A stretch of 30,494 bases of DNA from a virus. This document shows positions 1 through 30,494 of the stretch, in pieces. The position numbers were made by a program, and so were the translations under genes. The DNA is taken from positions 1 through 30,494 of IMG/VR virus record IMGVR_UViG_3300021131_000037; one strand, written 5' to 3'. How positions within the stretch are numbered: position 1 is the stretch's first letter; every line of letters starts with the position of its first letter. The notes under the pieces are model-generated. The model saw only the letters and a list, made by a program, of their open reading frames with translations. It did not search any database and had not been told where the DNA came from.

Positions 1-105
1 CAGCAAATCATACTCACCGACTTTCCTAATCATCCCGCCGTGCCGAAAATCAAAGCTGCACTGGCGGCGCAAAAAACAAAATACGCGAGCACGCCTAACA
101 GTTAA
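1..105 (+). CDS. 3' end of an unidentified gene
   Basis: Frame 1 is open from the first base to a TAA at 103-105 and gives 34 C-terminal residues, including LTDFPNHPAVPKIKAAL and ending ASTPNS. The start lies outside the window. I do not recognise the family. The A/K-rich helical tail does not show whether this is a phage gene or a host gene next to the integrase. It runs in the same direction as the integrase, 30 bp upstream of it. Confidence 0.5.
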   Translation, partial: QQIILTDFPNHPAVPKIKAALAAQKTKYASTPNS

Positions 106-134
106 TTGAACAACGCTAACTTTGTTTATTTTTT

Positions 135-1124
135 ATGACCGCCATTGAAATGCTGAAATCTGCCATTGCTGAACAGGCTTGCGATGATGATACGTTTCAG
201 CAATACGCCTTTTGGATTCGTAAGATTTATCATCATCTGAAAATTCCGGCATCGCAATGGATGACGGCAGACATGAATAAAGGGTTAATGTGGCTTCGGT
301 CGGAAAATTATGCGGATGGATCGCAGCGGTGCGCTTTGTGTGCGGTGGTTTTCTTTTTCAAGCACGTTTTGAAGCGTGAACTTGGGCGACTGGATTTACC
401 CGCTATGCCTAAGCAACGAAAGCATTTGAAGGAAGTTCCAACCCGCGAGGAAGTGGCCAAGTTAATCATGCTTTTACGGGATGAATTTCGGTTGATGGGA
501 GGATTGATGTATGGCGGTGGAACTCGCGTCAAAGAAACATGTAAGCTGCGCGTCAAGGATTTTGATTTCGACAACTGCGAAATCCGCATCCACAACGACA
601 CGGCCAAAGGTAATAAATCACGGTTGCCGCCATTGCCAGAAGCGATGATTCCGGCGTTGAAAGATTATTTTTCTAACAAACGCCGCGAACTTTACGAGCG
701 CGATCTAGCGCAAGGTTGGGGCTATGTCGAATTGCCCGGACGGTTGGCGAACAAATACAAATCGGCCAACCGTGAATATGGTTGGCAATTCGCTTTTCCA
801 TCGCGAACGGTTTCACCGACCGGCTACCGCTGGCATATTACGCCAGAAGCATTTCAAAACGAACTTCGTGATGCGCGCAAAATCGCGGGCATCATTAAGC
901 CCGTCACGCCACATACATTGCGCCACGCCTTCTGCACTCATGCGTTAGAAAACGGAACAGAGTTTGAAACCGTCCGCAAATGGATGGGGCATGAAGATGC
1001 CAACACGACTTTGATTTACGCGCACAGCACGAAGCGCGGTGAATCGCCGATGGATTTTGGCCGCAACTTGCGCCAATTCCAAATGCCGCCGCAAATTACA
1101 TTTGATTCGGTTAGTAGCAATTGA
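135..1124 (+). CDS. Tyrosine recombinase, integron-integrase-like (IntI family)
   Basis: Site-specific recombinase of 329 residues, expected to integrate or excise the element by cutting DNA through a covalent tyrosine link. The tyrosine-recombinase catalytic set is visible: R131 (GGTRVKE), lysines near 158-161, H260-T-L-R263, H286 in MGHED and nucleophile Y295 in LIYAHS. The N-terminal 90 residues fit a SAM-like core-binding domain. The stretch 185-235 (ELYERDLAQGWGYVELP, NKYKSANREYGWQFAFPS) follows the pattern I know as specific to integron integrases, LHExDLAxGxGxVxLPxAL...EWxWQYVFPS. The final SPMDF matches the usual IntI end. ATG at 135 follows a T-rich leader with no clear Shine-Dalgarno. 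An ordinary phage integrase is the alternative, but the IntI-type insertion argues for an IntI relative. Confidence 0.88.
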   Translation: MTAIEMLKSAIAEQACDDDTFQQYAFWIRKIYHHLKIPASQWMTADMNKGLMWLRSENYADGSQRCALCAVVFFFKHVLKRELGRLDLPAMPKQRKHLKEVPTREEVAKLIMLLRDEFRLMGGLMYGGGTRVKETCKLRVKDFDFDNCEIRIHNDTAKGNKSRLPPLPEAMIPALKDYFSNKRRELYERDLAQGWGYVELPGRLANKYKSANREYGWQFAFPSRTVSPTGYRWHITPEAFQNELRDARKIAGIIKPVTPHTLRHAFCTHALENGTEFETVRKWMGHEDANTTLIYAHSTKRGESPMDFGRNLRQFQMPPQITFDSVSSN

Positions 1125-1180
1125 TTTCGCCGCTATTGGATAACCCACACTTTTTAATTTTAGCCGAAGTTTAATTTTTA

Positions 1181-2038
1181 ATGATTTGTTACGCCATCAA
1201 GGATTGGGATAAGCACTTCGAGAATTCGGAGAGCCGCAAGATCAAGTCGCTGACGTGGTTGCCTGTGAAAAACAAGCATGATGGAAAGGGCTATCGGCGC
1301 GTGGTTGCACACCCTAAGAGCATTCAGGTGTTTTGCGCTTGGAATCTGATGATTCAGGTTGCCAGCAAAATGCCGGTGCGGGGTGTCCTGCGCGACGAGG
1401 ACGGTCCAATCACAACGTCTGACCTGAGCTTTAAGACCGGCTACCCGGAGCACATCTTCGAGGAGGCTTTTAAAGTCCTGTCGGATAACAAAGTAGGTTG
1501 GTTGGTGCAGGTAAAAGACACGGAAAATCCGCCGGTGCTGGGAGATTCTCCCGACGCATCCGTGGATGTCGGGATAGAAGGGAATGGAAGGGAACAGAAG
1601 GGAACAGAAGGGAATGGAACAGAACCACCCCCCTTGCCCCCTTCGGGGGAAAAAGTGGTGGCAAAAGGGGAGTTGCAGTTGCGGGCAGAGCGGTTGATGC
1701 GGCGGAAGCCGGAGACGCCTTTGACCGAGAAGGAGCGGCGGGCATTTGCTAAAAACAGAGCCGCGATTATTGGAACTTCCGAAGAAGATTGGCTGGTGTT
1801 GGAAGCGTTTTACGCCGCGCCGCAAGCGCAGACGTATGCGCGGAAAGACCTGCTGACGTTGGTAAATAACTGGAACGGTGAAATAGACCGGGCGAAAGCC
1901 TGGCACAAAAATCCAAATGCAAACAGCAAGCGTGTTAATACCCGAAACCTTGGCACAACTGAAACGGCTGAAAGTAAATCCGCCGATGTCCAAAAGTTCC
2001 TTGAATCACAAGGTCAATCCCATGATGCCACTGCTTAA
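1181..2038 (+). CDS. Putative phage replication initiator (O/DnaD-like role)
   Basis: A protein of 285 residues directly upstream of, and overlapping, a DnaC-like helicase loader. This is the usual place for a phage initiator such as lambda O or a DnaD-type protein. The N-terminal ~110 residues look like a winged helix (ITTSDLSFKTGYPEHIFEEAFKVL resembles a helix-turn-helix). The centre, about 120-165, is a low-complexity linker rich in G, E, N and P, encoded by five 10-bp tandem repeats. The C-terminal part is helical and could bind the loader or helicase. ATG 1181 follows TTAATTTTTA. No catalytic motif is visible. The role is inferred from position and architecture, not from a diagnostic motif. 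Confidence 0.55.
   Translation: MICYAIKDWDKHFENSESRKIKSLTWLPVKNKHDGKGYRRVVAHPKSIQVFCAWNLMIQVASKMPVRGVLRDEDGPITTSDLSFKTGYPEHIFEEAFKVLSDNKVGWLVQVKDTENPPVLGDSPDASVDVGIEGNGREQKGTEGNGTEPPPLPPSGEKVVAKGELQLRAERLMRRKPETPLTEKERRAFAKNRAAIIGTSEEDWLVLEAFYAAPQAQTYARKDLLTLVNNWNGEIDRAKAWHKNPNANSKRVNTRNLGTTETAESKSADVQKFLESQGQSHDATA
1571..1620 (+). repeat. Five 10-bp tandem repeats inside the initiator gene (candidate iterons)
   Basis: Five consecutive units: GGGATAGAAG, GGAATGGAAG, GGAACAGAAG, GGAACAGAAG, GGAATGGAAC. Ten is not a multiple of three, so the repeat is read in changing frames and is conserved as DNA, not as peptide. The position in the middle of an initiator gene, at helical periodicity, recalls the iterons inside lambda O. 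A slippage-generated linker is the alternative. Confidence 0.75.
1637..1649. other. GC hairpin downstream of the 10-bp repeats
   Basis: CCCCC-TTC-GGGGG forms a perfect 5-bp stem 17 bp after the repeat array, inside the initiator gene. It is followed by AAAAAG. It could help strand opening or priming. The sequence shows only the symmetry. Confidence 0.4.
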
Positions 2039-2597
2039 AACTCCTTGGCAACAACGCCGATTGGCCTTGGCCGTCACGCATCCAAAGGTGCAGGAAATGG
2101 CGGATGCCGCAGAGGAATTGTGCCGGCGATGGCTGGTGAACGATCCGCAACTGCTGGTGCTCGTCGGCAACACGGGCACAGGCAAAACACACACAGCTAA
2201 AGCTGTGGCGAAGTTTGCGCGGGCGTCATCGGTGGTGGCGTTTGAAAGCAAGGCGTGGGGTGAGCGCAAAGTGCCATCAGTGCATTACCTGTCATGGCCG
2301 GAAGCGGCGGGTCGGTTCAATGAAAAAAACTTGGGCGATATGGAAGATGCCATTTCTGCGGACTTGTTGGTTTTGGACGATGTGGGTGCGGAAAACGACC
2401 CGTTCAAAATCTGCGCGGACAAATTCTGCCAGATTCTTTCACGTCGGGAATTCAAGTTCACGGTGCTGACTACCAACATTGCACCGTCGGCGTGGGCAGA
2501 GCAATTCGACGGGCGCATCACAGATCGGCTGATGCGTAATTCAAAAATCGTCAACTTAACCGGCGTGCCCAGCTACGCCATTGCGAAATTAACTTAA
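2022..2597 (+). CDS. DnaC/IstB-like AAA+ ATPase, putative helicase loader
   Basis: AAA+ ATPase of 191 residues expected to load the replicative helicase. From ATG 2022: Walker A GNTGTGKT at about 49-56, Walker B LLVLDD at 115-120, sensor I VLTTN at 148-152, and arginine-finger-type RITDRLMR at 165-172. These match the DnaC/IstB group, and the length fits a short phage DnaC-like loader. Alternative in-frame ATGs are 1986 and 2025. I prefer 2022 because AAGG lies at 2010-2013 and the overlap with the upstream gene is then 17 bp. The overlap implies translational coupling with the putative initiator. Confidence 0.85.
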   Translation: MMPLLKTPWQQRRLALAVTHPKVQEMADAAEELCRRWLVNDPQLLVLVGNTGTGKTHTAKAVAKFARASSVVAFESKAWGERKVPSVHYLSWPEAAGRFNEKNLGDMEDAISADLLVLDDVGAENDPFKICADKFCQILSRREFKFTVLTTNIAPSAWAEQFDGRITDRLMRNSKIVNLTGVPSYAIAKLT

Positions 2598-2605
2598 AAC
2601 CTTTT

Positions 2606-3208
2606 ATGAATCCAAACGAACATCACGAGACAGGGGAAGAAATTGAGGTGGATGAGGTGGTGGCGGAAGTTTCCGCTCCCGGCTTCGCCGGTTCGGGTGA
2701 CGGCGCCCGCGCGGAGTTGCGCATGGCGTTGTTGGCGGATTTTGGCGGGGCGAATTTCACGCCGGCGTTGTGCGATGAATTGTTGGATGCGCTGGCCGAG
2801 CGTGGGGCGTTGCGCGGATCGCGGGCGTCGGCGGAATCGCCCACGGATGGCAAGTGGCGGCAACTGGCGGCAACGTGTTTGAAGATTCTGGCTTACATCG
2901 TGGCGCATCCGAGTCCGTCGGCCATTTTTGCGGCGTTGTATGTGCAGAATGTGGCGATGTTGGACGACATCCTGGGCGGGTTGAACCAGCAACAGTTCGC
3001 CGAGACGTTGGTGGGCAAAAAGACGATTGGTTTCCGCGAGGACGGCTCGACGTATTCCAAGAATCTGGAACAGACCAAGGCGGCGGTGAACAACGCGGTG
3101 AAGGATGCGCAGAAATACTTTCAACGGCCGCCGCGCGACGACCAGCGCAGCGCCGCGACCTGCGCGAAACAAAGTGAAGTGCGCAAGGGACAACTGGTGG
3201 AGGCGTGA
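2606..3208 (+). CDS. Hypothetical phage protein
   Basis: 200 residues, not recognised. The N-terminus is acidic (GEEIEVDEVVAEV), the middle is helical with a hydrophobic run near 92-115 (CLKILAYIVAHPSPSAIFAAL) that looks like a buried helix, and the C-terminus is lysine- and arginine-rich with DGSTYSKNLEQTKAAVNNAV. It starts 8 bp after the loader gene, so it belongs to the replication operon. Its end lies 19 bp before the methyltransferase TTG start. Confidence 0.6.
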   Translation: MNPNEHHETGEEIEVDEVVAEVSAPGFAGSGDGARAELRMALLADFGGANFTPALCDELLDALAERGALRGSRASAESPTDGKWRQLAATCLKILAYIVAHPSPSAIFAALYVQNVAMLDDILGGLNQQQFAETLVGKKTIGFREDGSTYSKNLEQTKAAVNNAVKDAQKYFQRPPRDDQRSAATCAKQSEVRKGQLVEA

Positions 3209-3227
3209 ACCACAACCCACAAAACCA

Positions 3228-3965
3228 TTGAATGAGCTACACTTATTTGCAGGAGCGGGGGGGGGTATTCTCGGTGGAATGCTGCTCGGACATACCTGCG
3301 TGTGCGCTGTCGAAATCGAGCCATACTGCCGTGAAATCCTTTTGCAAAGACAGCGCGACGAAGTATTGCCGCGATTCCCAATTTGGGACGACGTGCGAAC
3401 CTTTGACGGCAAACCGTGGCACGGATTTGTTGACGTTGTTTGCGGCGGATTCCCGTGTCAAGACATTAGCACACAAAGCGCCGTGTTTGGAAATCACGCC
3501 GGAATTGACGGTAAGCGCAGCGGATTGTGGCGCGAATACGTTCGCATCATTGGCGAAATACGACCGCGTTTCGCATTCATTGAAAACTCGCCAAACCTTG
3601 TTGTTCGAGGACTCGACCGAGTGCTTTGTGACCTTGCCGCGCTGGGGTATTCTGCTCGATGGGGAATTATCGGAGCAAACGCCGCCGGCGCAGATCACTT
3701 GCGCGAACGTATCTGGATTGTTGCCGACCGTGATGGCTTCCGATTGGAAGGGCGGCACGACGGCGATTCGCAAAGACCGGGGCGACCAGCGATTAGACCA
3801 ATGGCGCGATTACGTCAAATGCAAGTTCGGACTGACTTACCCGCACCCGACGCATTCGGAAATGCGAATGGGTTGGCCCGAAAACTGGACCGACTTAAAG
3901 CCGTTGGCAACGGACAATTTCCAGCAGTGGCAGCACTCGCATGGAAAATACTTTCAGGAAATTAA
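3228..3965 (+). CDS. C5 cytosine-specific DNA methyltransferase
   Basis: Transfers methyl from SAM to cytosine C5. From TTG 3228 the 245-residue product has motif I ELHLFAGAGGGILGG (SAM site, residues 3-17), motif IV GGFPCQDIS with catalytic C77, motif VI ENSP at 119-122, motif VIII-like RERIWIVA at 159-166 and motif X LKAVGNGQFPAVAALAW near the end. The target-recognition region (about 168-215) is short and arginine-rich. No ATG precedes motif I nearby, and MNELHLFAGAGG is the usual N-terminus of phage homologues, so I chose the TTG. A run of nine G at 3257-3265 encodes the motif I glycines. The same DNA encodes another long frame (3232-3972). Probable role: self-methylation against restriction. 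Confidence 0.88.
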   Translation: MNELHLFAGAGGGILGGMLLGHTCVCAVEIEPYCREILLQRQRDEVLPRFPIWDDVRTFDGKPWHGFVDVVCGGFPCQDISTQSAVFGNHAGIDGKRSGLWREYVRIIGEIRPRFAFIENSPNLVVRGLDRVLCDLAALGYSARWGIIGANAAGADHLRERIWIVADRDGFRLEGRHDGDSQRPGRPAIRPMARLRQMQVRTDLPAPDAFGNANGLARKLDRLKAVGNGQFPAVAALAWKILSGN

Positions 3966-3972
3966 CAATTAA
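3232..3972 (+). CDS. Overprinted phage protein, second plus-strand frame over the methyltransferase
   Basis: An ATG-initiated frame of 246 residues that begins 4 nt after the methyltransferase TTG and ends 7 nt after its stop, so the two genes are almost coextensive. The product does not look like a random shadow. It contains ADSRVKTLAHKAP, FASLAKYDRVSHSLKTRQ, TLPRWGILLDGELSEQTPP, SGLLPTVMASDWKGG, HPTHSEMRMGWPENWTDL and KPLATDNFQQWQHSHG. This is the order I associate with a phage protein family usually seen beside C5 methyltransferases (LAKYDxxxxSWKT, WPRWGxMxxGE, PTPxAxDxKG, MGWPxGWTDLKPLA). The motif WTDLKPLATDNFQQW is the shifted reading of the motif X codons of the methyltransferase. Function unknown. 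Confidence 0.6.
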   Translation: MSYTYLQERGGVFSVECCSDIPACALSKSSHTAVKSFCKDSATKYCRDSQFGTTCEPLTANRGTDLLTLFAADSRVKTLAHKAPCLEITPELTVSAADCGANTFASLAKYDRVSHSLKTRQTLLFEDSTECFVTLPRWGILLDGELSEQTPPAQITCANVSGLLPTVMASDWKGGTTAIRKDRGDQRLDQWRDYVKCKFGLTYPHPTHSEMRMGWPENWTDLKPLATDNFQQWQHSHGKYFQEINN

Positions 3973-3997
3973 AATTCAAAACAAACACAAAAAAACT

Positions 3998-4783
3998 ATG
4001 AGCAACAAAAAATCAAACAAACCTGTGGTGCATCGCGGGGCGGTGGTCACGGAAACCGAGCGCGAGGAGGTGATGCAGCCGGAAACGAATCGCGCGGCGT
4101 ATCTGGCCGCGAATCCCGAAGCGAAGCGCGTTCACGAGGCGCACATCGCGCGGTTCACGGCGGGGTATCACGGTTGGCAGGGGGCGACGGCGTTTGCGGC
4201 GGCGATTCAGCGGATTCGCCAGAATCCCAAGATGGATATGGCAGCGGTGGAAAGCGAGATCACGCGGGCATTGCCGTTGCGTCTGACGGCGCGAGCGTTC
4301 GTGCTCAAGGCGGATGACGTGCGCGATTTGGGCAATATCCTGATTGAATGGCAGGAGACGTTGCCGGGGCGCAAGTTCACGCGGGATTTTTACGAGCAAC
4401 ACAAGGCGGAATTCACGGATGAAGCGGGCTTGGTGATTCCGTTTGAACAGTTGGAATGGTTGATGCGCGTGGCGCGCAGCGAGCAATCGCCGGTGGACGA
4501 TTTATTGACGGCGTGGAAGTGTCGCCAGCCGATGTTGTTGGCGCTTGGTTTGGAAGATGCGGAGCGGCCGCCGGGCAAGCCGGTGGCGCCGAGTGATCCG
4601 CTGACGCAGTTGCAGGAGATTTTTAATCCGGCGGAAATCGCGGAGCGGTGGACGGCGTTCAAGAATAATCCGCGCTACTGTCCGAATGGCGTGCTGCGGG
4701 ATGAATGGCGCGAGATGTTGGCGGAACAATGGAAGCCGGCGTTCAAGATGGTGGATGAGGTGAAGGCGGCGCTTGGGGTTTAA
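3998..4783 (+). CDS. Hypothetical phage protein
   Basis: 261 residues, not recognised. It is mainly helical and charged, with a basic N-terminus (MSNKKSNKPVVHRGAVV). The central GRKFTRDFYEQHKAEFTDEAGLVIPFEQLEWLMRV and the C-terminal NNPRYCPNGVLRDEWREML recall protein-interaction or DNA-metabolism accessory proteins, but no catalytic motif is visible. I chose ATG 3998 after an A-rich leader over an upstream in-frame ATG at 3941 inside the methyltransferase. The stop at 4783 abuts the ACACGGAT repeat. Confidence 0.6.
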   Translation: MSNKKSNKPVVHRGAVVTETEREEVMQPETNRAAYLAANPEAKRVHEAHIARFTAGYHGWQGATAFAAAIQRIRQNPKMDMAAVESEITRALPLRLTARAFVLKADDVRDLGNILIEWQETLPGRKFTRDFYEQHKAEFTDEAGLVIPFEQLEWLMRVARSEQSPVDDLLTAWKCRQPMLLALGLEDAERPPGKPVAPSDPLTQLQEIFNPAEIAERWTAFKNNPRYCPNGVLRDEWREMLAEQWKPAFKMVDEVKAALGV

Positions 4784-4812
4784 CCACGGATAGACACGGA
4801 TGAACACGGATT
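4784..4812 (+). repeat. CACGGAT dispersed repeat, three units
   Basis: CCACGGATAGACACGGATG then AACACGGATT fills the whole gap between two genes and ends at the next ATG. It belongs to the dispersed ACACGGATT/ACACGAATT family found at least seven more times in the window. Confidence 0.8.
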
Positions 4813-5187
4813 ATGAAAAACAAACCGAGAAAGAATGAAGTGCCGTTGAAAGAGTTTTTTTATACGGAAGCGGAAAAGCACGGCGTATCGTCGCACATGG
4901 TGGCTGTCCGTTTTTATCGTGGCGAATACAAAGGATTGAAAATTCGGCGAGTGAATAAGCGCGTGGTGTATGTGGATGCGCGGGCGGCGTCGTGCGAAAA
5001 CTTTGGCGAAATAAATCCACGTCCGGGCGAAATCCCGTTGAAAAACTGGTGGGCAGCCCAAGCGGAAAAGCTGGGCGTTAATTGGAAGTGTGTCGCGCAA
5101 CGGTTTTATCGCGGGTTGTTACCGTTGCCACCGATGCGCCGGGTGTATCGCACGTTGGTTTATGTGCAGACCGGAGTGCCGGCATGA
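4813..5187 (+). CDS. Small protein with an internal tandem duplication
   Basis: 124 residues made of two copies of a ~47-residue unit. The first (about 9-54) reads EVPLKEFFYTEAEKHGVS...VAVRFYRG...IRRVNKRVVYV and the second (about 73-119) EIPLKNWWAAQAEKLGVN...VAQRFYRG...MRRVYRTLVYV. Each unit looks like a small helix-turn-helix (AEKxGVsxxxVxxRFYRG) followed by a short beta hairpin, so DNA binding is plausible. The gene starts directly at the end of a CACGGAT repeat and overlaps the RusA gene by 4 nt (ATGA). I do not recognise a named family. Confidence 0.65.
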   Translation: MKNKPRKNEVPLKEFFYTEAEKHGVSSHMVAVRFYRGEYKGLKIRRVNKRVVYVDARAASCENFGEINPRPGEIPLKNWWAAQAEKLGVNWKCVAQRFYRGLLPLPPMRRVYRTLVYVQTGVPA

Positions 5188-5630
5188 AATCGCTGGCGCA
5201 ACGCATCAAGGAACAGTTGGCGGCGCAAAAACCGCGTGTAAAAGCGGCGCTGGTGTCGCGCGCGGAGCTTTTGACGTTGACCATCAGCGGACAGGTTTGC
5301 GGCGGCAAAAACAACATGGGCGTGACGCGCACGGGCAAACATTATCCGAAACCGGAGTTTGTGAAATGGCGCGGGGCGGTGTTGTGGGAAATCAAAAACC
5401 AATTGCCGCGTCCGTTCACGCCGTTCGCGCAACGGTGTCTGGTGCAGATGGATTATGTGGCTACGGATAATCAGCGCCGCGATTTTCCGGCGGTGTGCGA
5501 TGCGCTTTGGCACGTTTTGGAAAAAGCGGGCGTGGTGACGGATGACACGTTGTTGTGGGTGGAAAGCAGCACGCGAAAAGTGAACAAAGATAATCCGGGT
5601 GTGACGCTGCGGATTCGATTGGAGCAATAA
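5184..5630 (+). CDS. rusA: RusA-like Holliday junction resolvase
   Basis: 148 residues, expected to cut four-way DNA junctions in recombination or to debranch DNA before packaging. The diagnostic stretch is about 90-124: DYVATDNQRRDFPAVCDALWHVLEKAGVVTDDTLLW. It matches the RusA pattern DxDNxxKxxxDaLxxxgvxxDDsqv, with aspartates near 95, 100, 106 and 120-121 as metal ligands. Canonical RDxDNxxK is altered to TDNQRRDFPA. The N-terminal LTISGQVCGGKNNM corresponds to the RusA beta strand that normally carries P-S-N-R or similar. ATG 5184 overlaps the upstream stop by 4 nt. Confidence 0.82.
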   Translation: MKSLAQRIKEQLAAQKPRVKAALVSRAELLTLTISGQVCGGKNNMGVTRTGKHYPKPEFVKWRGAVLWEIKNQLPRPFTPFAQRCLVQMDYVATDNQRRDFPAVCDALWHVLEKAGVVTDDTLLWVESSTRKVNKDNPGVTLRIRLEQ

Positions 5631-5634
5631 ATTT

Positions 5635-5880
5635 ATGGATGCAATCAACGAAAAAGAATTGGCGGACATCGCGCAGGAATTGGGGCGCGAGGTGTATGGC
5701 GGCAAGTTGAATTTCGGCGAAGTTCGCACGGATGATTTTATCACTTGGTATCAGGCGCGGAAGTTTATTGAAACCAAGCATGGACAGGACGGCGCCATCG
5801 GCATCGGCGAATACGACATTCAAAGCGTGCTGGATATGTTTGAAGAATGGGTGGTGGAAACAAAACAATTAAAAACATGA
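5635..5880 (+). CDS. Hypothetical protein
   Basis: 81 residues, acidic and probably all helical, with the core FITWYQARKFIETKHGQDGAIGIGEYDIQSVLDMF. ATG 5635 follows AATAAATTT, the A/T leader typical of this genome. It overlaps the next gene by 4 nt. No family recognised. The location between rusA and ssb suggests an accessory role in DNA metabolism. Confidence 0.6.
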   Translation: MDAINEKELADIAQELGREVYGGKLNFGEVRTDDFITWYQARKFIETKHGQDGAIGIGEYDIQSVLDMFEEWVVETKQLKT

Positions 5881-6194
5881 GCGAATTATTTGAAATACCC
5901 GTGTGCGAATCGCCACGGTTGAAGTGGTTGAACCGCGTCAAACGCGAATTGAAGATTTTCACGCAAGCGGACGTGGACGGCAAATGGATGGCGTTTTCCA
6001 TGACGAAAGCTGTTGAATTTCTGGATGGCTACGATTTGACCGCCGAACAAAAAACCGCTGGTTTTGCGTTGTTTGCCGGTTACTGCCGATTGCTGGATGA
6101 ATCCGGCCAACTCGCCGACCACGAACCAACCGAAGAAGATGCGATTATCAAGGTCGCAACCAAGCACGGTTACAAGTTGTGGAATGAAGAATGA
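5877..6194 (+). CDS. Hypothetical protein
   Basis: 105 residues, soluble, with LKWLNRVKRELKIFTQADVDGKWMAFSM and MTKAVEFLDGYDLTAEQKTAGFALFAGYCRLLDESGQL. It is predicted to be largely helical and has no catalytic motif I can see. The start ATG overlaps the upstream TGA (ATGA at 5877-5880), so the pair is translationally coupled. It precedes ssb by 27 bp. Confidence 0.6.
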   Translation: MSELFEIPVCESPRLKWLNRVKRELKIFTQADVDGKWMAFSMTKAVEFLDGYDLTAEQKTAGFALFAGYCRLLDESGQLADHEPTEEDAIIKVATKHGYKLWNEE

Positions 6195-6221
6195 CTCACG
6201 CGCTTTGGTGAGCAAACAATT

Positions 6222-6650
6222 ATGAGCAATTTTAACAAAGTCTTATTGATGGGGCGTTTGGTGCGTGATCCTGAACTAAAATATACGCCCAAGGGCACGG
6301 CGGTTGCCAAAATCGGTTTGGCGGTGAACCGCGTCTGGACGAACGAAGCGGGCGAGAAGAAGGAAGAATGCACGTTTGTAGATTGCGATGTTTTTGGCCG
6401 CACGGCGGAAAATTGCGGTCAATACCTCAAGAAAGGTCGTCCGGTGCTAGTTGAAGGCAGGCTGCGCCTGTCCACCTGGGACGACAAAGAAACGGGTGCG
6501 AAGAAATCGCGGCTGGGTGTGGTGGCCGAGACGATTCAATTCCTACCAAGCGGGCAACGTGACCAGCGTGACGCTGGACCCAATAGCGAAGGTGCGCAAC
6601 CGGATGCACCCGTTGAGCCGCAAGCCGATTCCGACGAACCGCCGTTTTGA
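6222..6650 (+). CDS. ssb: Single-stranded DNA-binding protein
   Basis: 142 residues. The OB-fold N-terminus NFNKVLLMGRLVRDPELKYTPKGTAVAKIGLAVNR and the later EECTFVDCDVFGRTAENCGQYLKKGRPVLVEGRLR are classic SSB. A disordered linker from about 108 leads to the acidic tip DSDEPPF, equivalent to the DDDIPF tail that recruits partner proteins. It protects single strands at the phage replication fork. The length is slightly below the E. coli protein (178). ATG 6222 follows AACAATT. Confidence 0.97.
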   Translation: MSNFNKVLLMGRLVRDPELKYTPKGTAVAKIGLAVNRVWTNEAGEKKEECTFVDCDVFGRTAENCGQYLKKGRPVLVEGRLRLSTWDDKETGAKKSRLGVVAETIQFLPSGQRDQRDAGPNSEGAQPDAPVEPQADSDEPPF

Positions 6651-6654
6651 TTTT

Positions 6655-7077
6655 ATGGCGCTCTGGCATCAAGCGTTTCCCGATCAGGTGGACACGCATC
6701 GTCCGAGGGCGGCGGTGACGGCGAAACCGCGTAAGCCGATCCGCCGGCGCTCGGCCAAGATGCGCGGGTTGATGGCGGAATATAACGTGCGCAAAGCGGC
6801 GTATTTGCAAAAGCATCCGTGGTGCGCGGTTTATCCGTGGGTGGGCAAGATTGGGCGGCAAGTGCGGAATCCGGCCACGGAGATTCACCACACGCGCGGG
6901 CGCGCGGGCACGTTGTTACTGGACGAACGCTACTGGCTGGGCGTGAGCGCGGCAGGACATGATTACATCCACGAAAATCCGCAGGCCGCGCGCGCGCAAG
7001 GGTATTTGTGCCAGCCAGGGGAATGGAATCAAACGACTAACGCTCCGCATGAGCCGCCCGCGACTAAAGACTTATGA
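6655..7077 (+). CDS. HNH-like nuclease, zinc ligands degenerate
   Basis: 140 residues. EIHHTRGRAGTLLLDERYWLG followed by AGHDYIHENPQAARAQGYL fits the phage HNH layout (eHHxxGRxGxLLxDxxxw...CHxxIHxNPxxAxxxG), with H78-H79, H102 and H106. The usual structural zinc cysteines are mostly missing: one cysteine at 57, and the C-x-x-C-H is SAAGH here. It may be a zinc-free HNH or an inactive derivative. The basic N-terminus (KPRKPIRRRS) could bind DNA. It starts 5 nt after ssb and overlaps the next gene by 4 nt. Confidence 0.7.
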   Translation: MALWHQAFPDQVDTHRPRAAVTAKPRKPIRRRSAKMRGLMAEYNVRKAAYLQKHPWCAVYPWVGKIGRQVRNPATEIHHTRGRAGTLLLDERYWLGVSAAGHDYIHENPQAARAQGYLCQPGEWNQTTNAPHEPPATKDL

Positions 7078-7469
7078 AAACCAGAAATCTTCTCGGCAAA
7101 ACTAAACGCGCCATCGCGGGTTGGCTCCATGCGGTTGTTAGGTGGTCAACGTCGTGGGCTTGGCAAAAGGAAATCCAAGTGTGCGATGGATTGGCTGAAC
7201 TGCGCGGACTCGAAATGGACGGCAATAAAATGGACATCAAAATCCATTCCGACCCGGCGCTGGCACAATGGCAAGCCAAATGTTTCGCGTCAATGGTCGC
7301 CAACTCACCGAACTACACCGAAATGAAATTTGAACTGCATGGCGAATACAAGGGGAAGTGGGAATGGCTCACCGTGCTGATCCAAAAAGGGAATGGCAAA
7401 ACGCCGCATCAACTCCGCCAAGAAGCGGAACGCGAACGCGATCAACTACGCGCTCGCCTGACCACCTAA
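7074..7469 (+). CDS. Hypothetical phage protein with C-terminal coiled coil
   Basis: 131 residues. The segment MDIKIHSDPALAQWQAKCFASMVANSPNY followed by WLTVLIQKGNGKTPHQLRQEAERERDQL resembles an unnamed small phage protein family with a GKTPxxLRxEAE end, which I recall without a function. The last ~20 residues form a charged helix likely to oligomerise. It is the last gene of the early plus-strand run. About 40 bp with a possible promoter separate it from the packaging genes. Confidence 0.6.
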   Translation: MKTRNLLGKTKRAIAGWLHAVVRWSTSWAWQKEIQVCDGLAELRGLEMDGNKMDIKIHSDPALAQWQAKCFASMVANSPNYTEMKFELHGEYKGKWEWLTVLIQKGNGKTPHQLRQEAERERDQLRARLTT

Positions 7470-7494
7470 CAGTGATTGTAACTCAAACGATTAG

Positions 7495-7500
7495 TATAAT
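7495..7500 (+). promoter_or_regulatory. Possible -10 element before the terminase genes
   Basis: TATAAT within GATTAGTATAATG, 9 nt before the TTG at 7509. No good -35 lies at 16-18 bp upstream. The nearest, TTGTAA, is only 13 bp away. It could be a promoter for the packaging operon only if the transcript has a very short leader. Confidence 0.25.
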
Positions 7501-7508
7501 GAAATAAT

Positions 7509-8648
7509 TTGTCCAAAGAAGCTACATTTTTGCGGGAGGTGACGGCGGTGGCGCAGGCTATCGGGTTGCGGTTGTATGACCAGAAACGGCGCAAGTTGCT
7601 CGCGGATCAGTTGGCGGCGGTGAAGATCTTGACGGAGGCGCCGGTGTTTCCCGCCAAGGTGAAGGGCAAAGGTTGGCCGCGCGCCGAGGTGTTGGCGTGG
7701 GTAAGCGCGAATCTCAAATTGGCAAAGGATAAGCGCGCTTTCGACATTGTGCCGGCAGCATCACGCAAAGACGCAAAAACGCAAAGTGAATTGCCGCCGG
7801 CGGTGAAAACGGCGGGTGACGGTGATTTATTTATCACGTTGACGCCGGAGCAGAAGCATGAGCGGCGCTTGGATTTGTTGGAGGATAAATTCTTTTTTCC
7901 CGAAAAGCATCTGGAATCCAAGATTGCCAAGTTTGAGATTGATGAATTGCGCCAGTATCGTCCGCATCTGTTCGCCAAGAGTGGCGAATCGCCGGCGGGC
8001 GGCGCGGAATCCAGTCTGATTTACGGCGGGTTGGAAGGGGTGGCGACGGCCATCAATAAAGAGTTTGCCGGTGCGAATTGTCATCGCGCCTACGTTTCGG
8101 ATTGGATCAAAGGCAAGCGCGCGCCGTGCGACCGCGCAGGCGTGCCGCCGATGCCAGGTTCGCCGGAAGGGAACGGCCGGTATGATCGCGCGGCGATTTT
8201 CAAGTGGTATCGGCAATATGTTTTGGTGGAAACCACGGAACAAGGTTTGCCGATGCGCGGAGGGATGGATGCGCGGAGCCGCAAAGAAATGGCGGACGCA
8301 GAAATGGCGGAATTGGAGTTGGACGGCCTGAAAAAATCCGTTTCCGAAAAATACATGGAGACGGTTACGGTGCTGGGGTTTGTGGGCGGGTTCGCGCATT
8401 GGCTGGGGTTGCAGCAGGATAAATTCATCGAGGATCGCGCTGGGGTGCGCAAGCTGGTGGCGGAATGCGTGACGGCGATGTTCAAGCCGTCGGTGGAACA
8501 ATTGGCGGCGTTGGATGTGCAATTGGCGGCGCAACTGGCGGCGGCGAATAGCGCGATGAAAACCGCAACGGCGCATCGCGTGACGGAACTGGTGAATGAT
8601 TTGACGGAAAAACGAAAAGAGGAAGTGCAGGCAAACAAGCAGAGTTAG
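7509..8648 (+). CDS. Putative terminase small subunit
   Basis: 379 residues directly upstream of the large terminase. It would recognise the packaging site and regulate the motor. About 180-245 looks like a DNA-binding helix-turn-helix region (LEGVATAINKEF...NCHRAYVSDWIKGKRAP). About 255-285 (MDARSRKEMADAEMAELELDGLKKSVSEKYM) resembles the coiled linker of Nu1-type small terminases. The C-terminus is helical. It is longer than typical Nu1 (181), with an extra N-terminal ~150 residues. Start TTG 7509 has no ATG alternative, because the nearby ATG at 7499 hits a stop after one codon. The role is inferred from position and the linker motif. Confidence 0.6.
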   Translation: MSKEATFLREVTAVAQAIGLRLYDQKRRKLLADQLAAVKILTEAPVFPAKVKGKGWPRAEVLAWVSANLKLAKDKRAFDIVPAASRKDAKTQSELPPAVKTAGDGDLFITLTPEQKHERRLDLLEDKFFFPEKHLESKIAKFEIDELRQYRPHLFAKSGESPAGGAESSLIYGGLEGVATAINKEFAGANCHRAYVSDWIKGKRAPCDRAGVPPMPGSPEGNGRYDRAAIFKWYRQYVLVETTEQGLPMRGGMDARSRKEMADAEMAELELDGLKKSVSEKYMETVTVLGFVGGFAHWLGLQQDKFIEDRAGVRKLVAECVTAMFKPSVEQLAALDVQLAAQLAAANSAMKTATAHRVTELVNDLTEKRKEEVQANKQS

Positions 8649-8680
8649 ACACGGATTTCACAGATTTACACGGATTAAAA
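8647..8680 (+). repeat. ACACGGATT dispersed repeat
   Basis: AGACACGGATTTCACAG then ATTTACACGGATTAAAA. It overlaps the end of the small terminase gene and stops at the ATG of a small ORF. An inverted copy follows at 8777-8798, so the two flank the small ORF. Confidence 0.85.
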
Positions 8681-8779
8681 ATGACTTTTTTCATCATCAT
8701 CGGCTGGTTTGTGTTCAAGGCTTACACTTGGACGACGTGCATGATTTTAATTTTTCTGCACATTTTTTTTTCTAAATAA
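8681..8779 (+). CDS. Small membrane peptide ORF between terminase genes
   Basis: A 32-residue frame starting MTFFIIIGWFVFKAYTW and ending FLHIFFSK. Nearly every residue is hydrophobic or aromatic, as in a single membrane-spanning peptide. It sits exactly between two inverted ACACGGATT repeats, with an A-rich pre-start (AAAAATG). It could be a host-interacting or holin-like micropeptide, or a fortuitous frame. The hydrophobic composition in a T-rich stretch is partly expected by chance. Confidence 0.35.
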   Translation: MTFFIIIGWFVFKAYTWTTCMILIFLHIFFSK

Positions 8780-8798
8780 TCCGTGAAATCCGTGGTTG
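8777..8798 (-). repeat. ACACGGATT repeat, inverted copy carrying a start codon
   Basis: TAATCCGTGAAATCCGTGG is the reverse complement form of the repeat at 8647-8680. The GTG at 8783, first codon of the large terminase frame, lies inside it. Confidence 0.75.
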
Positions 8799-10909
8799 AA
8801 AATAATGCCATTGAGAAGTTAGCGAACGCCGCTTTGCGCGGGTTTGGGCGGCAGCGGTTTCGCGGGGAGATTTATGATTACGCGCGGACGATTTGGCTGG
8901 GCGCGGGTTATCTGTTGCCGGAAGGAAATCTGTGCCGGAATTGTCGCCCGAAGGGGTTGCAATCGTGTCGCCATTTCGAGATTGATACGGCGCGGCAGAC
9001 GGTCGGGCCGTTCCGCGCGTTGCTGGACCCGAATGTGCGGACGGTGATGCTGTTGAAGGCAGTGCAAACACTTGGTTCGTTGGTGTGGGATTTGACGCTG
9101 CATTTTCTCATCGTGCATTCGCCGTTTATGAAGATAAAAATCTTCATTGATTCGCAGGAAAAGGTGCGGCGCTATTGCGATGATCGGTTGATGCCGACAT
9201 TGAAGGGAAATCCTGACATTGCACCGCTGTTGCCGACGGGCGGGAAATCGCGCTTTGACGAAACGAAAACGGCCATTTATTTCGCCAACGGCAAATCCAT
9301 CGAGGTGCTGGCGTTGAATGATAACAATGCGTCGTCGCTCTCGGCGGATTTTGTGGTGATTGATGAAGGGTGGTTGCACGGGGCGGATGGCCTGATGCAA
9401 AAGGCGATGGACCGCACGAAGCAGGCGGCGGCGAGTGGTAACATTAAAATCTTCATCGTCGGGCAGGCGGGCAAGAAAGACGAGGATCAGGATGTCATCT
9501 GGAAACGGATGCACAAGCGGGTGCGGATAACGTGGGCGTGTCCGTGCTGCGGTGAGCGGCAATCGTTTGGTGAACGTGGACCGGCGATTCAGCGGCCGGA
9601 AGATTTCACCGGCAAGCTGTCGGTGGCCAATGCGCTACGCGCGGGACAACTGACTTTGCCAGAGCCGCCGAAGCCGGGGAGTTATGCGGGGTTGCTGCCG
9701 CCGAAACGTCATAACGAGGTGAATACGCCGGAAGAAATCAAAGCAAACGCGGCGGCGGCGTATCTGGAATGCTACCATTGCGGGCATCACATCCACGACA
9801 CGCCGGCGGAACGGGCGGCGTTGATGGCGAGTTACGACCAGGAATATCGTGAGCCAGCGCCGGGCGGTGGTTTTTACACGCCGGAAAATTACGAAGTCGG
9901 CTTCTGGAATCCCGACCCCGCGAGCGTGACGATTCCGTTCAGCAGCACGATGCACGAATATACGGTGGCGAAGAAAGCGGATGACGATTTCAAGAACAAG
10001 GTGCCGCTGCAAGATTTCTACATGAACCGTTGGTCAACGGCATGGGATAATGATTTGGTGAAGGTGGTGCGCGCGCGGTCGCAGGAGAAATACGATGCGC
10101 AAAGCGATTGGCCGGAAGAATGGCGCGGGCATCGGGCGTTCGTGATTGATTGTCAATACGAGCTACAACATTTTTGGGGCAGCGTGTGGGCGGTGTCGAA
10201 AACGGGCAAGTCGCGTCAGCTTTGGCGCGGCTTGTTGCGGTCATTCGGCACGGCGACCGATACAATGCCAGCGGACACCACGCAACCGCCGACGGTGTGC
10301 GCGGTGCAAAAGCAATTCGGGGTGCTCGACCAGTTTGTGTTTCTGGACGGCGGTTACATGAAAGAAGAATTGGTGGAAGAATGCGCGAAGCACGGGCATT
10401 GGGGCGCGATTGACGGCGAGCCGGCGTGGTTCTGCTGGACGATTCTGGTGGGCAGCAAGCAGAAAGATTTTAGTCATGCGCTGGATAAAAACCCGAAGGT
10501 GCGGCATCCGGTGAGCGATCCGTTTTACGAATATCCCAAGTTCAAGGTGGATTATCGCGGGGCGAAAGCGCGGGTGAGCGTGGAAATCTTTTATTTCAGC
10601 AAATTGCAGACAAGCCAGATGTTTGCGCGGTATCGCGATGGCAACGGGCCGGAGTTCTGGAATCTGCCGGAGACGGATAATCCCGAAAACAAATTGTCAT
10701 GGACGGCGCAAATCCACGCGAGCACGCCGCATTACGAATCCAGCCGCGAGACGGGTGAGCCGACGGAAATCTGGCGGCCGGACAAGCAAAGCACGCCACA
10801 CCATTTCTTTGACGTGGGCACGATGTTCATGGCGGTGCTGTGCAATTGGGGTTTGAGTGGACATCGCCAGTTTGAGGAACCCAAAGCGGTGGAAGCGGTC
10901 AAAAATTGA
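8783..10909 (+). CDS. Phage terminase large subunit, GpA type
   Basis: 708 residues. It is the ATP-driven packaging motor and nuclease of the head. The GpA-family layout is visible: N-terminal CRNC and SCRH cysteines (51-63), an ATPase start TVMLLKAVQTLGSLVWD (88-103), FIDSQEKVRRYCDDRLMPTLKGNPDI, Walker B FVVIDEGW (190-197), a CPCCGERQSFGER zinc-ribbon-like motif, and a C-terminal nuclease half. Walker A is deviant. K92 matches the lambda gpA K76 position, but the canonical GKT/GKS is QTLGSL. GTG 8783 lies in a dispersed repeat and no ATG alternative exists before the conserved region. Acts at the portal together with the 7509-8648 product. Confidence 0.9.
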   Translation: MKSVVENNAIEKLANAALRGFGRQRFRGEIYDYARTIWLGAGYLLPEGNLCRNCRPKGLQSCRHFEIDTARQTVGPFRALLDPNVRTVMLLKAVQTLGSLVWDLTLHFLIVHSPFMKIKIFIDSQEKVRRYCDDRLMPTLKGNPDIAPLLPTGGKSRFDETKTAIYFANGKSIEVLALNDNNASSLSADFVVIDEGWLHGADGLMQKAMDRTKQAAASGNIKIFIVGQAGKKDEDQDVIWKRMHKRVRITWACPCCGERQSFGERGPAIQRPEDFTGKLSVANALRAGQLTLPEPPKPGSYAGLLPPKRHNEVNTPEEIKANAAAAYLECYHCGHHIHDTPAERAALMASYDQEYREPAPGGGFYTPENYEVGFWNPDPASVTIPFSSTMHEYTVAKKADDDFKNKVPLQDFYMNRWSTAWDNDLVKVVRARSQEKYDAQSDWPEEWRGHRAFVIDCQYELQHFWGSVWAVSKTGKSRQLWRGLLRSFGTATDTMPADTTQPPTVCAVQKQFGVLDQFVFLDGGYMKEELVEECAKHGHWGAIDGEPAWFCWTILVGSKQKDFSHALDKNPKVRHPVSDPFYEYPKFKVDYRGAKARVSVEIFYFSKLQTSQMFARYRDGNGPEFWNLPETDNPENKLSWTAQIHASTPHYESSRETGEPTEIWRPDKQSTPHHFFDVGTMFMAVLCNWGLSGHRQFEEPKAVEAVKN

Positions 10910-10911
10910 CT
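10906..10911 (+). promoter_or_regulatory. TTGACT box
   Basis: TTGACT 15 nt before the GTG at 10927. See the finding on TTTGACT boxes. Confidence 0.35.
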
Positions 10912-10926
10912 GGTGGGCGTTCGTGA

Positions 10927-11289
10927 GTGAATGCCCTGCAAAAAATCGTTTTTCAAGCTGGCCAGAAAAAGCACGAATCTTTGTATGATTCCACGCTGAC
11001 GTTTCCCGCGTTTGGCGATGCCGGCGTGACTGTGCCCTGCGCCCACACGGAAATCACCAAAGATTTCGACCTCGTGCCCGGCGGTAAATCGCCAAAGTTA
11101 TTCATCGAAAACATTTTCTTCCGCGCCGAAACCCTGCCGGCGGGAAAAGTTCCCGATAAAGGTTTGTTCTGCAATCTGGATTTGGGTAATGGCGATGCGC
11201 CGATTGCTTTGCAATTGTGGCATGGCGGGCTGCAACCGGGTGGACTCATCTACAAATTCATGGCGGTGGATAAAAACTACAAAGCCTGA
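10927..11289 (+). CDS. Hypothetical head-region protein
   Basis: 120 residues between the large terminase and the gpW-like gene. Beta-rich: STLTFPAFGDAGVTVPCAHTEI, LFIENIFFRAETLPAG, LGNGDAPIALQLWHGG. No signal peptide. Not recognised. A head-completion or decoration role is possible from position only. Start GTG 10927. The ATG at 10931 is out of frame. TGA(C/T)TGGTGGGCGT occurs both just before this gene (10907-10920) and just after it (11287-11300). Confidence 0.55.
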   Translation: MNALQKIVFQAGQKKHESLYDSTLTFPAFGDAGVTVPCAHTEITKDFDLVPGGKSPKLFIENIFFRAETLPAGKVPDKGLFCNLDLGNGDAPIALQLWHGGLQPGGLIYKFMAVDKNYKA

Positions 11290-11312
11290 TTGGTGGGCGT
11301 AACGCAGTTACC

Positions 11313-11319
11313 TTTGACT
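11313..11319 (+). promoter_or_regulatory. TTTGACT box
   Basis: TTTGACT 16 nt before ATG 11336, preceded by TACC so that it reads TA-N2-TTTG, a form like the Bacteroidetes -7 promoter element. Confidence 0.4.
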
Positions 11320-11335
11320 TAACAGATTTGACGAC

Positions 11336-11611
11336 ATGGCAAAAGATTATTTCATCGGTTATTCGATGGCGGACAAGGTGGCGCTGTTGCGCGGCATCAC
11401 AGAATCGCTGTTGACTGGCCAAATCGTGCGGGTGTCCACGTCGCGCGGGGTGGAAACGCAATTCAGCCCGTTGATTGATAATTCGCTGATGTATGACCGG
11501 CTCTGCACGAGCATCGCCAACGACCCGAATTTTGATGCGAATGATCCGACACAGGCGGCGGCACTGGCGAACCAGCGTCCCGGCATCACGCGCGGCTGTT
11601 TTACCAATTAA
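11336..11611 (+). CDS. gpW-like head-tail joining protein (putative)
   Basis: 91 residues between terminase and portal, the normal place of lambda gpW. The pattern VALLRGITESLLTGQIVRVSTSRGVETQFSPL resembles the gpW core (L..A...L.TG..V..V...G..V.F), followed by a helix with MYDRLCTSIAND. gpW is 68 residues, so this has a C-terminal extension (TQAAALANQRPGITRGCFTN). It would sit under the portal after packaging. Confidence 0.5.
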   Translation: MAKDYFIGYSMADKVALLRGITESLLTGQIVRVSTSRGVETQFSPLIDNSLMYDRLCTSIANDPNFDANDPTQAAALANQRPGITRGCFTN

Positions 11612-11615
11612 CCAC

Positions 11616-11825
11616 ATGGCCGCAAAAACACCGAGCATCCAGCAATTGATTGACGTGGTGAACGCTTTTAACACGGCGCACGAACTGGATTTGCGGCACG
11701 CTGCGCCACCGGCCAAAAACCCGTTGATGGATGATTTGTATGACGCGGCGGCGGCAGCGGCCAAGGCGTTGAAACCGTTGATGGTAGTGGAATTAAAACC
11801 GCGAAAGGCGACCCGAAATGTCTAA
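11616..11825 (+). CDS. Hypothetical small helical protein
   Basis: 69 residues: MAAKTPSIQQLIDVVNAF, LMDDLYDAAAAAAKALKPL and a basic tail. It overlaps the portal gene by 8 nt, which supports coupled expression. No family recognised. A minor head or connector component is possible. Confidence 0.55.
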   Translation: MAAKTPSIQQLIDVVNAFNTAHELDLRHAAPPAKNPLMDDLYDAAAAAAKALKPLMVVELKPRKATRNV

Positions 11826-13542
11826 TCCGTATTCCACCACCCAATCCGTTGCGCCGGTCAACACGCTTTACAAGACGCCTTCGCAAAGCCGGAGCGATTT
11901 CCGGCCCATCTCCAAACCGCGCGCCAAGACTTACGAGGCGGTGACGGCGTGGCAACGGCGCGAAATGGTGGATGTCTCGCGCGTGATTGCGGCGGGCGTG
12001 ACGAACATTGACGCGGCGCTCATCCAAGCTGGTGAATTCTCTGTGGGCGATTCGTGGCACATCAAATATCGCGGCACAAATAAGAGTTGGGGCAAGCAAC
12101 GCGATGAATGGTTTAACACAACTTATGCGCGGAATTGTAATGCGCGCGGGCCGGTGAATGACTGGCGCAGTTCGTTGCGGCAATTCAATTGGACGCGCAA
12201 AGTGGAGGCGGATTACGGCGTGTGGTTCAATGGCCAGCCTTACCGCGATTCCACCGGCAAACAGATTGACCCGACGGGACAATTCAACACGGTAAAATTT
12301 GACCGCATCTCGACGGGTTTGATTGGCCAAGTGCGCGGCGTGGGCATGGTGGGCGTGGGGAACGGTTTGGAAGCGGTGAAGGAATTGCCGAAAACGTGGA
12401 ATTATTATTCGACGTTATCCGCCACCGGCTCGTGGCCAGGCATTTACATCATCAACGATCCCGCCAGCCGCTTTGACGGGTATCGCATCATTGACGGCAT
12501 CATCATGGATGCGGATATGCGGGTAGTGGGGTATCGCATCATCGGTTTCACCGAGGACGGAATGCCGTGCTACTCGGACATTCCGGCGGCGTGGATGCAC
12601 TTCAATTATTCGGCGCGGAAAAACCTGGATTTGATTCGTGGGATTCCCGAAATCGCCGAAGGCATCTTGCAAGTGATGCACTTGGACGACATCCAAAGCC
12701 TGATTTCAATGGCGGTGAAGCTGGCGAGCGCCTTGGCCGTGACGCGCGAAAGCACGGATGGCAACCCTGCCGCCGGTGGCCGCGCGACGTTTGATGAACA
12801 ATCCACGGACATCAACGGCGCCACGGTGACGCAAAAACGCGCGGTGCAAGAAATCTTTCCGGGCATCATCGAACTGGCGACGAATAACAAAGAAAAATTG
12901 GCGGCGCTCGGTTTTGACCGGCCTTCGATGAACGAAGAAAACTTCATCAAGCGCATCGAGAAAAGCGTGCTGCATAAATTGTGGCCGCGCGATTTGATTT
13001 ACGCCGAGGACACGGGACGCGCCGGCACACGGGCGATTGCAAGTCAGGCGCGGACGATTTGCAGTTGGGATCAGATTTGTCTCGAACGCACGGCGCGCTG
13101 GATTGCCGACCGCGCCACGGAATTTGCGATGCGCGCCGGTTACATCGCCAGTAACGATAATCTTTACGACCCATACAATTACGTCTTTACCGTTCCCGGC
13201 CAGTTCACGGTGGATGAAGGCAATGACATGAAGATGCGGTTGCAAGCTCTCGGTCGCTGCATCATCTCGCGCGGTATCATTTCGGAAATGGACGGTTATC
13301 TGGCGGAAGAAATCGAGGAGCAACGCGCGGCGGAAGTGGATCGTTTGATGACGGCGGCGGAAAAACTGGCGACGGCGCACGATGATTTCACGGTGAAAGA
13401 AATTTACCTGATGCTGGATAACAGCGGCAGCCAGATGTCTTTCTCCGACCAAGCGAATCAGGACGAAGAAACCACCCCGCCCGGCACACCGCCGGCGAGT
13501 GGCGATAAGAAAACCAAACCGGCAACGGAATCTGAACCATGA
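11818..13542 (+). CDS. Portal protein, lambda gpB-like
   Basis: 574 residues, the expected length for the lambda-type portal that forms the dodecameric DNA channel at the head vertex. Supporting features are an N-terminal region with YEAVTAWQRREMVDVSRVI, a central NLDLIRGIPEIAEGILQVMHLDDIQSLISMAVKLASALAV (in lambda-type portals the RGxP then helix that joins the stem), and a C-terminal helical region with HDDFTVKEIYLMLDNSG before a P- and T-rich tail. It overlaps the flanking genes by 8 and 4 nt, as in a head operon. Confidence 0.85.
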   Translation: MSNPYSTTQSVAPVNTLYKTPSQSRSDFRPISKPRAKTYEAVTAWQRREMVDVSRVIAAGVTNIDAALIQAGEFSVGDSWHIKYRGTNKSWGKQRDEWFNTTYARNCNARGPVNDWRSSLRQFNWTRKVEADYGVWFNGQPYRDSTGKQIDPTGQFNTVKFDRISTGLIGQVRGVGMVGVGNGLEAVKELPKTWNYYSTLSATGSWPGIYIINDPASRFDGYRIIDGIIMDADMRVVGYRIIGFTEDGMPCYSDIPAAWMHFNYSARKNLDLIRGIPEIAEGILQVMHLDDIQSLISMAVKLASALAVTRESTDGNPAAGGRATFDEQSTDINGATVTQKRAVQEIFPGIIELATNNKEKLAALGFDRPSMNEENFIKRIEKSVLHKLWPRDLIYAEDTGRAGTRAIASQARTICSWDQICLERTARWIADRATEFAMRAGYIASNDNLYDPYNYVFTVPGQFTVDEGNDMKMRLQALGRCIISRGIISEMDGYLAEEIEEQRAAEVDRLMTAAEKLATAHDDFTVKEIYLMLDNSGSQMSFSDQANQDEETTPPGTPPASGDKKTKPATESEP

Positions 13543-13745
13543 CTTTTTGGCGCGGCCATACTTTAACGATTGAACCGTCTCATGTGGTGCAGGGGCACGC
13601 GGTTATCCGCTGTCCCATCACGTTGAAAACCTTGCACTCGCACCCATCGCGCAAGGCGGCGGAAAATTATTGTCGCCGCAACGGTTATTCGTGGATGGAG
13701 CCGGTGCGGGATGTGGACACCGCCACTTTGGAAGAAAGAATCTAA
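13539..13745 (+). CDS. Hypothetical small protein
   Basis: 68 residues: MTFWRGHTLTIEPSHVVQGHAVIRCPITLKTLHSHPSRKAAENYCRRNGYSW. It overlaps the portal stop by 4 nt (ATGA). Four histidines and two cysteines are present but no zinc-ligand spacing is obvious. It sits between portal and protease, 3 nt before the next ATG. Function unknown. Confidence 0.55.
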   Translation: MTFWRGHTLTIEPSHVVQGHAVIRCPITLKTLHSHPSRKAAENYCRRNGYSWMEPVRDVDTATLEERI

Positions 13746-13748
13746 CTT

Positions 13749-14579
13749 ATGCGCCTCGCTCAAATTATTTCGATGTTACGCACGGAACCGCTGTTTTGCG
13801 CGGCGGGCTACCGCGAAACGCTGTTGGACATCATTGACAGCCACGCGCTGCTGTCCGCGCAGGATTACAAACATTCACGCACGGGCAAAGCCAAGAGCGG
13901 TTCGGATTTGGAGATCGCGCAAATGGAAGTCGTGAACGGCATGGCCATCATCCCCGTCGGCGGACCGATTGGCATGAATCTTGGCGAATTTGAAAAAGGC
14001 GCGGGCGCGGTGGATGTGGATGACATTTGCGCGGAATTGGATCAGGCCGAGGAAGATGATGAGGTGCAGGCAATCTTGATGAATTTCGACACGCCTGGCG
14101 GCATGGTGATGGGCACGCCGGAATGCGGTGCGCGGATTCTGGCCGTGGAAAAACCGATTTACGCTTGGACACGCGGGCAGATGTGCAGCGCCGGTTATTG
14201 GCTGGCGAGTTGCACGAATGGCATTTTCTGCACGCCGTCGGCCAGCGTAGGCAGCATTGGTGTGTGCATGAGTTTCATGGATTTGAGCAAGCTGGCGGAT
14301 AATGCCGGCATCAAAGTCAAATCGTTTGGTTCGGGCACTTACAAAGGCATGGGCACACCGGGCACCAGCTTGACGGCCGAACAGGAAATCTTTCTGAAAA
14401 ATCGGGTGCAGATGCTCGCACAGCAATTCTACGATCATGTGCGCGCGCAACGCGGCCCGATTCCCGCCGAGGTCATGCAAGGGCAATCCTTCACCGGCGC
14501 GCAAGCCCTCGAACTGGGTTTGGTGGACGGCACCATGAACACGTTCGAGGAATTGGCGACGTTCCTGACGGCGAAATAA
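13749..14579 (+). CDS. Prohead protease, S49 (SppA/lambda gpC-like)
   Basis: 276 residues. A serine-lysine peptidase of the ClpP fold that cleaves the scaffold and capsid during head maturation. The catalytic serine is S147 in GQMCSAGYW and the lysine is K199 in FGSGTYKGMG. The oxyanion strand lies in FDTPGGMVMG (113-122), and PSASVGSIGV (163-172) is the S49 signature. Order portal, protease, scaffold, capsid is canonical. There is no fused scaffold domain as in lambda C/Nu3. The scaffold is a separate downstream gene. Confidence 0.92.
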   Translation: MRLAQIISMLRTEPLFCAAGYRETLLDIIDSHALLSAQDYKHSRTGKAKSGSDLEIAQMEVVNGMAIIPVGGPIGMNLGEFEKGAGAVDVDDICAELDQAEEDDEVQAILMNFDTPGGMVMGTPECGARILAVEKPIYAWTRGQMCSAGYWLASCTNGIFCTPSASVGSIGVCMSFMDLSKLADNAGIKVKSFGSGTYKGMGTPGTSLTAEQEIFLKNRVQMLAQQFYDHVRAQRGPIPAEVMQGQSFTGAQALELGLVDGTMNTFEELATFLTAK

Positions 14580-14592
14580 TCTTCCGCCCGCT

Positions 14593-14642
14593 CCGTTTGG
14601 TCAAACGGGTTGACTGCCGAAACTTGGTGTATTGCGGTCAAC
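14593..14642 (+). promoter_or_regulatory. Two inverted repeats before the scaffold gene
   Basis: CCGTTTG-GT-CAAACGG at 14593-14608, then GTTGAC (14609-14614) with its complement GTCAAC (14637-14642). These lie in an 80-bp gap ahead of ATG 14660. They could be an operator or an RNA structure that tunes the very high expression of scaffold and capsid. No run of T follows, so a terminator is unlikely. Confidence 0.4.
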
Positions 14643-14659
14643 TCCGCCTATAAAATTTT

Positions 14660-15388
14660 ATGACCAAAATTTGGAATCTCGTTAAGGCTAACGCCGCCCT
14701 CGAATCCGCTAACGAAGCGGCTGACAAGGTTCTCGTTCAGGCAAAAATCTCCACGCTGAAAGTTGATGGCAAAGACGTTGCTTTGGCTGACGCCCCCATC
14801 GCGGCCAAAATCGCGGCGGTTGGCGCATTAGTCGCATCCGGCGAAAAATCGCAGGACGTTTCCGAACTCATCGCCAGCAACGGCCAGATTGCCGCGCAGG
14901 TCGAGGAATTGACCGGCAAATTGACGGTGGCCAACGCCACGGTCGCTTCGCAATCGCAGAAACTCACGGCGCTCGAAGGTGAACTCGCCACGGAAAAAGC
15001 CAGTGTCGCCACGCTCACGGGCAAAGTCACTGAAACCGCGAATCTCTTGAAGGCTTCCAACGACGAAGCCGCGCGCGTCACCAAAGAATTGAATGCGCAG
15101 AACGATGAGCTTTCTGCGCTGTGCGTCACCGCCGGCTGCTTGGAACTCAAAGGCGCAGACGGCAAGTTGCTCGCCAAAGATGCTTCCGAAACCGACAAAT
15201 TGGCTGCGGCCAAGTCCGTTTCTTACGGAGACAAGTTGAAAGCCTATCGCGGGGCGGTGAATGCCGCCATCGCCAAGACGGGCGCGACTCCGCTGGAATT
15301 TCCGACCACGCCGCCCGGTCAAGCCGTGGAAAAGAAGCCCGAACTCAAAGGTGCCGACCGCATGAAGGCCGCAATCAAAATCGCCTAA
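14660..15388 (+). CDS. Scaffold protein (putative)
   Basis: 242 residues in the scaffold position between protease and major capsid. The centre (about 70-165) is a long A-, L-, E- and K-rich coiled coil (AAQVEELTGKLTVANATVASQSQKLTALEGELATEKASVATL). The C-terminus is basic (PELKGADRMKAAIKIA), as in capsid-binding tails of scaffolds. It would direct procapsid assembly and be cleaved by the S49 protease. Leader CTATAAAATTTTATG without Shine-Dalgarno. Confidence 0.72.
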   Translation: MTKIWNLVKANAALESANEAADKVLVQAKISTLKVDGKDVALADAPIAAKIAAVGALVASGEKSQDVSELIASNGQIAAQVEELTGKLTVANATVASQSQKLTALEGELATEKASVATLTGKVTETANLLKASNDEAARVTKELNAQNDELSALCVTAGCLELKGADGKLLAKDASETDKLAAAKSVSYGDKLKAYRGAVNAAIAKTGATPLEFPTTPPGQAVEKKPELKGADRMKAAIKIA

Positions 15389-15425
15389 ACCAACCATCAC
15401 CCAAACCAAACTCGCTTAAAATTTT

Positions 15426-16466
15426 ATGGCAAATCAACTTTTCACCCTGCTGGATGTCACCAAGTTCGCCGGCAACGATCAGGAAGTCGGGCTGCTCGAA
15501 GCCACACTGACCTACGCGCCGGAATTGAACACCATCATGGGTCGCCCCATCGCTGGCACGAAATACAACACCATCCATCGCACGCTGCCCACCGTGGCAT
15601 TCCGCCAGCCGAACAACGGCTCGGACACCATCAAGGGTCAATACCAGCAGGATTTGAAGGAATGCGCGCTCATTGACGCGCAGTTGATGGCGGACAAAGC
15701 CATCGTGGACGCGCAAGCCAAGAGCGGCCCGCACACCACGGTTGAAGATTTGCTCGTTTCCGCCGCGCAGGAATCCATCATGGCCACCTACATCACTGTG
15801 GGCGCGCAGATGTATTACGGCACGGCCAACGACGCCAACGGTTTCATCGGTATCTCGTCTGTCACCGGCAACTTGAATGCCGCGAAGAACAACAACCCCG
15901 CCGTGATCGGCGCGGGCGGCACCACAGCGAACGTCCAATCCAGCGCCTACTTGGTGTGGGAAAACGTGCGCGGCGCGCATTTCATCTTTGGCAACAACGC
16001 CGGTTTCACCATGCTCCCCGAATGGCGCATCCAGCAGGTCAACGGCGCGAACAGCAAGCCGATGACGGCTTACGTCAACAACCTCCAAGGTTGGGTCGGT
16101 TTCGCGGTGAACCATCACAATTCCGTTGCCCGTATCGGCAACATCAACCTCGGCACGGACAGCAAGCCGCTCACCGATAAACTGGTGGCTCAGTTGCTCT
16201 CCTACATCCCGTTGCAGATGCGCCAGGAAGTCATCGCCAACGCGAACGCGGGTGCGCCGAGCAAATGGGGCGGTGGTCTGAAATTGTTCGTCAATCCGCA
16301 GACGGCCTACTCGCTGCAACAGTCCCGCAGCCCAGTGTCCAGCGGCGTCGGCACGGCCATCACGCACAATCAGGCTTTGCAATTTGCGGAATTGCCCACG
16401 TCCAGCAACGGCATCCCGATTGTGATTACCGATAGCATCACGAACACCGAAGCCGTGCTCTCGTAA
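15426..16466 (+). CDS. Major capsid protein
   Basis: 346 residues, expected to be the HK97-fold head shell. The pattern MANQLFTLLDVTKFAGNDQEVGLLEATLTYAPELN, IAGTKYNTIHRTLPTVAFRQPNNG, VDAQAKSGPHTTVEDLLVSAAQESIMATY and MYYGTANDANGFIGI agrees with the capsid family in which N-terminal LxDVxK is followed by TLPTVxFR and QFYGxxNDPxGFxGL. Order after protease and scaffold fits. Leader TTAAAATTTTATGG is nearly the same as for the scaffold gene. Confidence 0.88.
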   Translation: MANQLFTLLDVTKFAGNDQEVGLLEATLTYAPELNTIMGRPIAGTKYNTIHRTLPTVAFRQPNNGSDTIKGQYQQDLKECALIDAQLMADKAIVDAQAKSGPHTTVEDLLVSAAQESIMATYITVGAQMYYGTANDANGFIGISSVTGNLNAAKNNNPAVIGAGGTTANVQSSAYLVWENVRGAHFIFGNNAGFTMLPEWRIQQVNGANSKPMTAYVNNLQGWVGFAVNHHNSVARIGNINLGTDSKPLTDKLVAQLLSYIPLQMRQEVIANANAGAPSKWGGGLKLFVNPQTAYSLQQSRSPVSSGVGTAITHNQALQFAELPTSSNGIPIVITDSITNTEAVLS

Positions 16467-16493
16467 GCCGGTTGAACCACTGATTTAACCATC

Positions 16494-16721
16494 ATGGCCA
16501 AAGAAATCAAATTTGGGTTTTACCACGTCACGGACGCCAAGCCGAAGAAGCTGACGGTCTTGAAGGAAAATGCCGACAAGACGGTTGACCTAGGCGAAGG
16601 CGACGTGCTGGTGGTGGGCAAGTGCCCCGTCGCCAGCGAACCCAAACACGGTCACTTTACCTTCGGTGAACTCCCGAAGGAAGCCGCCAAACCTGAAAAA
16701 ACCGAAACCCCCACTGAATAA
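16494..16721 (+). CDS. Hypothetical small head protein
   Basis: 75 residues: MAKEIKFGFYHVTDAKPKKLTVLKENADKTVDLGEGDVLVVGKCPV with a P-, E-, K- and T-rich tail. Beta-rich, SH3-like in look. Between capsid and the next small gene. A decoration or stabilising protein is possible from position only. TTGAACC lies 16 nt before the ATG, a weaker form of the TTTGACT box. Confidence 0.55.
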   Translation: MAKEIKFGFYHVTDAKPKKLTVLKENADKTVDLGEGDVLVVGKCPVASEPKHGHFTFGELPKEAAKPEKTETPTE

Positions 16722-16726
16722 AATTT

Positions 16727-17173
16727 ATGGCATCTACCCTCGCCCAACAATCTACGCGCGTTCAACAGGACGCATTGCTCTCCGCTAACATCGCGTTGCC
16801 CAACGCCGCGAACACGGTGAACACCGCCGCGCTCCAAGTCGGCGGCAACAGCGCCGGTCCGTTTCCGACCAATGGCCGTTTCACGGTCAAAGTCGCGACG
16901 ACCCAATGCACGGGCGCCAACAGCAAGAACATCAACGTGTCCTTGCAGCACACCAGCCGCAACAGCGATGGCACGGCGGATAACGGCAACTGGGCGAACA
17001 TCCCGGAACTCGCCGTCCGCACCATTGCCGGCAACGCCGCGAACTTTCCCGCTGCCACTTACAACATCCCCGTCCCGGATGCTTGCAAAGAATTCATCCG
17101 CGCTTCCGCCACCGGCGAAGCCAACGGCGGCAATTCCAGCGATGGCACCATCACTGTCACCCTCCTGTTCTGA
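16727..17173 (+). CDS. Putative capsid cement or decoration protein
   Basis: 148 residues, beta-rich and Asn/Ala/Thr-rich: TVNTAALQVGGNSAGPFPTNGRFTVKVATT, NINVSLQHTSRNSDGTADNGNWANI, DGTITVTLLF. The last strand and the FTVKV...INVSLQ pattern recall jelly-roll or Bbp16-type capsid cement proteins that follow the major capsid gene. It is the last gene before a strong terminator, which closes the head operon. Confidence 0.5.
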   Translation: MASTLAQQSTRVQQDALLSANIALPNAANTVNTAALQVGGNSAGPFPTNGRFTVKVATTQCTGANSKNINVSLQHTSRNSDGTADNGNWANIPELAVRTIAGNAANFPAATYNIPVPDACKEFIRASATGEANGGNSSDGTITVTLLF

Positions 17174-17201
17174 TCGGTTTGTTTCCTCCGTTCATTGTTT
17201 C

Positions 17202-17238
17202 CCGCCGCGCATCGAGAGGTGCGCGGCGGTTTTCTTTT
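17202..17238 (+). terminator. Rho-independent terminator after the head genes
   Basis: A perfect 10-bp stem CCGCCGCGCA / TGCGCGGCGG with an 8-nt loop, followed by TTTTCTTTT. Textbook intrinsic terminator, 28 bp after the stop of the decoration-like gene. Confidence 0.93.
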
Positions 17239-17245
17239 GCAATGC

Positions 17246-17252
17246 TTTGACT
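17246..17252 (+). promoter_or_regulatory. TTTGACT box
   Basis: TTTGACT 17 nt before ATG 17270, just after the terminator. Confidence 0.4.
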
Positions 17253-17269
17253 GCACCATTTTTGTGAAC

Positions 17270-17593
17270 ATGAAGAAATCTCATCTATTCGCTTTCATCC
17301 TCGGTATTGTCCTCGTCGTCAGCACGGCGGCGGTCGTGCAGCAAACCACCGGCATTTTCATTTACAGCACCACGGCCAAAGATGTGCCGCTCACCGTGCG
17401 CGGCCCGACCAATCAAGCCAATCCATTCTTTGAAATCTGGAAAGGCAACACCCTTGTTTTCAACGTGGATTCCAACGGTTTGCTCATCGGCGGCTGGCAA
17501 TACGGCGTCACCACCAATCTCGCCATCCTCACGCCTGGCCCGCGCACCAATACGCTTTACATCACCAACGGCGTGGTCAACGCAGTGCAATAA
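17270..17593 (+). CDS. Exported small protein with signal peptide
   Basis: 107 residues. The N-terminus MKKSHLFAFILGIVLVVST is a signal peptide or membrane anchor (about 1-24). The rest is beta-rich (VPLTVRGPTNQANPFFEIWKGNTLVFNVDSNGLLIGG, TNTLYITNGVV). Phage structural proteins rarely carry signal peptides, so this is more likely to act at the host envelope (superinfection exclusion or surface change), or to be part of a cell-surface-like fibre. It is 5 bp before the glycosyltransferase, suggesting joint expression. Confidence 0.65.
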   Translation: MKKSHLFAFILGIVLVVSTAAVVQQTTGIFIYSTTAKDVPLTVRGPTNQANPFFEIWKGNTLVFNVDSNGLLIGGWQYGVTTNLAILTPGPRTNTLYITNGVVNAVQ

Positions 17594-17597
17594 GCGC

Positions 17598-18293
17598 ATG
17601 GACGCCAAGATTTATGTCGCGGTGCCGGTGTATGGCGGTTTGACGTTTGAGTTTGTGGCGAGCCTGATGCACCTGCAATCCGCTCCGCCCGTGCCGCTGG
17701 CCATCAAGTTTCTCCCCGGCGATAGCTTAGTCAGTCGCGCCCGCAATTCGCTCACCGCTGCTTTTCTGCAAAGCGATTGCACCCATTTGCTGTTCATTGA
17801 CAGCGACCTTGAATTTTCCGGCGACCAAATCAAACGGTTGTTGGATCACAACGAAGATGTAGTGGCGGGTTTCTATCCCAAGAAAAAAGACGGGCAACTG
17901 GAATGGGTTTGCAACGCCCTCGATAATTCGCCCACCGCCAGCGGTTTGCAGGAAGTGCGCTACATGGGCACCGGCTTCATGCTGGTGAAACGCTCCGTGT
18001 TTGAGCAGATGATTGCCCGCTACGGCGACCAGATTGCTTACGCCCCCGACCACGCGCAAGAGACGACCGAATGGGATTTATGGCCCGTCGGCACCTACAA
18101 ATTTCCGAACGGCGTCACCCGTTACTTATCCGAAGATTGGTATTTCTGCCAACGCTGGCTGGACATGGGCGGAAAAGTGTATGGCGACACCCGCATCATC
18201 CTGCGTCACGTCGGCCACGCGAAATATCCGTTGCAAAGCCAGATGAAAGACATCATCACGCCCGCGCCCGAAACTTTGACTGCCAAAGATTAA
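17598..18293 (+). CDS. Phage glycosyltransferase, GT-A fold
   Basis: 231 residues. N-terminal VAVPVYGGLTFEFVASLM, PGDSLVSRARNSLTAAFL and the metal-binding D68-S-D70 in LLFIDSDLEFSG give a GT-A sugar transferase. DVVAGFYPKKK and SEDWYFCQRW are patterns I know from phage-encoded members. It would transfer a sugar to a virion protein, DNA base or cell-surface glycan. The acceptor cannot be read from the sequence. Located between head genes and the minus-strand cassette. Confidence 0.8.
   Translation: MDAKIYVAVPVYGGLTFEFVASLMHLQSAPPVPLAIKFLPGDSLVSRARNSLTAAFLQSDCTHLLFIDSDLEFSGDQIKRLLDHNEDVVAGFYPKKKDGQLEWVCNALDNSPTASGLQEVRYMGTGFMLVKRSVFEQMIARYGDQIAYAPDHAQETTEWDLWPVGTYKFPNGVTRYLSEDWYFCQRWLDMGGKVYGDTRIILRHVGHAKYPLQSQMKDIITPAPETLTAKD
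18275..18281 (+). promoter_or_regulatory. TTTGACT box inside the glycosyltransferase end
   Basis: TTTGACT 15 nt before ATG 18297, within the last codons of the glycosyltransferase. Confidence 0.3.
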
Positions 18294-18296
18294 CGG

Positions 18297-18461
18297 ATGG
18301 CGGTTGATGCGGTTCAAATGTTACCGATTCGGCTGGCCTTCGTGCCGCCCATACTTACGCCGCAACCGCGTATCGCCGCCATCCCCCAAACCAAACTTCG
18401 TTTGGAATCACCTTTCAAAGACACTAATTGCACTAATTTTCACCAATTCATTTCGTGTTAA
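18297..18461 (+). CDS. Possible small ORF running into a repeat
   Basis: 54 residues beginning MAVDAVQMLPIRLAFVPPIL, starting 3 nt after the glycosyltransferase stop. Its last ~14 codons (KDTNCTNFHQFISC) come from the dispersed ACACTAATT repeat. In favour: a TTTGACT box at the usual distance. Against: proline-rich low-complexity product and a repeat-derived C-terminus. A hairpin CCAAAC-TTC-GTTTGG lies at 18391-18405. Confidence 0.3.
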   Translation: MAVDAVQMLPIRLAFVPPILTPQPRIAAIPQTKLRLESPFKDTNCTNFHQFISC

Positions 18462-18478
18462 TTCGTGGAATTCGTGTC
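18420..18478. repeat. Inverted ACACTAATT/AATTCGTG repeat between convergent genes
   Basis: GACACTAATTGCACTAATT on the left pairs imperfectly with AATTCGTGGAATTCGTGTC on the right around a short centre, giving a ~59-bp hairpin between plus-strand and minus-strand genes that converge here. It may work as a two-way terminator. Confidence 0.75.
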
Positions 18479-18732
18479 TAGTTTCCCCCCGCAAGCCTAC
18501 GGTTGAGCCATGAATCACGTCCGGCCGCGCGTAACCGCGCCTGGCGCAATTTGCTTTCGGCGGCGACGGTTTGCCGGCACGCTGGGCAATGCAGATACGG
18601 CTTGCCCGTGTGCGGGTTCAAATCGCGCTTGCCGTGACCGCACCGACGGCACAGTCCCTCGGCCAATTTCCGTTCCGCCCACCGCTGCTGATCGCACCGT
18701 TGCTCGACAATAAGTTGTTTTTTCTTTTTCAT
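18478..18732 (-). CDS. Small zinc-ribbon protein
   Basis: 84 residues from ATG 18732. CRRCGHGKRDLN...YLHCPACRQ gives two CxxC pairs about 20 residues apart, a zinc ribbon. The flanks are basic (MKKKKQL, KLRQARLRAAGRDSWLNRRLAGG), so nucleic-acid binding is likely. It is the last gene of the minus-strand cassette. Its final codons (GGN-stop) contain a GGGGGGAAA run. The start follows AAAGTTTT. An in-frame upstream ATG at 18756 lies in the neighbour gene. Confidence 0.65.
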   Translation of the reverse strand: MKKKKQLIVEQRCDQQRWAERKLAEGLCRRCGHGKRDLNPHTGKPYLHCPACRQTVAAESKLRQARLRAAGRDSWLNRRLAGGN

Positions 18733-18742
18733 AAAACTTTTA

Positions 18743-18772
18743 GACACAGATTTCACGAATTCACACGGATTT
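18743..18772 (+). repeat. ACACGAATT/ACACGGATT repeat
   Basis: GACACAGATTTCACGAATTC then ACACGGATT. It overlaps the end of the 18753-18953 gene, encoding its last residues and stop. Confidence 0.75.
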
Positions 18773-18953
18773 CAAACCAGTATAAATCTTCCGGTCCGGC
18801 TTCGGGTTCAAGCCGTTCCCATTGCAATTCCAATTGGGCGCCGCAACCGCACGTTTTCCCCCAATTACCAGACTTGAGCAACGAATCATATTCGTGCTGG
18901 CAACCACATTGCGGACACGCTCTTTTATCGTGATAAAAAGAATCAATTTCCAT
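18753..18953 (-). CDS. Small zinc-ribbon protein
   Basis: 66 residues: MEIDSFYHDKRACPQCGCQHEYDSLL...GKTCGCGAQLELQWERLEPE. CPQC and CGCG, about 20 residues apart, form a rubredoxin-like zinc ribbon. The last residues FEIRVNS are encoded by the dispersed repeat at 18743-18772, and a second, inverted copy lies at 18955-18990, so the gene is bracketed by the two. Possible role in nucleic-acid binding or as an adaptor. Confidence 0.68.
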   Translation of the reverse strand: MEIDSFYHDKRACPQCGCQHEYDSLLKSGNWGKTCGCGAQLELQWERLEPEAGPEDLYWFEIRVNS

Positions 18954-18954
18954 T

Positions 18955-18990
18955 GGATTTAATCTGTGTTAATCCGTGGAATCCGTGTCT
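18955..18990 (-). repeat. ACACGGATT repeat, inverted copy
   Basis: AATCTGTGTTAATCCGTGG then AATCCGTGTCT. It supplies the last codons (LDTDSTD) and stop of the 18969-19517 gene. Confidence 0.75.
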
Positions 18991-19517
18991 AGTTTCCCCG
19001 CCTTGCGCTTGCCCAACCGAGCTAGGTTGCGGATTTCCCCCCGATTCAGGTCATTCAACAATGACCGATAGATTTCCCCCACGCGCGCCACCGTCGCCGG
19101 TTCATCGCGCAGGAGCAACCCCGCCTTCATCAACCGACAAATCCCCCACGCCGCCAGCGCCGGGCGACCGTCTAAAATGTTTTCAAGCTGGGCACTCGCG
19201 CCGTCCGGTTCTTCCTCGGCTGGCGATGGTGCAGGATTTCCCCCCGATGGCTGCAACGCAGTTGCCTTTCCCCCGCGCTCGGATCGCATGGCGCGCCGAT
19301 AACCGCGCTCGGCTAGATTCACCGCCGCGCTGACATTCGCGGGCGCGTGCCGCCACAGAAGGACGGTTAAATACTCGTCCGCCTCGCGGGCTAGGCCGGG
19401 ATGTTCTTCGCGCAGGACCATGATTTCCAGCAGGTCAAAATCCCCCGCTGTGCAGCCCTCGGCCACCAGTTCCCACGCCCGCGCCGCGCGCTCCGTTTTG
19501 AATTTGGATTCACTCAT
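18969..19517 (-). CDS. Hypothetical protein of the minus-strand cassette
   Basis: 182 residues from ATG 19517, helical: TERAARAWELVAEGCTAGDFDLLEIMVLREEHPGLAREADEYLTVLLWRH. The centre (about 90-115) is low-complexity P, A, G and E. The C-terminal third has GRPALAAWGICRLMKAGLLLRDEPATVARVGEIYRSLLNDLN and a basic end (LARLGKRKAGK). Six GGGGGAA-type runs fall in it. No family recognised. The stop and last residues lie in a dispersed repeat. Confidence 0.6.
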   Translation of the reverse strand: MSESKFKTERAARAWELVAEGCTAGDFDLLEIMVLREEHPGLAREADEYLTVLLWRHAPANVSAAVNLAERGYRRAMRSERGGKATALQPSGGNPAPSPAEEEPDGASAQLENILDGRPALAAWGICRLMKAGLLLRDEPATVARVGEIYRSLLNDLNRGEIRNLARLGKRKAGKLDTDSTD

Positions 19518-19527
19518 AAAATTTTTA

Positions 19528-19598
19528 GACACGAATTACACGAATTTTCACTAATTAAAAACAGCTTCGGCTTCGTGTTAATTCGTGCAATTAGTGTC
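19528..19598. repeat. Inverted ACACGAATT/AATTCGTG hairpin repeat
   Basis: GACACGAATTACACGAATT on the left, then a centre with AAAAACAGCTTCGGCTT, then AATTCGTGCAATTAGTGTC on the right. A 71-bp imperfect hairpin in the gap between two minus-strand genes, very similar to 18420-18478. Confidence 0.85.
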
Positions 19599-19933
19599 TA
19601 TTTTCCCCCGCGCTTGGGTTGCTTGCCGTTGGCGGCGAATAAGATTCCCGCCAGTTCCAGGACTTTTGCCAATTCACCGCGCGAGAAGCAATTTTCACTC
19701 AGCCCGCTCCGGCCAAATTGCAGGGCGAGCATTCCCCCATCGGTGCGATCGATCCCCACCGTGATGCAATCGCCACCATCCCCGCGAAACTCCGCGCCGA
19801 CATCCCCGCGACCGGCGGCAGGATGCGCGTAGGGAAAAGCGTAGGCCGGCAATTCCCCCTGCGTGGCGTTGTCTTTGGTCTGGAATTGCGCGGTAATAAA
19901 CTCATCGCAATCAGGTTTGAATTCGTTTTTCAT
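19598..19933 (-). CDS. Hypothetical protein
   Basis: 111 residues: MKNEFKPDCDEFITAQFQTKDNATQGELPAYAFPY, a G- and D-rich middle (GDVGAEFRGDGGDCITVGIDRTDGGMLALQFGRSG) and CFSRGELAKVLELAGILFAANG. The core looks like a small alpha/beta domain. Starts 5 bp after the upstream gene. No family recognised. Confidence 0.55.
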   Translation of the reverse strand: MKNEFKPDCDEFITAQFQTKDNATQGELPAYAFPYAHPAAGRGDVGAEFRGDGGDCITVGIDRTDGGMLALQFGRSGLSENCFSRGELAKVLELAGILFAANGKQPKRGGK

Positions 19934-19937
19934 TTTG

Positions 19938-20192
19938 TTATGCGGTTGCGGTTTTCAATGTCCCCAGCGCGGCCATGTGCGCTTGCAACTGTTCAAAAAA
20001 GTTCGGCCCCGTCAATTGCGGTTCAATTTGCTCGGTGTAAATGTCGCGCAACACGTCCGCCGGTTGCATTGTCAGCTTCCCGTTGCGTTGCTGGCTGAAA
20101 CAATAAAGGCAATGGCCGTGCTGCACCATCAAACGGCGACAACCTTTTTGGCGGACAAATTGCGCCTCAGTTTGAAAAATTTCAAAATTCAT
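19938..20192 (-). CDS. Hypothetical small protein
   Basis: 84 residues from ATG 20192: MNFEIFQTEAQFVRQKG, HGHCLYCFSQQRNGKLTMQ, VLRDIYTEQIEPQLTGPNFFEQLQAHMAALG. HCLYC could bind metal but no second pair is obvious. Leader ACTTATAATTTTATG. In-frame upstream ATGs belong to the neighbouring frame. No family recognised. Confidence 0.55.
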   Translation of the reverse strand: MNFEIFQTEAQFVRQKGCRRLMVQHGHCLYCFSQQRNGKLTMQPADVLRDIYTEQIEPQLTGPNFFEQLQAHMAALGTLKTATA

Positions 20193-20232
20193 AAAATTAT
20201 AAGTTAAAATGGATAAAGTTGGTTTATGCGGT

Positions 20233-20811
20233 TTAGCCGATATTCCCCCCGCGTGACTTGGCAATGGCGGCGCGCGCGCCGGTGATGGCTTCAAAGTCGC
20301 CGGAGCGGTCGCCGTGCTCAATTTCCATGTGGCGCAAAGCCGTTTCCAGAGCCGCCAGCAATTCCGGCGCGGCGGCAATCAAATTCAAATTTGCTGCCAC
20401 TTCGCTATGTGTCCGCACGCTGTCCGGCGTTGTATAAACCTCAATGGATTCGACTTTTGCAATCGTGGCGTAACTCTTTTCTTCGTGCCGGACAAACCGT
20501 GTTTGCACTTCGTTATTGTTGTGTTCGGCAACCCACGGCCCCGGCGTGTGGCTGGCGGTGGTCGGTTCGGCAAACTTCGCGCGCGCCTCCATCATGGCCG
20601 GAGAATTCACGCCCGCGCCCGGTATGCCGCAATTCCCCCACCGCACGTTGCCATCAAATCCCCGCGCGTAGGTGCGCGCTTTCTCCCAAGCCAAATCAAG
20701 GCGGAAGCTATTTTGCTCAATGCGCTTGCCGTTGATGCACGGAAAATAATCCGCCGAGTTCGCCGCTTTCCGCACGCTCACTTTTTGTCCGTTGATGATT
20801 TCAGTTTTCAT
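20233..20811 (-). CDS. Phage protein with TPGPW ... LIAAAPELL signature
   Basis: 192 residues. The C-terminal half carries SHTPGPWVAEHNN, then ATIAKVESIEVY, then NLNLIAAAPELLAALETAL and ARAAIAKS. This combination (xTPGPW, ANLxLIAAAPELLxALE, ARxAIAKA) is common in small early proteins of many phages, with no firmly assigned role that I know. The N-terminus adds a small domain (ADYFPCINGKRIEQNSFRLDLAWEKARTYARGF). ATGAAAACTG at the start matches several neighbours. Confidence 0.7.
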   Translation of the reverse strand: MKTEIINGQKVSVRKAANSADYFPCINGKRIEQNSFRLDLAWEKARTYARGFDGNVRWGNCGIPGAGVNSPAMMEARAKFAEPTTASHTPGPWVAEHNNNEVQTRFVRHEEKSYATIAKVESIEVYTTPDSVRTHSEVAANLNLIAAAPELLAALETALRHMEIEHGDRSGDFEAITGARAAIAKSRGGNIG

Positions 20812-20853
20812 TTTATTTTGTTCTTTCGTTTTTGGTTGTTGTTGTTGATTTCC

Positions 20854-20871
20854 CCCGCCACGACTGGCGGG
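20854..20871. other. GC hairpin upstream of the TPGPW gene
   Basis: CCCGCCA-CGAC-TGGCGGG, a perfect 7-bp stem with a T-tract (TTTTTT) after AAAG on the plus-strand side. In the direction of the minus-strand genes no T-run follows, so for them it is a leader hairpin. It could terminate antisense plus-strand transcription. Confidence 0.5.
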
Positions 20872-20881
20872 AAAGTTTTTT

Positions 20882-20911
20882 ATCTGTGTAAATCCGTGTT
20901 AATCCGTGGTT
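20882..20911 (-). repeat. ACACGGATT repeat, inverted copy
   Basis: ATCTGTGTAAATCCGTGTT then AATCCGTGGTTA between the ligase-like gene and the hairpin. Confidence 0.75.
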
Positions 20912-21572
20912 AAAACTGCACCAGCCATTCCCGCGCCGGTTGCGGTTGCCGGATTTTGCCACTGTCCGTTAAATTCATGCCTTCCACGCGGATCAAACTA
21001 CCCGAGCGCAGTTGGTCGCATTTCCCCCCGCGCAGTGTCACCTTGCCGCGATCCGCGCCGGTGTCCGCGTCCACGATGTTGACGCTCTGCGTTCCCCCAG
21101 CGTGCCCGGTGACGCGGCACAGCCAGATTCCCCCGCGCTTGCACGCTTGCATGTCGTCAAAGTAGGTTGCGCCCGCATCTTTGCGCACAACGCCCTCGCC
21201 GCCCGCCGCCAGCACGCGCGCCAAGAGTTCCCCGCCGTGCGGTGACGATGGGCAGAGCGGCAAGGCGTATTTCCCCGCGAGATCGCGCGCGATATGCCAG
21301 CGCCGCGCCGCCGGTTCAATGCGGATGTCGCGCCCGTTGACCGCCAGACAATCCCACACCACAAAAACGCGCGCGCCACGCCACGCTTGCCCCGGCAAAT
21401 TGTTTTTGATGGATTCCCCCGCAAGGACATCCCCCCCGAAAGTGACGGTTTCAAAATTGCCATCTAACTTCTCTTGATAAATCGCCCCATCTTGTCCCCA
21501 CGCGCGCCCCTGCTCGATGGTGACTAAAACTTTTGGCGGGTGGATTGAATAATCTGTTTGTGTCAGTGTCAT
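20910..21572 (-). CDS. ATP-dependent DNA ligase-like nucleotidyltransferase
   Basis: 220 residues from ATG 21572. Motif I is EKLDGNF with lysine K35 (KxDG, adenylated in ligases). Motif III is RVFVVWDCLAVNGRDIR (68-84), motif IV GGEGVVRKDAG (124-134), and the end LIRVEGMNLTDSGKIRQPQPAREW resembles the ligase OB-domain pattern VxxxxxTxxGxLRxPxFxRxR. The usual arginine after KxDG is replaced (GNFETV), and motif V lysines are replaced by GGIWLCRVTG, so activity is uncertain. It would join nicks or adenylate another substrate. The start is downstream of a shared box at 21578-21595. Confidence 0.75.
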   Translation of the reverse strand: MTLTQTDYSIHPPKVLVTIEQGRAWGQDGAIYQEKLDGNFETVTFGGDVLAGESIKNNLPGQAWRGARVFVVWDCLAVNGRDIRIEPAARRWHIARDLAGKYALPLCPSSPHGGELLARVLAAGGEGVVRKDAGATYFDDMQACKRGGIWLCRVTGHAGGTQSVNIVDADTGADRGKVTLRGGKCDQLRSGSLIRVEGMNLTDSGKIRQPQPAREWLVQF

Positions 21573-21577
21573 AATGT

Positions 21578-21595
21578 TTTTGCGTAGGTTCGCCA
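21578..21595 (-). promoter_or_regulatory. Shared leader box TTTTGCGT-N4-TCGCCA
   Basis: Plus-strand TTTTGCGT-AGGT-TCGCCA, ending 5 nt before the ligase-like start (coding-strand reading TGGCGA-N4-ACGCAAAA). Same spacing as at 25371 and 25597. Confidence 0.6.
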
Positions 21596-21630
21596 ACTGG
21601 TTTTAAGTGTCGTCAAAAAATGGTTGAATG

Positions 21631-21909
21631 TCAAGCGCAACAATTTTCCCCCGCTTCGGCTTGTTTCTCCGTCTCAATTTGAACATACAAGGCCGCAACC
21701 GGCGCGGACATTTCCCCCGAATGATTCAAGCCAAAAGCTAGGGCATCATCCGCGCGTTCAAACATCCCGCGCGCAACCAAAAATCCACCGTCGCGGACAT
21801 CGCACGCGAATTTTGACGGGTGCGGATTGCCGCACGTTTCCGGGTTCAAGATGGAAAACTTGATTGCGCCGGCGACCTTGGCATATTGCAAAGCGTGGTT
21901 GCGTGTCAC
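21631..21909 (-). CDS. Hypothetical protein, GTG start overlapping stop
   Basis: 92 residues. The start GTG (21909) overlaps the TGA of the LPD29-like gene as GTGA, indicating coupling. Sequence: VTRNHALQYAKVAGAIKFSILNPE, SKFACDVRDGGFLVARGMFERADDALAFGLNHSG, PVAALYVQIETEKQAEAGENC. A small alpha/beta fold is likely. No family recognised. The longer in-frame ATG at 21996 would overlap the upstream gene extensively and is less likely. Confidence 0.6.
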   Translation of the reverse strand: MTRNHALQYAKVAGAIKFSILNPETCGNPHPSKFACDVRDGGFLVARGMFERADDALAFGLNHSGEMSAPVAALYVQIETEKQAEAGENCCA

Positions 21910-22778
21910 AAAACCACCTCGCTTTCTTTGCGGTGCATCAAACTGGAAAGGTATTCGTCCGCGCCTTGCACGCGGCATCCGTTGATCCAGCGCCAAAGGG
22001 CATTTTCATCGGCGAAAGTTTCCGGCACGGCCTCGCCGTATTTCCCCGCGATTGCCCGCGCCAACAGTTCCGCATGGGCGAAAGATAATTCGCGGCTGGC
22101 GGTGACGTATTTTGCGCCATAACGCACGAGCACGCAATCCGGCGCGTGCGCTGAACCGATTTGCTCCGGGCAACTGCCCGCGCTCCCGCCAGTGTCTTGG
22201 GAATGCGCCAGCGACATTTCCCCATCGCGCGAAAGCCAACGGCGTTTGCCGTATTCCATATCAATCATGCCATCAAATCCGGCAAAGGAAAATTCCCGCG
22301 CAATTTCATTCACCGTCGCCGACAACGGGCCATCCGTCCAACTCACGCGCACCGAACATCCGCCCGCGTAATTTTCCGAAGTCACGGAAAATTTTACTTC
22401 GGGAAAATGCTTTTGCAACGTCGCCCGCAAACAAATCGCGGTTTCAGCGGCGGAAATATAATCATTGCCCGCGCGCACTTTGTTCCAGACATCCAACGGC
22501 GTGCGGCATTTGTCCACTTGCCGTTGCGCCGCGTGCGCTTGCTTGGCCGTTTCCCGTTCCCGCACGGCGGCGGCATGGCTGGCGATGCGCGCCCGCGCTT
22601 GCGCCTCATCGCGGAAAGAATAAAACCAATCCGGCTTGGCGCGCTTGCCGGAAAAGGCTTTGGCGGTGATTTTGCCCGCTGTTGGAATGGTGAGATAAGC
22701 CACGGCGGAACAATCCGCCGCGCGAATCTCGATTGAATCTTTGGGAATGTAAAATTCCCTTGTGAATGTCATTTTCAT
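21906..22778 (-). CDS. Polyvalent-protein-like protein with LPD29-type domain
   Basis: 290 residues. About 108-176 reads ISAAETAICLRATLQKHFPEVKFSVTSENYAGGCSVRVSWTDGP followed by FDGMIDMEYGKRR. This is the LPD29 pattern (large polyvalent protein associated domain 29: AxxIRxxLxxxFPxxKFSVxxxxyxGGxSixVxWxDGPxxxxVxxxxxxFxxxxFDGMIDM). LPD domains occur in phage and plasmid proteins thought to act early in the host. The C-terminal part (YGAKYVTASRELSFAHAELLARAIAGKYGE) is unassigned. Shared leader box (variant) at 22783-22800. Confidence 0.72.
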   Translation of the reverse strand: MKMTFTREFYIPKDSIEIRAADCSAVAYLTIPTAGKITAKAFSGKRAKPDWFYSFRDEAQARARIASHAAAVRERETAKQAHAAQRQVDKCRTPLDVWNKVRAGNDYISAAETAICLRATLQKHFPEVKFSVTSENYAGGCSVRVSWTDGPLSATVNEIAREFSFAGFDGMIDMEYGKRRWLSRDGEMSLAHSQDTGGSAGSCPEQIGSAHAPDCVLVRYGAKYVTASRELSFAHAELLARAIAGKYGEAVPETFADENALWRWINGCRVQGADEYLSSLMHRKESEVVL

Positions 22779-22782
22779 TGTT

Positions 22783-22800
22783 TTTTTCGTTTCCTCGACA
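22783..22800 (-). promoter_or_regulatory. Shared leader box, variant TTTTTCGT-N4-TCGACA
   Basis: Plus-strand TTTTTCGT-TTCC-TCGACA, 4 nt before the LPD29-like start. It differs at two positions from the other three boxes, with the same N4 spacing. Confidence 0.45.
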
Positions 22801-22889
22801 GGTTGCGGGATAATCCCCGCGAATGTTTAAGAGTCTAATTGATTTTATCTAAAGCGCAACAATTATTTTTGGAAAGGTGAATTCATTTT

Positions 22890-25361
22890 TCAGGCCGCGC
22901 AAAACGCGGTGGAATTCCCCCCGCCCGTGTCCCCCGCCATCAGCGCCGCCAGCGTTGCCCCAGCACGCTCGAAAATGTCCCGTGCGCTGCCCGGTATCGG
23001 CGGCAATACCACCGGCCCCGTGGCTTCGCGAAACGGGAAATTGCCATTGATAATTTCCCCCCGTTCATCCCGGCGAATGATCCACACCACCGGCGGCGCT
23101 TTGGGCGTCTCCGTTGCGGGCATAGTTTCAACGGGCGCGGCATCCTGGCCACTTTCCCCCCGCACACTACCCGCCTCGATTGACTTTTGCCAGCCGTCCG
23201 CAAATTTGCTTTCCAGTTCAGCGCGGGCAATCTCGAACGGCTTTTCCGGCTCCGGTAACTCAGCCACCAGTGGCGACACCTTTGCCAACTTTGCGGCGCG
23301 CGTGCTGGCAACCTTCGCGCGGGCGATGTCCCGGCAAACTTGCCCAAAATCCCCCCGCAAAGGCATCGCCCAGCCCCCGCGCGCGGGCGCGGTTGCGGTT
23401 ACGCTTTCCGGCTCCGGTTGCGGCGCGGGCGTGGCAACTTTGCGCGGCGCGGGATTGTCAACGGTTGCCACAATCAAACGAGCGGGCGCAATGCCGCTTT
23501 TTTCCACAATATCGGATTTAATCACTTGCGCGGCGCTGGGGACATTTTCCCCCCGCAAGGGTGTTTCTACGCTGGCAACCGGCGCGGCTTTCCGTTGCGC
23601 TTGGCTGGCCTGAATTTTGGATAACCATTTTTCGCAATGCTGGCGGTCCCCAGCGGCCCGCAAGGTTTCCCCCGTTGTCCCGCGCGTGTCGGCTGATTCA
23701 ATCACCATAAACCAAGCGGCCTTGGTAGGATGCGGCACAATAGAACATTCCCGCGTGACGCATTCAACGCGCGCCGGGCGTTGTTCCTCGGCGGTTTCAT
23801 CATTGGCAACCGGCGCGGGCGCGGATGTTCCAACATTGTCAGACGTGACGGCGCTTTTCCAGTCAGACGCAAAACTTGCCACAATGCGGTTTTCCCGTTC
23901 GCTTGCCGTTTCAATTTTTGCCGGTTCAATAGCGGGCGCGGGCGCGCTCGTTTCATTGGTTGCAACTTCGTTTCCCCCCGCAACCGGCGGCGCAATGTTG
24001 CCAACGGGGAAAGCGGGGTGGTTTGATTCTAAAATATGGACCGTTGCGCCCTGGGCGTGTGCATTGTCAATTTGCCGTTGCATAAAATCCGCAACGGGCG
24101 CGCAAAGCATGGCCGGTATTTTTTCGCCGTTCGCTTTCGTGGCGGAAATGACAATTGCACCCCCAGCGGCGGCCGCTTTCGGTTGCGCTTTGCGGCGCGC
24201 GGTGATCGCGGCAACGTAGCTTTGCGCAAAAGCGGCTTTCTTTTCAGCATACCCCCGCACGGCAATGCGGGCGCGGCTATACGGGCGAACATCCATCGCC
24301 GCGCCGATCCGCGCGAAGTAAAGTTTTTCGCCGCCCGCGTGCCGGGGCAATTCCAGTTTTTCGCAATAGCTGGAAAACTCTTTTAGAATTTGCGCCCGCA
24401 AATTGTTTTCCGCCGTGGCAACCAAGTTTTTCAGGGCGTCAAATTTCGGGCCGTAAGTTTCGCTGGGGCGGATATAATCAGTGCGGCCCATTTCCGCATT
24501 TTTTTGGGCGGCATAATCTTTTATTGAAAGTCCCGCGCGCTTGGCGCAACGTAAATCATAGCCGTCCCATTTCATTTGCGGCTTATAGGCGGCAAGGTTT
24601 GAGCGTGCTAGAATAATCGCGCCGTGGCAATCAAACCGCTCCGTGCTGGGGATGTCGAGCGCGCCAAGGCGGGAAATGGTATCGCCAAGGCAAGGAATAG
24701 CCGCCATGGGATTTTTCAGCGCGGCGCGCAACTGGCGGCGCGCGGTGACTATCGCGCGCGCAGTTGCAATCGCGGGCGCAATTCCCCCCGCAACCGTTTC
24801 AAGATTGGCGCAATGTTCGCGGGCAATCACTTTCAAATTTTCTTTCGCCTGATTCTCGGCGGCGCGCAACTTGGCAAACTCTTTCGCGGCTTTCGCGGCC
24901 TTTAAGTTTGCGCTGAGATTTTCCATTCCCGCCGGTTTTTCAAGTTGGAATTCCCCCGTGTGTTTGTCGTCAAATCGGATCGCGGGAACATCTGCCAGCA
25001 ACGCTCGCCACGTTTCGCAGTCAGTCCCGAACCGCATAACCATTTCAGCACGTCCCCCGAACTTGGTGACGCCGATAATTTTGACAGCGCCCTTGTCAAT
25101 TTCCGCTTGCTGGCAATTGTCGGAAAATTCCAACTCAAACCGCGTATCACTGGGGAAAGCCGCAACCCATGTTTTCAGCTTGCCAACGGGCAAAAGCGCG
25201 GTGTTCAAAACTCCGTTCTGGAATTGTAACCGCATAACCTTGTCGGATGTTACCGCGTCAGTGTCGCTGGGGGTGTAACCTTTGCCGCGCAAGTCGCCCG
25301 CGTAAAGCGTGGCAAGTTTTTCGGCCTCAATAATAGTATTTTTTGCAATGGTAGTTTTCAT
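22890..25361 (-). CDS. Very large cassette protein of unknown function
   Basis: 823 residues, not recognised. Three parts are visible: an N-terminal ~1-340 region with well-mixed composition (LPVGKLKTWVAAFPSDTRFELEF, and a helical stretch ENLSANLKAAKAAKEFAKLRAAENQAKENL at about 147-176), a basic central region to ~450, and a long A-, P-, E- and T-rich C-terminal half. The C-terminal half contains two similar segments, ENRIVASFASDWKSAVTSDN (about 490-509) and ELESKFADGWQKSIEAG (about 715-731). Eighteen C-run copies of the polar word lie in it in two codon registers. It starts ATG 25361 after a shared box. A virion-associated or polyvalent injected protein is one guess, without motif support. 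Confidence 0.75.
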   Translation of the reverse strand: MKTTIAKNTIIEAEKLATLYAGDLRGKGYTPSDTDAVTSDKVMRLQFQNGVLNTALLPVGKLKTWVAAFPSDTRFELEFSDNCQQAEIDKGAVKIIGVTKFGGRAEMVMRFGTDCETWRALLADVPAIRFDDKHTGEFQLEKPAGMENLSANLKAAKAAKEFAKLRAAENQAKENLKVIAREHCANLETVAGGIAPAIATARAIVTARRQLRAALKNPMAAIPCLGDTISRLGALDIPSTERFDCHGAIILARSNLAAYKPQMKWDGYDLRCAKRAGLSIKDYAAQKNAEMGRTDYIRPSETYGPKFDALKNLVATAENNLRAQILKEFSSYCEKLELPRHAGGEKLYFARIGAAMDVRPYSRARIAVRGYAEKKAAFAQSYVAAITARRKAQPKAAAAGGAIVISATKANGEKIPAMLCAPVADFMQRQIDNAHAQGATVHILESNHPAFPVGNIAPPVAGGNEVATNETSAPAPAIEPAKIETASERENRIVASFASDWKSAVTSDNVGTSAPAPVANDETAEEQRPARVECVTRECSIVPHPTKAAWFMVIESADTRGTTGETLRAAGDRQHCEKWLSKIQASQAQRKAAPVASVETPLRGENVPSAAQVIKSDIVEKSGIAPARLIVATVDNPAPRKVATPAPQPEPESVTATAPARGGWAMPLRGDFGQVCRDIARAKVASTRAAKLAKVSPLVAELPEPEKPFEIARAELESKFADGWQKSIEAGSVRGESGQDAAPVETMPATETPKAPPVVWIIRRDERGEIINGNFPFREATGPVVLPPIPGSARDIFERAGATLAALMAGDTGGGNSTAFCAA

Positions 25362-25370
25362 GTTTTTTAG

Positions 25371-25388
25371 TTTTGCGTTAATTCGCCA
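25371..25388 (-). promoter_or_regulatory. Shared leader box TTTTGCGT-N4-TCGCCA
   Basis: Plus-strand TTTTGCGT-TAAT-TCGCCA, 9 nt before the start of the 823-residue protein. Confidence 0.6.
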
Positions 25389-25415
25389 ATGGATTTTAGT
25401 TTGTGGTTTGTGTGG

Positions 25416-25592
25416 TTATTTTACGGCGTGAAAATGTTTGCCGATTGCCGATTGAAAATAGAATTCGCTTTTGCCCGTATTGGTGTTCAAAAGCTCGCAA
25501 AAAAGCTCCGCGACGAATTGTCGCTTTATGTTTTGCTTAATGACTTTAAAAATTCGCCCGCTTGTGTGCTGAACCATGATTTTAGTTTTCAT
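25416..25592 (-). CDS. Small hypothetical protein, first gene of the cassette
   Basis: 58 residues from ATG 25592: MKTKIMVQHTSGRIFKVIKQNIKRQFVAELFCELLN, ending SAIGKHFHAVK. Basic. The start ATGAAAACTA repeats the start of the neighbouring genes (MKTT, MKTE), and the shared box lies 4 nt upstream, which is the main reason to accept it. An in-frame ATG at 25658 is an alternative. Function unknown. Confidence 0.5.
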   Translation of the reverse strand: MKTKIMVQHTSGRIFKVIKQNIKRQFVAELFCELLNTNTGKSEFYFQSAIGKHFHAVK

Positions 25593-25596
25593 TTTT

Positions 25597-25614
25597 TTTT
25601 GCGTTATCTCGCCA
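25597..25614 (-). promoter_or_regulatory. Shared leader box TTTTGCGT-N4-TCGCCA
   Basis: Plus-strand TTTTGCGT-TATC-TCGCCA, 4 nt before ATG 25592. A looser relative, TTTGCGT-N6-TCGCCG, lies at 25979-25997 in the intergenic region. Confidence 0.55.
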
Positions 25615-25930
25615 GATATTGCAAGCAACATCGCCCGCAACTGAAAAGAGTATTGCACACACTAAAGCGCAACACAATAGAAAAATAAAAAAACTTTTGC
25701 GGTTAACATCATGCGCCGTTATACCGCTCGCCCGCAGGCAAGTTATAACGCACCGCCGAACGTAAATCCGCGCGCCAAGCTGGGCAGGGCAGTCCGCAAA
25801 GCTGGTAACGTGGCAACATCGCCAGCGGATCGCGTAACGCTCGCCGCTAACCTTTAGCGCGTGCGGATCGCCAGCCCGTAAAGCTAACGCATAACGCAAC
25901 CACAGCGGCTAGAGTTATAAAACCGCGCCG

Positions 25931-25950
25931 CGCTCCGTTATAACGGAGCG
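25931..25950. repeat. Perfect 20-bp palindrome
   Basis: CGCTCCGTTATAACGGAGCG equals its own reverse complement. A likely dimeric-protein operator or origin element. The 14-bp palindrome TACTTTATAAAGTA follows 7 bp later (25958-25971). Confidence 0.85.
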
Positions 25951-26152
25951 GCAAAGCTACTTTATAAAGTAAATACGCTTTGCGTTATCGTTCGCCGCTA
26001 AAGTAAAGCCACTAACCGCCCACCATACCCCACGCCGAAAGGATTCTTTTAGCCAGAACCGCCTAGATGCTAGTGACGGAACGGCTTTGTTTCCTTGTGA
26101 ATGGTGTTTTTTTATCAAGTTAAACATTTGTTTTTGGTGATTATCGCCTTTG

Positions 26153-26172
26153 TTTGCAATGGGTTGGTGATG
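26153..26172 (+). repeat. Direct repeat, copy 1
   Basis: TTTGCAATGGGTTGGTGATG, 18 of 20 identical to the copy at 26227-26246, 74 bp away. Confidence 0.7.
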
Positions 26173-26226
26173 AGTAATGCGGTTGCGGGGTGGTGGTGAT
26201 GCGTTTTCCTGTGCAAATCGCTAATG

Positions 26227-26246
26227 TTTGCAATGGTTTTGTGATG
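26227..26246 (+). repeat. Direct repeat, copy 2
   Basis: TTTGCAATGGTTTTGTGATG, paired with 26153-26172. Together they lie about 80-170 bp upstream of the first tail gene and may bind its activator. Confidence 0.7.
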
Positions 26247-26303
26247 CGGTGGCTGAAATTGTTGTGTGGAAACATTGTTTTTTTCAAGTCAACAGGGTGT
26301 GTT

Positions 26304-26310
26304 TTTGACT
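26304..26310 (+). promoter_or_regulatory. TTTGACT box
   Basis: TTTGACT 15 nt before ATG 26326. Confidence 0.4.
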
Positions 26311-26325
26311 GATTGGGGTTGTTGA

Positions 26326-27234
26326 ATGAGCGTGCCAATGCCAGCGGTTAAGGTGGATGTGGATGTTTCCAGCATCCAGTTGGCGATTGATTTGGCTTCG
26401 ACGCAGACGCGCGGCTCGATGGATAAGCTGTTGGGCTACACGGCGTATTATACGGCGGTGCGCGCGCAGAAGTATCTGCCAGCGGCGGACATTGCGACGA
26501 TTGACGCGGAATTGAGCGAAACGGTGCAGGTCGGAAAAAGTGCGTCTAACCAAATGACGATGGGGCAGGCGATTGTGTTGGCTCGGATGAATCCGAATTC
26601 GCGGTTCAATCAGATGACTTCTAATCGGTGGGCGATGCAGCGGCCGTCATTGAGCGCGGCAAACTTTCAGCGGGCTTACGGCGACGGCGGTATGGCAAAG
26701 TCGGTTTTGTGGGAATTCATCAATAATGCCGAGGAACGGATGCAGGCCGCGCGCCATAGTTCTACGCATTTCCTAAAAAGTGGTTGGAAAGCGGTGAAGC
26801 AAAAGATTAAGGCGGCTGGCTTTCGCATTTCGGGCAATAGCCTAGGCGTCACGGAGACTTCGGACAGCAACAATTCTAATCGGTTGCCGATTGATTTGCT
26901 TGGCGATGCGCAGGCAGGCGGGCAGGGGACGAACAGTTCATGGATCACGATTGAAAACAAAGTGGGCACGGACGCCACGTTTCCGCGTTTGGCGGCGGAA
27001 CACAATGCCGCGCTGATGGATTACGGCGTGCCGGCGTTGCAGCAAGCCTTGGATGAGCAAGCGCAATGGATGCGCGACAAGTATTTTCCGCGCGCCGAAA
27101 ATGAAATTGCGGCGGCATGGAATTCCGTGCCAGATGCGGGCGCGTTTGTGCCGGGGACGCATACGCGGGCGGTGGCAGCGGCGGAAGATGAAGCGTTAGC
27201 GGAAGCGGGCGGCGAATTGGTGGCGTTCACCTAA
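26326..27234 (+). CDS. Hypothetical tail or neck protein
   Basis: 302 residues, first gene of the tail run. N-terminus VKVDVDVSSIQLAIDLASTQTRGSMDKLLGYTAYYTAVRAQKYLPAADI resembles the start of small phage tail proteins that organise the head-tail junction. The middle (AEERMQAARHSSTHFLKSGWKAVKQKIKAAGF) is helical and basic. The C-terminus ends in acidic A- and E-rich helices. No firm family. Location next to probable tail-completion and tail-tube genes supports a neck or minor-tail role. Confidence 0.55.
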   Translation: MSVPMPAVKVDVDVSSIQLAIDLASTQTRGSMDKLLGYTAYYTAVRAQKYLPAADIATIDAELSETVQVGKSASNQMTMGQAIVLARMNPNSRFNQMTSNRWAMQRPSLSAANFQRAYGDGGMAKSVLWEFINNAEERMQAARHSSTHFLKSGWKAVKQKIKAAGFRISGNSLGVTETSDSNNSNRLPIDLLGDAQAGGQGTNSSWITIENKVGTDATFPRLAAEHNAALMDYGVPALQQALDEQAQWMRDKYFPRAENEIAAAWNSVPDAGAFVPGTHTRAVAAAEDEALAEAGGELVAFT

Positions 27235-27235
27235 C

Positions 27236-27242
27236 TTTGACT
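27236..27242 (+). promoter_or_regulatory. TTTGACT box
   Basis: TAACTTTGACT, with TTTGACT 14 nt before ATG 27257. It reads TA-N2-TTTG. Confidence 0.4.
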
Positions 27243-27256
27243 GATTGCCTTTGGAA

Positions 27257-27820
27257 ATGGCTGATTTGACTTCATTGCCCTCGAAAGTTTGCCGCGCGAT
27301 CCGGTTTTACCTGATTTCTGCGGGCATCGTGGATGCGGACCATTGTTATCATCAATGGGACAGCCGCGCGCGGGCGTTCAACGACCAGCCGATTGTGGAC
27401 GTGCTGATGAAACCCATTGGGCCGGAGATGCAATACATAGGCAACGACGTTTTCATCGTTGAGATTCAAGTCAAATTCCAATGCGTTGAGCAACCGGGCG
27501 AACAGGCCGAGGCGAAGCGCGTGGCGTTTGACGCGATGGTGGGCAAGGTGCGCCAGCAAATGATGATGTCCGACGACGGGCAGACGTTCAGTTACGTCAT
27601 CAAAGCCATCAACAACGCCGCGTATGCTGCGACAGCTCCGCCCGGCGATAATGGCATTGGCGACCGCGTTGCGGCGGCAAATGCTGATCTGAACGATTTC
27701 ACCATCGTTGAACTGTATCAAGACATTTACGGCAACGCGAAGTCCGAGGAAGTGAATTGGGCGGTGGTGCAGCGGTTCAAAGTGGTCGCAAACGAAACGA
27801 AGATTGCCGGTTACTACTGA
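27257..27820 (+). CDS. Putative tail-completion protein
   Basis: 187 residues. MADLTSLPSKVCRAIRFYLISAGI, VDVLMKPIGPEMQYIGNDVFIVEIQVKFQCVEQPG, AEAKRVAFDAMVGKVRQQMMM. The order helix, beta pair, helix and the site in front of the tail-tube gene fit a tail-terminator (gpU-like) protein that caps the tail. The evidence is layout, not motif. I chose ATG 27257 over an upstream TTG at 27245. Confidence 0.5.
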   Translation: MADLTSLPSKVCRAIRFYLISAGIVDADHCYHQWDSRARAFNDQPIVDVLMKPIGPEMQYIGNDVFIVEIQVKFQCVEQPGEQAEAKRVAFDAMVGKVRQQMMMSDDGQTFSYVIKAINNAAYAATAPPGDNGIGDRVAAANADLNDFTIVELYQDIYGNAKSEEVNWAVVQRFKVVANETKIAGYY

Positions 27821-27824
27821 TTTT

Positions 27825-28127
27825 ATGAATGACTCTGAAAAAACAACCGTCAATCCCGAATTGCCGCCACCCGCGCCAGGCTTTTGGTCGTTGCCGGGCG
27901 GTGCGGGCGGTTTGTCCGGCTCGGTGGATGGCGTTTTGGCGGTGATTGCCGACTTGAAAAACGTGCCTGCGCACGACAAGGCATCGTTGGCCGAGCGTAT
28001 CAAAGCGCATTTGGACGGCACGGATCACAATTTTGTGAAGGTTCACGCGCACGCGCAAATGCGGGATGATGCGGGCGGACGGCATTCCATCCTCGTTTCC
28101 GACATTTTGAGTAAGAAGGCGCTTTGA
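27825..28127 (+). CDS. Hypothetical small tail-region protein
   Basis: 100 residues: MNDSEKTTVNPELPPPAPGFWSLPGGAGGLSGSVDGVLAVIADL, HDKASLAERIKAHLDGTDHNFVKVHAHAQMRDDAGGRHSILVSDIL. The N-terminal third is P- and G-rich and flexible, and the rest is helical with four histidines. Starts 4 nt after the previous stop. Function unknown. Confidence 0.55.
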   Translation: MNDSEKTTVNPELPPPAPGFWSLPGGAGGLSGSVDGVLAVIADLKNVPAHDKASLAERIKAHLDGTDHNFVKVHAHAQMRDDAGGRHSILVSDILSKKAL

Positions 28128-28129
28128 CT
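28123..28129 (+). promoter_or_regulatory. TTTGACT box
   Basis: TTTGACT 14 nt before ATG 28144. Its TGA is the stop codon of the previous gene. Confidence 0.4.
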
Positions 28130-28143
28130 TTGCTTTATTCACG

Positions 28144-28581
28144 ATGAAACGATTTTTCCTGCTCCTGTTTTTAGCGTGTGCGTTGCTGATGGTGCCGCGC
28201 GCCGAGGCGACGTTGTATCTGGTGACGGCAGTTTCCACCAACATCGGCACGGCCTCGACGAATTACGGCACGCCTTACAACACTTCGGAGCAAGACCACT
28301 TCATTTCGCAGACGTTTCAAATCACGCACACGAATCTGCTCACGACCACCAACCTGACGCTGATTTACCGGGTGACGTATGACGGCGGATTGACGTGGGC
28401 GAATGTCACTTCGGCCAGCGGCGGCAGTATCACGAATTGGACGACGGGCGGCACGAATACATCACCGGAAACGTGGCTACCGTTCGGTAATACCGGCGTG
28501 AACATCACGCGCAGCAATCAGGTGGTGGCGGTGACGCAGACCAACGCCAGCTTTACCGTTCTGGGCGCGTGGAACAACTGA
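28144..28581 (+). CDS. Exported protein with signal peptide in the tail cluster
   Basis: 145 residues. MKRFFLLLFLACALLMVPRAEA is a clear Sec signal peptide with an A-x-A-like cleavage near 22. The mature part is T-, N- and S-rich and beta-like (TSTNYGTPYNTSEQDHF, LTTTNLTLIYRVTYDGGLTWANVT, NITRSNQVVAVTQTNASFTVLGAWNN), as in adhesins or immunoglobulin-like surface domains. A signal peptide in a tail gene cluster is unusual. It may alter the host surface or mimic it. Confidence 0.7.
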   Translation: MKRFFLLLFLACALLMVPRAEATLYLVTAVSTNIGTASTNYGTPYNTSEQDHFISQTFQITHTNLLTTTNLTLIYRVTYDGGLTWANVTSASGGSITNWTTGGTNTSPETWLPFGNTGVNITRSNQVVAVTQTNASFTVLGAWNN

Positions 28582-28584
28582 TAG

Positions 28585-28590
28585 TTGACT
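28585..28590 (+). promoter_or_regulatory. TTGACT box
   Basis: TTGACT 19 nt before ATG 28610, a looser spacing than the others. Confidence 0.25.
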
Positions 28591-28609
28591 AACCCGTGTT
28601 TTTGAATTT

Positions 28610-28750
28610 ATGGCCGACGAACCCACTATCACCGCCGCAGACATCGAAGCTGCGTTGAAAGAATACAACGAAGCCGCTGATCGCGTGGCCGTCATCAAGA
28701 AATATCCGTTTCTCGTGCCGATTTTGAACAACCCACAACCCACCAAATAA
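28610..28750 (+). CDS. Small acidic helical protein
   Basis: 46 residues starting MADEPTITAADIEAALKEYN and ending with VPILNNPQPTK. Predicted helical and acidic. It sits 3 nt before the tail-tube gene and has the usual leader TTTGAATTTATGG. Function unknown. Confidence 0.55.
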   Translation: MADEPTITAADIEAALKEYNEAADRVAVIKKYPFLVPILNNPQPTK

Positions 28751-28753
28751 TTT

Positions 28754-29239
28754 ATGGCAGCACCTATCGTTCGCGGTAAAGCAGTCGTCGCCGGTGTCAA
28801 CGGCACCTTCGACGCCTACCTCTATTCCATCCAACAGACTGGCAAAGCCACGCAGAATTGGGAGGAAGAAATCATCAAGGACGCCGATGGCGCGGATATT
28901 TCGTGGCTTGCGCGTAATGAACACCTGACGCTCGATTGGGGTTTGAAACTCGTCGGCGATACCGTGGCGCACGCGATGGCTCCGGCGCAGGTTGTGGCTT
29001 ACTCGGCGGGTTCCGCTGGTTCAGCGGTTTCCAGCCTCGGCCAGCCGTTCCTCGCGCCGTTGAGCGCGGTCAATTTCACCGCTACCAGCCCGACGCAAGC
29101 ATCCTTCACTGGCACTTATCAGGTGTTGAGCGGTAACGACGTGGACATCGCCAACACCAAAGTCGGTGATCTGGCGTTGAAGCTCCGGCGCTACGCGGCG
29201 AGTGCGCAGAATACTTTGGCCAACACCGTGCCGAGCTAA
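28754..29239 (+). CDS. Putative tail tube protein
   Basis: 161 residues. Beta-rich and G/A-rich: MAAPIVRGKAVVAGVNGTFDAYLYSIQQTGKATQNWEEEIIKDADGADISWLARNEHLTLDWGLKLVG. It occupies the position of the tail tube, followed by a terminator, a chaperone-like gene and tape measure. The long stretch and repeated VxGVxGxF start resemble tail-tube folds, but no motif is fully diagnostic. Confidence 0.6.
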   Translation: MAAPIVRGKAVVAGVNGTFDAYLYSIQQTGKATQNWEEEIIKDADGADISWLARNEHLTLDWGLKLVGDTVAHAMAPAQVVAYSAGSAGSAVSSLGQPFLAPLSAVNFTATSPTQASFTGTYQVLSGNDVDIANTKVGDLALKLRRYAASAQNTLANTVPS

Positions 29240-29258
29240 TCCGTCTGGCTTTATCAAG

Positions 29259-29298
29259 CGCCCGCCGCCGAATTTTGGCCGGCGGGCGTTTTTATTTT
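29259..29298 (+). terminator. Rho-independent terminator after the tail-tube gene
   Basis: A 9-bp perfect stem CGCCCGCCG / CGGCGGGCG with a 12-nt loop, followed by TTTTTATTTT. It probably reduces transcription past the abundant tail-tube gene. Confidence 0.92.
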
Positions 29299-29305
29299 CT
29301 GAATC

Positions 29306-30175
29306 ATGCACGAAGTCTTATTTTGCGAATCGCTCCGGCCCAAGCAGCATTATTGCCTGTTCGTCCCATTGCGGGCGTATGCGCTCGGCCACGAGGTCGA
29401 ATTGTGGCGCACGGAAAACAAGCTGTGCCAGTTATCGGGCGCAGAATTTGACAAATTGCCAGCGGCGGAACGCAAGCACGCGCTCATCATGGCGGTGGAC
29501 ATCTGTTCGCAAGCCTGGGGTGAATACGCGGCGAGCGAGGCATTGCTATCAAGCAAGCCGAGCATCTTCAATTACCGGCAATGGCGCAAGGTGCGCAAAC
29601 TGAATGGCGTTTGGGAACGCTGGCGCCACGCGACGGATCGGATGACGCCGGCGGAATGGGATTTGGCCACCGTAGATTTCCGCATTTACCTCAACGCCGG
29701 ACGGAGCGCGTTGCCGACGTTGTATTCCGGTAACGAAGATCACGCCAGCACCTACGAAATGTTGAACGGCGGCGAAAAGTTGGAGAAAGGCCGCGCGCCC
29801 GGTAGTCCATTGCTCGCGCAACTCATAGAGTTCGCGCAAAAACGTGATTTGCGGTCGGTGTTCGGCGTGGAATCGGTGTTGGACGTGCCGTTTGCCGGTT
29901 GTTGCAACCTGTTTTTTGGCGCGCTGGAAAGCGAAGGGCGGTTGTATGTGATGAATGACAAGGAATTGGCACAGGTGAATGAACTCAAAGCCATTCGTGA
30001 GACGCAACGCACCGAAAATGCCAACGCGCAAACCGCGTGGGATGCCTGCACCACGGACGACGAACGCCGTGACGTGCTGAAAAATCATCCGCGCATTTTT
30101 AATATCAGTCCCGAAGCCGTGAAATTTGCCAACGACGAAGCCATGAAACAACAGGAGAACCAATGCCAGCCCTAA
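29306..30175 (+). CDS. Hypothetical protein in the tail chaperone position
   Basis: 289 residues between tail tube and tape measure, where phages usually encode tail assembly chaperones. MHEVLFCESLRPKQHYCLFVPLRAYALGHEVELWR, AAERKHALIMAVDICSQAWGEY, RQWRKVRKLNGVWERWRHATDRM, ADFxxR-like DLATVDFRIYLNAG and NEDHASTYEMLNGGEKLEKGRAPGSPLLAQLIEFAQKRD. No frameshift signal of the G/GT kind is obvious near its end. It overlaps the tape-measure start by 13 nt. Confidence 0.55.
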   Translation: MHEVLFCESLRPKQHYCLFVPLRAYALGHEVELWRTENKLCQLSGAEFDKLPAAERKHALIMAVDICSQAWGEYAASEALLSSKPSIFNYRQWRKVRKLNGVWERWRHATDRMTPAEWDLATVDFRIYLNAGRSALPTLYSGNEDHASTYEMLNGGEKLEKGRAPGSPLLAQLIEFAQKRDLRSVFGVESVLDVPFAGCCNLFFGALESEGRLYVMNDKELAQVNELKAIRETQRTENANAQTAWDACTTDDERRDVLKNHPRIFNISPEAVKFANDEAMKQQENQCQP

Positions 30176-30494
30176 AAGTCCTGTTCACGGGCGATACGAC
30201 TGGTTTATCGGCGGCATTTGGCCGTGCCGAGGCGATGGCGGCATCGAGCGCGCGCCGGCAGGCGGCATTGATTAACCGTGCTGTCACCGCGCCGAACAAT
30301 CCGATGTCAACGATGTGGCGCGGTAGTGCAGGCAAAAGCGCCTCGGAAGATTACGCAAAATGGTGGAATGAAACCCTGATGGCGGCGGATTTACGAGCCG
30401 CATCACGGAGTAACACCGCCCGTTCATTGTGGCGTCAGCGCGGCAAAGACCGTGCGGAAGCCGAACTCGCTGGCGAAATCGAAGCCGCATCACG
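30163..30494 (+). CDS. 5' end of putative tape-measure protein
   Basis: Open from ATG 30163 to the window end (110 codons). A GGAG Shine-Dalgarno lies 5 nt upstream, one of the few clear ones here. The start MPALKVLFTGDTTGLSAAFGRAEAMAASSARRQAALI, with the pattern V-x-F-x-G-D-T-x-G-L then an A-rich coiled helix, is typical of tape-measure N-termini. Position after the chaperone-like gene agrees. Confidence 0.72.
   Translation, partial: MPALKVLFTGDTTGLSAAFGRAEAMAASSARRQAALINRAVTAPNNPMSTMWRGSAGKSASEDYAKWWNETLMAADLRAASRSNTARSLWRQRGKDRAEAELAGEIEAAS

Follow-up and report, generated by a model that had tools for sequence, protein, structure and literature searches.

Our study suggests that a single phage locus specifies one C5-cytosine methyltransferase in the form of two polypeptides that share their coding nucleotides, with the second polypeptide, beta, serving as the TRD/motif IX chain, and we place the probability of this reading at roughly 0.87. 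The locus lies in the window, by which we mean the whole 30 494 nt stretch of viral DNA analysed, and its features are listed in the table below. The first polypeptide, alpha, would supply SAM binding and catalysis through motifs I–VIII, with the catalytic Cys in GGFPCQ, and through motif X, and in place of the TRD and motif IX of a single-chain enzyme would have only a disordered linker. Beta would supply that TRD and motif IX from the +1 frame, beginning at an ATG 4 nt after the alpha start, and both chains would be made from one mRNA and assemble into one active enzyme modifying phage DNA. We infer that beta is translated, that the chains assemble, that the enzyme is active and that the first ~60 residues of beta have a role in it.

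Features of the overlapping methyltransferase locus in the window
Feature	Position	Strand	Basis
Alpha, C5-cytosine methyltransferase catalytic chain, with motifs I–VIII and X and without IX	3228..3965	+	TTG start inferred
Start codons of alpha (TTG) and beta (ATG, offset by 4 nt), overlapping in TTGAATG	3228..3234	+	+4 ATG conservation, AAT bias
Beta, 246 aa, +1 frame, proposed TRD/motif IX chain	3232..3972	+	Stop avoidance, codon-position pattern, PHROG 1008 in relatives
Alpha VIII–X linker; in the beta frame, TRD-like stretch (LPTVMASDWKGG onward)	3729..3863	+	Alpha pLDDT, beta codon-position pattern
Beta motif IX-like segment (HPTHSEMRMGWPENWTDL)	3847..3897	+	Motif IX HMM
Alpha motif X (DRLKAVGNGQFPAVA), read in the beta frame as TDLKPLATDNFQQW	3891..3935	+	Translation, alignment

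Alpha is 245 aa long when read from its TTG, and its translation contains GGFPCQ, ENS, RERIW and LKAVGNGQFPAV, so that motifs I, IV (PCQ), VI (ENx), VIII (RxR) and X (GN..) of the C5-cytosine methyltransferases are all present. It was matched by PHROG 363 (E=1.5e-55) and by the Pfam family DNA_methylase (E=1.4e-28). A preliminary description of this DNA had credited alpha with a complete set of C5 methyltransferase motifs, but motif IX is absent and the Pfam match ends at model position 168 of 324. A single-chain enzyme would need both a motif IX and a folded TRD in the region from motif VIII to motif X, and neither was found in alpha. The AF2 model of alpha was confident for motifs I–VIII and X, whereas residues 172–229 had a pLDDT of <50 and are predicted to be disordered. 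Foldseek aligned this model to the catalytic domain only of M.HaeIII and M.HhaI (E 7e-15, about 172 columns); the small domain is missing from the predicted structure.

Beta is read on the same strand as alpha, and the two frames overlap almost end to end. Both frames exist as the preliminary description reported them, and every beta motif that it quoted is present. The sole PHROG of any length to match beta was 1008 (1.8e-9, 329 positions), which is labelled 'DNA methyltransferase', a family name without a tested function; it also matched 33/33 relatives and was absent from 14 control genomes. Searches of Pfam and NCBIfam with beta gave no match, nor did a search of solved structures with beta or with the beta profile, and no domain was recognized in its N-terminal half. 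The model obtained for beta alone was poor (pTM 0.29), and a fold search with it found no match. This might be expected of a partner-dependent chain, and the model is not evidence for a fold.

A tblastn search with beta recovered 23 phage records and 54 viral contigs, and in every locus of this first set the methyltransferase frame lay one base earlier than beta. Matches to the alpha and beta HMMs were both present, in overlapping frames, in 152/152 loci, and an automatic frame test was passed in 85/85 loci. A further profile search with the C-terminal beta motif/IX region, using the C-terminal beta alignment for the genome contigs, confirmed 359 stretches in GTDB genomes and >598 in viral contigs; when the best 80 of each were inspected, 160/160 lay in the +1 frame relative to an overlapping alpha frame, although this set and the 152-locus set share some contigs. 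No standalone beta was seen among these 160 loci, that is, the best 80 of each scan of viral and genome contigs. The claim that the second frame represents a separate protein family, conserved in phages and overprinted on the methyltransferase along its full length, was thus borne out, both frames being kept throughout the homologous loci. The loci came from phages, prophages, one archaeal MAG and bacterial genomes spanning many phyla, and in a few of them (L014, L018 and L038) beta contains an internal stop. Mycobacteriophage methyltransferases had been considered as uniformly single-chain controls, but those of ShroomBoi and Hades have an overlapping frame. The arrangement is widespread in phages and prophages and has one characterized precedent, its breadth being the surprising part; no published description of overprinted phage methyltransferases was found in a search of the literature available without subscription.

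The start of beta was examined across dereplicated loci. An ATG was found at +4 in 93/114 of them, and 92 of these 93 had no beta stop through codon 61, compared to 14 of the 21 loci without the +4 ATG that did have one. Where alpha codon 2 encodes Asn it is AAT in 89/90 N-E loci, compared to 328/891 (37 %) elsewhere in alpha, and the beta ATG is kept where alpha codon 2 encodes His or Tyr. The retention of the +4 ATG and the AAT bias at codon 2 indicate that beta most likely starts at 3232 in the window clade. Alternatively, beta could be made from an internal start near alpha codon 60, as annotated in the Paenibacillus larvae phage Diva, with the +4 ATG being incidental. The first 60 codons of Diva and other distant members do contain stops, and their starts are internal; in addition, beta residues 1–63 are weakly conserved, being open but with an evolutionary pattern dominated by alpha. 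However, neither the stop-free codons 2–61 of the loci with a +4 ATG nor the preference for AAT over AAC at codon 2 would be expected of an incidental ATG, and we consider an internal start unlikely for the window clade, while regarding it as the strongest of the alternatives.

Frameshifts are used by many phages, and a programmed +1 shift after motif VIII would give a fused I–VIII–TRD–IX chain, with beta having no existence as a separate polypeptide. Such a shift would suit both the position of the TRD and motif IX, one frame off from motifs I–VIII and X, and the order of the DNA, which is the canonical VIII–TRD–IX–X. However, a frameshift needs no open beta frame upstream, yet stop avoidance is equally strict in codons 2–60, where stop-making contexts occurred at 1/501 sites versus 90 expected, and the +4 ATG is under selection. 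The fused product would, moreover, still be without motif X unless a second shift occurred. Taken together, these observations make programmed frameshifting improbable.

The assignment of motif IX to beta rests upon a profile that matched 0/241 alpha chains and 238/241 beta chains; as this profile was built from beta sequences, the informative parts are its absence from alpha and the comparison with single-chain enzymes. Two single-chain phage enzymes, ShiLan gp70 and McProf gp6, carry motifs I–VIII, a beta-type TRD/IX segment and motif X in one frame. The ALT3 HMM matched between motifs VIII and X in loci L315 (1.3e-5) and L318 (1.2e-5), and the motif IX HMM matched L318 at 2.2e-7. In Rebeuca, Tophat and TaylorSipht, the TRD/IX segment and motif X lie on a partly overlapping second gene. 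On these profile comparisons, the C-terminal half of beta is judged homologous to the in-frame TRD/IX segment of single-chain enzymes, and the TRD is probably also on beta. A function for beta unrelated to methylation, for example in counter-defence or regulation, would require the resemblance to motif IX to be coincidental. The N-terminal half with no recognized domain leaves some room for this, but it is hard to reconcile with the in-frame occurrence of the same segment in single-chain methyltransferases, with the lack of motif IX in every alpha chain or with the ability of motif X to move to beta, and we regard it as very improbable.

Such a move of motif X was seen in L058, L217 (Paraburkholderia) and L222 (an archaeal MAG), in which alpha ends after motif VIII and motif X follows motif IX in the beta frame. 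L058 sits within a clade that otherwise keeps motif X in alpha, so that, at least there, the move appears to be recent. Tandem WPTPxxxD-type units were also observed in the beta frames of L041, L047 and L217, with several in L217, which suggests that the gain and loss of such units may alter the length of the recognition sequence. With regard to the origin of the pair, we lean towards derivation from a single-chain gene by paired displacement of frames, in which the TRD/IX part would have slipped by one frame and beta would then have gained a start beside that of alpha.

The preliminary description knew of no functional account of the second protein, but beta is best read as a TRD/motif IX chain, for which there is a precedent in M.EcoHK31I (YGGCCR), a two-polypeptide C5 methyltransferase whose large chain has motifs I–VIII and X and the predicted TRD, and whose smaller, second chain holds motif IX (PMC3404938). 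The window family resembles this enzyme in having motifs I–VIII and X on alpha and motif IX on a second chain, a likeness drawn from the published motif description. Lee et al. (1995) reportedly described the coding sequence of the M.EcoHK31I small chain as nested, in a different frame, within that of the large chain, which would match what was found in the window family. The two differ in that the predicted TRD of M.EcoHK31I is in the large chain, whereas the TRD-like stretch of the window family is in beta, and in that the window beta matches alpha in length, its start lying 4 nt beyond the alpha start. By analogy, the window family would work as M.EcoHK31I does. In M.AquI (CYCGRG), a split C5 methyltransferase, motifs I–VIII are on one chain, and the recognition part and motif IX are on the other (PMC3404938). 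L058, L217 and L222 show the same split of motifs; however, the second chain of M.AquI also has motif X, which in the window stays in alpha, and the window genes overlap almost completely. An annotated likeness is found in the P. larvae phages Diva (gp49/gp50) and Leyra (gp61/gp62), which have a +1-frame gene nested in a C5 methyltransferase gene. Both genes of each pair are named DNA methyltransferase, the beta HMM matches these loci, and Diva gp50, nested in gp49, is annotated both as 'g49 internal gene' and as 'DNA methyltransferase'. They are distantly related to the window pair, and about 60 codons of alpha precede the start of their nested gene.

Selection upon beta was further quantified at the codon level. 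The window alone gave modest values, with a stop-free beta frame arising at P=0.0014 under synonymous permutation of alpha and at P=0.027 under the codon usage of the window's other genes. Across relatives, however, the evidence was overwhelming. Within-gene synonymous permutation of 43 dereplicated loci predicted about 214 beta-frame stops beyond codon 2, and about 11 were observed, whereas the +2 frame held 658 stops versus 572 expected. Among 93 dereplicated alpha genes, Leu/Val/Ile contexts that would create a beta stop were found at 3 of 2693 sites, whereas neighbouring genes on those contigs would predict about 558. Met followed by a codon starting with A, which makes a beta stop unavoidable, occurred at 0/367 opportunities in alpha and at 259/984 in controls. 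Between motifs VIII and X, the rates per codon at alpha positions 1, 2 and 3 were 0.336, 0.183 and 0.196 in 27 independent pairs of relatives, in comparison to the ordinary pattern of 0.141, 0.081 and 0.336 in neighbouring genes. The fastest site, alpha position 1, is beta position 3, which indicates that beta, and not alpha, is the protein seen by selection in this region. In alignments of relatives, the alpha reading of the linker is unconserved, whereas the TRD/IX reading in beta is conserved.

The window beta scored 322.6 bits against the beta HMM, whereas the best of 200 synonymous shuffles of alpha reached 195.4. The shuffled genes still averaged about 98 bits, ~30 % of the beta profile score, and part of the apparent conservation of beta is therefore a shadow of alpha, chiefly in the LPRWGMM-like stretch, which is the +1 reading of alpha DLAxLGYDARWG. 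Furthermore, z-scores based upon shuffling overstate significance because the loci are related, and dereplication reduces this kinship without removing it. Even so, a beta that is never made, owing both its openness and its similarity among relatives to the alpha protein sequence and codon usage, is barely credible in the face of the synonymous shuffling, the avoided stop contexts, the stop-filled +2 frame, the beta-like codon-position rates in the linker and a linker that is conserved only as beta. The possibility that matches to beta are methyltransferase shadows under no selection was contradicted by these codon contexts and position rates, and the proposal that each frame constrains the other was upheld by the stop avoidance and the codon-position pattern. 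We therefore regard beta, on this codon-level evidence, as a real, selected protein and no shadow. Separately, the +1 frame over motifs IV–VIII of the ShiLan single-chain enzyme (L315, 881–1339) resembles beta with a score of 63.3, compared to a shuffled maximum of 62.8, and may be a remnant or pure shadow.

Long same-strand overlaps in which both proteins are identified are rare, and here the products appear, on present evidence, to be two halves of one enzyme. As annotation pipelines keep one frame, the 'orphan' phage methyltransferases that belong to this family are routinely recorded without the chain that should set the target site, and specificity predictions made from alpha alone would be empty. 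The family also offers hundreds of natural replicates for the study of dual-coding selection, split-enzyme evolution and the transfer of domains between frames.

The window is a contig of a temperate tailed phage, in which an integrase, a DnaC-like loader, an SSB, a terminase, a portal, a head protease and a major head protein were recognized, and the alpha/beta pair is located in the early/replication block. Among the ORFs scanned, none beside the pair was recognized as a restriction enzyme, which suggests that the pair likely serves to protect phage DNA as an orphan modification enzyme. In Vibrio phage 1.091.O (L004, 3152–3711), a second, separate C5 methyltransferase gene lies just downstream of the overlapping pair. 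Elsewhere in the window, a minus-strand ORF at 21906–22778 carries an LPD29 domain (Large polyvalent protein associated domain 29; E=1.2e-18), and an 823-aa ORF at 22890–25361, also on the minus strand and opposite in direction to the structural genes, had no PHROG or Pfam match.

Follow-up and report, generated by a model that had tools for sequence, protein, structure and literature searches.

What could cause a single short word to be packed, always with the same polarity, into one gene cassette of a phage genome? The word in question is GGGGGAA, and the window in which it occurs is the whole virus record, 30,494 bases long.

A polar word in one reverse-strand operon

An exact search of the window for TTCCCCC/GGGGGAA gave 27 occurrences in total. 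TTCCCCC is found 26 times on the plus strand between 18,483 and 24,957 and not once inverted within that span, and the sole copy outside it lies at position 1645, as had been stated in the original prediction, and is on the opposite strand. The packing and polarity claimed there thus proved even stronger than described (26 copies instead of 25, none inverted); the positions had been right to about 2 bases but not to the exact value. The random expectation of 0.4 copies per cassette had been set too low, as an order-1 Markov model gives 1.5 for the 7.1 kb region. Dinucleotide shuffles of the window contained 4.55 +/- 2.1 words and at most 10, compared with the real 27.

The word-bearing region is a run of ten minus-strand genes, as delimited by a simple in-house gene caller:

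18478..25361, minus strand: tagged reverse-strand operon of 10 genes, flanked by the head genes and the following plus-strand block
18478..18732, minus strand: zinc-ribbon-like small protein (weak Pfam match), with a homologue in the related phage L005
20233..20811, minus strand: PHROG family 1273 member, a small phage protein of unassigned function
20910..21572, minus strand: DNA-ligase-like gene with KLDG and GGEGVVRK motifs, a marker of related phages
21906..22778, minus strand: gene for an LPD29 (polyvalent-protein domain) protein, with two GGGGAA but no GGGGGAA
22890..25361, minus strand: 823-aa protein with 8 words, no family found; its gene opens the operon

Within this operon, the copies of GGGGGAA are located as follows:

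18483..18489, minus strand: final codons of gene 18478-18732
18856..18862, minus strand: gene 18753-18953
19035..19041, minus strand: gene 18969-19517
19074..19080, minus strand: gene 18969-19517
19238..19244, minus strand: gene 18969-19517
19268..19274, minus strand: gene 18969-19517
19603..19609, minus strand: final codons of gene 19598-19933
19732..19738, minus strand: gene 19598-19933
19853..19859, minus strand: gene 19598-19933
20243..20249, minus strand: final codons of gene 20233-20811
20633..20639, minus strand: gene 20233-20811
20850..20856, minus strand: intergenic, with gene 20233-20811 starting ~40 nt downstream
21022..21028, minus strand: ligase-like gene; L005 has GGCGGCAAG at the same Gly-Gly-Lys
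21092..21098, minus strand: ligase-like gene; L005 has GGGGGCACG
21128..21134, minus strand: ligase-like gene; amino-acid change required relative to L005
21414..21420, minus strand: ligase-like gene, Leu-Ala-Gly-Glu; only position common to the related group G032
21646..21652, minus strand: final codons of gene 21631-21909
21712..21718, minus strand: gene 21631-21909
22915..22921, minus strand: close to the end of the 823-aa gene
23055..23061, minus strand: 823-aa gene
23154..23160, minus strand: 823-aa gene
23547..23553, minus strand: 823-aa gene
23667..23673, minus strand: 823-aa gene
23972..23978, minus strand: 823-aa gene
24782..24788, minus strand: 823-aa gene
24951..24957, minus strand: 823-aa gene; the copy transcribed first

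All copies but the intergenic one at 20,850 (25/26) are in coding sequence, and they occupy three codon registers (9 GGG-GGA-A, 11 NNG-GGG-GAA and 5 NGG-GGG-AA), not the two that had been proposed along with the intergenic copy. The base following the word is A or T in 24 of the 25 coding copies, giving the fuller word GGGGGAAW. Within the final 36 nt of genes there are five of the 25, where 1.4 were expected. The strand asymmetry extends to shorter words: TCCCCC is distributed 33:0 between the strands of the 7.1 kb region and 0:1 in the remaining 23.4 kb, TTCCCC 31:2 and 0:6, respectively. GGAGGAA does not occur in the cassette. A tandem-repeat array as source of the word was rejected, as the copies are not arranged in tandem, and an Rfam search for a known RNA family gave no match.

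Proteins, codon usage and host composition

Permutation of synonymous codons in the cassette led to an expectation of 4.1 GGGGGAA, and none of 1,000 shuffles exceeded 10, against a real count of 25. The real count is about six times what the proteins and their codon usage require, and no other 7-mer is as extreme as GGGGGAA in these shuffles (z 11.9). The excess also stayed when codon context or glycine codon choice was modelled, with 5.5 copies expected (maximum 13) when the next base was kept as well, 6.8 (maximum 15) when only glycine codons were shuffled, and 5.6 (maximum 11) in a codon model conditioned on the previous base. Together with the three registers and the non-coding copies, these four nulls led us to reject a peptide or codon cause, in line with the earlier view that peptide constraint is insufficient. 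The bias is visible in individual codon choices. Before GAA, glycine is encoded by GGG at 13 of 16 positions in cassette genes vs 4 of 22 in genes outside the cassette, and before GGA at 10 of 12 vs 0 of 6; glycine before GCN is nearly always encoded by GGC.

The original prediction had also named an excess across the rest of the phage or the host as evidence against a specific signal. The plus-strand genes of the window phage contain 1 GGGGGAA vs 1.8 expected. Verrucomicrobia are suspected as the host group from a shared intergenic repeat that is present in other phyla too, so that the actual host is uncertain; their chromosomal genes contain 6 GGGGGAA vs 10.4 expected, and GGG precedes GAA in 17 of 200 cases. 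Whole-genome counts show a low density of the word. A host-wide word is unsupported in the Verrucomicrobia genes. The refuting tests named in the original prediction thus leave the observation standing. A search of 320 bacterial genomes for triple words yielded mostly repeat arrays and no clear tagged prophage. GGGGGAA(W) is a selected, transcription-polar tag and not a codon, peptide or host-wide habit.

Related phages share a GGGGAA core

Relatives were found through the ligase-like and LPD29 marker proteins, and L005 was reached through the major capsid protein as well. The set comprises L005/L015, L001 (G001), L097/L130 (G032), L131 (G342) and L129 (G341), which are joined by common terminase, portal or other proteins; having been picked through shared genes, they are not a random sample. 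Searches of viral contigs with the 823-aa protein, the ligase alone or the product of gene 20233-20811 gave no match, nor did a three-row ligase alignment in bacterial genomes or the terminase in a named-phage collection.

The minus-strand cassette of L097, whose ligase is only 44% identical to that of the window, holds eight GGGGGAA and no inverted copy. The word was thus found in cassettes of relatives at new positions, as the earlier reading had asked, with only the Leu-Ala-Gly-Glu site in common with G032. New here is that several relatives carry the same GGGGAA core, re-spelled, in reverse-strand operons. In these operons of six ligase-sharing phages including the window, 88 GGGGAA are in sense and 3 in antisense orientation. 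Relative to the per-strand rest of each genome, the sense density is 34x in the window, 28x in G032, 50x in G342, 43x in G341 and 13x in G001. The counts exceed those of synonymous shuffles in the window (30 vs 10), L130 (15 vs 7.5), L131 (9 vs 2.8) and G341 (13 vs 4.7), with 0/300 shuffles reaching the real value in each case. For L001 the difference is not significant (5 vs 2.8; G001 has 6 GGGGAA in 3.7 kb), and the reverse-strand operon of L005 has no GGGGAA. The zero count in L005 and the lack of a significant excess in G001 show that the tag is dispensable.

According to gene-by-gene tables the excess is present only in the reverse-strand operon, the other genes being at or below expectation, and all three codon registers are enriched. 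Non-coding GGGGA in the reverse-strand operons is likewise sense-biased (20 sense, 5 antisense) and therefore not a protein or codon effect; G341 contributes 9 sense and 0 antisense copies, part of which may lie in uncalled small genes. G341 carries the tag in another reverse-strand operon and has none on its ligase gene, and therefore the tag follows the operon and not the gene family.

The tagged operons carry genes for ArdC anti-restriction protein, a clamp-loader-like AAA protein, LPD29 and DUF932, as well as AAA plus a DUF2201 metallopeptidase/VWA gene. From this gene content, early expression may be predicted, since such gene types would be expected to act soon after phage entry. The replication genes for helicase loader, SSB and RusA are on the other strand and untagged, a point against the transcript-reader model favoured below. 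The ligase-like protein has weak matches to ATP-dependent DNA ligases; its AlphaFold model was poor (pLDDT 60) and was left out of the analysis.

The spelling is phage-specific

The base preceding GGGGAA varies with the phage. It is G in 26 of 31 cases in the window, T in 17 of 22 in G341 (TGGGGAA), T in 7 of 11 in L131, where GTGGGGA occurs 8 times vs 0.6 expected, and G or C in 14 of 18 in G032, with L130 using GCGGGGA plus GGGGGAA. The first reading had missed that the core is GGGGAA and that the base in front of it depends on the phage; GGGGGAA is the window phage's spelling of this family-wide core in reverse-strand accessory operons.

Between G032 and G001, whose cassette proteins share 53-64% identity, aligned codons reveal how single words come and go. 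Some gains or losses are silent (GGG-GAA vs GGC-GAA; GGG-AAA vs GGC-AAA), others involve replacements (Gly-Glu vs Arg-Glu), and several substitution types are represented. From these alignments, the turnover looks like selection for density rather than a single mutational process. We thus see a nucleotide-level signal across coding sequence with conserved density but not conserved positions, re-spelled between related phages, as would be expected if a reader co-evolved with it.

A reader of the transcript as the favoured explanation

Among the options originally left open, a signal at the level of RNA or transcription is the best remaining class, while Chi, primase and zinc-ribbon readings are disfavoured or weakened. 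Binding by a cassette zinc-ribbon protein lost ground because L005 has the zinc-ribbon homologue but no words. Of the remaining models we favour an RNA-level reader first and stoperator-like silencing of the DNA next. The RNA reader is slightly favoured because the word is short, dense and intragenic and has no copy in the promoter region, while the number of sites, their orientation and their drifting spelling favour a repressor.

We infer that a trans-acting factor would read the word in the transcript. Such a reader would most likely be a sequence-specific RNase or an RNA-binding protein that singles out the mRNA of this operon, for example for rapid shut-off, and the other phage and host mRNAs, without the word, would escape. 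As the specificity of the reader shifts, the first base would change with it. Taken as a whole, the tag explanation including an RNA-level reader of GGGGGAA is put forward tentatively, as the leading candidate rather than as an expected outcome. More doubtful is the wider idea that the dense, strand-locked and re-spelled word represents a density-based RNA address code across protein-coding sequence, by which a dedicated reader would distinguish the mRNA of this operon from other mRNAs of phage and host.

A short word at high density would suit an RNA reader, and a precedent exists in T4 RegB, an endoribonuclease that acts on GGAG sequences of early mRNAs where an A-rich stretch follows on the 3' side (PMC3014915). 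Both systems have a short G-rich purine word with an A-rich 3' side in one class of phage transcripts; the confinement of the excess to the reverse-strand operon of tagged phages would correspond to that of RegB-type sites to one transcript class. The differences are that the core here is GGGGAA instead of GGAG and that the words are mostly intragenic, not at translation starts, and not in more open RNA. Their bases are unpaired at 0.331 compared with 0.350 in shuffles that keep the words fixed, and this absence of extra single-strandedness does not help an RNA reader. No RegB-like protein was found and no reader gene was identified among the window proteins scanned. With the reader identified, it would become clear how a phage distinguishes the DNA or RNA of one operon, and a model for specificity from dense weak sites would be at hand. 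The signal also serves as a warning that codon usage of phage accessory genes can be dominated in this way.

Stoperator-like silencing and weaker alternatives

Instead of RNA, a repressor or silencer could bind many transcription-oriented asymmetric DNA sites and block elongation through the operon in the prophage, with spelling differing between related phages because their repressors diverged. The repressors of cluster A mycobacteriophages use 20-30 asymmetric sites along transcription, with motifs that are similar but not identical between phages (PMC6550527; PMC9283540). The 26 sites here match this pattern in orientation (26:0 in the cassette, 88:3 for GGGGAA in six phages) and in their phage-specific related motifs; the window phage encodes an integrase, as fits the temperate phages L5, Bxb1 and TipsytheTRex, and unpaired RNA would not be needed. 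However, the consensus has only ~8 nt (GGGGGAAW) compared with ~13 bp, and 25 of 26 copies lie densely in the coding sequence of one operon, whereas stoperators are found mainly in short intergenic spaces and promoters. The divergent promoter region 25,362-26,325 lacks any sense-strand GGGGA, and scans of most window proteins, many of them without assignment, against Pfam, PHROG and NCBIfam gave no match to a cognate repressor. We therefore regard a stoperator-like system as possible but rather unlikely.

A passive compositional habit without any reader, arising from the codon context or a mutational bias of an operon with another origin, seems improbable. It would fit the more frequent use of the GGG codon in the cassette than in other genes and the gradual growth of the excess from shorter words up to GGGGGAA. 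Yet the excess stays when codon use, the next base or the previous base is fixed, the sense bias extends to non-coding DNA, the spelling differs between phages, and the substitutions that create words are of mixed types.

Chi (RecBCD/AddAB), KOPS-like and primase-type sites are typically short, G-rich, polar words, and GGGGGAA has this shape and, like Chi and KOPS, is over-represented. Still, such polar DNA-level sites are quite unlikely here: the words are restricted to one operon, end where gene direction flips and follow transcription, and the candidate-host chromosomal genes, with the host uncertain, show no enrichment. Even less credible is a translation-level signal, such as internal Shine-Dalgarno-like pausing or frameshifting. 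Imperfect pairing of GGGGG with the anti-Shine-Dalgarno may be possible, and two L130 words directly precede overlapping ATG starts, but neither the use of all registers nor the non-coding copies nor a first base that differs between phages would be expected, and the leaders of both gene classes look devoid of a Shine-Dalgarno sequence.

With regard to Rho-type termination on antisense RNA, which would carry UUCCCC, the antisense strand of the cassette does not differ in C and G content from that of the other genes, and therefore there is no C-over-G bubble. Finally, avoidance of type III restriction by one-way sites, for which T7 with 36 EcoP15 sites all in one orientation is a precedent (PMC3874151), deserves next to no credence despite the 26 uniformly oriented cassette sites, since avoidance does not create an over-abundance such as that seen here, the copy at 1645 is inverted, and coding sequence would contain few words in the opposite orientation in any case (0.1 expected).

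Words in the tagged operons and arrays in bacterial genomes

The biggest cassette gene without the phage word GGGGGAA is the LPD29 gene (window 21906-22778), where silent change alone could hardly have created a copy (0.03 expected). This gene is broadly conserved among phages. A second word is in strong excess in the tagged operon (3836-10871) of L131, a phage related to the window phage via shared proteins: CGCCGCC occurs there 31 times, against 6.5 expected from synonymous shuffling.

Arrays of units of about 21 nt with the core GGGGGAAA or GGGGAAA were observed in genomes of the Verrucomicrobia order that was searched:

L193, 1390-1640: array that looks non-coding
L192, 1375-1551: array
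L175 and L180: further arrays

Their core is identical to that of the phage word, but the arrays differ from it by their regular 21-nt period. One genome of the same order carries tandem units of about 41 nt (GGGGAAAGTTGCCTCGGTAAACGTAACCGAGAGAGAAGTGC) at L178 1501-1753, and more copies of this unit lie on its other contigs.

Intergenic elements and gene leaders

The gaps between the cassette genes of the window contain elements of the type TAGACACGAATTACACGAATT...AATTCGTGTCTA (TAGACAC elements), which are in part inverted repeats. Elements of this type are located at:

window 18420-18481
window 18735-18780
window 18957-18991
window 19518-19600
window 20874-20915
window 4781-4811

The TAG stop codons of some window genes fall inside an arm of such an element. 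Dispersed elements resembling these also occur in the genomes of Verrucomicrobia, Flavobacteria and Scalindua, among others. Where the window carries TAGACAC elements, the related phage L005 has other intergenic repeats (AGGCTAAAGGCTGAAGGCTAAAG; 10200-12590).

At the starts of nearly all window genes, both in the minus-strand cassette and among the other, plus-strand genes, no obvious Shine-Dalgarno sequences were seen in the leaders; the sequence directly upstream of ATG is A-rich or TTTT.

Candidate methyltransferase

The window gene at 3232-3972 weakly matches PHROG 1008 (phage DNA methyltransferases); a homologue is present in the related phage G341.
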